Part shown: positions 1 through 51,202 of the stretch, piece by piece | How the letters are laid out: every line of letters begins with the position of its first letter | Numbering within the stretch: position 1 is the stretch's first letter | Assembly: GCA_025449645.1 (NCBI GenBank) | Contig: JANWIY010000082.1 | Coordinates: 1 to 51,202 of the forward strand | Reading direction: 5' to 3' | Length of the DNA: 51,202 bases | Source: Chitinophagaceae bacterium | GTDB taxonomy: Bacteria; Bacteroidota; Bacteroidia; Chitinophagales; Chitinophagaceae | Notes under the pieces: generated by a model | Databases searched by the model: none | Seen by the model: only the letters and a program-made list of their open reading frames with translations | What the model was told of the DNA's origin: nothing | Made by a program: the position numbers and the translations under genes

Positions 1-729
1 AAAAAATATACCCAAAAACCCCTGGCAACTTTTGCTGGAAAAACCATGACTGATGAGGAGTTGCCGGGCCTTGCCGACAGCCTGATCACCGCCCTGCTCC
101 CGGTAGTGCTCATTGCCTCAGGAACGCTTGCAAGTCTTTCCGGTTCTCCGGGAAACTGGTTGGTGAAGACCCTTCTGGTGTTGGGAGATCCAAGCGTGGC
201 CTTGCTGGTTACCCTGGCATACGCACTATATGCACTGGTATTAAAAAAAGGAAAAAAATTAGAACCATGCATGAATTCCCTGGCGGATGCAGTAAAAGAT
301 ATTGCCCTGATCCTGCTGATCATCGGGGGCGCGGGGGCATTGAAACAAATATTGATTGACAGCGGCACCAGTGACCAGATCGCAGCTTCCATGAAAAGTT
401 TTAGCACGCATCCCATCCTCGCTGCATGGGGCATAGCAGCTTTGATCCGGGTATGCCTGGGATCGGCCACTGTAGCAGGACTTACCACAGCAGGCATTGT
501 TGCGCCGATGCTTGCCGGCAGTGCCGTGAGTCCCAGCCTGATTGTGCTGGCAACCGGCGCAGGCAGTTTAATGTTTTCCCACGTGAATGATTCCGGATTC
601 TGGATGTTCAAGGAATATTTCAATCTGAGTATTAAGGATACCATAAAAACCTGGAGCGCCATGGAAACCATTGTTTCAATTGTTGGCCTGCTCATGGTTT
701 TGCTCATCAATTTTTTTATCAGCCATTAA
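1..729 (+). CDS. GntP-family gluconate/hydroxy-acid:H+ symporter (C-terminal part, 5' end outside window)
   Basis: The frame is open from base 1, so this is the 3' part of a longer gene; the ATG at 46 is an internal methionine. The visible ~240 residues are very hydrophobic, with several membrane segments. They resemble the C-terminal half of GntP/GntT permeases, including the glycine-rich stretch SATVAGLTTAGIVAPML and the segment GAGSLMFSHVNDSGFWMFKEY, which is typical of the family. GntP members import gluconate and related hydroxy acids, and some family members import D-serine. The RidA gene starts 10 bp downstream and a D-serine-dehydratase-like gene follows. That context favours uptake of a D-hydroxy amino acid over gluconate, but the substrate is an inference. 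Confidence 0.85.
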   Translation, partial: KKYTQKPLATFAGKTMTDEELPGLADSLITALLPVVLIASGTLASLSGSPGNWLVKTLLVLGDPSVALLVTLAYALYALVLKKGKKLEPCMNSLADAVKDIALILLIIGGAGALKQILIDSGTSDQIAASMKSFSTHPILAAWGIAALIRVCLGSATVAGLTTAGIVAPMLAGSAVSPSLIVLATGAGSLMFSHVNDSGFWMFKEYFNLSIKDTIKTWSAMETIVSIVGLLMVLLINFFISH

Positions 730-739
730 ATAGGATTAT

Positions 740-1201
740 ATGCTTCCCGAAGAAAATTTCAAGCGCCTGGATCTGGATTTGCCGCCCGCACCTGCGCCTA
801 TGGGCGTATATATTCCACTGCTGATCGACGGCAAACATTGTTATGTTTCGGGTCATGGTCCGGTTCTCCCGAACAAGCAACTGATCATCGGTAAGATCGG
901 CGCGGGAATGAATATGGAGGATGGGAAAAAGGCGGCGAGGCAGGCGGGACTAACCATTCTCTCCACCCTGCGTTCCCATCTGGGAAGCCTGGACAAAGTA
1001 AAACGTGTGATCAAGGTATTGGGCATGGTAAATGCCGATCCTTCTTTCGAAAAACATCCATTCATAATAAATGGTTGCAGTGAACTGTTTGCCGAGATAT
1101 GGGGAAAGGAAAATGGAATTGGTGTGAGAAGCGCCGTGGGCATGGGTTCCCTGCCGGATAATATTCCAGTTGAAATTGAAGCATTATTTGAATTAGTTTA
1201 A
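740..1201 (+). CDS. RidA/YjgF/YER057c/UK114-family protein
   Basis: This 153-residue protein has the RidA fold signature near its C-terminus: an arginine in GVRSAVGM (Arg130) and the VEIEALFEL strand with Glu145. These match the conserved Arg and Glu of imine-hydrolysing RidA proteins. It is longer than E. coli RidA (about 128 aa), as in the subgroup often found beside amino-acid catabolic genes. RidA hydrolyses reactive enamines/imines such as 2-aminoacrylate, released by PLP-dependent serine/threonine dehydratases. It lies 10 bp after the permease and 9 bp before the PLP enzyme, so the three are probably co-transcribed. Quenching an intermediate from the next enzyme is an inference from this arrangement. 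Confidence 0.88.
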   Translation: MLPEENFKRLDLDLPPAPAPMGVYIPLLIDGKHCYVSGHGPVLPNKQLIIGKIGAGMNMEDGKKAARQAGLTILSTLRSHLGSLDKVKRVIKVLGMVNADPSFEKHPFIINGCSELFAEIWGKENGIGVRSAVGMGSLPDNIPVEIEALFELV

Positions 1202-1210
1202 TTTTCACTC

Positions 1211-2317
1211 ATGGAAAACCAACCATGGTTTGTGATCAATGAATCCGATAAGATTGATTCTCCCGCTCTTTGTATTTATAAGGATAGAGTCCGGGAGAAT
1301 ATCCGCCGTCTGCTCGAAACCGTGCACGCAAATAGAGTACGTCCGCATGTAAAAACCAATAAAATGGACGGTGTGGTTCGCATGATGATGGATGAAGGAA
1401 TCAGCAAATTCAAATGTGCAACCATCGCAGAAGCAGAAATGCTGGGGCTGACCCGGGCGAAAGATGTGTTGTTGGCTTATCCGCCGAACGGACCAAAGAT
1501 CAGGCGCTTTTTCATGCTGGTAAAGAAATATCCTGCAACCCGTTTTTCATGCCTGGTTGATTCTCCGGAAGGAGCCACGGCGATTTCAGAATATTTCCTT
1601 CCGGCAAAGCGAAGAGCGGATGTTTTCATCGATCTGAATGTCGGCATGAACAGGACGGGCATCTTACCGGAATCTGCGATCGAATTCTATGAGATCATCC
1701 GCGGCTTAGAAGGAATTCATGTTGTGGGATTGCATGCATACGACGGGCATATTCACGACCCGGACCTGCATACCAGGCAGGTCCGCTGTCTTGAGGCTTT
1801 TTCGGAAGTCGGGCCCTTGAAAAAAACGCTTGAAGCCCTTGCAGGATATTCCATCACGCTTGTTGCAGGTGGCTCGCCAACCTGGCTCATTCACGCCCGG
1901 CAAGGCGACAGGGAATGCAGTCCGGGCACTTTCATATTCTGGGACAAGGGCTATTCCGAAAATTTGCCTGAACAGCCTTTTGAATTTGCCGCCCTGCTTC
2001 TATGCCGTGTTATTTCCCTGCCTGCGCCCAATATTATTTGTGTGGACCTGGGTTATAAAGCGGTTGCCTCCGAAAATCCGCAGCCCCGCGTTTTCTTTTT
2101 AAATGCAACGGATGCAATTCCTCTTGCCCACAGCGAGGAACACCTGACTTTAACAGTGTCGGATATCGCATCCTATCCGGTCGGCCGCGTGTTATATGGC
2201 GTTCCAAGGCATATTTGTCCTTCGGTGTCTCTTTACGACAAGGCGGTGATCATACAAAATAACCGGGTAATAGATGAATGGAAAGTAATTGCAAGGCAAA
2301 GGGAGATCAGTATCTAG
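1211..2317 (+). CDS. D-serine dehydratase/D-threonine aldolase-like PLP enzyme (fold type III)
   Basis: The 368-residue protein has an alanine-racemase-like N-terminal barrel with the PLP lysine in RPHVKTNK (Lys48). It also has a C-terminal metal site in GVPRHICPS, His334-x-Cys336. From family knowledge, eukaryotic-type D-serine dehydratase binds Zn through a His-x-Cys pair, whereas D-threonine aldolases usually have His-x-Asp. The HxC therefore leans toward dehydratase chemistry (D-Ser to pyruvate and ammonia through 2-aminoacrylate). The adjacent RidA gene, 9 bp upstream, fits that reaction. The stop codon overlaps the convergent downstream gene by 4 bp. The family is certain; the exact substrate (D-Ser, D-Thr or a 3-hydroxy-D-amino acid) is not. 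Confidence 0.88.
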   Translation: MENQPWFVINESDKIDSPALCIYKDRVRENIRRLLETVHANRVRPHVKTNKMDGVVRMMMDEGISKFKCATIAEAEMLGLTRAKDVLLAYPPNGPKIRRFFMLVKKYPATRFSCLVDSPEGATAISEYFLPAKRRADVFIDLNVGMNRTGILPESAIEFYEIIRGLEGIHVVGLHAYDGHIHDPDLHTRQVRCLEAFSEVGPLKKTLEALAGYSITLVAGGSPTWLIHARQGDRECSPGTFIFWDKGYSENLPEQPFEFAALLLCRVISLPAPNIICVDLGYKAVASENPQPRVFFLNATDAIPLAHSEEHLTLTVSDIASYPVGRVLYGVPRHICPSVSLYDKAVIIQNNRVIDEWKVIARQREISI

Positions 2318-2964
2318 AAATGATAAACCATGCCCAGCCCTCCGGAGGAGGAATTTAATTCCAACCTCCTTACCTTATCATTTAAGCGCAAGGTATTCTT
2401 ATGATGCAATGAAATCATTACAGCATCCATGAGAAGAAGAAAACCGCCCTGTATCACAATACTTGTCCCATAGCCTTTAAATTGATCGCGGCTGTTTTGC
2501 TTTTCCTGGTTAATGCCCCGTTCCCGTAAATAAAATCCACCGGTAATATAAACAAGATCGAGGCCCAGGTTAAATACATATAATTTTTCAATCGTTTCCT
2601 GCGCATTGAGGTTTTCTGATATTGAATATTTCTTCAGCAGGGCTTTACGCAGATTGAGATATCCCATGCCGGCCAAACCCAGGTTAATGAAATTCCAATA
2701 GGCATTCATTCTCCATGCATATTTTGCCTCTCCCTGTGATTGCGATGCAATTATGAAACCGCTTATTATATTGGCTGTTGCCCAGCTACCCAGCGTAATC
2801 ATGGCCCCCTGGGTGATGCGGTTCCTTGAGTGCGCAAGACTGTCGTTAAAATCCGCCTGGGCCATGACCCCGGCAACAACTAAAAAAAATACTGAAGAGA
2901 AAAATATTTTTCTCGTGATTTCAGGCCAGTGTATTCTGAAATTTACGAAAGAGCCTCTCTTCAT
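2314..2964 (-). CDS. Uncharacterised membrane protein
   Basis: This 216-residue protein starts with a positively charged stretch followed by a hydrophobic segment ending at VMAQA, which looks like a signal peptide. At least three further hydrophobic stretches follow (around ITLGSWATANIISGFII, YWNFINLGLAGMGYLNL and TSIVIQGGFLLLMDAVMISL), suggesting a small inner-membrane protein. I recognise no catalytic motif and assign no function. It converges on the PLP-enzyme gene, overlapping its stop by 4 bp. Upstream lies a surface lipoprotein gene on the same strand 22 bp away, so the two may be co-transcribed. Confidence 0.65.
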   Translation of the reverse strand: MKRGSFVNFRIHWPEITRKIFFSSVFFLVVAGVMAQADFNDSLAHSRNRITQGAMITLGSWATANIISGFIIASQSQGEAKYAWRMNAYWNFINLGLAGMGYLNLRKALLKKYSISENLNAQETIEKLYVFNLGLDLVYITGGFYLRERGINQEKQNSRDQFKGYGTSIVIQGGFLLLMDAVMISLHHKNTLRLNDKVRRLELNSSSGGLGMVYHF

Positions 2965-2986
2965 GGGTTTTTTTACTTTTGAATTT

Positions 2987-3808
2987 TTACTTTTTACTTA
3001 AATTATAATTCACCCCAAACTGGAAACTCGCCGCATGGGTGCCAATGTTAACCTGCATAAACCCGGTGACCTTTTTCTTGGTAACATGGAGGCTCTGGGA
3101 AAAATAGTTGGGGCGGGAATTGGCTTCGTAGCCATGATAGTAGCCCCTTGGAAAAAGGACAGTTCCTAACGCCCACTTATAACCGATTTCCGTGCCGTGA
3201 CTGGATATGCCGACAATCTCCGATGTTCCACCCAGCGTGAACATATGATCGTAAGTAGCTACAATGTCCGCTGATGAATCTGGAAGCGACTTCCGGAATT
3301 GGAGATAGTTGCCGTATTCTTTATTAAAAGAGGTTTCAAAACCGATAACACGCCATTCCCCCCTTCCATTCCCAAATGGAATACCCAGGTTTATACCGCC
3401 ATACAATCCATAGGTCCCGTAAAATTTATTTGAAGCAACATAATGATAAGTCGTGTCATTTGATCCGTAATTTGAATAATAAGTATTCCCATAATGATAG
3501 GCATCACTTACAGAATAATTCCCCAGACTAAGACCTCCTCCGAAATAAGCCTGGAAATTTCCAAACTGATAACCGCGCTGTATGTCTGCACGTCCTCCCA
3601 CAACGCCATCTTTCAATTCCTGGTTTGAGCCTCCAACGTTTAAAGCAATACTGGCATAAGTGGCCGATTTATTCGAGTCGGCAGTGGTGGGTAAGGAGCG
3701 ATATGGGCCTGAATTCACATCCATCGGGCTCATTAAATAAGCCCTTGGCGTAATACAGGAACCGGCCGATATGATTAGCAGCAGCGCGTAGCAGGTGGTG
3801 AGTTTCAT
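2987..3808 (-). CDS. Predicted surface lipoprotein, beta-rich (function unknown)
   Basis: I chose the ATG at 3808 over an upstream ATG at 3832. From 3808 the protein begins with a compact lipoprotein signal (MKLTTCYALLLIISAGSC), placing a lipobox cysteine about 18 residues in. The mature 250-odd residues are rich in Gly, Tyr, Asn and Ser with alternating aromatic strands and end in an aromatic/hydrophobic strand. That pattern is common in Bacteroidota outer-membrane barrel-like or surface beta proteins. I recognise no named domain. It probably sits in or on the outer membrane. It shares orientation with the membrane-protein gene just downstream. Confidence 0.65.
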   Translation of the reverse strand: MKLTTCYALLLIISAGSCITPRAYLMSPMDVNSGPYRSLPTTADSNKSATYASIALNVGGSNQELKDGVVGGRADIQRGYQFGNFQAYFGGGLSLGNYSVSDAYHYGNTYYSNYGSNDTTYHYVASNKFYGTYGLYGGINLGIPFGNGRGEWRVIGFETSFNKEYGNYLQFRKSLPDSSADIVATYDHMFTLGGTSEIVGISSHGTEIGYKWALGTVLFPRGYYHGYEANSRPNYFSQSLHVTKKKVTGFMQVNIGTHAASFQFGVNYNLSKK

Positions 3809-3872
3809 GTCAGGGAAGGCAAAAATTTTCAAAGAATGGCTGCATTAAATCTGTTAAATAAAAAATGTTCCC

Positions 3873-4769
3873 TTATTTCTTCACCGGCTCACCCTTCCAT
3901 TCCGAGCCCGGATTAAAATATTTCCAGAGAAGGGCGGATAATTTACGCGTCAGCACCCATGCTTCATTATTGTAGTCCCAACTTTGGTCTTTATTGTTTT
4001 TGGTAAATATGCTGAATATATAGGGGTGTGTTGAATTTACAAAGAGCACTTCATTCCTGCTCTCATCCACCGCTCCGCTTTTGGAAGCAACGAAAATATC
4101 CTGTGGGATCTGCGAAAGTGCAACTTCATCCCAGTATTGCCTTCCTAAAATGCGCATCATCCGTTCGTCCGACTGCAGATCAAGAATCTCACCTCGCTTG
4201 ATTTTTTCCACCATCTCCGCTATTTCATGGGGTGTCGTTTCACCCCAGCCAAACCGTTCCCGGTCCTGTTCACGGCCGGGTGTCCGGCTATTGGCGCGGG
4301 TGCGGATAAAGCCAAGACTGTCCATCAGTTCATTGATCCTTGTCCCGCCTCCAGCTATTCCCTGAAGCATAAGGCTCGCGGTGTTGTCGCTGAGGGTAAC
4401 GGAGAGCAACATCAGTTTACTCAGGAGGATTTTTTCATCCGGTTTAAAAGAAGCCAGGATATCTTCCCCCGGATCGTAGTTCAAAGTGTCCTTATAGATC
4501 ATCACCTGATGATATTCCAGTTCATGCCGGCGGATCCTGCTCATAATGCCAATGAGTATTGGAATCTTAACTATGCTTGCGGTTGGAAAAAGGGTATCGG
4601 CATTTACCCCGGCGATTCGGTTTTTTTTCAGATCATGCACGTACACGCCTATGCTGCCATGGAAACCGGATAATAATTGCCCGATTTTTTTTTGCAGACG
4701 CAGATCTGTTTTTTGCGCCCGGGTAGTGATTGACGCAAGGACAATGATCGGCAAAAGTATCAGGCGCAT
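3873..4769 (-). CDS. Class A beta-lactamase-fold serine hydrolase (Beta-lactamase2 family)
   Basis: The 298-residue protein has a Sec signal peptide ending near TRAQ and the three penicillin-recognising motifs in order: Ser65-x-x-Lys68 (SIVK), Ser127-Asp128-Asn129 (SDN) and Lys230-Ser231-Gly232 (KSG). This indicates an active serine acyl-enzyme in the periplasm. The omega-loop Glu that drives deacylation in true class A beta-lactamases is not clear: the region before GETTP reads REQDRERFGW with no ExxLN motif. It could therefore be a beta-lactamase-related peptidase or esterase instead of a resistance enzyme. A well-formed promoter precedes it at 4795-4824, giving a leader of about 20 nt. Confidence 0.85.
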   Translation of the reverse strand: MRLILLPIIVLASITTRAQKTDLRLQKKIGQLLSGFHGSIGVYVHDLKKNRIAGVNADTLFPTASIVKIPILIGIMSRIRRHELEYHQVMIYKDTLNYDPGEDILASFKPDEKILLSKLMLLSVTLSDNTASLMLQGIAGGGTRINELMDSLGFIRTRANSRTPGREQDRERFGWGETTPHEIAEMVEKIKRGEILDLQSDERMMRILGRQYWDEVALSQIPQDIFVASKSGAVDESRNEVLFVNSTHPYIFSIFTKNNKDQSWDYNNEAWVLTRKLSALLWKYFNPGSEWKGEPVKK

Positions 4770-4794
4770 GAAGTACGTGTTAAGCGGACTATTA

Positions 4795-4824
4795 CAAAAG
4801 TAAGATTAAGCAAACTTATTCAAA
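4795..4824 (-). promoter_or_regulatory. Bacteroidota-type promoter for the serine hydrolase gene
   Basis: Read on the minus strand, a -33 element TTTG (4821-4824) is followed after exactly 18 bp by TACTTTTG (4795-4802), a perfect match to the TAnnTTTG -7 consensus of Bacteroidota housekeeping promoters. The start codon at 4769 would lie about 20 nt after the expected transcription start. The divergent gene at 4895 shares this intergenic region, but no equally good plus-strand promoter is visible. Confidence 0.72.
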
Positions 4825-4894
4825 GACGAATCAATTAGGAAAACGATGGTAATATTTCACCCATGAATTATCTTGCAGACCAGGAAAAACTAAA

Positions 4895-6715
4895 ATGGAA
4901 AGAAAAACCCGGATCTCAAAACAGTATTTTCTAGTCGGACTCGGGTTAATCAGCCTGATTGCCTATACCCTCATCATATGCGCCGCCAGCCTTATCCGGG
5001 GGTATTCCATTTCCTTCTGGCAATTTCCGCTGGCCTGCGTGCTAATGCTTGTCACTCATTTTTTTGCATCGGAATATTTACTGGGTAAAAAAATGAGGCG
5101 GTTTTTTTTCAGGACCAGCGGGATCCTTTTAGCTATCTCTATTGCCTCCATCCTTTTGGCAAGCGTCATCTATGATGTTTCTTTCGATGGTCAGTGGTAT
5201 CATCAGGAAACTATTGATAAACTGAAAACAGGATTTAATCCCTACTTAAAACTCCTGCCTGTTCCCATCTCTGAACCCATTCCTCATTCAAGGGACGCGT
5301 GGTGTACGGGACCCGACAAATCCGTCAATGATTCAACTGATTCCCCCATTTCCTTCGTTAATTTTAAATATTTAAATCTTAACCATTTATCGAAAGGAAC
5401 GGAAATAACAGAAGCCGCCATTTATAAACTCACCAACCGGATTGAATCAGGGAAAGCAGTAAACCTGATCATGCTGGCCGGCACTTTTTTCTTATGTCTA
5501 TCTCTATTGTATAAAATTGAGCGCGTATCACCGGCTAAAAAATGGTTAATCAGTATTCTTGCCTGTTTTAATCCGGTAACAGTTACCCAACTGTTTACCT
5601 ACTGCGTAGACGGCGTAATGGTCTCCATCCTGCTTTGTCTTGCGATTACTTTTTGTTTGTTTGTGCTGGAAGAAAACAAATACTACCTGCTCGCATTGGG
5701 TTTGCTGATCACGGCCGGGGTAAATATAAAATACACATCCCTGGTCTATACTGGTATTTTCTGCATCGGATTTCTCCTCATTCTGATGATCAGAAAAGAC
5801 TGGAAGCGTTTCAGGAGAGTTTTCTATATGTGTTCCATTGCCAGTATTTTTGGTGCCTGCTTTGTAGGGTTTCATCCTTACCTTACAAATCTGATCACCA
5901 CCAATCAGGTGTTTGACGGGCTTCAGGAAACCAAAAATGAAATCTACGACATCACACCTCCGCTCTTCCGGAATATGAATCGGTTTGAAAAATTTTTTGT
6001 TTCTCTGGCCACGCATTCGGATGATCAGGCTGCAGATAAGGAATCGGTTGGTGCGGCACTCAAAATCCCCTTTTCGGTAAATAAAAAGGATTTGCTGAAT
6101 GCAAATAATGCAGAATTGAAATTATCGGCATTCGGTCCTTTTTTTAGTGGCATTTTGCTGATCTGCGTTTCGCTTCTGGTGTGGATGGCATTCCGATTTT
6201 CCAAACAGGCCGTTTTCAGGTATGGCGTTCTTGGCCTGGCTATTATTTTAGTATCTGTATTTATCGTACCCGAACCCTGGTGGGCGCGGTTTGTTCCCCA
6301 ACTTTGGTTTTTCCCGGTTATCGTATTATTGATTTCGGAATGCCTTGCTCCTCTTGGCAGGCGGATTTTAGGAACTGCATTGTATGCATCACTGGGTATA
6401 AATCTGGTTTGGTCACTGATGGGAATTTTTTATAATTTATTGATCAGTTCGCACATCCAATATCAGCTTAAACAGATAAAAACCTTATCCGAACCAATCT
6501 CAGTGGAATACTGCGCTTACCGCTCTTTTACCAGTAATCGCCTGCGGTTCATTGAAAATGATATTTCCTTCGTCGAAAAAAAACCGGAAGGGCCAAATAT
6601 ATATAATGTCATTCATTCCAATACCAGGTTCGGAACCCAAGACGCACTCCCTGATCTTCCGAAACCGTTCCTCATGAAGTTGAATGAAAAATTTAAGGGA
6701 GATGACTCGCCTTGA
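4895..6715 (+). CDS. Polytopic membrane protein, GT-C glycosyltransferase-like
   Basis: This 606-residue protein has about ten or more membrane segments and a large extracytoplasmic C-terminal portion. After the third membrane segment it carries an acidic motif, YDVSFDGQWYHQE (Asp94, Asp98, His103, Glu105), in the first outer loop. GT-C enzymes, which use polyprenyl-phosphate sugars, place catalytic Asp/Glu residues in that same loop. A following NPY fits the same pattern. No close named family is recognised, so the transferred sugar and acceptor are unknown. An MFS transporter gene follows 54 bp downstream on the same strand with no clear terminator between, so they may be co-transcribed. 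Confidence 0.6.
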   Translation: MERKTRISKQYFLVGLGLISLIAYTLIICAASLIRGYSISFWQFPLACVLMLVTHFFASEYLLGKKMRRFFFRTSGILLAISIASILLASVIYDVSFDGQWYHQETIDKLKTGFNPYLKLLPVPISEPIPHSRDAWCTGPDKSVNDSTDSPISFVNFKYLNLNHLSKGTEITEAAIYKLTNRIESGKAVNLIMLAGTFFLCLSLLYKIERVSPAKKWLISILACFNPVTVTQLFTYCVDGVMVSILLCLAITFCLFVLEENKYYLLALGLLITAGVNIKYTSLVYTGIFCIGFLLILMIRKDWKRFRRVFYMCSIASIFGACFVGFHPYLTNLITTNQVFDGLQETKNEIYDITPPLFRNMNRFEKFFVSLATHSDDQAADKESVGAALKIPFSVNKKDLLNANNAELKLSAFGPFFSGILLICVSLLVWMAFRFSKQAVFRYGVLGLAIILVSVFIVPEPWWARFVPQLWFFPVIVLLISECLAPLGRRILGTALYASLGINLVWSLMGIFYNLLISSHIQYQLKQIKTLSEPISVEYCAYRSFTSNRLRFIENDISFVEKKPEGPNIYNVIHSNTRFGTQDALPDLPKPFLMKLNEKFKGDDSP

Positions 6716-6769
6716 ATAAATTTATTAATATAATCCCCGGAATAACCCGGATAAGCAAAGTAAACTAAA

Positions 6770-8002
6770 ATGAACAAAGAAGGAGTTGCCGTTACTGTGA
6801 GTGCCAGTGAAATAACGCAGACTACCGTATATTCTATTTTGCTCATGATCAGTTTTTCGCATCTGCTCAACGATACGATACAGTCCCTGATCCCATCAAT
6901 TTATCCAGTGGTTAAAAATAGCTTTCACCTGAATTTTTCGCAAGTGGGTCTTATCACACTCACTTTTCAGATGGCAGCCTCACTCCTGCAGCCCATGGTG
7001 GGATCCTACACCGACAGGAAACCAAAACCTTTCTCCCTTGTCACTGGAATGGGATTCACCCTGGTCGGTCTTTTATTACTTTCTCGTGCCGGAAACTTTG
7101 CCATGCTGCTCGTGTCTGTGGGATTGATTGGAATAGGATCGAGCGTTTTTCATCCCGAAGCTTCCAAAGTGGCCTATATGGCATCCGGTGGAAAGCGCGG
7201 TCTGGCCCAATCCATTTTCCAGGTCGGGGGAAATGCGGGCAGTTCGCTGGGACCTCTGCTAGCCGCTTTGATCATCGTGCCTTATGGGCAGTCCAGCATA
7301 GGCTGGTTCAGCATCCTGGCCCTGATAGCTATGACCGTGCTGGTTATGGTCGGCCGCTGGTACAAAGCAAATACAAACCGTATAAAGGGAAAAGTAAGGA
7401 ATATACACGGCGAGGAGCATCATTTTTCCCAGCGAAAAATTACTTTTTCGATTATTATTTTACTGGTCCTTATCTTTTCAAAATATTTCTATCTGGCTTC
7501 CATGACCAGTTATTTTACTTTTTACCTGATTGCAAAATTTCACGTTTCAGTTCAAACATCGCAGGTATACCTTTTTATTTTTTTATTTTCAGTCGCTGCG
7601 GGCACCTTACTCGGCGGTCCGCTTGGGGATCGTTTCGGAAGAAAATATGTAATCTGGTTCTCCATTTTGGGCGTTGCGCCCTTTACCCTCATCCTACCCC
7701 ATGCCGGTCTTTTCTGGACAGCCGGATTGGCTGTTATCATCGGGGTGGTGCTGGCATCTGCTTTTTCCGCGATACTTGTGTATGCGCAGGAATTATTACC
7801 CGGTAAAATCGGCATGATCTCGGGATTATTTTTTGGCTTTGCTTTTGGGATGGGCGGCCTGGGTTCTGCGGTACTGGGTGCCCTGGCCGATGAAAAAGGA
7901 ATAGTCTATGTCTACCAGGTATGTGCTTTTTTACCCCTCATCGGATTGCTTACAGGATTCCTGCCGGATATCGGCGGTAGAAAGAGGATGCGTAAATTAT
8001 GA
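6770..8002 (+). CDS. MFS transporter, fosmidomycin-resistance (Fsr) family
   Basis: The 410-residue protein has the twelve-helix pattern of the major facilitator superfamily. Its N-terminal region (SHLLNDTIQSLIPSIYP, then VGLITLTFQMAASLLQP and a TDRKPKP loop) is characteristic of the Fsr subgroup. The second half contains GGPLGDRFGRKYVIW, the repeat of the MFS loop motif. Family members export small drugs such as fosmidomycin in E. coli, but most homologues have unknown natural substrates. It ends 6 bp before the convergent MG2-protein gene. Family assignment is strong; the substrate is unknown. Confidence 0.88.
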   Translation: MNKEGVAVTVSASEITQTTVYSILLMISFSHLLNDTIQSLIPSIYPVVKNSFHLNFSQVGLITLTFQMAASLLQPMVGSYTDRKPKPFSLVTGMGFTLVGLLLLSRAGNFAMLLVSVGLIGIGSSVFHPEASKVAYMASGGKRGLAQSIFQVGGNAGSSLGPLLAALIIVPYGQSSIGWFSILALIAMTVLVMVGRWYKANTNRIKGKVRNIHGEEHHFSQRKITFSIIILLVLIFSKYFYLASMTSYFTFYLIAKFHVSVQTSQVYLFIFLFSVAAGTLLGGPLGDRFGRKYVIWFSILGVAPFTLILPHAGLFWTAGLAVIIGVVLASAFSAILVYAQELLPGKIGMISGLFFGFAFGMGGLGSAVLGALADEKGIVYVYQVCAFLPLIGLLTGFLPDIGGRKRMRKL

Positions 8003-8008
8003 TTACAA

Positions 8009-10399
8009 TCATTTTTTAACCGTAAAAAACAAAACGCGGCTTCCCGGTTCACCATAATCTGTTAGACCCTGAACCACCATGGCATATTTCCCCGGAATAT
8101 CGGAAGTATAAAAACTAACCTGATTTTTTCCATCAGGGCCCGTTTTTATTTGAGGAGACCAGTATAAAAGAGTTCTGAAATCAGGCATCCGGCTGTTGAT
8201 TGCCTGTTCCGTTTCGTATACCGGTGTAAAAAATTCCCGCTGGCCCGGAATACCCGGATAATCGAGCACTGTAGCGCGAGGATCCATGTCAAATCCATCC
8301 AGATCTCCGTGGTAGGTTGTGCAATTCACAACGCCATTAAATGGCTGGAAACCCAGAAAATATTGCCTGGTAATGAGATCGATGCGGCGGATTTTAAGCG
8401 GGTCCTGATGAAATAATTTATTGGGATCAAAAACAGGGACTCCATCAATCAGGATCATCGGCGGGGAGCGAAAAAACTCCTTTAACGGGTAATTGTAAAC
8501 AAGCAATTGAAATTTATCGCGCTTTCTGAGCACATCCACCGAGGTTACATATTCACGAAGGACTTCCTCCATGGTCAGGAACCTGGTGTAATCGTCCAGC
8601 AGGTATCCTTCATCCGGAGTAACATAAAAGGAATTAGTATCAATAGCAGGCATGATGAACTGCTGCATTTTATTACCACTATAAATTTGCTGTACCTGCG
8701 CATGAATGCTTTCGTCAAGCAGTACAGGGGAAGTTATTGATGGGACTGAAATATCCGGGAGCTGGGTTGATGTATACTGGTGGTCGAACGGACTTTCTAT
8801 ATCAATATGGCTGCTGCTGTCTTCCTTCGGATTTGTCTGTATGATAATCTCCTGTGAGCCATACATCCCGGTCATTTCAAAATTCACACGTCCTTCTGCA
8901 CTACTGGAGGTGGCCCGGAATTGAGTTTTCGTTGATGGAATAGAAAGATAAGCATCCAGGTCAGGAATGCCTGCTCCTGTTTTATTGTCAACGAGTTTTC
9001 CCTGTATAATATGTCCGTTGTATTCTGGCATCAACTGAATGGGTGCTGGTTTATTTTGCAGGAGATCCTGCCATTTAAACCTTCTCCAACCCTGGGTTAA
9101 CATGAGGTTATCCATGGTTTCTTCCCTGGCGGCACTGCTGTCGCTAAAATAATATTCGGGAGATTCAATTCCACCTCCCAGTTCGGAAGACAGATACATG
9201 TATTCACTAATATCTGTTTTATCCAGGGTTTGAAGGGAATCCAGACGGTAAACTGCCATGGACATATCAGCACGGATCGGCTTGCCCTCATGATCCGAGG
9301 TTGAAAAATCAAGTTGAATTTTTTTCCTGGTCTCATAGGCATCCATCGGAGACACCTGGATCTGAAATGTGTTCTGCGGGTATTTAAAATATAAACGTTC
9401 GCATACCGGCAGTTCGTTGAAATTAAAAACCGTAAAATGCGAAATCCCATCTCCCAGATCATCCGTGTTTATTGAGAAGACGGCTTTCCCGTCCTTGAGA
9501 TATTGTCCGTCAAATTTTTTAAGATCTCCGCGGGTATGGACAAAAAGATAAACATACATCGCCGGATCCGGGTTTCCGGAAGCACTTACGGTAACGGTCA
9601 GCTGTTTATCTGCCGTTTTAGAAATGTTCATCTCATACCCGTTGGAATAAGCCTGGGGCAAGTCCCTGGTAACCTGGTTTCCGTTGGGGAAATTGACAAT
9701 GGCTTTGTATGTATGGCCGGTCAGGGGTGTGAACATAAAATGACCAAGACCGAAGATCGCCGGCTGAAATTTTAAAATGGTATCCTGGTTATTATCCACT
9801 ATCCAGCCGGTGCAATCCATACCCGTTCCGTAGGCATCGGTGATCCTGAAGCCGACCTTAGTTTCCAGGTTCTGGATCAGGTTGCCACCTTCTGGAAAAA
9901 ACTGAATATCGTACCTGTCCGTTTTTTTTGCCATAGAGTCAACCTCCAGCTTGTGAGGATTTACAATACTGATGATCTTCGAAAAAAAATAATCAGGCCC
10001 GAAGTTTCTCATCCACCGGGTATAAGCCCTGAACCGGTAATTACCGGTAGGTATGCCGGGTGGAATGATAAAGGAACCGCTTGCTTCTCCCGGCTTGAGC
10101 GAGACTTTTTGCTGAAGCACAGATTTATTGGAATCGTCCAGGATTTCTATATAAGCAATTTTGCTGATGTCAAGCGGCCGTTGAAAAGAAGCATCCACGT
10201 CGTAGATCCTGAACCATAGAATTTCACCCGTGAGGTAAAAATTCTTGTCAGTATGCACATACAGCTTCTCCCGGATATATGCAGTTCGATAACCATTAAA
10301 AGCATCGCGTATGGCCTTTTCTGCCATTGCATTCTGAGCATGTGCATAAAACCCTGAAAGGGAAACTGAAACAAAAAAAAGTAACCAGGATTTGCGCAT
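8009..10399 (-). CDS. Large exported protein with MG2-like and TonB-plug-like regions
   Basis: The 796-residue protein begins with a signal peptide ending at AHAQ. An alpha-2-macroglobulin MG2-like beta domain follows (KLYVHTDKNFYLTGEILWFR, residues ~45-140), then further beta-sandwich repeats. Around residues 610-710 there is a segment resembling a TonB-receptor plug (PMILIDGVPVFD, then LKIRRIDLITRQY). The C-terminal ~60 residues form a beta region (FYTSDIPGKYAMVVQGL) as in MG-type exoproteins. It is the last gene of a four-gene operon, 14 bp after the DUF4249 gene. Such proteins commonly accompany TonB receptor/DUF4249 pairs in Bacteroidota and are thought to act at the cell surface; the exact role is unknown. 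Confidence 0.75.
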   Translation of the reverse strand: MRKSWLLFFVSVSLSGFYAHAQNAMAEKAIRDAFNGYRTAYIREKLYVHTDKNFYLTGEILWFRIYDVDASFQRPLDISKIAYIEILDDSNKSVLQQKVSLKPGEASGSFIIPPGIPTGNYRFRAYTRWMRNFGPDYFFSKIISIVNPHKLEVDSMAKKTDRYDIQFFPEGGNLIQNLETKVGFRITDAYGTGMDCTGWIVDNNQDTILKFQPAIFGLGHFMFTPLTGHTYKAIVNFPNGNQVTRDLPQAYSNGYEMNISKTADKQLTVTVSASGNPDPAMYVYLFVHTRGDLKKFDGQYLKDGKAVFSINTDDLGDGISHFTVFNFNELPVCERLYFKYPQNTFQIQVSPMDAYETRKKIQLDFSTSDHEGKPIRADMSMAVYRLDSLQTLDKTDISEYMYLSSELGGGIESPEYYFSDSSAAREETMDNLMLTQGWRRFKWQDLLQNKPAPIQLMPEYNGHIIQGKLVDNKTGAGIPDLDAYLSIPSTKTQFRATSSSAEGRVNFEMTGMYGSQEIIIQTNPKEDSSSHIDIESPFDHQYTSTQLPDISVPSITSPVLLDESIHAQVQQIYSGNKMQQFIMPAIDTNSFYVTPDEGYLLDDYTRFLTMEEVLREYVTSVDVLRKRDKFQLLVYNYPLKEFFRSPPMILIDGVPVFDPNKLFHQDPLKIRRIDLITRQYFLGFQPFNGVVNCTTYHGDLDGFDMDPRATVLDYPGIPGQREFFTPVYETEQAINSRMPDFRTLLYWSPQIKTGPDGKNQVSFYTSDIPGKYAMVVQGLTDYGEPGSRVLFFTVKK

Positions 10400-10413
10400 A
10401 GTTAAGCTTATAA

Positions 10414-11556
10414 TTATTGCCAGAAATCAGGCTTTTGGGTAAATCCACCTTTTAGCCTGCAATCGACGCAAAAGGAAGTACCTCCTACAATTCCGAAAAG
10501 AACGGGGCCCTTATAATACAACGAGACAGGAATAAGATCTCCGGTACCATATGCCGTGGACAGGGCAAGCGGTGTATTTATTACCGTATCTTCCCTACAA
10601 TCTTCGTATCCGGTAAAGACGGTTTGCGACGGCGGCAATTGTTCCCTGTCAATGAAGATTCTTGCGTCGGTTTCACTCGTGCAGCCAATAAAACCGACTA
10701 CCTGTTCATTGGGGTTGGTGAGACAGTGGATATTACCGATTATTTCGGATGGCTGTGCGTCGAAAATGGATCCAAGATCTTCGGTGTTCTTTTGAATTTT
10801 TTGATTAAAGTTGTACCAGTCATCCGTTAGTGCATATTGCCTTACCAGGATACTATATCTTACAGACAGCTTGTCGGAATTTGAATAGGGCACCGTCGCA
10901 ACTGGCTGTTCATAAATAATATTCGAACTTAATTTTGCCGAAGAACCAATGATGATGTCGGTAGAGCTATTCGTTTGCCAGCATGTATAGACAAAGTCGC
11001 TAATCGGCCTGCTTACGATCATCCCGCCCAAATATTCATAGGCTGATTCGTATGCAGAATGGTATTCCCAGGTCTCATCATATTTCCACTGATAATAATT
11101 AATTTTCTTTTGGGGATCATGGGAAGAAACATAAATATTTACTCCTGTGGATGTGGTCTTCCAACTCAAACTGTCAATGGGCGGAGTAATATTCACCGGG
11201 ACGTAATCAGACAGGAATTGCTGGCCATCAGATGTGGTTATCCTCACCCTATACTGCTGGCTGATATCCAGCGGTAATGGGCCACCTGAATATGCTCCGT
11301 TCCCGACATCCGGAATGGGAAAGATGGTGCCGTTTTGGGCTTCAACATTTACTACAGCGCCAGGCTCACCAACGTAATATTGCGAATCAAGATTGGTTAC
11401 GCGGCTCAATGTGAAATTTGTGGGAAAGGTATCGGCGTTGATATAGCCTTCCACTACCAAATAACCCACACTCGGAAAATGATATGGGGCATTATATTTT
11501 TGAGTGCATCCTCCAGCAAGCACAAATAGCAGCAGCAACCAGCGGATTATTTTCAT
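10414..11556 (-). CDS. DUF4249-family outer-membrane lipoprotein
   Basis: The 380-residue protein starts with a lipoprotein signal (LLLLFVLAGGC, lipobox Cys17). The next ~100 residues show the DUF4249 pattern: VVEGYINADTFPTNFTLSRV, then a short immunoglobulin-like beta domain with QYRVRITTSDGQQFLSDYV. Four cysteines near the C-terminus (CLTN, GCTSE, DCRED, FCVDC) could form disulfides. DUF4249 proteins occur next to TonB-dependent receptors in Bacteroidota and probably act as surface partner lipoproteins, loosely comparable to SusD, although no substrate is known. It lies 9 bp after the receptor gene and 14 bp before the MG2-protein gene, so all are probably one transcript. Confidence 0.88.
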   Translation of the reverse strand: MKIIRWLLLLFVLAGGCTQKYNAPYHFPSVGYLVVEGYINADTFPTNFTLSRVTNLDSQYYVGEPGAVVNVEAQNGTIFPIPDVGNGAYSGGPLPLDISQQYRVRITTSDGQQFLSDYVPVNITPPIDSLSWKTTSTGVNIYVSSHDPQKKINYYQWKYDETWEYHSAYESAYEYLGGMIVSRPISDFVYTCWQTNSSTDIIIGSSAKLSSNIIYEQPVATVPYSNSDKLSVRYSILVRQYALTDDWYNFNQKIQKNTEDLGSIFDAQPSEIIGNIHCLTNPNEQVVGFIGCTSETDARIFIDREQLPPSQTVFTGYEDCREDTVINTPLALSTAYGTGDLIPVSLYYKGPVLFGIVGGTSFCVDCRLKGGFTQKPDFWQ

Positions 11557-11565
11557 ATCTCGATT

Positions 11566-14343
11566 TTAGAACCTGATATTATAGTTTACGTAAGGAATAG
11601 CGCTGCCAAAAATGGAAAGCTTGTACCCGTTTATCATCCCGTTCTGGGATAGATAATAAACTGAATAGGGGTTTTTTCTTCCGGTCAGATTATATACGCC
11701 AAGGGTCCAGGAATTGTGCGTTTTCTGGTGGATCCTGTGATTCCCCTCGATATTCATTGAAAAATCGACGCGGAAATAATCTGGTATGCGGTATGCATTT
11801 CTGTCGGCATACAGTGTTCTGTAGGAATTGTCATAGAAAAACACACCAATAGGCAAAGTAATCGGCCTCCCGGTGCTGTACGTGCCGTTTGCCGAAATAC
11901 TGAACCTGTGGTTGACGCGGTAATTGGCGATTATGGTGGCGGAATGCGGCTGATCATAATTCGCGGGATAATATTTTCCTTCATTTATGATCTCCCCTGC
12001 ATTCGGATCATCCTGCTTCAGCAGGGTACGGGAATAGCTATAGCTGATCCAGCCATTCAGCTTGCCGGTAAGTTTCTTAATCATCAGCTCAACTCCGTAT
12101 GCTTTGCCAATCGTATTGAGCACATCCGTTTCAATATGATTATTCAACACGAGTACGGCGCCGCTTTTATAGTCGAGATAATGCTGGATATTTTTATAAT
12201 ATACCTCAACGGAGGTTTCAACCGTATTGGACAGGAAATTTTTGTACAGCCCGAGGGAGATCTGGTCTCCGGACTGAGGCTTGATATTCGGATCGCTTAA
12301 CTGCCAGATATCTGTCGGTGCGATGGCAGCGGTATTAGATAGCACATGCGTATACTGTCGCTGGGTATTGTAACCTGCTTTTATGGAAAAGCTATCCGAT
12401 ATTTCATATTTCATGGAAATGCGGAATTCCGGACCTCCATAGGTTTTTATAAAACTGCCGCTGCCGTAGGACTTTGTAGTCACAATGTCGTCACCCGTTT
12501 TAGGAAACCCTTCCGCATACTGATTTACTGATTGCGGCCCCAGGTAATTGTATATCGAATACCGTATACCGGCTTCTACTGAAAATCTATCAGTAATCGT
12601 GTAGGTGTCACTGACATACAATGCGCTTTCCAGTGCCCGTTGTGCATTCACCACGTCTGGTGCTACAAGGGATCTCTTACTGAAGGGCTCATAGTTACCC
12701 GGATCTAATTTATAATAAATGGAATTCAGTCCGAATTCCACTGAATGCGAAGAGCTCAGGTAATAATTGAAATGCGCCTTCAGGTATTCCTGGTTTATAT
12801 CGAATGTCAGCTTATAGGCATTTACAGGATTTGCCTGGCTGGAAATATCGTATTGGTACCTGTCATAACCCGTCGTGAACACGCCATACAGCTTATCATT
12901 GAAATTATGCTTCCATTTCAGCGAGAAATTCAGGTTCATGTAATCATAGGTTGTATCGCTGTTAAGGTTGAAGTGGTCGCTGCTGGTATAAGCAGTAAAA
13001 TACAAATTGTTCTTTTTATTTATCTCATGGCTCACATCCAGGTTGAGATCATAAAAAGAAGCCTTGCTATGCTTATATTGTTCGGGCAGGAGATTCAAAA
13101 GCCAGTCTGCATAAGTGGTTCTTCCACCCAGGATAAAAGATGTTTTATCTTTAACCAGCGGGCCTTCGATATCGAGCCGGCTAGTGAGCAGGCCGATCCC
13201 TGCCGAGCCGGTGATTTCTTTTTTGTTTCCTTCGCGACTCGTGATATCCAGCACAGAAGACAAGCGTCCACCATACCTTGCAGGTACACTGCTCTTGTAT
13301 AATTCTACGCTCTTAACAACTTCCGGGTTAAAAGCGGAAAAAAGCCCAAAAAAATGAGTAGGGTTGAAAATGGTAGCCTCATTAAACAAAATCAGGTTTT
13401 GATCTGCCGCACCTCCGCGCACATTTAATCCTGTGCTTGCTTCACCAACCGATTTCACGCCGGGCAAAGTAAGGACCACCTTCAACACGTCTGCTTCTCC
13501 GAAAACGACCGGTACCTGTTTAATGGTTTTAACGTCCAGTTTCTGAAGGCCCATTTCCATGCCCCTTACATTACTTACCTTCTGGCCTGATACAATCACG
13601 TTCTTTAGCATCATGACCTGGCTCTCAAGATCTATATTCATCTTTCCATCACCCTTCAGCAAAAGCTGGCGTCTCGTATCCTTCATCCCGATGCTTTGAA
13701 TATTCAGTATGCGCCGTCCCTTGGGAAGAGAAATGGCATAATATCCATATTGATCCGAGGCTACACCAATCCTGGGCCTGTCGATATAAATAGACGCCCC
13801 TACTACCGGCTCTCCGGTTTTCATATCCCGAACGTAGCCCGAAACGATCGCATTGGCCTGGCCGTTGTTTGCGCTATTTTCCCCTACCTGAAAGAGTTTG
13901 TTCTCAATGGTGGCTTTCTTAACGCGCCTTTCCTGGCTTTCCCCATAGTCCTCATCAGTCAAACCGGTAGCACCATGTTTCGTTTTTGACGAATCTACGA
14001 ACTCTGTTGTAAGATTGGTTTGAACCACCGCATCCTTTGTTAGAAAAACCTGCTGGTGCGGATCGATGGAATAATAAAAACCGGATTTGGAAAATGCACG
14101 GTCCAGCACTGTACTGAGGGGTTCCCGGTTCGCAAAAAGTGTCATACGAAAACTGTCGAATTTGGAAACATCATAATAAAAAAAATAGTTCGTCTGACTT
14201 TCCACGTCCGTTACGAATTCTTCGATAGTCGCCCCGCGATAATTGCCCGAGATCAGGTTCTGTGGATTTTTCTGACCCAGGGATTTAAGACATAAGCATA
14301 ACAGGATAACAGGCAGAAATATGAATAGAATACGGTGGATCAT
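11566..14343 (-). CDS. TonB-dependent outer-membrane receptor with STN and carboxypeptidase-regulatory domains
   Basis: The 925-residue protein has a signal peptide ending at SLGQ and an STN domain (~28-100; NLISGNYRGATIEEFV). A CarboxypepD_reg-like beta domain follows (~165-250; GYVRDMKTGEPVVGASIYID), then a plug (~270-365; GLNVRGGAADQNLILFNEA). The rest is a 22-strand-type barrel ending in YVNYNIRF, with a terminal aromatic residue as in outer-membrane proteins. It imports a large ligand using TonB energy. The STN domain is typical of receptors that signal to FecR/FecI pairs, but no anti-sigma or sigma gene is adjacent. It follows the upstream secreted-protein gene by 1 bp and precedes DUF4249 by 9 bp. 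Confidence 0.95.
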   Translation of the reverse strand: MIHRILFIFLPVILLCLCLKSLGQKNPQNLISGNYRGATIEEFVTDVESQTNYFFYYDVSKFDSFRMTLFANREPLSTVLDRAFSKSGFYYSIDPHQQVFLTKDAVVQTNLTTEFVDSSKTKHGATGLTDEDYGESQERRVKKATIENKLFQVGENSANNGQANAIVSGYVRDMKTGEPVVGASIYIDRPRIGVASDQYGYYAISLPKGRRILNIQSIGMKDTRRQLLLKGDGKMNIDLESQVMMLKNVIVSGQKVSNVRGMEMGLQKLDVKTIKQVPVVFGEADVLKVVLTLPGVKSVGEASTGLNVRGGAADQNLILFNEATIFNPTHFFGLFSAFNPEVVKSVELYKSSVPARYGGRLSSVLDITSREGNKKEITGSAGIGLLTSRLDIEGPLVKDKTSFILGGRTTYADWLLNLLPEQYKHSKASFYDLNLDVSHEINKKNNLYFTAYTSSDHFNLNSDTTYDYMNLNFSLKWKHNFNDKLYGVFTTGYDRYQYDISSQANPVNAYKLTFDINQEYLKAHFNYYLSSSHSVEFGLNSIYYKLDPGNYEPFSKRSLVAPDVVNAQRALESALYVSDTYTITDRFSVEAGIRYSIYNYLGPQSVNQYAEGFPKTGDDIVTTKSYGSGSFIKTYGGPEFRISMKYEISDSFSIKAGYNTQRQYTHVLSNTAAIAPTDIWQLSDPNIKPQSGDQISLGLYKNFLSNTVETSVEVYYKNIQHYLDYKSGAVLVLNNHIETDVLNTIGKAYGVELMIKKLTGKLNGWISYSYSRTLLKQDDPNAGEIINEGKYYPANYDQPHSATIIANYRVNHRFSISANGTYSTGRPITLPIGVFFYDNSYRTLYADRNAYRIPDYFRVDFSMNIEGNHRIHQKTHNSWTLGVYNLTGRKNPYSVYYLSQNGMINGYKLSIFGSAIPYVNYNIRF

Positions 14344-14344
14344 A

Positions 14345-15079
14345 TTACTTCAATAATTGGTCGTAAAAAGCGGCCGTTTTAATAAGCACGTTTTTGGTGT
14401 CTTTGCGGTAGCGCAGTCTGTTCCTTCTCATGAATTGCTGAATCTGCTTCCTATGATCGCTCATGATATCGAGCAGTTCACGTTTTGAATTTACCTTCTG
14501 ATAGTTTATGCCAACTCTGATCAGGTAGTCTTCATGGCTTATGATTATTCTTAATATTTCTGTGTTGGTAAGCTTCTCCTGCATATTCATTCGGGTTTTG
14601 CTGAGCAATTCGGATTTTCCGGAATACAACAGTTCATAAAAACCGGTTGAGAGAGAATTTACATTTAGACTGTCCCCGACCACACGGATAATGCGATGAC
14701 CCAATAAAGAAAATTCACTGATGCGTTCATTGACCAACTGCAGCCCATAACCATGGTCCCGGGTTACGACCTGGCCTCTGAGTTCGTCAAATAATAAAGG
14801 TGCATGCGTATAGAGGACGCCGCTATACATGATGGAGCCATCATTAAAATCACTTGACAAAAAATAAGGACTACCAACGGCAAACGAAAAATTATACCTT
14901 GCATACAGGCGACCGTTATAGAGCCCCGACTGGTCTCCGATCTGGTTAAAATATACGGATATGGTATTGGCAACAGCGGCATCGTAAGCACTGCTGTCAT
15001 CTGCATTAGATTGTGATTTCGCAACTACCGGAAGAAAAATGGAAATACAGTATAAAATACGAATCAGGGCAAATTTCAT
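14345..15079 (-). CDS. Exported protein of unknown function, first gene of the TonB-receptor operon
   Basis: This 244-residue protein has a signal peptide ending at VAKSQS. A mixed beta/alpha body follows (YLSSDFNDGSIMYSGVLYTHAPLLFDELRGQVVT), and the C-terminal third is strongly basic and helical (DIMSDHRKQIQQFMRRNRLRYRKDTKNV). I do not recognise a Pfam-type domain. The region YNGRLYARYNF...GSIMYSGVLY resembles short proteins seen upstream of TonB receptors. Its stop is separated from the receptor start by a single base, which strongly suggests translational coupling and a shared role at the outer membrane or periplasm. Confidence 0.7.
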   Translation of the reverse strand: MKFALIRILYCISIFLPVVAKSQSNADDSSAYDAAVANTISVYFNQIGDQSGLYNGRLYARYNFSFAVGSPYFLSSDFNDGSIMYSGVLYTHAPLLFDELRGQVVTRDHGYGLQLVNERISEFSLLGHRIIRVVGDSLNVNSLSTGFYELLYSGKSELLSKTRMNMQEKLTNTEILRIIISHEDYLIRVGINYQKVNSKRELLDIMSDHRKQIQQFMRRNRLRYRKDTKNVLIKTAAFYDQLLK

Positions 15080-15128
15080 TTCAAAACAGTTGGCTTGGTT
15101 AATATAGCTCTTCCGGCTGTACGTGAAA

Positions 15129-15143
15129 CAACGTTAATCGTTG
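15129..15143. repeat. Small perfect inverted repeat upstream of the TonB-receptor operon
   Basis: CAACG and CGTTG arms flank a 5-bp TTAAT centre, giving a 15-bp dyad 50 bp upstream of the first operon gene (start at 15079). It could be an operator. A dyad this short can arise by chance and no second copy was noticed, so the call is weak. Confidence 0.25.
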
Positions 15144-15213
15144 CTTCCATTGAAAAATTCAGGCAATATAATGGATTTTAATGAAAGAATATTTTTGAAT
15201 CGGTGAGTTTGAT

Positions 15214-16161
15214 TCAGGTTTTAGGCAGGTTCTTGAGTTTTTTGTATTTTTTTCTTTTGTACAGATGGGAAATCTGATGGTAAGGAGATACCAGCACGGC
15301 AAGACTCAGCCAGAAAAGAGAAACAAACCTGGATTTATTCTTGACCGTTAAATAATGATAGTGAAAATCAGAAGAACGCTGGAACAGGATCCTTTCCAAC
15401 GGGCCGCTTCTAAGTGCAAGCTGCAGATCCGCCTCCGAATAAGAATCCGTTTGCTTTCCCGATTCCGCGCGCTCCTGATGAAGTTTAAGTGCATATTTAA
15501 CCGCTTTCCGTTGCAGCAGGCCGGAGGTGGTTGATGTATTGCCGTGCCGGATACGCTGATGGTATAAGTATTCGGGATGATTCGTCACTTCGAATCCTGC
15601 ATCGATCGCACGCAGAATAAAATCAAAATCCTCAGCAGTCTGGATACGGTAGTTTCCAATTTTCCGGTACAGGTCCCGGGTGGTCAACCAGACATGAGGG
15701 ATGGGGGATGCATATTTTAGCCCAAGTCTTATTTTATCAAAATCATTGAGGTAATTGTCTTTATAGATCAACTGACCCTGCTCATTAACAATGATTATGT
15801 TCAATCCGACCAGCGCAACATCCGGGTGCTGCCGGAGGAAAAGATATTGTTTCTGCAAACGCTCCGGCATGCTGACATCATCACCATCCATTCTGGCTAT
15901 ATAGGATCCTGTAGCCTGGGTAAGTGCAAAATTCAGCGTTTCCACAATGCCCCGATTGACACCCATCTTAAATAACCTGATACGGGGGTCTCTTGATTTC
16001 AATTCCTCCAGAACGGAATAGGTATTATCAGTGGATCCATCATCGACCACAATGATTTCCAGGTTACGGTAGGTTTGGTTGGATATGCTTTCAACCGCTT
16101 CCCTTATGTATTTTTCTACATTGTACGTTGGAATAAGTACAGAAATTAAAGCATCACTCAT
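15214..16161 (-). CDS. Family 2 glycosyltransferase
   Basis: I place the start at the ATG at 16161, giving 315 residues. The frame stays open to 16356, but that extra part is not GT2-like and would overlap the divergent methyltransferase gene. From 16161 the protein opens directly with the GT-A core: LISVLIPTYNVEKYIREAVESI, then VVDDGSTDNT, and the metal-binding ARMDGDDVSMPERL (DxD-type). This is a nucleotide-sugar-dependent transferase for surface polysaccharide or glycolipid synthesis; donor and acceptor are unknown. A -7-like element at 16188-16195 would start the transcript about 20 nt before this ATG, supporting the choice. Confidence 0.9.
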   Translation of the reverse strand: MSDALISVLIPTYNVEKYIREAVESISNQTYRNLEIIVVDDGSTDNTYSVLEELKSRDPRIRLFKMGVNRGIVETLNFALTQATGSYIARMDGDDVSMPERLQKQYLFLRQHPDVALVGLNIIIVNEQGQLIYKDNYLNDFDKIRLGLKYASPIPHVWLTTRDLYRKIGNYRIQTAEDFDFILRAIDAGFEVTNHPEYLYHQRIRHGNTSTTSGLLQRKAVKYALKLHQERAESGKQTDSYSEADLQLALRSGPLERILFQRSSDFHYHYLTVKNKSRFVSLFWLSLAVLVSPYHQISHLYKRKKYKKLKNLPKT

Positions 16162-16187
16162 AGTAAGACAGGAGACCGCTTTGGGCG

Positions 16188-16195
16188 TAAAAGTA
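16188..16195 (-). promoter_or_regulatory. Candidate -7 promoter element for the GT2 gene
   Basis: On the minus strand this reads TACTTTTA, one mismatch from TAnnTTTG. It sits about 27 bp before the ATG at 16161. The -33 position has no good TTG, so only half of the promoter is convincing. Confidence 0.4.
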
Positions 16196-16279
16196 AGATT
16201 TAAAATGAATGCTTCAGTGCCTGGTTTGTCCCATTGACCACTGCGTTTCATTATGTCATTATGTGTATTTTTACAGCCT

Positions 16280-17215
16280 ATGCTCAATGAAAAATGCATT
16301 CTCTGTAACAGTGACAACCTCACCGTTACAGAAAAAATCAATACTGCAGGACTCATAAGCCTCTATAGAAAAAGGGCCGGTGTTGATGTCAAAAGGTTTT
16401 TTAAAGAAAAAGAAATAAACTATTGTACCTGCAATAATTGTGGTCTTAAGATGTATTTGCCACAGGCTATAGGAGACGGAATGTTTTATGACGACCTGCA
16501 AAAATACAAGGGCTATTATCTTCATGAAAAATCCGAATTCATGGAAGCAGCAAAATTCATTCAGGCTTCTGATGATGTATTGGAAATTGGATCAGGAGAA
16601 GGGCTTTTTGTAAGTTTTATAAGATTTAAATCCTATACCGGATTGGAATTTAGCGAAGATGCGATTTCAAAAGCCCGGAAAACCGGTATTAATCTGCTTA
16701 ACCAAAGCATTGAAGACCATTGCCTGGAAAATAAAAATAAATACGATGTTGTTTGCTGTTTTCAGGTACTGGAGCATGTCCCCAATCCGGGTAGATTCAT
16801 TAAAGCCTGTCTGGATTGCCTTAAGCCCGGCGGCCGTCTGATCGTGGCCGTGCCCAGTGCGGATTCTTTTATCCGGGATGCCGTCAACTTTTATCTGAAT
16901 ATGCCTCCGCACCATGCTTCTACCTGGACGGACCACACCCTGGAAAAAGTTGCAGAACTGAACCAGCTCAGGATCATGCATGTATTCCACGAACCACTCC
17001 ATCCGATGCACCGCTTGTTTTACAATAAGACGGAAATATATCATAAGCTGATAAAAAAATTCAAGCACCCCTACATAATGCTGGACAATAGCGTCAGATC
17101 CTGGGGTTTGTACAGCCTCTCCAATATTGGTGCTCATTTTAAGAATATTTTTTCTTCAAATGAAACATTACCGGTCGGGCAATCCGTCACCTTCGTTTAT
17201 CAGAAACAGTTTTAG
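16280..17215 (+). CDS. Class I SAM-dependent methyltransferase with N-terminal zinc-ribbon-like cysteines
   Basis: I choose the ATG at 16280 (311 residues) over an in-frame ATG at 16253, because the protein then begins with MLNEKCILCNSD. Two CxxC pairs (CILC and CTCNNC) lie within the first ~55 residues and probably bind zinc. The Rossmann methyltransferase core follows: motif I VLEIGSGEGLFVSFI, then YDVVCCFQVLEHVPNP and LKPGGRLIVAVPSAD. This is the Methyltransf_23-type architecture common in polysaccharide and sugar-modification clusters. It diverges from a GT2 gene, which fits a role in decorating a surface glycan, although the substrate cannot be read from the sequence. Confidence 0.88.
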   Translation: MLNEKCILCNSDNLTVTEKINTAGLISLYRKRAGVDVKRFFKEKEINYCTCNNCGLKMYLPQAIGDGMFYDDLQKYKGYYLHEKSEFMEAAKFIQASDDVLEIGSGEGLFVSFIRFKSYTGLEFSEDAISKARKTGINLLNQSIEDHCLENKNKYDVVCCFQVLEHVPNPGRFIKACLDCLKPGGRLIVAVPSADSFIRDAVNFYLNMPPHHASTWTDHTLEKVAELNQLRIMHVFHEPLHPMHRLFYNKTEIYHKLIKKFKHPYIMLDNSVRSWGLYSLSNIGAHFKNIFSSNETLPVGQSVTFVYQKQF

Positions 17216-17224
17216 TTTGAGGGA

Positions 17225-19453
17225 TTAATTTTGGATGGTGGCCATGGCCCTTAAAATATTAGAAGCCCAGGAATACACATTATGGCCCATGATCACCCTT
17301 CGCATAAGTTTCATTTTTTGTACCTGTTGCGGTTTGGGCATTTCCAGCGCTTCCCTGATGGAATCCGCCGTCTGTTCCACATCATAAGGATTGATGATGA
17401 GAGCCCCATGAAGTTCCTGTGATGCACCCGCAAACCTGCTCAGGATAAGTACACCATCATTCTGGCTTCGCGCAGCAATGAATTCCTTGGCCACCAGGTT
17501 CATGCCATCATGCAGGGACGTGACCATGCACAAATTGGCGCTTTTATAATATGGCTTGATCTCTTCATGGCTGTGATGACGCTTCAGAAACAGAATGGGC
17601 TGCCAGTTTTTAGATTTGAATTTCCAGTTGATCCGGTTAACCTCGTTTTCCACGGCACTTGTAATATCGGCATAGCTTTTTAAAAGGGACCGGCTGGGCG
17701 CAGCGATCTGGACAAATGTGAACTTTCCCCTGTATCCGGCATACTTCTCAAGAAATCTTTCGATGGCAAGAAATTTTTCGATCAGTCCCTTGGTGTAATC
17801 CAGCCTATCCACTCCAATGCCCATATATTGCGCGTTGAGTCCATGCTGCTTCAGTAGTTCGGCGGGATCTTCCTTGTTGCCGTCATCATTTTCGTAATCC
17901 TTTAATGTAAATGAAATACTTATCGGAAACGGCTTTACCAGGGTAAAATGGTTGCCGATCTTTACAGAGAAGTTTTCCCATATCACCCTGGACTCCATCG
18001 AGGTATTTACTGTTTCCAGAAAATTGTTACAATGATATTGCGTATGGAATCCAATCAGGTCCCCACCAAGCATTCCTCTCAATAATTCCTTTTGCCAGGG
18101 ACAAATGCCGAAGGATTCGGGATTGGGCCAGGGAATATGCCAGAAAATAGCCACTTTGGCATCGGGCCGCTGATCCTTGATTAATTTTGGCAAAAGCGCG
18201 AAGTGATAATCCTGCACCAAAATAAATGGTTCTTCCTGATCCTTGATTTCCTCCAACACTGCTTTTGCATACATTTCATTTACTTCCTGGTAGTAATTCC
18301 AATCTTCTTTTCTGAAAACCGGCCGGGTATGTGCAATATGACAGAGGGGCCATAAGCCTTCGTTGGAAAATCCATAATAATAATGGTTCTCCTGTTCCCT
18401 TGTAAGCCAGATCCTCCTCAGTGTGTATTTGCCTTCATAGGGAGGCACCTGCACCTTATCATGTTTATCGACTGTTTCTTTATCGGCATCACCGCTTCCA
18501 GAAGCAATCCATAATCCACCGCAGGCTTTTAATATCGGCTCCATGGCAGTTACCATACCACTTGCAGGAACAATACATTTAATTTCCTTTCCGGCATGTA
18601 CATGCATATAGGGTTCGCGGTTTGAAACAACCACCATGATCTTATCCTGCAAAAGCTGCTTCATTTCTTCGTTCAACCGCTCGTGGGTCCAGATTGCTTC
18701 ACCTGTGGTCCGCAGCTGCGCTTCCTCCTGAGCAATCGCTTTCGCTTCCTGCATCGCCTGCGCAATTCCCGAAATCTCTTTATAAAGGGGCTCGAGGAAA
18801 TTGATTCGGGGTCTTTTCTTCAACTGATCCAAATTCCCGAAGCGTACTGCCTTTACCCACTCCACGACCCTGTTTAGAGGCGATAGTATGCCCCATTTTA
18901 CCACAAGCAGGGTGACAACGGAAATAACGAGCGCCTGAAGAAACCAGCGGATAAAATTTCTCAGCCAGATGCTCTTTACGATATTGGTTATGTAATCCGC
19001 ATCGACATAAAAAATAATAGCACCCTCCGGCATGTCACGTTTATCTGTCAGCCGGATGTATTCATATAATTTTTTCCCGTGAATGCTCAAGAGATTGCCC
19101 ATGGATGAATCCGCTGCCAGCGCCTGCGCAATATAATCGGTAGAATATTTCAAATAGGGTTCAGCCGCAGGGTTGAGCGCAACCAGGCTCTCATTATTAT
19201 AATAAACTGCGAGTCCGCTGAAGCGGTATTGAGTGATCAGGCTGTCCGTAATATCTCTGAAATGCAGGCTGTCTTCTTTCCCAATATGTGAAAAATGGGA
19301 TTTGTAAAACACCTCCGCCACCTGGATGGTCTTTGTTTCAAGCTCAGCGTTTAGCAACTGATGTTCGGATGAGATCTGAAAAGCAGTGAAGCCAAAAGCT
19401 ACAACCCCAACAGCGCCAATAATTGAAATAACCAGGGCGAGGTTTATTTTCAT
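17225..19453 (-). CDS. otsA: Membrane-anchored trehalose-6-phosphate synthase (GT20) with sensor-like HAMP N-terminus
   Basis: The 742-residue protein has a first membrane helix (~5-27), an extracytoplasmic region (~30-165), a second helix (~168-188), a HAMP-like segment (~186-235) with a helical linker, then a GT20 domain from ~272 ([12 protein letters not shown]). Catalytic positions match E. coli OtsA: Arg550 and Lys555 ([11 protein letters not shown]), Asp649 and Glu657 ([12 protein letters not shown]). Their spacing (5, 99, 8) equals that recalled for Arg262, Lys267, Asp361 and Glu369. It should join UDP- or GDP-glucose to glucose-6-phosphate. Usual OtsA is ~470 aa, so ~270 residues are extra. 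Its start overlaps the otsB stop (ATGA). Confidence 0.9.
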
Positions 19454-20193
19454 AGCAGTTCATTTATTAACACGATCACTTGTTGCACATTATCCAGCCT
19501 GTATTTGGCCGAGGTTTCCCCTGCTCCCACCTTAATTGTGTAAGCATGCTCATTGTACTTTAATACCTCAAACATATCCTCGTCTGTTTTGTCATCTCCT
19601 ATGGATAATATAAAATCATAGTCTTCCCTCCCGAGCACGTAAACAGTTCCTTTACCTTTATCTATATCTTTCCGCCTGACCTCTACCACTTTTTTGCCGT
19701 CCATAATTTTAAGCCCGAATTCAGGTGCTCGGGCTGACAGCTCCCCGATGAGTGCACGGGAGCGTGAATACCCGCAATCTGCATCAGCATTCCTGTAATG
19801 ATAGGCCAGGGAAAACCTCTTATGTTCAATAAACGAGCCGGGGCAGGTTTTGGTAAACTTTTCCAGCATCGGAAAAAACAAATGCTGCCATTTGCCATCA
19901 TCAGCAATAAGTTGCTTCCACCTCAGGTCCTCGCGGATCATAGCTCCATGCTCGGCCACAATATCAATGGGCAGGTGACCCACAAACCCGTTTATGTCCT
20001 GATAAGCCCTGCCCGTGATTATAACCACACGGGTATTTGGCGATTTATTTAGTTTCAGCAGGGCGGATAACAGGTTTTCGGACGGCCTCGCCTCCTGAGG
20101 TAATTTCACATAATCCACCAGCGTTCCATCATAATCCAGTAATATCAGCTTGTTATTTGCTTTCCTGAAACTTTTAATTAAAAGATCTTTCAT
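19450..20193 (-). CDS. otsB: Trehalose-6-phosphate phosphatase
   Basis: The 247-residue protein is a HAD-superfamily phosphatase. The nucleophile motif LLDYDGTLVDYV has Asp20 and Asp22; motif II is VVIITGRAYQDI; the C-terminal acidic motif is ILSIGDDKTDEDMFE. The intervening cap (IVAEHGAMIREDLRW, then SFIEHKRFSLAYHYR) is that of OtsB. It removes phosphate from trehalose-6-phosphate to give trehalose, a compatible solute. It overlaps the downstream otsA by 4 bp (ATGA), so the two are translationally coupled. The order otsB-otsA is reversed relative to some operons but functionally equivalent. Confidence 0.94.
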   Translation of the reverse strand: MKDLLIKSFRKANNKLILLDYDGTLVDYVKLPQEARPSENLLSALLKLNKSPNTRVVIITGRAYQDINGFVGHLPIDIVAEHGAMIREDLRWKQLIADDGKWQHLFFPMLEKFTKTCPGSFIEHKRFSLAYHYRNADADCGYSRSRALIGELSARAPEFGLKIMDGKKVVEVRRKDIDKGKGTVYVLGREDYDFILSIGDDKTDEDMFEVLKYNEHAYTIKVGAGETSAKYRLDNVQQVIVLINELL

Positions 20194-20342
20194 TCCTTAT
20201 TCCATAAAATTAAAATTTCCTGCTGTCGTTGTCTTCTGAACGCCATCCGGCGAATTTAGTTAAAATATGTCTTCTCGCCGGCCCGGCAGCCTTTGCGCAG
20301 GAAAGCTTAAATCGGTTAACTTCATACCAATATAATAATACA

Positions 20343-21206
20343 ATGATGTATCCCGGCACACCTCTCTGCAGAACGCACAAACGCTTGTTGATATTTTCCC
20401 TGCTGGTCTTTTGCTTTTCCCACGTGAAAGCGCAAGAAGGCCAGGCTGAATTCAGGGTTATCAGTTTTTACACGGAAAGAAATGATCTGGCACATATCAG
20501 TTTTGTACACGAAGCAAACAAATGGTTTTATGAAATGGGCCAGAAATACCATTTCAGCTATGATTCAACCAATAACTGGAACAACATGAATCCCGGTTTT
20601 CTATCCCGTTACCAGGTGGTCATTTTTTTGGATACTCGTCCCGATTCTCCCGCCCAACGGGAAGCATTCAAAAATTATATGGACCATGGTGGCGGATGGA
20701 TGGGTTTTCATTTTTCAGGATTTGCTCTTACGCCTTCGGAATTCCCACAGAACTGGGACTGGTATCACAATGAATTCCTGGGATCCGGGTCTTACCTGAG
20801 CAACACATGGAGGCCGACCTCAGCCATATTGCGGGTGGAAGACAGGCATCATCCTGCAACCCGGAATTTGCCGGAAACATTCAAATCGGCTCCCAGTGAA
20901 TGGTACCGCTGGACGAATGATTTGAGAACCAATCCAAATATTGACATCCTCCTATCGATTGATTCAAGCAGCTACCCGCTCGGAACCGGACCTAAGCTAT
21001 CCGAAATCTGGCACAGCGGCTTTTATCCTGTTGTGTGGGCCAACAAAAATTACAGAATGGTTTACATGAATATGGGCCACAATGACATGGACTATGAGCA
21101 TAAAACGAACAAGGAATTATCCTCTACATTCAGCAGCGAAATTCAGGATCAGCTCATTCTCCAGGCGCTTTTTTGGGTCGGAAGATCGGAAATGAAATCG
21201 AAGTGA
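20343..21206 (+). CDS. Exported ThuA-like protein
   Basis: I start at the ATG at 20343 (287 residues; the next codon is also ATG). An upstream ATG at 20229 would add 38 residues that do not look like a leader. From 20343 there is a short basic stretch, a hydrophobic core (LLIFSLLVFCFS) and a cleavage-like VKAQ. The ThuA fold follows: FRVISFYTERNDLAHISFVHEA, YQVVIFLDTRPDSPAQREAFKNYMDHGGGWMGFHFSG and MVYMNMGHNDMDYEH near the end. ThuA-family proteins are glutamine-amidotransferase-like and linked to trehalose and 3-keto-disaccharide metabolism in rhizobia. It diverges from otsB. Function here is unproven. Confidence 0.85.
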   Translation: MMYPGTPLCRTHKRLLIFSLLVFCFSHVKAQEGQAEFRVISFYTERNDLAHISFVHEANKWFYEMGQKYHFSYDSTNNWNNMNPGFLSRYQVVIFLDTRPDSPAQREAFKNYMDHGGGWMGFHFSGFALTPSEFPQNWDWYHNEFLGSGSYLSNTWRPTSAILRVEDRHHPATRNLPETFKSAPSEWYRWTNDLRTNPNIDILLSIDSSSYPLGTGPKLSEIWHSGFYPVVWANKNYRMVYMNMGHNDMDYEHKTNKELSSTFSSEIQDQLILQALFWVGRSEMKSK

Positions 21207-21276
21207 ATTTTCTCCGGCATTCACCTGTTTACGGGACGCAGGCAAGACACGACACCCTCAATAATTAATCTATCCT

Positions 21277-22137
21277 TTACCTGATCGAATCGTAATACAG
21301 TGCTGCGGCACCCAGTATACCACAATTTTCCAGTTCCGATATTTTTATTTTGAGGCGTTCTGCGGAGCGGGGATAGACCAGGGTATGAATCTGTTTCCAC
21401 ATGTTCTCCGAGAAATAGGGATAAGCCAGGCGGACCGAGCCTCCAAGGATAATCAGACTGATATCATACGTGTAAAGGATGGTCTTTATAGCATTTCCGA
21501 GGTGAGTTCCCATTTCGCCGTACATGCGGATGGCTTCCGCATCACCTGCTGCCGCCTTTTTGAAAACTATTTCCCCGTCAACCCCGTAAACATTTTGAAA
21601 GAATTGCCCGCATGCATAATACTCATAAAATTTTTCCAGATAATCCACCATCCCAAATTCGCCCGCACCGCAATTGGCCCCCGCATATAATTTATCATGA
21701 ATAATAATCCCCGCGCCCAGTCCCGTTCCGATCGTGAGGCCAATCAGGGATCGCTGATCTTTTCCTTTTCCGTAATAAAGCTCTCCAAGTACAAAACAAT
21801 TCGCATCGTTATTTACGATCACAGGCACATGATATCTTTCTTCCATTAACTTCTTTAGCGGCACTTCCTTCCAGGATGGAATATTCTGCACATCATAAAC
21901 AATCCCCTCTTCCAGGTCCACAACGCTGGGAACACCGATGCCGATGGCTTTCACCGATTTATTGATCAACTGGTCCGTGAGCCCGAATATGTCTTTCATT
22001 ACCTCTTCGACGGAAGCCTGATTATCGATGCGTTTGGAATGAATGGCAGAAACAGCATTTTCATTCACCATGCCGCAACGCACATTCGTACCGCCAAGGT
22101 CTATGCCGATTACATATTCCTCCGGGTTATTTTTCAT
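21277..22137 (-). CDS. ROK-family sugar kinase (glucokinase/N-acetyl-hexosamine kinase type)
   Basis: The 286-residue protein has the phosphate-binding DLGGTN (13-18), the catalytic aspartate in NNDANC (Asp111) and the second ATP loop IGTGLGAGII (~136-145). These mark it as a ROK kinase that phosphorylates glucose, N-acetylglucosamine or a related sugar. The usual ROK zinc site (GH followed by CxCGxxGC) is largely missing: the segment reads GEFGM...YYACGQFF with a single cysteine. It lies 9 bp after a sugar MFS transporter gene, so import and phosphorylation are probably coupled. In a region with amino-sugar hydrolases, glucosamine or GlcNAc are reasonable substrates. Confidence 0.87.
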   Translation of the reverse strand: MKNNPEEYVIGIDLGGTNVRCGMVNENAVSAIHSKRIDNQASVEEVMKDIFGLTDQLINKSVKAIGIGVPSVVDLEEGIVYDVQNIPSWKEVPLKKLMEERYHVPVIVNNDANCFVLGELYYGKGKDQRSLIGLTIGTGLGAGIIIHDKLYAGANCGAGEFGMVDYLEKFYEYYACGQFFQNVYGVDGEIVFKKAAAGDAEAIRMYGEMGTHLGNAIKTILYTYDISLIILGGSVRLAYPYFSENMWKQIHTLVYPRSAERLKIKISELENCGILGAAALYYDSIR

Positions 22138-22146
22138 TTAATCATA

Positions 22147-23400
22147 TTATGGTTGCTCTTTGCTCTTAAAAAGCTGAATGGTTTTATTCGTGATGATCGG
22201 TTTTGCCCAAAATCCGATGCTGAGGATATAACCGAGCGTAATATATAAAAAGAACATGCCTGAGCGAAGCCCGAGATGGTCGCCCAGCCACCCGATGATC
22301 AGGGGAATAACGGCTCCTCCGATAATGCCGGTTACCAATATCCCTGAAAAAGACCCGTGGTGTTCATTTACGGAATTCAGTGCAAGTGAAAAAATGATCG
22401 GATACATAACGGAAGCAAAAAAACCCACACAGGGAAATGCGATCAGGGAAATCCTGGCCGGACCGAAAAGTGCAGCACTAAGGCAAATCAGGGCGAGAAT
22501 AGTGAAACTGATCAACACTTTCCGGCTGTCCATGATCTTTAGCAGCAATAAACCAACCACTCCGCCGGCAGTCATCAGGCCCCAGAAATAAGCCACATCA
22601 TCCGCACCCTTGGTTTGCGGATCAAATCCATGATAGGTTGACAAGAACTGGGATATCCAGTTGGCAACTCCCTGCTCAGTGCCTACATAACAAAACATGG
22701 CTATAAAGAACAACAGTACCACAGGTTGTTTGAATAACATCACATGCGTCTGCCAGGCGCCCACCTTTTCTTCCTTGCTCAATTCCACTTTTGGAAATTT
22801 TGAAAATAAAATAATCAGGATCATCAGCAGGCAGATAATAGTAAACACCCAATAAAGTGAAATCCATGGCAGATCCGAAGGAACAAGCGAGCGGAATGTT
22901 GAAATGATACCGGTGTGTGAACCTTCTTTAAGTTGTAGCACGAGATAAGAATAAACCAGCGGGCTAATAAAAGAAGCCAGTCCGAAAATCAATTGAGCCA
23001 GCACTGAATTAAACGCGTAGTGCTCCTCGCCGCCAGAAGTCCGCAGCAAAGGATTTATCACCACCTGCAGCATGGCCATGCCGCAGCCGATCAGGAAAAG
23101 AGAAATTACGGCAGTTAAATAGTTTGGGAAGACCGCGAGCATGAGGGAGCCTAAAAAAGCTACAACGAATCCCACTGCCATGATTTTTTTTTCTTTGTAT
23201 TTCTCAATTAGCATTCCGGAAGGAATGGACATAACCCCATAGGCGATAAAAAAAGCAAATGGCAGAAGGGCGACCAGCGTAAGACTGAGATGAAACCCAT
23301 TGATCATATCAGGAATCAATGGCCCGATCACATTAGTTAGAAAAGAAATTACAAAGAAAGTAAGCATAATGAGGCTTACGATGTAATAGTTGCGCTTCAT
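22147..23400 (-). CDS. Sugar MFS transporter (FucP/GluP/NagP-like)
   Basis: The 417-residue protein has twelve predicted helices and the FucP-type N-terminus (MLTFFVISFLTNVIGPLIPDM, then IPSGMLIEKYKEKK). FucP, GluP and the NagP-type chitin-pathway transporters of environmental bacteria belong to this group and carry hexoses or N-acetylglucosamine by proton symport. The adjacent ROK kinase starts 9 bp after its stop. Upstream lie 169 bp before the GMC gene, so a promoter for this pair may sit at 23401-23569, although I see no strong TAnnTTTG there. Exact substrate is inferred from neighbours. Confidence 0.87.
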   Translation of the reverse strand: MKRNYYIVSLIMLTFFVISFLTNVIGPLIPDMINGFHLSLTLVALLPFAFFIAYGVMSIPSGMLIEKYKEKKIMAVGFVVAFLGSLMLAVFPNYLTAVISLFLIGCGMAMLQVVINPLLRTSGGEEHYAFNSVLAQLIFGLASFISPLVYSYLVLQLKEGSHTGIISTFRSLVPSDLPWISLYWVFTIICLLMILIILFSKFPKVELSKEEKVGAWQTHVMLFKQPVVLLFFIAMFCYVGTEQGVANWISQFLSTYHGFDPQTKGADDVAYFWGLMTAGGVVGLLLLKIMDSRKVLISFTILALICLSAALFGPARISLIAFPCVGFFASVMYPIIFSLALNSVNEHHGSFSGILVTGIIGGAVIPLIIGWLGDHLGLRSGMFFLYITLGYILSIGFWAKPIITNKTIQLFKSKEQP

Positions 23401-23569
23401 AATGATGCTTTTTTAATAATCGGCCAGGACATCAGAAATGCAAAAATCAACTTGTATACCTGGCGGGATTATGACGGAGAATGGCGATTGATGCATAAAT
23501 ATATCGTGTTTCTATTAATCATTGCAAAATCCGGATGAATAATTGCCCGGCTATATTTGCCTGAATTTC

Positions 23570-25117
23570 CTAATGCCGCTTCAGCTTTCCCTTTAAGTGA
23601 TCCGAAAGCCGTATGCTCAATGCAATCAGGGTGAGCGTTGGATTTGGTGCGGCTGCGGTGACGAAACAGGAGGATCCGGCTACATACAAATTAGCAATAC
23701 CGTGAACCCTGCAATCGGCATCCACAACGCCGGCTTTAGAATCTTCGCTCATGCGGGTAGTGCCCATATGATGCCAGCCGCCTCCGGTAAATGAGGGCCA
23801 TGTGTAATCATTTTCATCCCACAAATATTCCAGCAGCTTTACGCGCGCAACACCCGCAAGGCCGGCCTGCTGTCCGATAAGCTCGTCGATTTTCCTGATA
23901 CTTTTCTTTTCCAGCGGGGTCAGTATCCAATTCAATATTGACCTGGGCATGCCCAGCGAATCCTTTTCTGTGTCCAGTGTAATCCGGGAAGATGGATTGG
24001 GAGCCTGTTCCACCCTGGTAAAAAGCTGAAATGCTTTATCGATGGGCGAAGCGCCTGCAGGTGGTTTTGCATGATCCGATTTTCTAAAATTCTGATACAG
24101 GTCCACAATATCTTTGCGGGGATCTTTCCCGGTCCATACATCGATGATCGGCCTTGTATTTCTGGCTGTGGCTAAAGGCGATAGAGAAACGGTTCCGTTG
24201 AGTATTTTAAACTCCCTCTGTTTTTCGGCGCTGATGGCCAGTTCGGACCTCATTTTAGTTCGGCCAAAATCCATCATATATAATTTCATGGAGTTAGGCC
24301 TGTCGAGCCAAAGTTCGCCGGATTTAATTTCCAGATGTTCCATAAAAAATCTTCCGACAAGCCCCTGGTCATTGCCCAGTCCTTGCGGAGCTTGTTTATT
24401 GGAAGCCAGCAATATCCTGGCATTCTGAATTGCCCCACAGGCAAGAATGAAATATTTTGCATGAACGGTATGCTCCTTTCCGGCATGATTTTTTACGGTA
24501 ACCTGCTTAACTGCAGACACATTTTCATTGGAAATTATATCGGTCAGGTTTGCATAAGTGTAAAGCTGAATATTCTTTGCGTCTTCGATCCTTTTCCTGT
24601 ATTTTGGTCCGAAGCGGGTGGGCGGACTGAATTGCCAGATCTTGTTCCAGACCACATTTTTGTCAAGCGGGAGGGGAATTAAATCAGGATCCTTTTTTTG
24701 CCAGTAATCCAGGTTATATTCATAAGGCCCCAGTTCCACGTTTTCCTGAGCACGGGCATAAAAAGGATCCAGGTCTTTTCTTGTAATCGGCCAGCCGCTA
24801 TATGGAACCCAGTCCCTTTTTTGAAAATCAATCTCATCCATTGTTGAGCAGTAACCCGCCCAGTGCCCGGTTGTGCCTCCAAAATAATGCAGGCGGGCCG
24901 ACCTTAAAGGAAAATAATGCTGCCCGGTTGTTTTGCCATCGTACAGATCCTGCACTTTTTCGTCATATTCAAATCCACCTCCTTCCAGCAGAATTATTTT
25001 ATGAGGGGAATTTATCCATTCAAGTGCGATGCTTAATCCGGCGGCACCCGCGCCCACAATGCAGATGTCGCCTTCGATCACAGAACCGCTCCGGAGCTCT
25101 CTGGCATCAATGTGCAT
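23570..25117 (-). CDS. GMC-family FAD-dependent sugar/alcohol dehydrogenase (large subunit)
   Basis: The 515-residue protein opens with an FAD-binding Rossmann motif (CIVGAGAAGLSIALEW, Gly22-x-Gly24-x-x-Gly27). It ends with the GMC_oxred_C signature GGGWHHMGTTRM (His449/His450) and APNPTLT (Asn492), the expected catalytic His/Asn pair. It lacks its own signal peptide. Homologues include the catalytic subunits of membrane-linked gluconate, fructose and glucoside-3-dehydrogenases, which are exported together with a small Tat-bearing partner. The gene 9 bp upstream encodes such a small protein. It probably oxidises a sugar in the periplasm and passes electrons to the respiratory chain. No cytochrome c gene (CxxCH) was seen nearby. 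Confidence 0.9.
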   Translation of the reverse strand: MHIDARELRSGSVIEGDICIVGAGAAGLSIALEWINSPHKIILLEGGGFEYDEKVQDLYDGKTTGQHYFPLRSARLHYFGGTTGHWAGYCSTMDEIDFQKRDWVPYSGWPITRKDLDPFYARAQENVELGPYEYNLDYWQKKDPDLIPLPLDKNVVWNKIWQFSPPTRFGPKYRKRIEDAKNIQLYTYANLTDIISNENVSAVKQVTVKNHAGKEHTVHAKYFILACGAIQNARILLASNKQAPQGLGNDQGLVGRFFMEHLEIKSGELWLDRPNSMKLYMMDFGRTKMRSELAISAEKQREFKILNGTVSLSPLATARNTRPIIDVWTGKDPRKDIVDLYQNFRKSDHAKPPAGASPIDKAFQLFTRVEQAPNPSSRITLDTEKDSLGMPRSILNWILTPLEKKSIRKIDELIGQQAGLAGVARVKLLEYLWDENDYTWPSFTGGGWHHMGTTRMSEDSKAGVVDADCRVHGIANLYVAGSSCFVTAAAPNPTLTLIALSIRLSDHLKGKLKRH

Positions 25118-25126
25118 AGGCCATAT

Positions 25127-25528
25127 TTAGGATGTCATAATTGAAAAAAGTGCGGCCTGCTGTGCCTCAGTAACAGATAAAATCCACCCGTTCATCACAA
25201 CTGTATTACCGGTAGTAAAATCATTTTGTATTTTTTTCTCCAGGAAAGAAGCGGTCACGGTCTCCCCGGACGGCCGGGCGGGCTCCTGGCCGGCTTCATC
25301 CGCCAGGAGCAAGTCCATCAGTAAATCTTCCCTGGCCTGGACCGGAAACCGGCTGGTGTAAGCCACCCCTATTCCCCTGATTGTTTTTGCATCGCAGATA
25401 CGCGACAGGAATGCCGGAGGGACCAGGCTTTTTTTTATTTCCCTGTTCCGGCCGGCACAGTCCAGCAGCGGGATGGCCATGGCAGCCAGACCCATAAAGG
25501 AAATATTGATGAAGGATTTCCTGTGCAC
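25127..25528 (-). CDS. Small 'subunit 3'-type partner of the GMC dehydrogenase
   Basis: The start is GTG at 25528 or TTG at 25534; no ATG is available. I prefer GTG because it gives MHRKSFINISFMG, like the MxRRxFL start of Tat-dependent partners, although only HRK is present where a full twin arginine is expected. A hydrophobic segment follows, ending at DCAG. The rest (~105 residues) contains IRGIGVAYTSRFP, a C-terminal NGWILSVTEAQQAALFS that resembles the end of gluconate-2-dehydrogenase subunit 3 proteins, and several acidic residues. These small proteins carry the GMC subunit through the Tat system as a hitch-hiker. The 9-bp spacing to the GMC gene supports this. Confidence 0.7.
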   Translation of the reverse strand: MHRKSFINISFMGLAAMAIPLLDCAGRNREIKKSLVPPAFLSRICDAKTIRGIGVAYTSRFPVQAREDLLMDLLLADEAGQEPARPSGETVTASFLEKKIQNDFTTGNTVVMNGWILSVTEAQQAALFSIMTS

Positions 25529-25646
25529 GGACAATCGTTTGAGACTATAAATCTAAAGAAGAAAGCGAAACCGCACCCAATTAAATTTAAAAATAGGAAA
25601 TGAACTTTCTCTATATATTGTAACTTAGTCTCCTAACGATTTTAAC

Positions 25647-28298
25647 ATGGGAAAACTTGTAGCGATTATCCTGCTTATATTCCTCAGCCTGCGTCTGGAT
25701 GCACAGCAAAATAAAAATGGAAATACTGTACTTAAGAATGGATGGGAAATGCAGTCATCCATGACCGTTACCGTACCTGGTAGTGAAATTTCAACGCCGA
25801 CGTACAAACCGGCAGGATGGTACAATATCAGCCTGCCTTCAACCATCATCGCGGGCCTGCTGAAGAACAAGCACTATGATTTTGATCCGTTTTACGGGAA
25901 AAATCTGGAAAGGATTGCGGGCCCGGAATTTGACAGTCCATGGTGGTTCAGAAAGGAATTTGTATTGTCTCCTGCTGACAAAGGAAAAAATATTACGCTT
26001 ATCCTGCATGGCATAAACTACCGTGCGAATGTGTGGCTGAACGGAGAGTTGATTGCAGATTCAAATCACATTATCGGACCATTCCGGATTTTTGATCTCG
26101 ACGTAAGTGCCAAAATTAAATACACAGGGACCAATGTATTGGCGCTTCAGGTGGTCCGTCCCTTCAATCCAAACAAGCGCGGAGGAGACCTGGCTATTGA
26201 TTATGCTGACTGGATCCATTACCCATCGGATTATAACGGCGGCATAGTCAATGATGTGGAGATCGGTTCCTGCGATAAAGTAGCAGTGCGATATCCGCTG
26301 GTCACGACCACATTCGACCTGCCTTCCCTGGCTACGGCGCATTTACAGGTAGATGCCGAGTTGATTAACTATTCAGACAAATCAGAGTCCGCATTGATCA
26401 AAGGAAAAATAAATGATGATATCATCTTTCAGCAGGAAGTGCATCTGCAGCCGGGGGAAGCAAAAGACGTGAATTTCGATCCGCGGGATTATCCGCAGCT
26501 GAATATCAAAAACCCACGCATCTGGTGGCCATGGCAATACGGTCAGCCGCAATTGAACAGGATAACACTTGAAGTGGTCAGAAACGGCAAAACAGGAAGT
26601 GGGGTTACAGAGAATTTCGGTATCCGGCAAATCACGTCTGAACTGATCGACAGCATGTCAAGGAAATTTATAGTGAATGGAAAACCAATCCTGCTTCGCG
26701 GAGCTGCATGGGCGCCGGACATATTCCAGCGTCGTTCTGGTGAAAGGCAGGAACAGGAAATCAGGCTCGTGCGGGACATGCATATGAATATCGTTCGCTC
26801 GGAAGGGAAACTGGAAGATGAACATTTTTATCAACTCTGTGATAAATATGGGTTACTGGTCATGACCGGCTGGATGTGTTGCGGCGCCTGGCAATACCCG
26901 GATAAATGGGATAGTGTAAAAAGAAATGTAGCCGTTGAATCAGACAGGAGCGTGATGTATTGGCTTAGAAATAAGGCTTGCATTTTAACCTGGCTCAATG
27001 GCAGCGATATGCCGCCAAGAGATACGGCTGTTGAAAGAGATTATTTAAATGTTGAAAAAGATTTGAAATTTCCGGATCCTATTCTTGCCACTGCAACTTC
27101 CGAGGTTTCTAAAGTATCCGGTCGCAGCGGTGTAAAAATGGACGGCCCTTACGAATGGGTGCCACCGGTATACTGGGAAGCCGACTCCAGCAGGTATGGA
27201 GGTGCCTGGAGTTTTGCAACGGAAATATCTCCCGGCCCTTCTATTCCTCCGATGGAAAGCCTGCTTAAATTCATCCCTGAAGATTCTCTTTCCACGACCA
27301 ACAGCCTCTGGCAATACCATTGCGGAACCATGCAATTTGGCAATACTAATATTTTTAACCAGGCACTCTCCGAAAGATACGGACCCTCTTCAACCATCCG
27401 GGATTTTGTGGCAAAAGCGCAGGCCCAGAATTATGAAGGGCACCGGGCAATGATGGAATCCTACGGCCTGAATAAATATAATCGGGCAACCGGTGTTGTG
27501 CAGTGGATGCTGAGCAATCCCTGGCCCAGCCTGATATGGCATACATATGATTATTACCTGTATCCCGCCGGCACATACTTTGGTATGAAGAAATCCATGG
27601 AAACGCTTCATGTTCAATATTCTTATAAATCCAGGGAAGTGATCATCAACAACTCCTTATTGCAAGCTTACAATAACCTTAGCGTGAAAGCCACTGTTTA
27701 TAACGGTGACGGGTCCCTGAAATACGAGCATTCCATCAGTGCTTCAGTCGGGGCCGATAACATCAAAAGATGCTTTGCTATTCCTGATATTGAGGGTCTG
27801 GATTCAGTTTATTTTCTCAGATTGGAAATGAAGGATGCATCTGCAAAAACCGTATCGCTGAACTGGTATTGGTTATCGAAAGCTGCAGATTCCCTGAACT
27901 GGAAAAAATCAACCTGGTTTTACACACCCCAATCTGCATTTACAGATTATCAGGGTTTGCAAAATCTGCCTTTGACTCCCCTGAAGGTTGGTTATACGAC
28001 AGAAAAAAATGCAACGGAGACCATTCAGCATATCCGCATGACGAATACAGGAAAAGCCATTGCATTCTTTGTTCATGTGCGTGCATTGAAAAAGAAAGGA
28101 GCTGATGACATTCTTCCTGTAATTTTTACAGACAATTACCTATTGATGGCGCCCGGTGAAACCAGAAATATAGATTGCAGCTATCTGAACAAAGATGCCG
28201 GTGAAGGAGTACCATACATAATGACCTCTGCATGGAATCTTGATTTGCATGGTAGCAAAGCCGAACAGAACGCAGGGTTTACCAATGAGATGAAGTAA
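25647..28298 (+). CDS. Glycoside hydrolase family 2, exo-beta-D-glucosaminidase-like
   Basis: The 883-residue protein has a signal peptide (LLIFLSLRLDAQ) and the GH2 order: sugar-binding domain (WYNISLPSTIIAGLL; SPWWFRKEF), beta-sandwich, then a TIM barrel starting at FIVNGKPILLRGAAWAPDIF. The acid/base fits Asp454 in WLNGSDMP and the nucleophile Glu526 in FATEISPGPSIPP. Their 72-residue spacing equals that recalled for Asp469 and Glu541 of exo-chitosanase CsxA. NGSD in place of the usual NE is characteristic of the glucosaminidase subgroup. It should release glucosamine (or, in relatives, mannose) from chain ends in the periplasm. The Gfo/Idh gene follows on the same strand. Confidence 0.88.
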   Translation: MGKLVAIILLIFLSLRLDAQQNKNGNTVLKNGWEMQSSMTVTVPGSEISTPTYKPAGWYNISLPSTIIAGLLKNKHYDFDPFYGKNLERIAGPEFDSPWWFRKEFVLSPADKGKNITLILHGINYRANVWLNGELIADSNHIIGPFRIFDLDVSAKIKYTGTNVLALQVVRPFNPNKRGGDLAIDYADWIHYPSDYNGGIVNDVEIGSCDKVAVRYPLVTTTFDLPSLATAHLQVDAELINYSDKSESALIKGKINDDIIFQQEVHLQPGEAKDVNFDPRDYPQLNIKNPRIWWPWQYGQPQLNRITLEVVRNGKTGSGVTENFGIRQITSELIDSMSRKFIVNGKPILLRGAAWAPDIFQRRSGERQEQEIRLVRDMHMNIVRSEGKLEDEHFYQLCDKYGLLVMTGWMCCGAWQYPDKWDSVKRNVAVESDRSVMYWLRNKACILTWLNGSDMPPRDTAVERDYLNVEKDLKFPDPILATATSEVSKVSGRSGVKMDGPYEWVPPVYWEADSSRYGGAWSFATEISPGPSIPPMESLLKFIPEDSLSTTNSLWQYHCGTMQFGNTNIFNQALSERYGPSSTIRDFVAKAQAQNYEGHRAMMESYGLNKYNRATGVVQWMLSNPWPSLIWHTYDYYLYPAGTYFGMKKSMETLHVQYSYKSREVIINNSLLQAYNNLSVKATVYNGDGSLKYEHSISASVGADNIKRCFAIPDIEGLDSVYFLRLEMKDASAKTVSLNWYWLSKAADSLNWKKSTWFYTPQSAFTDYQGLQNLPLTPLKVGYTTEKNATETIQHIRMTNTGKAIAFFVHVRALKKKGADDILPVIFTDNYLLMAPGETRNIDCSYLNKDAGEGVPYIMTSAWNLDLHGSKAEQNAGFTNEMK

Positions 28299-28311
28299 TT
28301 CGATACTGGTT

Positions 28312-28331
28312 ATGTGTTGCAGCACATTTTT
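28312..28331 (+). terminator. Weak hairpin with T-run between the GH2 and Gfo/Idh genes
   Basis: ATGTG (28312-28316) and CACAT (28323-28327) can pair around a 6-nt centre and are followed by TTTTT. The stem is short, so this is more likely to dampen than to end transcription into the oxidoreductase gene. Confidence 0.3.
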
Positions 28332-28352
28332 CTTTTCATAAATATTCTAAAT

Positions 28353-29876
28353 ATGAAAAAATTCAAGACAAAGGAGGGCGACAGCAGGATAAGCCGCGGA
28401 GATTTTATCAAACAATCGGCATTGACCGCAGCAGGATTTTATATTGTCCCCAGGCATGTACTGGGAGGCAGGGGATTTGTTGCACCAAGCGATAAATTAT
28501 ACATAGCAGCAATAGGTTGTGGAGGTGAGGCAGAAAATGATATTCATCATTATGCGACCGCGCCTAAAAAGAACGCGGTCATAGCATTTCTCTGCGACGT
28601 AGATCAGCGGATGGCAGCCCCAAGGCGAAAGGAATTTCCGAAAGCCGGATTCTATGAAGACTGGCGCGAATTATTCCAGAAAGAAAGCAAGCATTTTGAT
28701 GCGGTTTCTGTTGCCATACCAGATCATAATCACGCCATTGTCGGTTTAAGTGCAATGCATCTGAACAAACATCTTTACCTGCAAAAACCGCTTACCCATG
28801 ATATATTTGAAGCACGCATACTCACGGAGGCGGCAAAAAAATACAAGGTAGTTACGCAAATGGGCGACCAGGGCGCATCCAGTGGCGGTATGCGGACACT
28901 GAGGGAATGGTTCGAAGCCGGATTGCTGGGCGATATAGAAAAAGTGTATAACTGGACAAACCGTCCGGTTTGGCCCCAGGGAATTCCCTGGCCCGATAAA
29001 CATCCGCCGGTTCCAAAAGAATTGAATTGGGACCTCTGGTTGGGAACCGCAGAAAAAACGGATTATATTGATAACCTGGTGCCTTTTAACTGGCGTGGCT
29101 GGTGGAGATTTGGAACAGGCGCCCTCGGTGATATGGCATGCCATATCATCGGACCTTCTTTCAAATTGCTTGAACTTGGTTATCCTACGGAAGTTACCTG
29201 CAGCGCCAGCACGATCTATTCCGGGATATTTAAGGAAGCGGATTTCCCCGAAAGCATTCCTGTCGCAAGCCAACTCAGATACACATTCAAATTAAAAGAC
29301 GGGCGGGATCTCAAACTTTATTGGATGGATGGCGGAATGGTGCCTGACCGGCCGGATGAACTCGATCCGGATGTGAATGAAAATGAGGCGCTGGCAGACA
29401 CGCCCGAAGTAAATGACTACGAAGGCGGCAGCTTATTTGTCGGAACCAAGGGCAAGGCATCCTGCGGCTGGGGAGGGACCATTCCGAGGCTCTTGCCGCT
29501 TTCGCGTAACAAAGAAATAAATATTCCTCAAAAATATCCCCGCGTGGAAGGAGATATGGATGGCCACTGGTGGCAATGGGTTGATGCCTGCATAGCAGGT
29601 TATGGAAATGCTGAAGTGGATTCGCCATTCGTCGGATACGCCGGACCGCTTACAGAAACCGTACTCATGGGTAACCTCCTGTTGAGAAGCTTTAATTTGC
29701 GCCAAAAAGTAAAAAAGAACGATCCGGTTTACGGAGCAATGGAAGAATACGAAACGCCCGGCCGCTACATCAGCTACAAATGGGATGGGGCAAATATGCG
29801 GATCACTAATTTTGAACCCGCCAACCAATTTGTAAAAAGGAAATACAGGGATGGCTGGGGAGAATTGACATTATAA
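28353..29876 (+). CDS. Exported-type Gfo/Idh/MocA-family oxidoreductase
   Basis: I start at the ATG at 28353 (507 residues). An upstream in-frame ATG at 28314 adds 13 hydrophobic residues and would hide the leader. The N-terminus SRISRGDFIKQSALTAAGFYIVPR is the Tat-like leader usual for Bacteroidota Gfo/Idh proteins, although one of the twin arginines is not present. The nucleotide-binding motif is IAAIGCGGEAENDI and the EKP-type catalytic motif is LQKPLTHD (Lys145). A DMACHIIG segment (~270) supplies the conserved His of the C-terminal domain. Members interconvert sugar C-OH and keto groups, and some act as NAD-retaining glycosidases. It is 54 bp from the GH2 gene and probably shares its substrate. 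Confidence 0.88.
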   Translation: MKKFKTKEGDSRISRGDFIKQSALTAAGFYIVPRHVLGGRGFVAPSDKLYIAAIGCGGEAENDIHHYATAPKKNAVIAFLCDVDQRMAAPRRKEFPKAGFYEDWRELFQKESKHFDAVSVAIPDHNHAIVGLSAMHLNKHLYLQKPLTHDIFEARILTEAAKKYKVVTQMGDQGASSGGMRTLREWFEAGLLGDIEKVYNWTNRPVWPQGIPWPDKHPPVPKELNWDLWLGTAEKTDYIDNLVPFNWRGWWRFGTGALGDMACHIIGPSFKLLELGYPTEVTCSASTIYSGIFKEADFPESIPVASQLRYTFKLKDGRDLKLYWMDGGMVPDRPDELDPDVNENEALADTPEVNDYEGGSLFVGTKGKASCGWGGTIPRLLPLSRNKEINIPQKYPRVEGDMDGHWWQWVDACIAGYGNAEVDSPFVGYAGPLTETVLMGNLLLRSFNLRQKVKKNDPVYGAMEEYETPGRYISYKWDGANMRITNFEPANQFVKRKYRDGWGELTL

Positions 29877-29880
29877 AACT

Positions 29881-29905
29881 AAAAAAGGGCTGGCAAAGGC
29901 AGCCC
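29881..29905 (-). terminator. Rho-independent terminator of the 153-aa exported-protein gene
   Basis: On the minus strand, GGGCTG and CAGCCC arms (29887-29892 and 29100-block equivalent 29900-29905) enclose a 7-nt loop and are followed by six T residues (29881-29886 read in reverse). It lies 18 bp past the stop of the minus-strand gene ending at 29923. On the plus strand there is no T-run, so it does not suit the Gfo/Idh transcript. Confidence 0.75.
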
Positions 29906-29922
29906 CTGACACTAAAATAAAT

Positions 29923-30384
29923 TTAAGCATGGATGGCTCTCTTAACCGCACCCAGGGCGCCGTCAATGTGCATGAAAGCTCTTCCCTGCAATCCCTGGGA
30001 AAATTTATTGTCTTCATCCTGAGCGACATCTTTTCTTGCCTTGCGTAAAAAGTCCATCGCATCATGCAACCGGCCAGCATGATCAGGATGTTCGTCAACC
30101 CGTGGATGATCATTAATATCTTTCCCATCATCCAGAGCAGCCTTTTTGATTTCGTTTATAGCTGCATCTATTTCTTTAACCGCCTGAACTTCGTCTACCG
30201 TTTTATCCCAGTTGCCCGGGCGATGTTCAATCATCCATCGCGCAGCCCGCAAATCAGATAATGCATGAAGGTAATAAGGATGTTCGGCCAAACTTGCAGA
30301 GGTTCCGGCTTTTACAGAAGATAGGCTCATCGAAAATAAAATTAGCAATCCCGAGATCATTTTGATGAGAGGTAATTTTTTCAT
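29923..30384 (-). CDS. Exported helical protein of unknown function
   Basis: The 153-residue protein has a signal peptide (LIKMISGLLILFSMSLSSVKAG). The mature part is almost all amphipathic helix: HPYYLHALSDLRAARWMIEHR, VDEVQAVKEIDAAINEIKKAA, AGRLHDAMDFLRKARKDVAQ and FMHIDGALGAVKRAIHA. This suggests a four-helix bundle. Histidines recur at helix starts or within helices (HPYYLHA, EHR, EHPDHAGRLHDA, MHID), which could bind metal or heme, but no CxxCH is present. I recognise proteins of this pattern as short periplasmic hypotheticals in several phyla, with no function known to me. A good terminator follows it. Confidence 0.7.
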   Translation of the reverse strand: MKKLPLIKMISGLLILFSMSLSSVKAGTSASLAEHPYYLHALSDLRAARWMIEHRPGNWDKTVDEVQAVKEIDAAINEIKKAALDDGKDINDHPRVDEHPDHAGRLHDAMDFLRKARKDVAQDEDNKFSQGLQGRAFMHIDGALGAVKRAIHA

Positions 30385-30528
30385 GGTGTTTATTTTTAAT
30401 AATTTATGTGCGGGCAGGTATTTTCCGTAACCGCCGGTTATATGAACCTTAAATCAAAATATTTATTGCCGTGTTTTTCTTCTTAACAATTGATTGACAA
30501 GAAGGAAGACTCTGGATTCGGAACAAAC

Positions 30529-30548
30529 GGTTCCCCAAATGGGTTCCC
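30529..30548. repeat. Short direct repeat GGTTCCC upstream of the GH20 gene
   Basis: GGTTCCC occurs at 30529-30535 and again at 30542-30548, 13 bp apart, with a GGAAC/GTTCC dyad (30520-30533) overlapping the first copy. It lies 50-70 bp before the GH20 start and might be an operator; the short length makes chance likely. Confidence 0.22.
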
Positions 30549-30597
30549 GGAATTTACTCCATGATTTTTAATTATATTCGGTACTCAAATTTTCAGG

Positions 30598-32508
30598 ATG
30601 AAAAAATTGGACACCCGGGTTTGTTTTTGTTTTTTTCTACTTATTTTATTTCGACCAGCTGCAAGGGCGGCAGATAATTCGCCAATCCGTCTCATCCCGC
30701 AACCCGTCAGCCTGGTTGACCGGCCTGGCCTGTTTATGTTTGATCATTCAGTTCCCCTTATTATTAGTATGCCGGGCCAGGAATTGAATGAAACAGCAAA
30801 ATGGTTTTTGAATCAATTGGCCTTAACAACGGGCATCAGCATTCAACAAAAGAAATCCGGAAAGAACGGTATTCACCTAAGCCTGATCCCAGGCGGGAGC
30901 CAGAAAGAAATTGGAAAGGAAGGTTATATTTTGTCTGTCAGTCCTTCGTCTGTTTCCTTGAAGGCCAATACCGTTGCAGGAATTTTTTACGGTATGCAAA
31001 CCTTATTACAGCTGCTGCCACCAGATGCCAGAACGGTTTTCGGCGGCGAACAAAAGCGGCTGGGTATGCCCTGTGCAGAAATCACCGATTATCCCCGTTT
31101 TGGCTGGCGCGGGATTATGCTTGATGTGAGCCGCCATTTCTTCACAAAGGAGGAAGTGGAGAAATATATTGATGAAATAGTCATGTTTAAATATAATGTA
31201 TTGCACCTGCATCTGAGTGATGATCAGGGCTGGCGGATCGAAATAAAGAGCCTGCCGCAGCTGACCAGCGTGGGTGCCTGGCGTGTGAAACGTACCGGCG
31301 CATGGGGGCAGTTCCTGCCGGCCCTGGCACACGAACCGGCAACTGATGGCGGATTTTACACGCAGGATGATATGCGGGAAATCATCAAATACGCAAAGCA
31401 GCGAAACGTGACCATCTTACCCGAAATTGATGTGCCTGCCCATAGTCTCGCTTTGATAACAGCTTACCCCAATCTTTCCTGCACCCAATTGCCTTACAGT
31501 GTAAACGCAGGATTTCATGACCCGGTCAGGGATGATAATGCACTATGTATCGGCAATGATTCAGTTTTTCTCATACTGGATAAAATATTTACCGAGCTGG
31601 CGGCTTTATTTCCATGTGAATATATTCACGTGGGCGGCGACGAGGCTTATAAGGGTTTTTGGGCTGACTGTCCGAAATGTCAAAAACGGATGGCTGATGA
31701 GCATCTGAAAAATGTGGATGAATTGCAGAGTTATTTTGTAAAAAGGGTGGAGAAAATACTGGAGGCCAAAGGTAAAAAACTGATCGGATGGGATGAAATA
31801 CTGGAAGGAGGGCTGGCTCCGGAAGCAACGGTCATGAGCTGGAGAGGAATGAAGGGCGGGATAGAAGCCGCAAGGATGCAACATCACGTGGTCATGACAC
31901 CCTGGGACTATACCTACCTCGACCTCTACCAGGGTGAGATTACTGCGGAACCGCCAACTTATGGGATGTGTCTCCTGAGCGATTCTTATAATTGGGATCC
32001 GGTTCCTGACAGTGTTGATGAAAAATATATTTTGGGTGGGCAGGGAAATCTGTGGACGGAAAGAGTTCCAAATTTTCGCCAGGTGGAATACATGACCTGG
32101 CCCCGCGCGCTCGCGCTCTCCGAAGTGTACTGGAGTCCCAGGGCCAGCCGGAACTGGGATGATTTTATTAAGAGAATGGAAATCCAGTTTGTACGGTTTG
32201 ACGCTGCGGGAATCAAATATGCAAGAAGTGCCTACAACGTGATCTTTAAGCCTGTACGGAGCACCGGACGGGATTTTAATGTGATGTTGTCAACCGAAAT
32301 TAAAGGACTCGACATCTACTATTCATTCGATTTCACGAACCCGGACTCATTTTACCCTAAATACGATGGCAAACCAATCAGCTTTCCATTCGGTTCCGAT
32401 CAATTGAATGTCATCACCTACCGCGATGGGAAACCGATTGGCAGACAAATAAATATTAAAAAAGAAGAATTGGCCGGTCGGCTAAATCAGAGGAGGCATG
32501 AATATTAG
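30598..32508 (+). CDS. Family 20 beta-N-acetylhexosaminidase
   Basis: The 636-residue protein has a signal peptide ending near ARAADN, then a GH20b N-terminal domain (~28-160; LIPQPVSLVDRPG). The GH20 barrel starts at YPRFGWRGIMLDVSRHF and carries the catalytic pair Asp348-Glu349 in IHVGGDEAYKGFW. HLHLSDDQGWRIEIKSLP and WTERV are also typical. The C-terminal ~100 residues resemble the Fn3/CHB_HEX_C region (FNVMLSTEIKGLDIYYSFDFTNP). It releases terminal GlcNAc or GalNAc from chitooligosaccharides or glycans by substrate-assisted catalysis. With the GH2 glucosaminidase it could handle both acetylated and deacetylated units of partly acetylated chitosan. Confidence 0.95.
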   Translation: MKKLDTRVCFCFFLLILFRPAARAADNSPIRLIPQPVSLVDRPGLFMFDHSVPLIISMPGQELNETAKWFLNQLALTTGISIQQKKSGKNGIHLSLIPGGSQKEIGKEGYILSVSPSSVSLKANTVAGIFYGMQTLLQLLPPDARTVFGGEQKRLGMPCAEITDYPRFGWRGIMLDVSRHFFTKEEVEKYIDEIVMFKYNVLHLHLSDDQGWRIEIKSLPQLTSVGAWRVKRTGAWGQFLPALAHEPATDGGFYTQDDMREIIKYAKQRNVTILPEIDVPAHSLALITAYPNLSCTQLPYSVNAGFHDPVRDDNALCIGNDSVFLILDKIFTELAALFPCEYIHVGGDEAYKGFWADCPKCQKRMADEHLKNVDELQSYFVKRVEKILEAKGKKLIGWDEILEGGLAPEATVMSWRGMKGGIEAARMQHHVVMTPWDYTYLDLYQGEITAEPPTYGMCLLSDSYNWDPVPDSVDEKYILGGQGNLWTERVPNFRQVEYMTWPRALALSEVYWSPRASRNWDDFIKRMEIQFVRFDAAGIKYARSAYNVIFKPVRSTGRDFNVMLSTEIKGLDIYYSFDFTNPDSFYPKYDGKPISFPFGSDQLNVITYRDGKPIGRQINIKKEELAGRLNQRRHEY

Positions 32509-32722
32509 CATTTTTGCTTTCGATATCTCATTTGAATTGCGTTTGATCATTTATTATAGCAGTTCCCCCCACTTCATGTGCATTGGGATAAATATGTAAA
32601 TTATTATCACAGGATTGAAGTGCCATGATCGCTTACCATCTTTCCGATAGCCTCACCTGACGATTAGCCGGGAAAACGGGTGTTTGTCGCAGCTTTTCAC
32701 TATTACGTCTCATTTGCTGAAA

Positions 32723-32748
32723 TTGCCTGAAATGCCATTATACTTTTG
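32723..32748 (+). promoter_or_regulatory. Promoter of the 149-aa exported-protein gene
   Basis: TACTTTTG at 32741-32748 matches TAnnTTTG perfectly; a TTG at 32723-32725 precedes it by 15 bp, shorter than the 18 bp of other promoters here. The expected start near 32755 leaves a leader of about 40 nt to the ATG at 32794 and excludes an upstream in-frame ATG at 32746, which lies inside the promoter. Confidence 0.6.
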
Positions 32749-32793
32749 GCCTGCCATTATTCTTCGTCATTTATTCATACTAAAACAAAAAAA

Positions 32794-33243
32794 ATGAAAA
32801 AGCCAATTGTAATATTAGTAGCATTGCTCATTTTCAATTTTACGGCCACTTATGCCAAAAGCAGTGATACCAAGGTTCCGGAATCTATAACCTCCGTATT
32901 TAATAGTGATTTTTCACAGGCGGGAAATGTGAAATGGGAAAAAATAGCCAACTATTTCAAAGCAAGTTTTAGCTTTCGTGGAGAAGTATTATTTGCCTTT
33001 TACAGTGAAGATGCTGATTTAATGGGAATTGCAAATAATATACTTTCAGACAGGCTTCCGGCTTTCTTACAATCAGAAATCAAAAGGGATTATAAAGGCT
33101 ACTGGATTACCGATCTGTTCGAATATTCCATAAAAGATACACCCGGTTATTTCATTGAACTTGAAAACGCCGATCGGATAATCATGCTAAAAAGTGACGG
33201 AAATCAAAAATGGCATTTGTCAAAAACCATAATGAAATTTTGA
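32794..33243 (+). CDS. Exported PepSY-like small protein
   Basis: I place the start at the ATG at 32794 (149 residues), because the alternative ATG at 32746 falls inside the promoter and would bury the signal peptide. From 32794 there is a clean leader (MKKPIVILVALLIFNFTATYA). The mature part, with VFNSDFSQAGNVKWEKIANYFKASFSF and a following LFAFYSEDADLMG, resembles the short Bacteroidota periplasmic proteins with PepSY-like folds. The C-terminal half (GYWITDLFEYSIKDTPGYFIELENADRIIMLKSDGN) repeats the same beta rhythm. Function is unknown; it is probably periplasmic and monocistronic. Confidence 0.68.
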   Translation: MKKPIVILVALLIFNFTATYAKSSDTKVPESITSVFNSDFSQAGNVKWEKIANYFKASFSFRGEVLFAFYSEDADLMGIANNILSDRLPAFLQSEIKRDYKGYWITDLFEYSIKDTPGYFIELENADRIIMLKSDGNQKWHLSKTIMKF

Positions 33244-33280
33244 TCAGCAAATTGTAAGTGCATTGAATTGTATCATGGCA

Positions 33281-33967
33281 TTATTCGCCGGTGTATGGAT
33301 CTTTGATTTTCTTTATTCTGTATGTAATATTTGAAAATCTGACTTCACATCTGTTACCGGTTGGCGATTGTGCCAGGAATCCTACCTGAAAACCTTTATG
33401 CGTGTCAAATTGCAGGTGTCTGATCAGGAACCATTTCATACCGTTCACAGAATAATAAAGTGTGATTACGTTATCGGCCTTTGCGACCTTGTAAAAAACC
33501 TTATTTGCCTTAATCTCAACTGAGTTGCAGTCGTCAGAAATATTTTTTGTTACAACACTTACCACCCTTCTTGCGCCAGTATAATCTTTTTCAAAACAAA
33601 ACTTGATCCAATTTAAACTGTCCTGCCTGATTACAATTGCTCCCCCATCCCATTTGTTAGCAAAAGTATGTTCTATTGATGCAGTAAGTACAAAGTTATC
33701 ATCAGCTTTAAATAGAAGTTTCGGTGCATTGTCGGTGTTGTAAGTCACATTCGGATCCCTGAACATATCCGTTTTATGTCCGGCTACAATTACCAGTTGA
33801 TTCCCCCTTATAAAATACTTTTCGGGTGGATTTTCCCAAAACAATTCGTAAGGAATCGATCCAATCCTCAACGCACCCATTTTTTGGGCTTCGGCTTTAA
33901 AATGGATTAAGGAAACCGTTAATAATAATACGATGAACCTAACTTGTTTTGTCTTGTCCACGGCCAT
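33281..33967 (-). CDS. DUF1349-family concanavalin-like exported protein
   Basis: The 228-residue protein has a signal peptide (FIVLLLTVSLIHFKAEAQ). A DUF1349 beta-sandwich fold follows: WENPPEKYFIRGNQLVIVAGHKTDMFRDP, DGGAIVIRQDSLNWIKFCFE, YYSVNGMKWFLIRHLQF and a terminal VRFSNITYRI. These lectin-like folds bind or cleave carbohydrate in some relatives. Its ATG shares one base with the stop of the preceding DUF1080 gene (TAATG), so the two are translationally coupled. A carbohydrate-related role in the periplasm or on the cell surface is likely but unproven. Confidence 0.85.
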   Translation of the reverse strand: MAVDKTKQVRFIVLLLTVSLIHFKAEAQKMGALRIGSIPYELFWENPPEKYFIRGNQLVIVAGHKTDMFRDPNVTYNTDNAPKLLFKADDNFVLTASIEHTFANKWDGGAIVIRQDSLNWIKFCFEKDYTGARRVVSVVTKNISDDCNSVEIKANKVFYKVAKADNVITLYYSVNGMKWFLIRHLQFDTHKGFQVGFLAQSPTGNRCEVRFSNITYRIKKIKDPYTGE

Positions 33968-34905
33968 TATTTTGGAAGTGAAATTTCAATATTCCGGAAG
34001 TCAATAGGGCCGTGGTCCCCCTGAAAGTAAATAGGGCCCGGGTCCGCTTCTTTACTGTCGATTGCACCGCCGGTTATTCCTGGAATTTCCTGGTTGCAAA
34101 TAACCATTTTTCCATTTACCACAACTGTTACCATTCTTCCGACCAGGGTTATATCGTATGATTGCCATTCCCCGGCGTCCTTTGCCATCATTTCGCTCGG
34201 AGCAAGAAATCCGTATACAGCTCCAAGCTGATCATTCAGCGGTTCCATTCCTTTACTATCCTCAATCTGCACTTCGTAGCGTCCCCTAAGGTAAACACCA
34301 CTATTGCTGCCTTTCGGATACCTGAATTCAACATGGAGTTTAAAGTCCCTAAAGGTTTGATCGGTTTCAATATTAGAACCGGATGCAGGGCTTCGGAGCA
34401 TTCCGGCTTCTGCCACCCATTGATTTTTACCGAGAGCATGCCAGCCTTTAAGATCATTGCCATTAAAGAGCTTTACAGGATCCGCCCAAACCGGTTCTGA
34501 TCCTTCCCTGAGAGAAGGTGCACGGAGTCCGACCCAGCGATATTTCTTTCCACTGGGAACAAGCATGGAACCTGTTAAACTATCCCCCTGGAAACTGCCC
34601 TCTACTAAAAGATCTTTATTTTCCGGCTCCCACTGCGGTGGAATAGCAAAGCTCATCTTGCCATCGCTAAAGTTAATCTTCGAGATGGGGCGGGCGCTTC
34701 CACCACCGCCGACAAACCGGCCCACAAGTGTATGTAATCCCGAATGGCGCACCTCGAGCCAGGAAGGAAATTGTCTGTCTGTATCATAAACGGTAAGATC
34801 CCAGCGGCCTTCTATTGAAACTGCATCCATCTTTCCCGATGAAGAATCGGTTGTTTTTGTCCATGAAATTCCTGTTAAAAATAAAATGGCCATTATTTTT
34901 TTCAT
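33967..34905 (-). CDS. DUF1080 (3-keto-disaccharide hydrolase-type) protein with extra N-terminal beta domain
   Basis: The 312-residue protein has a signal-like start (MKKIMAILFLTGISW), then an additional ~110-residue beta domain (SIEGRWDLTVYDTDRQFPSWLEV to YRWVGLRAP) that the second DUF1080 protein in this window lacks. The DUF1080 jelly-roll begins at VKLFNGNDLKGWHALG. It continues through FKLHVEFRYPKGSNSGVYLRGRYEVQIED, GAVYGFLAPSE, QSYDITLVGRMVTVVVNGK and PIYFQGDHGPIDFRNIEI. The family is now linked to hydrolysis or elimination of 3-keto-glycosides. It follows a beta-propeller gene by 62 bp and is coupled to the DUF1349 gene. Confidence 0.87.
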   Translation of the reverse strand: MKKIMAILFLTGISWTKTTDSSSGKMDAVSIEGRWDLTVYDTDRQFPSWLEVRHSGLHTLVGRFVGGGGSARPISKINFSDGKMSFAIPPQWEPENKDLLVEGSFQGDSLTGSMLVPSGKKYRWVGLRAPSLREGSEPVWADPVKLFNGNDLKGWHALGKNQWVAEAGMLRSPASGSNIETDQTFRDFKLHVEFRYPKGSNSGVYLRGRYEVQIEDSKGMEPLNDQLGAVYGFLAPSEMMAKDAGEWQSYDITLVGRMVTVVVNGKMVICNQEIPGITGGAIDSKEADPGPIYFQGDHGPIDFRNIEISLPK

Positions 34906-34967
34906 ATACGCAATTGTTTGATCCCGGACCCAATTTACTTAAAAACTGCTAACGACGCACGGAGGTT

Positions 34968-36116
34968 TCAGCGAAGATTTCTTCCGATACCAAACTGGTC
35001 GCCAGCTTTGACCAGATGCTTTCCTGAGAACACCAGCTCCAGCATTTTTTCACTTTGCACCCTTGCTCCTTTTTCATCAACGAGCTTCGCTACGATCTTC
35101 TTTTTTCCCGCATCTATAATGTCACCTGTGGAAGGCATGGCATATTTTCCATCAATACTGAAAGTTATCCATCCGGGCTGATCACTCAGTTTTATGCTTT
35201 GACCCTGCCTGATTTCTTTTTTGCTGATATCAAAAACATGCAGGCATTCATTAAACCCATCCGCAAGCCAGAGTTCACCCTCTCCGGGGCTAAGTGCAAT
35301 TCCATGACACGGGCATCCATGTCTTTTTACCGGTCCGGTGTGAAATCCATACACTTCAATATGATCTGTCTTCTTTCCCGTTTTTAAATCCCCGATTTCA
35401 AAACCAAGGAGTCCGTCGACATTGACAAAACAACGCCTTTGCCAGCCATCGATCGTAAACGGCCTGATATGATTTGCAAATGGTCCCACTTCGGCAGCAA
35501 TACTTTCATCTGCTGTGTTCACTACCGTTAGATAATCAGATTTCAATCCTTCGAGATAAACCTGCTTTCCGTCCGGTCCACAGATCGTATTGTGAGATCC
35601 AGAATGCGTGACTATCGTATGGAGAACATTTCCCGTTTTGGCGTCCACGACCTTCCAATCATCTCCTTCAAAGGAAGGAAGATAAATGGTTTTCCCATCC
35701 GGCGAAACAGACATCCGGTCACAACCATTTCCATAGGGTTTTTCCCAAACCAATTTTTCTGTAAGCAGGTTCAGGCATTGCAAGGATTGAATGGTACTGA
35801 TATATACACAATTTGTGAATAGGCTAACGGCAATGCCTTTTACGTTGGAAGGCTGACCGTCTTTGTCGAGACCTGCTGTTGGAATCCGCTTAACGAACCT
35901 GAAGCCATGGTCCATATCAAACACCAGCAGGCCATGACCGCCATACTGGAGATCATTTCGAATACCAGGAACGGCAACATAGAGATAATGATGTACCATC
36001 AATTGCTGGGCCGGCAATTTGATTGCAGGAAGGCAGAGCGCCAGTACCCAAAAAATGAATAGTTGCCGGAACGTTCTGGTTAGTAAGCTATTCTTATATT
36101 GAAATTCACTATTCAT
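34968..36116 (-). CDS. Exported YncE/YVTN-type beta-propeller protein
   Basis: The 382-residue protein has a hydrophobic leader (RQLFIFWVLALCLPAIKLPAQ) and repeated four-strand blades typical of seven-bladed propellers: LLVFDMDHGFRFVKRIPTAG, RMSVSPDGKTIYLPSFEGDDWKVVDAKTGNVL, GIALSPGEGELWLADGFNECLHVFD and GWITFSIDGKYAMPSTGDIIDA. A KRHGCPCHGIALS segment has a Cys/His cluster that could bind metal. The YncE type binds partners or ligands and rarely catalyses. Its first 8 bp overlap the 3' end of the MacB-type permease gene, suggesting translational coupling with the efflux operon. No enzyme motif is seen. Confidence 0.78.
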   Translation of the reverse strand: MNSEFQYKNSLLTRTFRQLFIFWVLALCLPAIKLPAQQLMVHHYLYVAVPGIRNDLQYGGHGLLVFDMDHGFRFVKRIPTAGLDKDGQPSNVKGIAVSLFTNCVYISTIQSLQCLNLLTEKLVWEKPYGNGCDRMSVSPDGKTIYLPSFEGDDWKVVDAKTGNVLHTIVTHSGSHNTICGPDGKQVYLEGLKSDYLTVVNTADESIAAEVGPFANHIRPFTIDGWQRRCFVNVDGLLGFEIGDLKTGKKTDHIEVYGFHTGPVKRHGCPCHGIALSPGEGELWLADGFNECLHVFDISKKEIRQGQSIKLSDQPGWITFSIDGKYAMPSTGDIIDAGKKKIVAKLVDEKGARVQSEKMLELVFSGKHLVKAGDQFGIGRNLR

Positions 36117-37329
36117 ATCTCAATGCATCTATGGGATCGAGGCGCGACGCTTTCTGCGCCGGATAGTAACCAAAAAATACGCCAGTCAGGGCACATACAA
36201 GAAATGAAAGAATAATGGAGGATTCGGAGATCAGGGTCGGCCATGATAAAAATATGGTCACCAGTTTCGAAGCTACAATGCCCAGGCCAACGCCAATGAT
36301 CCCGCCTGTAATGCTTATCAGTATGGCTTCAATCAGGAATTGCATTAAAATATCCGTGCCCCTGGCGCCGATAGCCATACGCAGTCCGATTTCCCGTGTG
36401 CGCTCAGTAACGGATACGTACATGATATTCATAATTCCAATCCCACCGATGATCAATGAAATGCCGGCGATGGCTGTGAGCAGCACAGTCAGCAACTGGC
36501 TCGTGGAGCTGAATGTATTGATCAGCTCTTCCTGGGTGCGTACTGCAAAATCATCTGTATCCGTTGGTTTCAGGCGATGAGATACGCGAAGAATCTGTGA
36601 TATCTCTGCAACAGCCGCGTCGGTCACCTGTTCATTCAAGGCCGACACATAAATATTCTGGAAATAAATGGTTGACAATATTCTCTCCTGAACCGTAGTG
36701 TACGGCGTAAGGATGATATCATCCTGATCCTGCCCAAAAGCATTTTCTCCTTTTGGTGCCAGCACGCCGATTACCTGGAAAGGAATTTTATTGAAGCGAA
36801 TGATCTTACCCACCGGACTTTCTCCTCCAACAAAAAGATTATTGACAACAGTTTGACCGAGAAGGCACACTTTCGCCGCTGCAGTAACATCGGCATCCGT
36901 AAATGCAATGCCATCTTTCACCTGCCATGCACGGATATCGAGGTACTGCGGACTGACGCCCTGGATGGTAGTTGGCCAGTTCAAAGCACCATTAATGGCC
37001 TGTCCTTTTGTTGATGCGGCGGGCGAAATATCGCTGATGTATTGTCCTTGTTTTTGCAATGCCTTCACATCCTCAATCTTCAAAGTTTGTACAGTCCCGG
37101 CATCCAGCCTTGCTCCTGCAACAACATTGCTGTTTGGGCGAATGGTGATCATGTTCGAACCCATACTCGATAACTGGTCCTGGATGCTTTTCTTGGAACC
37201 CTGCCCGATTGCCACCATGGCAATTACTGCTCCCACGCCAATGATGATTCCCAGCATCGTGAGAAAAGCTCTCAGTTTATTTCGCTGCAGGGCCCGGGCG
37301 GCAATACGCAGGAGATTTATAATATTCAT
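36109..37329 (-). CDS. MacB-type ABC transporter permease
   Basis: The 406-residue protein has an N-terminal membrane helix (KLRAFLTMLGIIIGVGAVIAMVAIG), a periplasmic MacB_PCD domain (~50-275; SMGSNMITIRPNSN) and a C-terminal FtsX domain with three helices (LLTVLLTAIAGISLIIGGIGIMNIMYVSV; LIEAILISITGGIIGVGLG). The RTREIGLRMAIGARG loop is diagnostic. Here the permease is separate from its ATPase, unlike fused E. coli MacB. With the ATPase gene 9 bp upstream it forms the inner-membrane engine of a tripartite pump that moves peptides, lipoproteins or drugs from the periplasm through TolC. The propeller gene overlaps its end. Confidence 0.93.
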   Translation of the reverse strand: MNIINLLRIAARALQRNKLRAFLTMLGIIIGVGAVIAMVAIGQGSKKSIQDQLSSMGSNMITIRPNSNVVAGARLDAGTVQTLKIEDVKALQKQGQYISDISPAASTKGQAINGALNWPTTIQGVSPQYLDIRAWQVKDGIAFTDADVTAAAKVCLLGQTVVNNLFVGGESPVGKIIRFNKIPFQVIGVLAPKGENAFGQDQDDIILTPYTTVQERILSTIYFQNIYVSALNEQVTDAAVAEISQILRVSHRLKPTDTDDFAVRTQEELINTFSSTSQLLTVLLTAIAGISLIIGGIGIMNIMYVSVTERTREIGLRMAIGARGTDILMQFLIEAILISITGGIIGVGLGIVASKLVTIFLSWPTLISESSIILSFLVCALTGVFFGYYPAQKASRLDPIDALRYE

Positions 37330-37338
37330 AAATCAAAT

Positions 37339-38088
37339 TTAATAATCATCCGTTACAGGCAGCGATGCGATTACTTCTTTTGCGGATCGTACTGTTACAT
37401 TTGGGCTGTCTTTTATTACTTTACCATCTTTCAGATTAATCGTGCGACTGCTGAAAGCCGCGATATCCGGTTCATGGGTAACAAAAACGATCGTTTTTCC
37501 TTGTTGCTGGTTAAGCTCCTGGATCAAAGCCATGATTTCATAAGATGTTCTGGAATCGAGGTTGCCCGTCGCTTCATCGGCCAATATCATCACCGGTTCA
37601 TTTACCAGCGCCCTGGCAATGGCAACACGTTGTTGCTGACCCCCGGACAATTGATTTGGAGTATGTTCAAGCCTTTCAGCAAGTTTCACCGATTCCAGGG
37701 CATGAATAGCTCTCTCCCTTCTTTCTTTTTGCGGAATCGTCGGGTTATACAACAAAGGTAATTCCACATTTTCCAAGGCAGATGTGCGCGGAAGCAGGTT
37801 ATATGCCTGGAACACAAATCCAATTTTTATATTTCTGAGGTGTGCCAATTCATTTCTTTCAAGTTTACCAACGTCAACGCCATCTAGTAAATATTTCCCT
37901 TCCGTTGGCTTATCCAGGCATCCAAGTATGTTGAGTAAAGTCGTTTTGCCGGAACCGCTGCTGCCCATGATCGTTACAAATTCACCTGCATTTATATCAA
38001 AAGAAACGCCTTTTAATGCCCGCACCGTTTCTGTACCCATTTTGAAATCGCGCTTAATATTTTGAATCTCCAGAATCTTATTGCTCAT
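37339..38088 (-). CDS. MacB/LolD-type ABC transporter ATPase
   Basis: I use the ATG at 38088 (249 residues); a GTG three codons earlier is possible. Walker A is GSSGSGKTT, the signature LSGGQQQRVAIARAL, Walker B VMILADEATGNLD and the switch VFVTHEPD. FQAYNLLPRTSALENVELPL is the usual MacB/LolD Q-loop region. It powers the neighbouring FtsX-type permease by a mechanotransmission mechanism, working with the MacA-like adaptor 28 bp upstream. The tail after the switch (TINLKDGKVIKDSPNVTV...) is ~30 residues longer than the core and has no recognised function. Confidence 0.94.
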   Translation of the reverse strand: MSNKILEIQNIKRDFKMGTETVRALKGVSFDINAGEFVTIMGSSGSGKTTLLNILGCLDKPTEGKYLLDGVDVGKLERNELAHLRNIKIGFVFQAYNLLPRTSALENVELPLLYNPTIPQKERRERAIHALESVKLAERLEHTPNQLSGGQQQRVAIARALVNEPVMILADEATGNLDSRTSYEIMALIQELNQQQGKTIVFVTHEPDIAAFSSRTINLKDGKVIKDSPNVTVRSAKEVIASLPVTDDY

Positions 38089-38116
38089 CGAAAGCACTTT
38101 TTATACTCCTTTTCAA

Positions 38117-39412
38117 TTATTTTGACTGAGGTGGTTTTTTGGGAGTCGTATTCCGCCTTTGAGGCATGAAAGGACTCTTTTCTGCGCCCGAAGAAGCCGC
38201 TGGTGCGGTCGCCGGATTTTCAATGCCGTCAACTACTTCATCATCCGTCGATAAGCCATGTAATACCTGCACATGCGTATCATCATTCAAACCTATCATG
38301 ATTCTTTTTTGGATCAGGCTGTCATTTTCTATTACCCATACAAATGCTTTCTGGGGTGTTACAACAACCAGGGTATCATTCATTTTTCCGGATGATGAAT
38401 CCCTCCTGCGCATACTGCCTGCCGATTTATGATGGGTTGAAGCTGAACCGGAAGAATCAGCCGCCGATGCCTGCATTTTAAATTGCTTGCCGAGCGATGC
38501 AACGGGTTTGAATTTCAATGCCTTGGCAGACACAAGAAGTGCATTGGTATCTTCCTTGGTATAGATAATAATATTGGCCGTCATGCCTGGCTTTAATTTC
38601 AGATCGTTGTTTGGTGCGTTAATAATAGTCGTATAGGTAACCACGTTGGCTGATATCGTGGGTTGAAGCCGGATTTCTTCCACAGTTCCAGTAAAAAGGT
38701 TCTCAGGAAAAGCATCCACGGTAAAAGTGACCCGCTGGCTTCTTCTAACGTTCCCAATATCTGCTTCATCAACTGCCGCCTGGACCTGCATCTTGGAAAT
38801 ATCTTTCGCTATGATAAATAAGGTTGGCGTGCTGAAGCTGGAAGCAACCGTCTGGCCTATATTTACATTGCGCACCATGACCACGCGATTAACCGGAGAA
38901 TAAATATCTGCATAGGAAAGGTTTTTTTCCGCGGCATCTAACTGAGCCTGATTACTCTGGACCATTGCTTTGGCTGTATTATACTGGTTCATTGCCGTTT
39001 CATAATCAGCCTTACTGATGGCACCGGTCTGGAACAACAAATTCTGCCTGTCGTATGTACTTTTTGCATAAACTTCCTGGCTTTTTGCAACCTCGAGGTT
39101 GGCCTTGTTCTGATTAACCTGCGCTTCCAGGAGGGACTTGTCCAATTCAGCGACCAACTGGCCCTTTTTTACTTTGGAATTGAAATCAGCATAAACGTAT
39201 TTAATCGTGCCGGAAACCTGTGTCCCTACAGAAACAGTGTCTACCGGCTCAATGGTACCTGTGGCCGTAACACTCATGGCAATATATCCATACTCCGGCT
39301 TTTCAGTGTCCAGCACAACCAGTTTTTCTTCCTTACGCAGGAAATAATACCAGATCCCGGCCCCCGCAAGTGCAATTAAAATAATAATTCCGATTATTTT
39401 TTTTCCTTTCAT
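38117..39412 (-). CDS. MacA-like periplasmic adaptor (membrane fusion protein)
   Basis: The 431-residue protein is anchored by one N-terminal helix (IIGIIILIALAGAGIWYYFL). A lipoyl/barrel-sandwich domain follows (TGTIEPVDTVSVGTQVSGTIKYV), then an alpha-hairpin coiled coil (~95-165; QVNQNKANLEVAKSQEVYAKSTYDRQ) and a beta-barrel (VTFTVDAFPENLFTGTVEEIRLQP). A serine-rich, low-complexity insert (AADSSGSASTHHKSAGSMRRRDSSSG, ~317-342) interrupts the membrane-proximal part, and the C-terminus is proline-rich. It links the MacB-type transporter to TolC. Genes for the ATPase and permease follow closely, and the TolC gene precedes by 51 bp. Confidence 0.92.
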   Translation of the reverse strand: MKGKKIIGIIILIALAGAGIWYYFLRKEEKLVVLDTEKPEYGYIAMSVTATGTIEPVDTVSVGTQVSGTIKYVYADFNSKVKKGQLVAELDKSLLEAQVNQNKANLEVAKSQEVYAKSTYDRQNLLFQTGAISKADYETAMNQYNTAKAMVQSNQAQLDAAEKNLSYADIYSPVNRVVMVRNVNIGQTVASSFSTPTLFIIAKDISKMQVQAAVDEADIGNVRRSQRVTFTVDAFPENLFTGTVEEIRLQPTISANVVTYTTIINAPNNDLKLKPGMTANIIIYTKEDTNALLVSAKALKFKPVASLGKQFKMQASAADSSGSASTHHKSAGSMRRRDSSSGKMNDTLVVVTPQKAFVWVIENDSLIQKRIMIGLNDDTHVQVLHGLSTDDEVVDGIENPATAPAASSGAEKSPFMPQRRNTTPKKPPQSK

Positions 39413-39463
39413 CTTTTTATAATTTGTTTTTTCTGCAATTCATTTTTACCGGCCGCATCCTGT

Positions 39464-40798
39464 TTATAATTTAATAGGGTCGCCTTTATAAAAATTATAA
39501 ATACGGATATTTAGCGCCGCACTGTATTTTGCCTGGATGTAGTTTTGCAGAGCCTGAACGTACAGATTTTTCTGCACCAGCATCTCCACCGTATTCACAG
39601 CACCCACTTTTAATTCTTCGGTGGCGATGCGGTATCCCTCGCGGGTGGCGGTTACCTGTTCCACGGCCGCATCGTATTGGCCTTGCGCATTCAATACATT
39701 AATATAAGCCTGTTCCACCGTTTGCGATAAAACCGTTTTTGTATTTTTAAGTGTGAGATCCGCCTGATCCACTTCAATTTTTGATTTTTCCACATTTGTT
39801 TTGTTAACACGCCTGGTAAATATCGGAACGGACAGCGTGAGCCCAAGCTGCTGGTAAAAATTATTATCTAATTGTTTAAGGTACGCATCCGATGCATTGT
39901 TAGAATATCCTGTAGACAGTGCGGCGCCAACGGAAGCAGTTGGCAGATATTCCGCTTTCGCCTTGGCCAGGTCCAGTCTGGCTACCTGAACGCCCAGTTC
40001 ACTGATTTTTACTTCGGGTCTGGTATCCAGGGCCACTTTCTGTACATCCTCAAGGTTTGCTATCAGCGCAGTGGCGATCAGTGTATCAGGTACCGCAATA
40101 TCAAATGCAAATTCCGAAGGTAACAGAAGCAATTGTTTGAGGGTGAGTATATTTTGGCGCTGTGCATTTTGCGCGCTTACCAAATTATATTTATCTGTTG
40201 CCAACTGTGCCTGCAAGGTTACAAGATCTTTTTTTGCGATACTTCCCGCATCGAATTGTTGCTGCCCCTGTTTTAACTGACTCTGCGAGGTATTCAGCAG
40301 GTCCTGCTCATAAACAATATTTTCTTTAGAGAGTAGAATATTGAGGTAAGCCTGCGTCACCTGCAACGTGATATCGTCCTGCTGCTGCACAATAGACAGA
40401 CTGGCGGAATTCACCTCCAGGTTTTTTTGTTTGATATCTTCTTTTAAATAACCTCCGTTGAACAAGGTCCACGTAGAACTGACACTGTAGTTACTTGAAA
40501 AAGAACTTTCGGTTTGGAAGCCGCCAACCACCGGATTGGCATTCTTGCTATGGGTATAATATTCGGTCGCGGTGCCTGATATGCCAGGCAGTACTGCAGC
40601 TTTTGACAATAGCAGAGACTCTTCGCTGGTCTGTTTGCTGAGCCGCAAGCTGTTTAGTTGATAATTATTTTTAGAAGCATAGTCGAGGCAGGTCTGCAAA
40701 TCCCATTTAACAGGCGTCTGCACACTGTCCTGGCCATACAGGTTAACATGCGCAAAACAGGCCGAACAAACCAGGAACGATAATATTTTTCTTGCCAT
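39464..40798 (-). CDS. TolC-family outer-membrane efflux protein
   Basis: The 444-residue protein has a signal peptide (ILSFLVCSACFAHVNLYGQ) and two OEP repeats of long alpha-helical hairpins: WDLQTCLDYASKNNYQLNSLRLSKQTSEESLLLSKA, LDTRPEVKISELGVQVARLDLAKAKAEYLP, and the GLTLSVPIFTRRVNKTNVEKSKIEVDQA region before the second beta insertion. It forms the outer-membrane exit duct for the MacA/MacB-type proteins encoded downstream in the same direction. It is the first gene of the run, preceded by a 301-bp intergenic region that contains paired alternative hairpins. Confidence 0.93.
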   Translation of the reverse strand: MARKILSFLVCSACFAHVNLYGQDSVQTPVKWDLQTCLDYASKNNYQLNSLRLSKQTSEESLLLSKAAVLPGISGTATEYYTHSKNANPVVGGFQTESSFSSNYSVSSTWTLFNGGYLKEDIKQKNLEVNSASLSIVQQQDDITLQVTQAYLNILLSKENIVYEQDLLNTSQSQLKQGQQQFDAGSIAKKDLVTLQAQLATDKYNLVSAQNAQRQNILTLKQLLLLPSEFAFDIAVPDTLIATALIANLEDVQKVALDTRPEVKISELGVQVARLDLAKAKAEYLPTASVGAALSTGYSNNASDAYLKQLDNNFYQQLGLTLSVPIFTRRVNKTNVEKSKIEVDQADLTLKNTKTVLSQTVEQAYINVLNAQGQYDAAVEQVTATREGYRIATEELKVGAVNTVEMLVQKNLYVQALQNYIQAKYSAALNIRIYNFYKGDPIKL

Positions 40799-41099
40799 AA
40801 AACAAGTTTAAAGCTGTAATAAGCAAATGGTTACATGGTTACCTCCGGGTAGAATTAATCGCAGGTACGGAAAAACTTAAAGGGTGCTTTTGGAGCGTGC
40901 TTTCCGCGTAATTAACATGCTCATGCAAATGATAAGCCGGGCAGGTGTTTTTCGCCCGGTCGTACAAATAAACCGGGTTTTTCACAATGTCTGTGTGCAC
41001 TTTGGGGTATCAATATAAGATATTTTATGGAGTGCCCACTTTGCGCATTCAGGTGACCTTTTTGTGGATCGCTTAGATTTTTGAATGGGGCACATGGTA
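40799..41099. other. Intergenic leader region of the efflux operon
   Basis: No coding sequence is seen in these 301 bp. It lies upstream of the tolC-like gene (minus strand) and downstream of the receiver gene. It contains two overlapping GC-rich hairpins around 40937-40982 and, nearer the tolC start, a GGTTAC direct repeat at about 40829-40842. I see no good TAnnTTTG promoter for the minus strand. Confidence 0.5.
40937..40982 (+). terminator. Overlapping alternative hairpins; plus-strand form is terminator-like
   Basis: CCGGGC (40937-40942) can pair with GCCCGG (40954-40959). Alternatively CCCGGT (40955-40960) pairs with ACCGGG (40972-40977), which is followed by TTTTT. The two pairings share bases and exclude each other. 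The T-run is on the plus strand, but both flanking genes are on the minus strand, so the role is unclear. Confidence 0.45.
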
Positions 41100-41540
41100 C
41101 TATATCTCATCTCCCCGGGGCCTGAATTCCTGAGACAGCGTACTCTTTATTTCGCTGCAGATATAAGTCCTCCCGCAGTGCACTTCAATGATTGCTTTAA
41201 AAATCTCTTCCGGAGAGGAGATTTTGGTCACATAGCCGGTCGCCCCACTTTCCAGCATCTCCTGTACATATTCCGCGCGAATATGAAATGATAGTCCGAT
41301 GATTTTTGTGTGAGGACATGATTCACGAATCAACTGCGTTGCTTCAATACCACTGATTCCCCGCAAACGAATATCCATAATAACGATGTCGGGGCATAAT
41401 TCCCTTGCTAATTCAACAGCCGTTTCTCCGCTCTCGCATTCGGCAATAACCTTATAACGAAAGTCCTGGTTCAACATAAACACCCACGCCTTTCTTATCA
41501 GCGGGTGGTCTTCTACAACGAGTATCCTAATCTGATCCAT
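41100..41540 (-). CDS. Single-domain response regulator receiver (NarL-type without HTH)
   Basis: I start at the ATG at 41540 (146 residues); an ATG 18 bp earlier adds six residues. It has the receiver signature: ILVVEDHP (acidic pair), phosphoacceptor in DIVIMDIRLRG (Asp56 from this start), conserved Ser in IIGLSFH and Lys in YVTKISSPEEI. The sequence is closest to receivers of the NarL/FixJ group, but the protein stops about 30 residues after the receiver, where the LuxR-type HTH would begin. No HTH follows in another frame nearby. It may act by protein-protein contact. It lies 56 bp downstream of an AraC-type gene on the same strand. No histidine kinase gene is in the window. Confidence 0.85.
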   Translation of the reverse strand: MDQIRILVVEDHPLIRKAWVFMLNQDFRYKVIAECESGETAVELARELCPDIVIMDIRLRGISGIEATQLIRESCPHTKIIGLSFHIRAEYVQEMLESGATGYVTKISSPEEIFKAIIEVHCGRTYICSEIKSTLSQEFRPRGDEI

Positions 41541-41614
41541 TTTTTTAAGGGACTGCAAAGGTCAGTCATTCATAAAAAACGAATCTTTATAAATCAACGA
41601 AATGTCTTTGAATT

Positions 41615-42529
41615 TCAACAAAAAACAGATCTGTAATTTGCCGGGGACAGCTTTTCAAACCTTGCAAAAAATGAACTGAAGTTGTTCGGATCCCTGAAAC
41701 CCATCTCGTTTGAAATCTGTTTGATGGAGGATTTTGTTGAATGAAGCAGGTATTTTGTTTCAAGTAAGAGTTTATTCCGGATAGATTCCTTGGCGGACAA
41801 CCCCGTATGTTTCTTGATCAATGCGTTTAGATGATTCGGATGAATCAACAGCTTTTCAGCATAGTACTTTACGGAGTGTTGTTTCGTAAAATGGGTATCC
41901 AGCAAAGCAATAAAATTTCTAAGGATTTCTATCGATGGCGGGTGTGCCGCTAAACCCAGTTCCTCCTGGAACAACCGTTCAATGATGACCAGAAGTTCAA
42001 TGATTTTTACAGCAATCAACTCATTTTTGTCATCGTGTTCAGCGTGCTTTTCGAGCAGAATGGTTTCGAAAATTTCCGCAATCTTTCCGGCCTGGTCGTC
42101 ATTAAGATGAATATAAGGACGGATGGATGTGGTTAATACTTTTTTGCTCCTGATCAATTCATGCGAAAAATTATTTTCCAAAAAGAAATCAATATTAAAC
42201 AAAAGTATATATCCCTTTACATCAGATGACCAATTCCTGCTTGAAGTCACTACCCGGGAAGGGATTACAACTAAAGTGTTTTTCCTTGCGCTGAACTTGT
42301 AAATACCCGTAACCAATTCACCTTCTCCCTGCCTTAATAAACCAATCCGGTGGTAAGACCATCTGTTCGGGGGTGAGAACATTCTTGAATTCTGTAATAC
42401 ATGCTCGTAGCGGTGGATCTGAAAATTGAATTTGTGGGTATAGTTCTTATCCAGATCAACTACCTGGCCACGAGCATCCTGTCGCAGGGCCTTCCTAAAT
42501 TCACTTAATCTGAATTCATCGTCGGGCAT
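41615..42529 (-). CDS. AraC-family transcriptional regulator
   Basis: The 304-residue protein has an N-terminal cupin-like sensing region (SYHRIGLLRQGEGELVTGIYKFSARKNTLVVIPSRVV) and a C-terminal double helix-turn-helix: SVKYYAEKLLIHPNHLNALIKKHTGLSAKESIRNKLLLETKYLL, then SIKQISNEMGFRDPNNFSSFFARFEKLSPANYR. That is the canonical AraC/XylS arrangement. The effector is unknown. The receiver gene follows on the same strand after 56 bp, so they may be co-expressed. Possible targets are the divergent lipoprotein gene (now frameshifted) or the nearby efflux operon. Confidence 0.92.
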   Translation of the reverse strand: MPDDEFRLSEFRKALRQDARGQVVDLDKNYTHKFNFQIHRYEHVLQNSRMFSPPNRWSYHRIGLLRQGEGELVTGIYKFSARKNTLVVIPSRVVTSSRNWSSDVKGYILLFNIDFFLENNFSHELIRSKKVLTTSIRPYIHLNDDQAGKIAEIFETILLEKHAEHDDKNELIAVKIIELLVIIERLFQEELGLAAHPPSIEILRNFIALLDTHFTKQHSVKYYAEKLLIHPNHLNALIKKHTGLSAKESIRNKLLLETKYLLHSTKSSIKQISNEMGFRDPNNFSSFFARFEKLSPANYRSVFC

Positions 42530-42744
42530 CCTATCTTATTTGTGATAATAAGTTAATCCTTTTATACTGCAATCTCATTGCGCTCAGGCAAAATAATTCA
42601 TTATGAAAAACCGGGATCCGGGGAGAGCTTCCAATTATGTGAAATTGTTATACTTTGGGCCGGAATTGTCTGCTTGAAAGAGCACCCTTACCTAAATACC
42701 GTGCAAGCCGGGTTGCATGCGGAAATACCTCTAAATCAACTGAA

Positions 42745-43421
42745 ATGAAATCTCTGTTATTTATTTCACTATTGATCCTAACGCTTACGAGCTGTCTTGG
42801 GCCGAAGAAAATCAACAAATGGGTGGCAAAGCATTACAATGAATCCGATCCGGCCCCGGTAGCCAAGAAAAGTACAGTCACCTATATATCGGTCATATCC
42901 CCGCTCCTTTCAGCGGCCGGTCCCATATCAGTAACGGAAAAGCGAACAACAGATCTATTGCCTCTATTATTTTACTGGCAATGGGATTATAAGAATACTT
43001 GCACCATAACCCTAAAATACCAATTGATCATTTTACTGCCGAAACGATCGCTTATGCGAATAGAAAAGGATTTAAGCAAAAGCTCAATGGGGAACGGGTG
43101 GAACTTTCTGTTGAAAATATCCCCAACGTTTTCGCAATCGACGATAAAGGTCATTTGATTTGGGTGATCATATACTACTTTGGGTGGGAAGTCTTATCCA
43201 TCCAGCCTCAAAACAAGGATATGGTTGTATCCTACAGGATATTGAAGGGTGACGAAGAGATAAAAAAGGGATTGATTACCATTCCTAATGCTTCCAAACC
43301 GTATTATATGAAAATGTTCCAGTCACTCAAAAAAAAGACCTGGGAATTTCTCAACCAATATGATGCAGGTATGGCGGCCGCGGGGAAAATTGTGATTGAT
43401 CAATTGATCATGGAATTGTAA
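42745..43421 (+). pseudogene. Lipoprotein gene interrupted by a 1-nt frameshift
   Basis: The first frame from the ATG at 42745 encodes a lipoprotein signal (LLFISLLILTLTSC) and continues to FYWQWDYKNTCT. Coding then clearly resumes one frame back with HNPKIPIDHFTAETIAYAN and runs to 43421. The shift falls at about 43003-43008 and is repaired by one extra base, so one nucleotide has been lost here or in the assembly. No classical slippery heptamer is visible, so programmed frameshifting is unlikely. The joined product would be about 225 residues, a probable outer-membrane lipoprotein of unknown function. It diverges from the AraC gene. Confidence 0.8.
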
Positions 43422-43455
43422 AATTAATTTCGGTAGGTCGTTTGCTCTGATCGCT

Positions 43456-45030
43456 TCATTGAACAATGACCTTAATTACCTGATCCGAGCCGTAATTTAT
43501 TACATACATCAATCCTCCGGAAACCATTACAATACCCGTTGGCAGCGAAAAATTTGCCGTAATACCAATTCCTTCCTGGGAACGACTAATACCCTCTCCG
43601 GCCACCGTACTTACGATTCCGTCAGGCGTTATGACCCTAATGTTTCCGTTTTGGCTGTCGGTGACATACATATTGCCATTTGCATCGAAGGCCATACCAA
43701 CCGGGAAATTAAATGTGGCAGATGCAACTGGTCCGTCTGTTGAACCTACGCTTCCGGTTCCGGCAAACGTACTTACATCACCGGCTTGCGTCACTTTACG
43801 AATTTTGTTATTTCCGAATTCTGATATATAAAGATTGCTATTGGCATCAATGGCAATTCCAAATGGGAGGTTAAAACTGGCACCCGAACCATTGGCATCT
43901 GTTGCACCTGCCACACCGCTGCCTGCCAAAGTAGTTACTACCCCGGAAGAATTTATTTTTCTGATTTCGTTGTTTTGCTGATCTACCACAAAAATATTTC
44001 CATTTGCATCCGTAACCAGGCCAAGTGGATTATGAAAACGCGCTGCATTACCCGTTCCGTCGGTGGAACCCGGAGTTCCACTCGTGTCACCAGCGATTGT
44101 GCTTACTACACCAGCCGCCGTGATTTCGCGTATATTATTCGTTCCTATCTGAGATACATACATATTACCTGCATTATCAATGGCAATGCCGAAAGGAAGG
44201 TTGAATGTGGCCGTATTCAGACCGCCGTCAGTGTTTCCTGCAACGCCGGTGCCCGCAAAAGTAGTAACAATACCATCAGAGGTAATTTTTCTAATTTTGT
44301 TGTTATTCATATCCGCTGTATAATAATTCCCGTTCCCGTCGGATACTATACCCCAAATTCCATTAAAACTTGCTACAGCTCCTATACCATCCGTAGAGCC
44401 CATACCACCAGTCCCAGCAAGAGCCGAAACAATTAATTTCTTTATTTGCAAACCTTTCAAAGAAGAAGCGGTCAGTCCCTTTACGTTTACGACTATAAGC
44501 CCCGACGAAGCATTTTGAGGAACGATGGCAGTCATTTGCATACTTGAGGCTGCCGTTACTGTTACCATAACGCCATTTATTGACACCAGGTTCTCTCCGG
44601 GGTCGCCGCTAAAATTAGTTCCTGTTATAACAAAGGGATATCCGACGCCTGTTAATCCAGGTGAAAAACTTGTAATGGTTGGCCCCAATACTGTAAATGG
44701 ATCAGCCGAAGTTACTGTCTGGCCATTTACCGTAACTGATATCGGACCGGTTGTTGCGCTTACAGGTACATGCGTAACCAGCTTAGTAGGCGTTGCAGAA
44801 AACACATCTGCTGCAGTTCCATTGAATTTAATAATATTATTTGCTGCAGTTGAACTGAAATTTGTTCCTTTAATGATAACCACTACGCCAAGCGTATCTG
44901 TCAGAGGCGAAAAGCTTGTAATGGTTGGAGCAGCCCCGGATACAGCATTCTTTTTACATCCTTCGAATACAAAAATTCCGCATAGAAAACACAGGGCGGC
45001 AGTACAAATAAAAATTGACTTGTTCATCAT
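43456..45030 (-). CDS. Lipoprotein with two TIG domains and an NHL-repeat propeller
   Basis: The 524-residue protein has a lipobox leader (LCFLCGIFVFEGCKK). Two IPT/TIG immunoglobulin-like domains follow (~35-115: PTITSFSPLTDTLGVVVIIKGTNFS; ~117-195: PTITSFSPGLTGVGYPFVITGTNFS). About five or six NHL blades follow (~200-524), each with a core like GIAIDNAGNMYVSQIGTNNIREIT and joined by VVTTLAGSGVAG-type linkers. The blades form a propeller that probably binds ligand or polysaccharide at the cell surface. A strong Shine-Dalgarno AAGGAG (45037-45042) sits 6 bp before the ATG, unusual in this window, and a good promoter lies upstream. Confidence 0.9.
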   Translation of the reverse strand: MMNKSIFICTAALCFLCGIFVFEGCKKNAVSGAAPTITSFSPLTDTLGVVVIIKGTNFSSTAANNIIKFNGTAADVFSATPTKLVTHVPVSATTGPISVTVNGQTVTSADPFTVLGPTITSFSPGLTGVGYPFVITGTNFSGDPGENLVSINGVMVTVTAASSMQMTAIVPQNASSGLIVVNVKGLTASSLKGLQIKKLIVSALAGTGGMGSTDGIGAVASFNGIWGIVSDGNGNYYTADMNNNKIRKITSDGIVTTFAGTGVAGNTDGGLNTATFNLPFGIAIDNAGNMYVSQIGTNNIREITAAGVVSTIAGDTSGTPGSTDGTGNAARFHNPLGLVTDANGNIFVVDQQNNEIRKINSSGVVTTLAGSGVAGATDANGSGASFNLPFGIAIDANSNLYISEFGNNKIRKVTQAGDVSTFAGTGSVGSTDGPVASATFNFPVGMAFDANGNMYVTDSQNGNIRVITPDGIVSTVAGEGISRSQEGIGITANFSLPTGIVMVSGGLMYVINYGSDQVIKVIVQ

Positions 45031-45073
45031 GGATTTCTCCTTAGGTTAAAACAAAACGGATAACGGTTAAAGC

Positions 45074-45102
45074 CAAACTTAAAAATTAAGGAAATGAAAC
45101 AA
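45074..45102 (-). promoter_or_regulatory. Bacteroidota-type promoter of the TIG/NHL lipoprotein gene
   Basis: On the minus strand TTG (45100-45102) is followed after 18 bp by TAAGTTTG (45074-45081), a full match to TAnnTTTG. The leader to the ATG at 45030 would be about 35 nt and contains the AAGGAG ribosome-binding site. Confidence 0.72.
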
Positions 45103-45226
45103 TGATTTCCAAAGAATATGAAGGATAGGCGAAATCCGACGGGTTTATTTAGATTGGAACAGATGCAGCAAACGTATTTAAAAATTAATTGATTTTAATC
45201 CTAAATTTATATCCAATTTAAATCGT

Positions 45227-45952
45227 ATGGTCATGAAACCACTTTTTTATTGCCTGAATTTATGCGTAGTACTTTTTATATGCACTTTCAAATCCGGCGC
45301 CCAAAATGGCTCGCCGGCCTCTTCTGAAAATGGCTGGACTCAGCTTTTTGACGGCAAGGATCTTAATGGCTGGAGACAGGTCGGGCCAGGATCCCACCTG
45401 GTGAAAGACGGAATGATTGCCAGTCGCGGGGGAATGGGACTATTATATTGCACCAAAGGGAAATTCAGCAATTGCATAATAAAAGTGGTCTATCAAATGC
45501 AAAAGTCCAACAGCAATTCTGGTGTTTTCATTCGCATACCTCTTGAACCCCGGGAAGCCTGGATGCCGGTATTTTATGGTTACGAGGTTCAAATTGACAA
45601 TCATCCCGAAACTTCGAATGAAGACGAATATCACGTGACCGGTACTTTGTATTCTTTAACGAAGCCCTTGTCCAAACCCGGCAAACCCGGGCCCGAATGG
45701 AACACTATGGAAATTACCCTCGATGGCCCTCGCACCATTGTTTATTTAAATGGAGAGAAAGTTACTGACTACAAGGAAGGCGATCCTACGCCGGAAAGAA
45801 AATTTGATTTTGAACCTTACCGGGGGCTGAGGCCGCTAGCCGGTTATATTGGTTTGCAGAATCACGGAGATGACGATATTGTTTATTTCAAGGAAGTAGC
45901 ATTTAAACCATTGCCGAAGGATAGCAAGATGATAGATCACTGGCAAGATTAA
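45227..45952 (+). CDS. DUF1080 (3-keto-disaccharide hydrolase-type) protein, single domain
   Basis: The 241-residue protein starts at ATG 45227 or, two codons on, at 45233, which gives MKPLFYCLNLCVVLFICTF and cleavage after SGAQ. The DUF1080 jelly-roll is complete: TQLFDGKDLNGWRQVG, IKVVYQMQKSNSNSGVFIRIP, GYEVQIDNHPE, NTMEITLDGPRTIVYLNGEKVTDY and GYIGLQNHGDDDIVYFKEV. It lacks the additional N-terminal beta domain of the copy at 33967-34905. It stands alone between the TIG/NHL gene and the sigma-factor pair, so its partners are not evident from position. Confidence 0.88.
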   Translation: MVMKPLFYCLNLCVVLFICTFKSGAQNGSPASSENGWTQLFDGKDLNGWRQVGPGSHLVKDGMIASRGGMGLLYCTKGKFSNCIIKVVYQMQKSNSNSGVFIRIPLEPREAWMPVFYGYEVQIDNHPETSNEDEYHVTGTLYSLTKPLSKPGKPGPEWNTMEITLDGPRTIVYLNGEKVTDYKEGDPTPERKFDFEPYRGLRPLAGYIGLQNHGDDDIVYFKEVAFKPLPKDSKMIDHWQD

Positions 45953-46151
45953 AAAATAGAAAAATCGTCAGGCAAAACCCGCGTCCCTTAGTTGCATGGA
46001 TTTCATTCAGTTTGTTAGCCAGCATCCCTGGCCGGCACCAGCATTCTCTGGATTATTCAATACCCAAACCAAATTAGAAAGGCAAATAATTAGTTGGAAG
46101 CTGCAACCCATAATCAGCTGAGATACTTCGGTTAATGGCCTTGCAATGAGC

Positions 46152-46172
46152 ACCTGAAAAATATTTTCAGGT
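46152..46172. promoter_or_regulatory. Perfect 9-bp inverted repeat upstream of the YCII/ECF pair
   Basis: ACCTGAAAA (46152-46160) and its exact complement TTTTCAGGT (46164-46172) flank a 3-bp centre. The dyad lies about 24 bp upstream of the -33 element of the YCII promoter. A perfect 9-bp arm is unlikely by chance, so an operator is a good guess. A terminator is less likely, as no T-run follows on either strand. Confidence 0.5.
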
Positions 46173-46195
46173 ATTGTCCAGTTCACGCGATCCCG

Positions 46196-46225
46196 TTTGT
46201 TATAAGTGTATTATTCATACTTTTA
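46196..46225 (+). promoter_or_regulatory. Promoter of the YCII-ECF gene pair
   Basis: TTTG (46196-46199) is followed after 18 bp by TACTTTTA (46218-46225), one mismatch from TAnnTTTG. The 18-bp spacing is the same as in two other promoters of this window. The ATG at 46248 would lie about 15 nt after the start site. Confidence 0.6.
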
Positions 46226-46247
46226 ATAACCATTAAAATTTAAGAAA

Positions 46248-46601
46248 ATGGAAGAATTCGCGTTAATTATGAGGCATGAGGATGGCGAAAAAGTAGCATC
46301 TCCGGAACAAATCCAAATATGGATGAAGCAAACTATGGACTGGATCGGGGGTATCGCCGCCCAAAATAAATTCAGCGGAGGCACCGGTCTTCCTTTTAAA
46401 GACAGTAAGGTGGTCGGATCCAACAAAGTTGTCACCAATGGTCCATTTGGTGAAATCAAAGAAACTATTGGTGGATTCATCATTGTTAAAGCAGATTCTA
46501 TTGATGAAGCGGTAGAATTTGCAAAGGGATGTCCGGTTCTTCAGGGAGAAGGTAATAGTGTTGAAGTAAGAAAGGTTGCAAAAGGGGCCGCTCCCCATTA
46601 G
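46248..46601 (+). CDS. YCII/DGPF-domain protein
   Basis: The 117-residue protein begins MEEFALIMRHEDGEK and contains the YCII-family signature GPFGEIKETIGGFIIVKADSIDEAVEFAKGCP, with NGPF in place of the classical DGPF. YCII proteins are small ferredoxin-like folds, some with enzymatic roles but mostly of unknown activity. The sigma-factor gene starts 41 bp downstream on the same strand. This is the arrangement described for ECF42 sigma factors, whose target genes often encode DGPF proteins, so the protein may be regulated by, or act on, the sigma factor. Its biochemical role is unknown. Confidence 0.88.
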   Translation: MEEFALIMRHEDGEKVASPEQIQIWMKQTMDWIGGIAAQNKFSGGTGLPFKDSKVVGSNKVVTNGPFGEIKETIGGFIIVKADSIDEAVEFAKGCPVLQGEGNSVEVRKVAKGAAPH

Positions 46602-46642
46602 GGACCTTGATGCCCTTTTGCATTTACTGAGGATTCTTATTT

Positions 46643-47869
46643 ATGGAGCAACAAGAGTTAATACCACACTTATTCAGGACAGAATTCAGAAAAATAGCAG
46701 CTGTACTTTGCAAAGTCTTTGGCATAGAGCATATCGGAATTGCAGAAGACATCGCGAGTGAAACATTCCTGTCCGCGCTTGAAACCTGGCCCTATAAAGG
46801 AATTCCTGCTAATCCTGCAGCCTGGCTTTATGCAGTCGCAAAAAATAAAGCCAAAAACTGGATTGGCAGGAATACCCTCTTTACCGGAAAAATCGCCGGC
46901 GAGATAAAATATTCTTCTTCCGGCATTCAGGAAATTGATATCGACCTGTCTGATAAAAGCTTTATCGATAGCCAGCTCCAAATGCTATTTGCCATTTGTC
47001 ACCCGGCAATTTCAAAGGAAGCGCAGATTGGGCTGTCCCTTCGCATCCTTTGCGGGTTTGGCATTGAAGAAATTGCCAATGCCTTGCTAACAAATAAAGA
47101 AACCATAAACAAGAGGTTGTTCAGAGCCAAACAGACACTGCGGCTGGAAAAAGTAAAAATCGAATTCCCGCCCGAAATTGAAATAGATCAGCGGCTGGAA
47201 ACCGTTCTTACAACTCTATACTTACTTTTCAATGAAGGCTATTATTCCGAAAGCCATGACACTGTATTGCGGGAAGACCTTTGCCAGGAAGCAATCCGCC
47301 TGGCATATCTGCTCATTGAGAATGAACAAACAATTCAGCCGTCAGTAAATGCCCTACTTTCATTAATGTGTTTCCAGTCTTCAAGATTCAGGGCAAGAAA
47401 AAATGAAAATGCAGATATAGTTTTATACCAGGACCAGGATGAATCTCTTTGGGATCGCGAATTAATTTCCAAAGGAGCATATTTCCTTCACATGGCATCA
47501 AAAGGAACTCAGATATCAAAGTATCATTTAGAAGCTGGTATCGCATATTGGCATACCATTAAGGACGATACAAAAGAAAAGTGGGAAAAGGTCCTGCAAC
47601 TCTTTAATCAATTGTTGCAAATAGAATACTCACCAATTGCTGCACTTAACAGAACTTATGTGCTGTCAAAAGTAAATGGCAAACCGGGAGCAATTGTCGA
47701 AGCGGAGAAGTTGAAATTAAGCACTAATCACTTTTACTTTACTTTACTCGGCGAGCTGTACGAGGACGTTGACAACGAAAAGGCAAAGGAACATTTTAAG
47801 AAAGCACTTTCACTGGCAAAGACCCAGGCGGACAAACATATTATTCAAAAGAAAATAAACGAGCTATAA
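46643..47869 (+). CDS. ECF sigma factor of the ECF42 type with C-terminal TPR-like extension
   Basis: The 408-residue protein has sigma-70 region 2 (~10-75: FRKIAAVLCKVFGIEHIGIAEDIASETFLSALETW) and region 4 (~120-175: GFGIEEIANALLTNKETINKRLFRAKQTL). A ~220-residue C-terminal extension follows (RLETVLTTLYLLFNEGYYSES..., then TYVLSKVNGKPGAIVEAEKL), rich in TPR-like helix pairs. A normal ECF factor is ~180 aa. This extension plus the adjacent YCII gene marks the ECF42 group, which has no cognate anti-sigma factor; the extension is needed for activity. It would redirect RNA polymerase to a small set of genes. The inducing signal is unknown. Confidence 0.92.
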   Translation: MEQQELIPHLFRTEFRKIAAVLCKVFGIEHIGIAEDIASETFLSALETWPYKGIPANPAAWLYAVAKNKAKNWIGRNTLFTGKIAGEIKYSSSGIQEIDIDLSDKSFIDSQLQMLFAICHPAISKEAQIGLSLRILCGFGIEEIANALLTNKETINKRLFRAKQTLRLEKVKIEFPPEIEIDQRLETVLTTLYLLFNEGYYSESHDTVLREDLCQEAIRLAYLLIENEQTIQPSVNALLSLMCFQSSRFRARKNENADIVLYQDQDESLWDRELISKGAYFLHMASKGTQISKYHLEAGIAYWHTIKDDTKEKWEKVLQLFNQLLQIEYSPIAALNRTYVLSKVNGKPGAIVEAEKLKLSTNHFYFTLLGELYEDVDNEKAKEHFKKALSLAKTQADKHIIQKKINEL

Positions 47870-47953
47870 CGAATAAAGAAAATGTCCCTTACTGAAACAC
47901 CAATGGTTATCAATTGTCAAATTTTGTAACGCGATTTTACAATCATTTTCAGG

Positions 47954-48058
47954 TTATTTAAGTGACTTTATCAACGAATTGATGCGTTCTATATACTCCT
48001 TAATCTGATCATTATATTTGTTGGTATCCTCGCCAATAGATTTATAAATTAGCCCGTA
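47954..48058 (-). pseudogene. Possible decayed 3' end of a gene
   Basis: On the minus strand, 34 codons ending in TAA read as a plausible helical protein tail (GEDTNKYNDQIKEYIERI with SLIKSLK at the end). Upstream the frame is blocked by TGA at 48059-48061, and beyond it continues for ~14 more reasonable codons (IEHNVKKIKCLAF) before another stop. This pattern fits a gene remnant broken by point changes. The parent family is not recognised. Confidence 0.35.
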
Positions 48059-48362
48059 TCAAAACGCCAGACATTTGATTTTCTTTACATTATGTTCAAT
48101 TACTTAAATGAGAATTTTGAACTAAGTGTATACCCTTAGCCATCATCAGTCTATTTGTTGTGTGAGATTCTGAAGCCGATGTTTCGCAGAAATCTCCAAT
48201 AAATAGAGTGATTTTAGTAAAACCTGCGGAAATCATATAACCTCTATTCATTTTTGGCAGGTTTTCATTTTTGCCCCTTCGAATTCTGCTAACTCAGGCA
48301 GTTTCTGCATTCACTTCAGAATCACGACTTAAAACCAATTAGGGATAGCTCATTCAGCAATA

Positions 48363-48370
48363 TAGCTTTG
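48363..48370 (+). promoter_or_regulatory. Candidate -7 promoter element for the 249-aa membrane-protein gene
   Basis: TAGCTTTG matches TAnnTTTG and lies 32 bp before the ATG at 48403. No clear TTG is found 18-20 bp upstream, so only the -7 half is supported. Confidence 0.4.
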
Positions 48371-48402
48371 AAATGAATGTACCGCAACCTAAAAAATAAC
48401 AC

Positions 48403-49152
48403 ATGAAACAAATCTCCATCTGGGCTAAGGCAAACCAGGTTAAGGCTCGCTTAATCATTGTAATAATCCACCTTGGTCTTGCTTTATTAGGAATCCTCGC
48501 AGGTTGGCTCCTTTTCAAAACCAACCTCATTATCTCAGCGTACGGGTTTTACCCGGCCTTGCTGGTTTACATACTGGCTTTTTTTGTATATCCCCAACAC
48601 CGGGGATCCGGCGGATTCAAAGTCAAGAAAAAAATTTACTTGCTTCAAAAATCCTGTGACTTTACCCTGGCATTCTGCGCCTTTTGCATGATTTGCTTTA
48701 TTTCAAGGAGCTGCTTTTCTAACGACAGCGGCAGATTATCTTCAACACTGGTTAATCAGGTGTCCGCTTCGAGAGGAAAGGATTCGACTGCGGAAGAAAT
48801 TATTCGCTCTTTGAAATACAGGTCCGGAAACGCGCTTACCCGGCCTGATAAAAAAATACTGAAGCATGAATTTTTCAAACAGTTGAAGTTTTATATAAAG
48901 GCAAAAGCAAAGGGTAACAACCTTGTAGCAGCAAAAGCAATATTAATTATTATCACCATTGTAGCAGCAGTTGGACTTGCCTATTTGCTGGCCGCGCTTG
49001 CGTGCTCATTAGTATGCAGTGGAGCGGAAGGTCTTGCCGTGCTTGTAACCATAGTTGGTCTGGCTGGCATTATAATAGGCTCAATTACATTAATCCGGGC
49101 TATACTGCGAATGTCAAAGAAAAAACTTCCGGAAAGTCAGCCGGGAATCTAA
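48403..49152 (+). CDS. Uncharacterised membrane protein with C-terminal hydrophobic hairpin
   Basis: The 249-residue protein has three N-terminal membrane segments (ARLIIVIIHLGLALLGILAGWLLF; SAYGFYPALLVYILAFFVYP; TLAFCAFCMICFIS). A ~70-residue soluble stretch follows with serine/lysine-rich NQVSASRGKDSTAEEIIRSLKY. Two long glycine/alanine-rich helices complete it (AILIIITIVAAVGLAYLLAALACSLVC; GLAVLVTIVGLAGIIIGSITLI), with a short basic tail. I do not recognise the family. It precedes another small membrane-protein gene by 32 bp on the same strand and may form a unit with it. Confidence 0.62.
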   Translation: MKQISIWAKANQVKARLIIVIIHLGLALLGILAGWLLFKTNLIISAYGFYPALLVYILAFFVYPQHRGSGGFKVKKKIYLLQKSCDFTLAFCAFCMICFISRSCFSNDSGRLSSTLVNQVSASRGKDSTAEEIIRSLKYRSGNALTRPDKKILKHEFFKQLKFYIKAKAKGNNLVAAKAILIIITIVAAVGLAYLLAALACSLVCSGAEGLAVLVTIVGLAGIIIGSITLIRAILRMSKKKLPESQPGI

Positions 49153-49184
49153 TCAGTGTCACAGGAATTTAATATCTTCCTCAG

Positions 49185-49490
49185 ATGAAAATTTATTCTC
49201 CTTTGAAGTGGATCACTATCTGCAATCTCCTGCTCTGTTTTTTTACATTTTATGGCATGGATTCGGCTTCAGGGAAGGATCAGTCATCTCTTGGAATGAG
49301 TACGGCTTTCGGTTGGATACTTTGGCTCGGAATATTTTCGTTTATTGCTCCCTTAATCCTTGGCAATGAAAGAAGGATCACGATGTTTCAATCACCCTAT
49401 CTGAGAGGAACCTTTTTTATCTTCTTTATCAATCTACTGGGAACCCTGTTTTGCTGTTTCTATGTCAGATCGCTCTTTCCGCAGCATTAG
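49185..49490 (+). CDS. Small uncharacterised membrane protein
   Basis: The 101-residue protein has about three hydrophobic segments (WITICNLLLCFFTFYGM; FGWILWLGIFSFIAPLILG; GTFFIFFINLLGTLFCCFYV) and short polar linkers, so it is probably an integral membrane protein. No recognised domain or motif is present. It lies 32 bp after the 249-aa membrane-protein gene and ends 1 bp from the convergent metallo-hydrolase gene. Coding status rests on its length, ATG start and gene-like spacing. Confidence 0.55.
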   Translation: MKIYSPLKWITICNLLLCFFTFYGMDSASGKDQSSLGMSTAFGWILWLGIFSFIAPLILGNERRITMFQSPYLRGTFFIFFINLLGTLFCCFYVRSLFPQH

Positions 49491-49491
49491 T

Positions 49492-50355
49492 TTAACCGTC
49501 CTGATTCAAATCCAAGCTGCTAAAATGGCCGCCCTGCTCCAGAATATGATAATTTTGCCCAATTTTTTTTGCCTCTATTTCAAATTGTTTCGGGTCTGCA
49601 GTATTGAAAGCGAACATATCGTAATGACAGGGAATAACTACCCTCGCTCCAATGGCCTTGCCCAGCGCAGCCGCTTCCTCCGCATTTAAATTTCCTGCAA
49701 CGCCTCTTGCAGGATCATTGCCATTAATGGGTAAGAGCGCAACATCTATATGAAAGGGCTTTATTAATTCTTCCATCCCATCAAACCATAGGGTGTCACC
49801 ACTATGGTAAATCCTCCATTGCCCGAAACGGATTACATAACCCATGAATTTGCTATTTCCTTCGTCATCCCTTTCTATTTCATTATGTTTGGCAGGTATC
49901 CCATGAAAAAAAAAATCTCCGGCTGAAATTGTTTTGCGATCCGTCAATCCGACCGGAAATCCTTCAGGCAGCTGTACACGTTCACAAACAAAGTGACGGT
50001 TGGCCTCTGGAATGATAAAGCTGATATCAGGATTATTTTTTATCAGGGGAACCAGGGTCTCCCCATCCAGGTGATCGGTATGGTTATGACTGGATGTAAC
50101 AATTGAAATATCTGTTAACAGTTGAGGGTCCACCACCCTTTCACTTATTCGCACGTGTGGTTTATTTGTACCAGCATATTTCTTCGTGAGGGAATCCGAA
50201 AGGTAAGGATCAATTAAAATCTTGTTTCCATTCCACAACAACAAATATCCACTTTGCCCCAACCACCACAAATGAAATTGTTTTTCATCATGACTATATT
50301 TTTCCACTTCCTTAATAAGATTTTCGTCTTTGATCCTTACGGCTTTCAGCGACAT
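49492..50355 (-). CDS. UlaG-like MBL-fold metallo-hydrolase
   Basis: The 287-residue protein has the metallo-beta-lactamase fold: HLWWLGQSGYLLLWNGNKILIDPYLSD at the start, the metal motif SSHNHTDHLDGET (HxHxDH), later GIPAKHNE and YHSGDTLWFDGM, and PCHYDMF near the end. The LWLGQSGY and IDPYLSD elements resemble UlaG (L-ascorbate-6-phosphate lactonase) and related lactonases. It has no signal peptide and is probably cytoplasmic. Its ATG lies 3 bp after the stop of the upstream MetE-like gene, indicating co-expression. The true substrate is not evident; the name UlaG reflects fold similarity only. Confidence 0.85.
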   Translation of the reverse strand: MSLKAVRIKDENLIKEVEKYSHDEKQFHLWWLGQSGYLLLWNGNKILIDPYLSDSLTKKYAGTNKPHVRISERVVDPQLLTDISIVTSSHNHTDHLDGETLVPLIKNNPDISFIIPEANRHFVCERVQLPEGFPVGLTDRKTISAGDFFFHGIPAKHNEIERDDEGNSKFMGYVIRFGQWRIYHSGDTLWFDGMEELIKPFHIDVALLPINGNDPARGVAGNLNAEEAAALGKAIGARVVIPCHYDMFAFNTADPKQFEIEAKKIGQNYHILEQGGHFSSLDLNQDG

Positions 50356-50358
50356 GTC

Positions 50359-51202
50359 TTACAATTGTTGGTTTACCATTTGAGTACCCTTTACGAGGTT
50401 TACGAGTTTTTGCCTGGCGGCCCATCGCGCCGTCTGACTTAATCCGCAATCGGGGGCGACTGATAATTTTTCAGCAGGCACATATTGAAGGCATCTTTTG
50501 ATTCGCGCGGCTACGTCTACAGGTGTTTCAATATAATAATTTTTTACGTCAATGACGCCCACGGCCACATCCATTTTTTCAGCAAATATTTTCAGCAACT
50601 CAATTTCTGCAAATTCCCTGTTTGCCATTTCAATGTGAATCTCATTGACACGCAGATCCAGGAAATCCGGCAACATGGGTTTGATACTTCTGTATCCAAC
50701 AGGCCGGCCTTTGAAATTGCCAAAGCACATATGCGTGGAGAGCCGGCATTTCCCTACAACAGGTGCCACCGTCCGATTGAAAATATCCACAAATCTGCTG
50801 GTATCTTCTTTATAAGCATAACAGCTCATGGAAGGTTCATCTACCGTTATCTCATTACAACCTGCCGCTACCAGCTCTTCCAATTCCTTACCCACCATGG
50901 GCAGCAACGCTTCCGTAATGGCATAGCGGTCTTTGTATCGATCATTTGGCAATAATCTGCCGCTCAGTGTGTAGGGTCCCGGTATACTTGCGTTGAGCAC
51001 AGGCCCATGAGGTGCCAGTTTTTTGAACCTCAAATATTCTTTGACAACGCCAAGGCCTTTCGGTGCAGTCAATATATCAGTGATATCATGTTTGCCCCTT
51101 TGATCATGCGCCGGCGGGCCAAACTTTCTGGTTTCGGTTTTATTCGCCCGGATGCCATTGATATAACCATAGAATGAAAGATTGAAGTCCAGCCTGGTTT
51201 GT
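50359..51202 (-). CDS. Cobalamin-independent methionine synthase (MetE C-domain)-like protein, 5' end outside window
   Basis: The frame stays open to the window edge (281 codons seen; ATG not reached), so the gene is truncated. Methyltransferase-barrel features are present: ILTAPKGLGVVKEYL, ITVDEPSMSCYAYKED, zinc ligands in STHMCFGN (His and Cys), Glu in NEIHIEMANREF and Cys in APDCGLSQTARW. This single-domain type is common in bacteria and transfers methyl or related groups to a thiol using zinc; the exact substrate is uncertain because the N-terminal domain of full MetE is not required in this subgroup. The metallo-hydrolase gene follows by 3 bp. Confidence 0.87.
   Translation of the reverse strand, partial: QTRLDFNLSFYGYINGIRANKTETRKFGPPAHDQRGKHDITDILTAPKGLGVVKEYLRFKKLAPHGPVLNASIPGPYTLSGRLLPNDRYKDRYAITEALLPMVGKELEELVAAGCNEITVDEPSMSCYAYKEDTSRFVDIFNRTVAPVVGKCRLSTHMCFGNFKGRPVGYRSIKPMLPDFLDLRVNEIHIEMANREFAEIELLKIFAEKMDVAVGVIDVKNYYIETPVDVAARIKRCLQYVPAEKLSVAPDCGLSQTARWAARQKLVNLVKGTQMVNQQL

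Follow-up and report, generated by a model that had tools for sequence, protein, structure and literature searches.

The window, the whole 51,202-nucleotide stretch of a Chitinophagaceae contig analysed here, brings together glycoside hydrolases, oxidoreductases, a sugar transporter and a sugar kinase. The ORF list and Pfam searches recover, in place, every gene that the first-pass annotation had named:

20229-21206, plus strand: ThuA-domain protein (PF06283, 116 bits)
21277-22137, minus strand: ROK sugar kinase (Pfam and NCBIfam profiles)
22147-23400, minus strand: MFS sugar transporter, gluP/fucP/NagP type (Pfam and NCBIfam profiles)
23570-25117, minus strand: GMC oxidoreductase (PF05199), probably a sugar dehydrogenase
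25127-25534, minus strand: small Tat-like ORF with a TTG start and no Pfam match, putative partner of the GMC protein
25647-28298, plus strand: GH2 exo-beta-D-glucosaminidase, GH2_16 type, with a signal-like N-terminus and an Ig_GlcNase domain
28314-29876, plus strand: Gfo/Idh/MocA glycoside 3-dehydrogenase homologue; likely Met start at 28353, 54 nt behind GH2
30598-32508, plus strand: GH20 beta-N-acetylhexosaminidase (PF00728, 373 bits; HVGGDE motif)
33967-34905, minus strand: DUF1080 a, 3-keto-disaccharide hydrolase domain protein (PF06439, 150.2 bits)
45227-45952, plus strand: DUF1080 b, 3-keto-disaccharide hydrolase domain protein (PF06439, 148.8 bits)

Both DUF1080 proteins exceed the PF06439 gathering cut-off of 26.8 bits. 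Trehalose synthesis genes, together with ThuA, adjoin the locus in the window.

The GH20 protein matches 6q63 (E 4.8e-131), and the Asp-Glu pair of its HVGGDE motif is presumably catalytic. The GH2 protein aligns with CsxA (2vzs) at E 2.7e-155 over 25-867, where the catalytic residues D469 and E541 correspond to D454 and E526 (residues counted by hand). According to an excerpt of PMC12243196, SD replaces NE and Glu replaces His in GH2_16 exo-beta-glucosaminidases; the SD motif, Glu386 and E526 are present in all 12 aligned GH2 sequences, the window included. The earlier assignment as an exo-beta-glucosaminidase is borne out by the subfamily signature and the CsxA alignment. Unlike CsxA, the window GH2 precedes a 3-dehydrogenase.

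A Gfo-type dehydrogenase and its DUF1080 neighbour

Several lines of comparison support placing the window Gfo protein with the glycoside 3-dehydrogenase group of AL3, a glucoside-3-dehydrogenase from Alistipes; NAD-dependent C3 oxidation is its putative reaction. The protein scores 426.8 bits (E 9.5e-128; 421 in the comparison with its paralogues) against NF058561, the BT_2158_fam glycoside 3-dehydrogenase model, below its cut-off of 750, and matches AL3 (8tdf) at E 8.2e-130 over profile positions 34-462 of 475; among the solved-structure matches listed, only the AL3 entries 8tdf and 8tdh show full-length homology. A predicted structure built from 40 diverse sequences (mean pLDDT 85.4, against 42.6 with 21 close sequences) also resembles AL3 in Foldseek (TM 0.72/0.83, E 7.2e-40). 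Within 40 dehydrogenase rows, K158 and D273 are invariant and H277 is kept in at least 90%; these are the Lys of the E/QKP motif and the Asp and His of the GDMxCHI segment, which we take to be catalytic in glycoside 3-dehydrogenases. The KPLTH and GTGALGDMACHI segments are likewise common to the window protein and its AL3/BT_2158_fam counterparts, from which it differs in score (427 bits against 750), in belonging to its own group with its own neighbours (73-96% identity), and in lying behind a GH2 gene. Its N-terminus is only Tat-like (SRGDFIK, with one Arg); matching a simple pattern to 89 orthologue rows (80 relative loci and 9 same-genus loci, some contigs appearing in both) gave 57 R-x, 18 R-R, 13 R-K and 1 with none.

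The neighbourhood of this dehydrogenase is conserved in relatives whose copies are 73-96% identical. In 66 of the 80 relative loci the dehydrogenase is directly preceded, on the same strand, by a DUF1080 gene, and the pairing is seen across Bacteroidota, far beyond the genus; because the DUF1080 neighbour is kept over this breadth, the grouping exceeds chance. By profile within 6 kb, DUF1080 was found at 70/80 dehydrogenase loci and NagB-like genes at 20/80, each against 1 of 21 paralogue loci, a comparison that favours the test set since the test loci and the window supplied the profiles, and in which the controls come from related genomes of one family, unmatched to the 80 in number and taxa. 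An earlier BLAST count in the same controls gave 0/21 for DUF1080 and 1/21 for NagB. Compact versions of the cassette occur in Parafilimonas terrae DSM 28286 and Ginsengibacter hankyongi BR5-29.

Within the genus, the orthologue of DUF1080 b is the gene directly before the dehydrogenase in 7 of 16 loci (64-83% identity); this set overlaps the 80 loci (L071, for example, is the L031 contig), so the two are dependent. In the window and its sister genome, GH2 occupies the usual place of DUF1080, whose orthologue lies 15 kb off. DUF1080 a is 96% identical in the sister, and its link to the system is uncertain.

Members of the parts list for 3-keto-glycoside breakdown proposed in the first-pass annotation fared differently: the Gfo protein (NF058561 and AL3 homology) and DUF1080 b (orthology) are supported, whereas the GMC pair and ThuA are not. 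The GMC protein matches the 6a2u glucose dehydrogenase (E 6.6e-29), and a small partner-like gene adjoins its orthologues in 7 of 9 loci (L059-L063, L065 and L066), several of these small homologues starting with RR. An excerpt of PMC10628242 describes a similar arrangement, GlycDH with a small TAT protein. In the sister, however, a clean 1.79 kb deletion removes most of the pair: window positions 23001-23752 and 25542-26000 match L031 5653-6404 and 6408-6866, and although an assembly error is conceivable in a draft, there is no run of N there. Among the neighbours examined, GMC orthologues have no directly adjacent sugar gene (L059 has an MFS-ROK pair about 8 kb away), and GMC is present at 1 of the 80 dehydrogenase loci, as the sister's remnant. 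Because of the deletion and the orthologues' lack of adjoining sugar genes, we place the GMC protein and its small partner outside the conserved cassette and set them aside as candidates for its C3 oxidase. The place of ThuA in the pathway finds no support, as it lies within 6 kb at just 3/80 loci. The LacABC dehydrogenase includes a cytochrome c subunit; a Pfam scan of 40 window proteins found no cytochrome c.

Amino-sugar genes beside the dehydrogenase

The association of amino-sugar hydrolases with the dehydrogenase is real but rare. GH2 is near it in 4/80 loci (L071, the sister; L074; L077, a fragment at a contig end; and L081) and GH20 in 3/80 (L071, L072 and L081). GH20 stands directly before the DUF1080-dehydrogenase pair in L072 and L081, the latter being Parafilimonas terrae, where GH20, DUF1080, the dehydrogenase and a NagB-like gene follow one another and GH2 lies about 6 kb further.

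In 19 of 80 loci the dehydrogenase is followed directly, in the same orientation, by a NagB/AgaI-like gene. With 295.6 and 272.8 bits, two copies from the genus exceed the threshold of 271 set for galactosamine-6-P isomerase. Among the 11 copies scanned (one of them partial), two pass NF007291, nine fall below every curated cut-off, and none passes the NagB models. The alignment keeps D72, E73, H143 and E148 in 16/16 rows, and the position of E. coli NagB D141 is Asn in 14/14 cassette rows and in AgaI, whose role in E. coli is merely auxiliary according to an excerpt of PMC12118421. The window has no NagB gene, and the two NagB copies of its genome share 25-31% identity with the cassette types.

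The transporter and kinase occur in two settings. A ROK gene is no more than 6 kb from the dehydrogenase at 12/80 loci and an MFS gene at 23/80, and both adjoin GH2 without a dehydrogenase in three genomes (G007, G012 and G021). GH2-linked and dehydrogenase-linked copies are intermixed in the MFS tree, and in the ROK tree the window and sister copies group with the G007 copy beside GH2 (SH-aLRT 100). One MFS-ROK type occurs in both neighbourhoods, next to GH2 glucosaminidases and next to DUF1080-dehydrogenase pairs, and neither tree sets these uses apart. Judged by gene neighbourhoods, amino-sugar ties of the dehydrogenase recur in other genera, in a minority of loci.

A proposed oxidative branch and its alternatives

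Our preferred reading, to which we give about an even chance, is that the locus represents a rearranged form of a conserved Bacteroidota 3-keto-glycoside cassette, here joined to amino-sugar hydrolases. At its core the cassette would pair a Gfo-type glycoside 3-dehydrogenase with a secreted DUF1080 protein, and a minority of genomes place a NagB/AgaI-like gene, a ROK kinase or an MFS importer alongside; in the window lineage, GH2, the exo-glucosaminidase, would have moved into the position of DUF1080, which now lies 15 kb off. The analysis establishes the identities of the genes, their conserved neighbourhoods and the catalytic motifs, and C3 oxidation, the amino-sugar substrate, the compartment and the order of steps are our proposal: GH20 and GH2 would hydrolyse GlcNAc and GlcN ends of chitin- or chitosan-like chains, and in linkages closed to them the dehydrogenase would oxidise C3 of the end sugar, the DUF1080 protein would free the 3-keto sugar, and this dehydrogenase or a Gfo paralogue would reduce it. 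The monosaccharide would then be imported by MFS and phosphorylated by ROK; should this yield GlcN-6-P, a NagB-type enzyme encoded elsewhere in the window's genome would deaminate it. The stronger version, a dedicated oxidative route in which the 3-dehydrogenase and DUF1080 cleave GlcN/GlcNAc glycosides closed to GH2/GH20 and feed a dedicated importer, kinase and deaminase, is more tentative and falls somewhat short of an even chance.

Several findings count against the amino-sugar reading, and some of them lend weight to a competing explanation that is a serious contender, if distinctly short of an even chance: the DUF1080-dehydrogenase pair may act on neutral sugars (trehalose, lactose or glucosides from plants, for example), MFS and ROK would then deal with glucose, and GH2/GH20 would adjoin merely through a carbohydrate-gene hot spot. 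The closest solved enzyme, AL3, has a form with bound trehalose, a neutral sugar; the best NCBIfam matches of the window MFS and ROK, below cut-off, are glucose families; 45 of the 80 loci have no NagB, GH2, GH20, ROK or MFS within 6 kb (flanks complete in 47/80); ThuA and trehalose synthesis genes lie alongside; and an excerpt of PMC9007349 links DUF1080 to the use of lactose by other bacteria. The NagB evidence also weighs against amino sugars, given the sub-threshold scores and Asn of most or all cassette copies, the auxiliary role of AgaI and the window's lack of the gene. Likewise, GH2 and the dehydrogenase are on separate contigs in five same-genus genomes, and two tandem Gfo paralogues in the window's genome, without DUF1080, score 491 bits each on the glycoside 3-dehydrogenase model, likewise below cut-off, against 421 for the window copy. 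The neutral-glucoside explanation accounts less readily for NagB-like genes directly downstream in 19/80 loci (1/21 controls within 6 kb), for the same MFS-ROK type beside a glucosaminidase alone, and for the recurrence of GH2 and GH20 in other genera.

A purely hydrolytic chitin/chitosan locus, in which GH20, GH2, MFS and ROK suffice, the dehydrogenase is a passenger and GMC is an unrelated alcohol or polyol dehydrogenase, would fit the three GH2 and MFS-ROK loci without a nearby dehydrogenase and the loss of the GMC pair in the sister; we consider it improbable, since the DUF1080 pairing is kept far beyond the genus and the dehydrogenase looks well maintained, being 97% identical between window and sister against 87% for GH2, although several neighbours are equally conserved (MFS 95%, ROK 94%, MacB 98%). 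Least probable is a one-enzyme GH109-type glycosidase with bound NAD cleaving an amino-sugar glycoside, an identity that we reject despite the shared superfamily because the matches to 6t2b and 2ixa (presumably a GH109 member, an alpha-N-acetylgalactosaminidase) are confined to the NAD-binding Rossmann part, the GGHGG loop is absent from all 21 aligned sequences, window included, and a DUF1080 partner would be needless.

GH109 still bears on how new the preferred oxidative route would be. These NAD-dependent, Gfo-type enzymes cleave glycosides via transient oxidation, and one member is an N-acetylgalactosaminidase by a reference title (both from excerpts of PMC10628242). They qualify the first-pass suggestion of novelty, but the window Gfo is not GH109. 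In titles and abstracts of open-licence PubMed Central papers, we recognised no 3-keto pathway for amino-sugar glycans. BT2157, a 3-ketotrehalose hydrolase, and Caulobacter LacABC with CCNA_01705 likewise involve a PF06439 hydrolase acting on a 3-keto sugar (excerpts of PMC9007349), but the sugars concerned are neutral and LacABC is a membrane-bound three-part dehydrogenase, whereas the window combines a Gfo-type enzyme with amino-sugar genes. The Agrobacterium phlorizin operon (AtOGE, AtHYD and a Gfo enzyme) offers similar chemistry through C3 oxidation, elimination, hydration and reduction, and isomerase-like TIM-barrel proteins also lie near some relatives; the operon differs in acting on plant-phenol glucosides and, as far as the excerpt of PMC10628242 goes, in having no amino-sugar genes. 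We read the locus as a variant of the known 3-keto-glycoside pathway, joined to amino-sugar genes. If the preferred reading is right, chitosan, remnants of chitin and other glycans that bear nitrogen would come within the scope of 3-keto-glycoside chemistry, and the release of amino-sugar nitrogen would gain an oxidative branch invisible to hydrolase-based annotation.

In favour of the amino-sugar reading, 3 of the 8 GH2 loci other than window and sister also hold CE4-type deacetylases (Pfam was run on one). A search of the phylum with an E-value limit of 1e-150 found GH2 in four genomes besides the window's among 247, at 34-36% identity.

The Gfo/Idh/MocA dehydrogenase as candidate oxidase

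All the genes that the first-pass annotation had listed were recovered by ORF and Pfam analysis of the window, with the positions and domains it gave; the window lies on contig C82 of a 3.59-Mb draft genome that is 86% complete. The annotation's central idea, that a putative 3-keto route may extend to amino-sugar glycans, draws support from conserved gene neighbourhoods, which the window alone does not reveal. The better candidate for the oxidase is the Gfo/Idh/MocA protein rather than the GMC oxidoreductase with its small Tat-like partner. The main features are:

25647-28298, + strand, GH2 exo-beta-glucosaminidase
28314-29876, + strand, Gfo/Idh/MocA dehydrogenase (P0005)
30598-32508, + strand, GH20
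33967-34905, - strand, DUF1080a
45227-45952, + strand, DUF1080b

Against the NCBIfam glycoside 3-dehydrogenase model BT_2158_fam, P0005 scores 426.8 bits, well below the cut-off of 750, and two tandem paralogues on contig C38 of the same genome reach 491 bits each, likewise below it. Among the solved structures listed as matches, 8tdf and 8tdh alone align with P0005 across nearly its whole length, and they are also the first structure matches of its AlphaFold model (mean pLDDT 85.4); their entry titles name the Alistipes glucoside-3-dehydrogenase AL3, and one entry has bound trehalose. An alignment of 40 dehydrogenase sequences shows no variation at K158 and D273 and almost none at H277. A GH109 identity was rejected: the GGHGG loop is missing in all 21 aligned sequences, the window's among them, and the match to 6t2b and 2ixa is confined to the NAD domain. 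An export signal appears doubtful from the N-termini, since a simple pattern applied to 89 rows finds R-x in 57, R-R in 18, R-K in 13 and no motif in 1.

Conserved neighbourhoods within and beyond the genus

A search of 58 related genomes identified dehydrogenase copies of at least 69% identity in 15 of them, counting the window's own, at 16 loci. A DUF1080b orthologue directly adjoins the dehydrogenase at seven of these same-genus loci, with a divergent MFS gene at five and a ROK gene at four of the seven. In the window and its sister genome (G019), the GH2 gene occupies this place, and DUF1080b lies elsewhere, near a sigma-factor gene. Both genomes carry DUF1080b directly ahead of a gene for a DUF6596 sigma factor (45227-47869 in the window), so the relocation is older than their split. 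DUF1349 adjoins DUF1080a (33281-34905), and both are kept in the sister at 88% and 96% identity, respectively.

Relatives of the GH2 enzyme with at least 60% identity occur in 10 genomes. MFS-ROK directly adjoins GH2 at three of the eight loci besides the window and its sister (L051-L058), which, together with its place beside DUF1080-dehydrogenase pairs, indicates one type of transporter-kinase pair common to both modules. Quick trees of MFS and ROK, in which several forks are weakly supported, intermix copies from the two modules and cluster the window's ROK with a GH2-linked copy of genome G007. A CE4-type polysaccharide deacetylase adjoins the glucosaminidase at three of the eight loci (L052, L053 and L055; Pfam run on one), likely as a chitin-to-chitosan step.

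Beyond the genus, a genome collection was scanned by peptide patterns and the best 80 of 153 dehydrogenase relatives were kept (73-96% identity; labels Chitinophagaceae, Mucilaginibacter, Bacteroidales, Bacteroidetes and others). Among these best 80, DUF1080 is the immediate same-strand upstream gene at 66 loci and a NagB-like gene the immediate same-strand downstream gene at 19. The control comprised 21 loci of paralogues 51-55% identical, 18 with complete flanks.

Table. Loci with each gene within 6 kb of the dehydrogenase (best 80 of 153 relatives, flanks complete in 47) and control counts by BLAST
Gene; relatives; control
DUF1080; 70/80; 0/21
MFS; 23/80; 0/21
NagB-like; 19/80; 1/21
ROK; 12/80; 0/21
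PfkB/Khk-type kinase; 7/80; -
GH20; 3/80; 0/21
GH2; 3/80; 0/21
CE4; 2/80; -

By profiles, DUF1080 occurs at 70/80 against 1/21 control loci and NagB at 20/80 against 1/21 (best 80 of 153). Widening the flanks to 9 kb gives GH2 at 4/80 and GH20 at 3/80 of the same best 80, counts that include the sister once each and, for GH2, one contig-end fragment. Individual arrangements include:

Parafilimonas terrae (L081), GH20, DUF1080, dehydrogenase, NagB-like, then GH2 about 6 kb further
Ginsengibacter hankyongi (L072), GH20, DUF1080, dehydrogenase, MFS
L074, GH2, MFS (divergent to DUF1080), DUF1080, dehydrogenase

The tandem paralogues of the window's genome (L046, 8585-11476, G000:C38) share 54% and 47-48% identity with the window's dehydrogenase. 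Several control loci likewise hold tandem copies, and DUF1080 was seen at one of the 21. An isomerase-like TIM-barrel protein (AP_endonuc_2; by Pfam at L082 and L130, by clustering at L138 and L143) lies at most a few genes from the dehydrogenase at four loci. In Agrobacterium, according to PMC10628242, putative sugar phosphate isomerases serve as eliminase and hydratase of 3-keto-glycosides.

Strength of the amino-sugar link

The window's GH2 shows both marks, SD replacing NE and Glu replacing His, by which PMC12243196 defines the GH2_16 glucosaminidase subfamily, and CsxA is its best solved relative. In 11 NagB-like copies scanned, the NagB/AgaI models score far above the 6-phosphogluconolactonase model, and only two copies exceed a cut-off, that of galactosamine-6-P isomerase. 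The D141 position is Asn in 14 of 14 aligned copies, as in E. coli AgaI, an enzyme that a review presents as merely auxiliary in E. coli (PMC12118421). At 7 of the best 80 of 153 loci, mostly with Bacteroidales labels (L105, L113, L117, L118, L124, L134 and L149; by Pfam for L105, by clustering for the other six), the gene next after the NagB-like one encodes a kinase of the PF25270 type (prokaryotic ketohexokinase), whose presence is not accounted for by a simple GlcN-6-P route. At least one of NagB, GH2, GH20, ROK and MFS lies within 6 kb at 35 of the best 80 of 153 loci and none at 45. These amino-sugar and uptake markers are absent from over half of the loci, and we accordingly place the amino-sugar reading of the cassette at about even odds.

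The GMC pair and ThuA

Bacterial glucose dehydrogenases, fructose dehydrogenases and pyranose oxidases are similar to the GMC enzyme, which with its small Tat-like partner recalls the GlycDH-TAT pair that PMC10628242 describes for C3 oxidation. As the system's oxidase the pair was set aside: in the sister, one clean deletion removes GMC codons 1-453 and the entire partner; the neighbours examined at orthologues elsewhere are non-sugar genes (peptidase, NfeD, band-7, di-haem peroxidase and others), although L059 has an MFS-ROK pair about 8 kb away; and GMC occurs at one of the best 80 of 153 cassette loci, namely the sister's remnant.

A response regulator and an AraC-type regulator lie at 41100-42529. 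Pairs with 64-66% identity to them are found close to the dehydrogenase of G017 (L038) and to the GMC gene of G005 (L062), so these genes may be regulators of the system.

ThuA is found within 6 kb at 3 of the best 80 of 153 cassette loci. Its gene in the window is adjoined by trehalose-6-phosphate synthase and phosphatase genes (17225-20193), which makes a trehalose link as likely as a glycan one.
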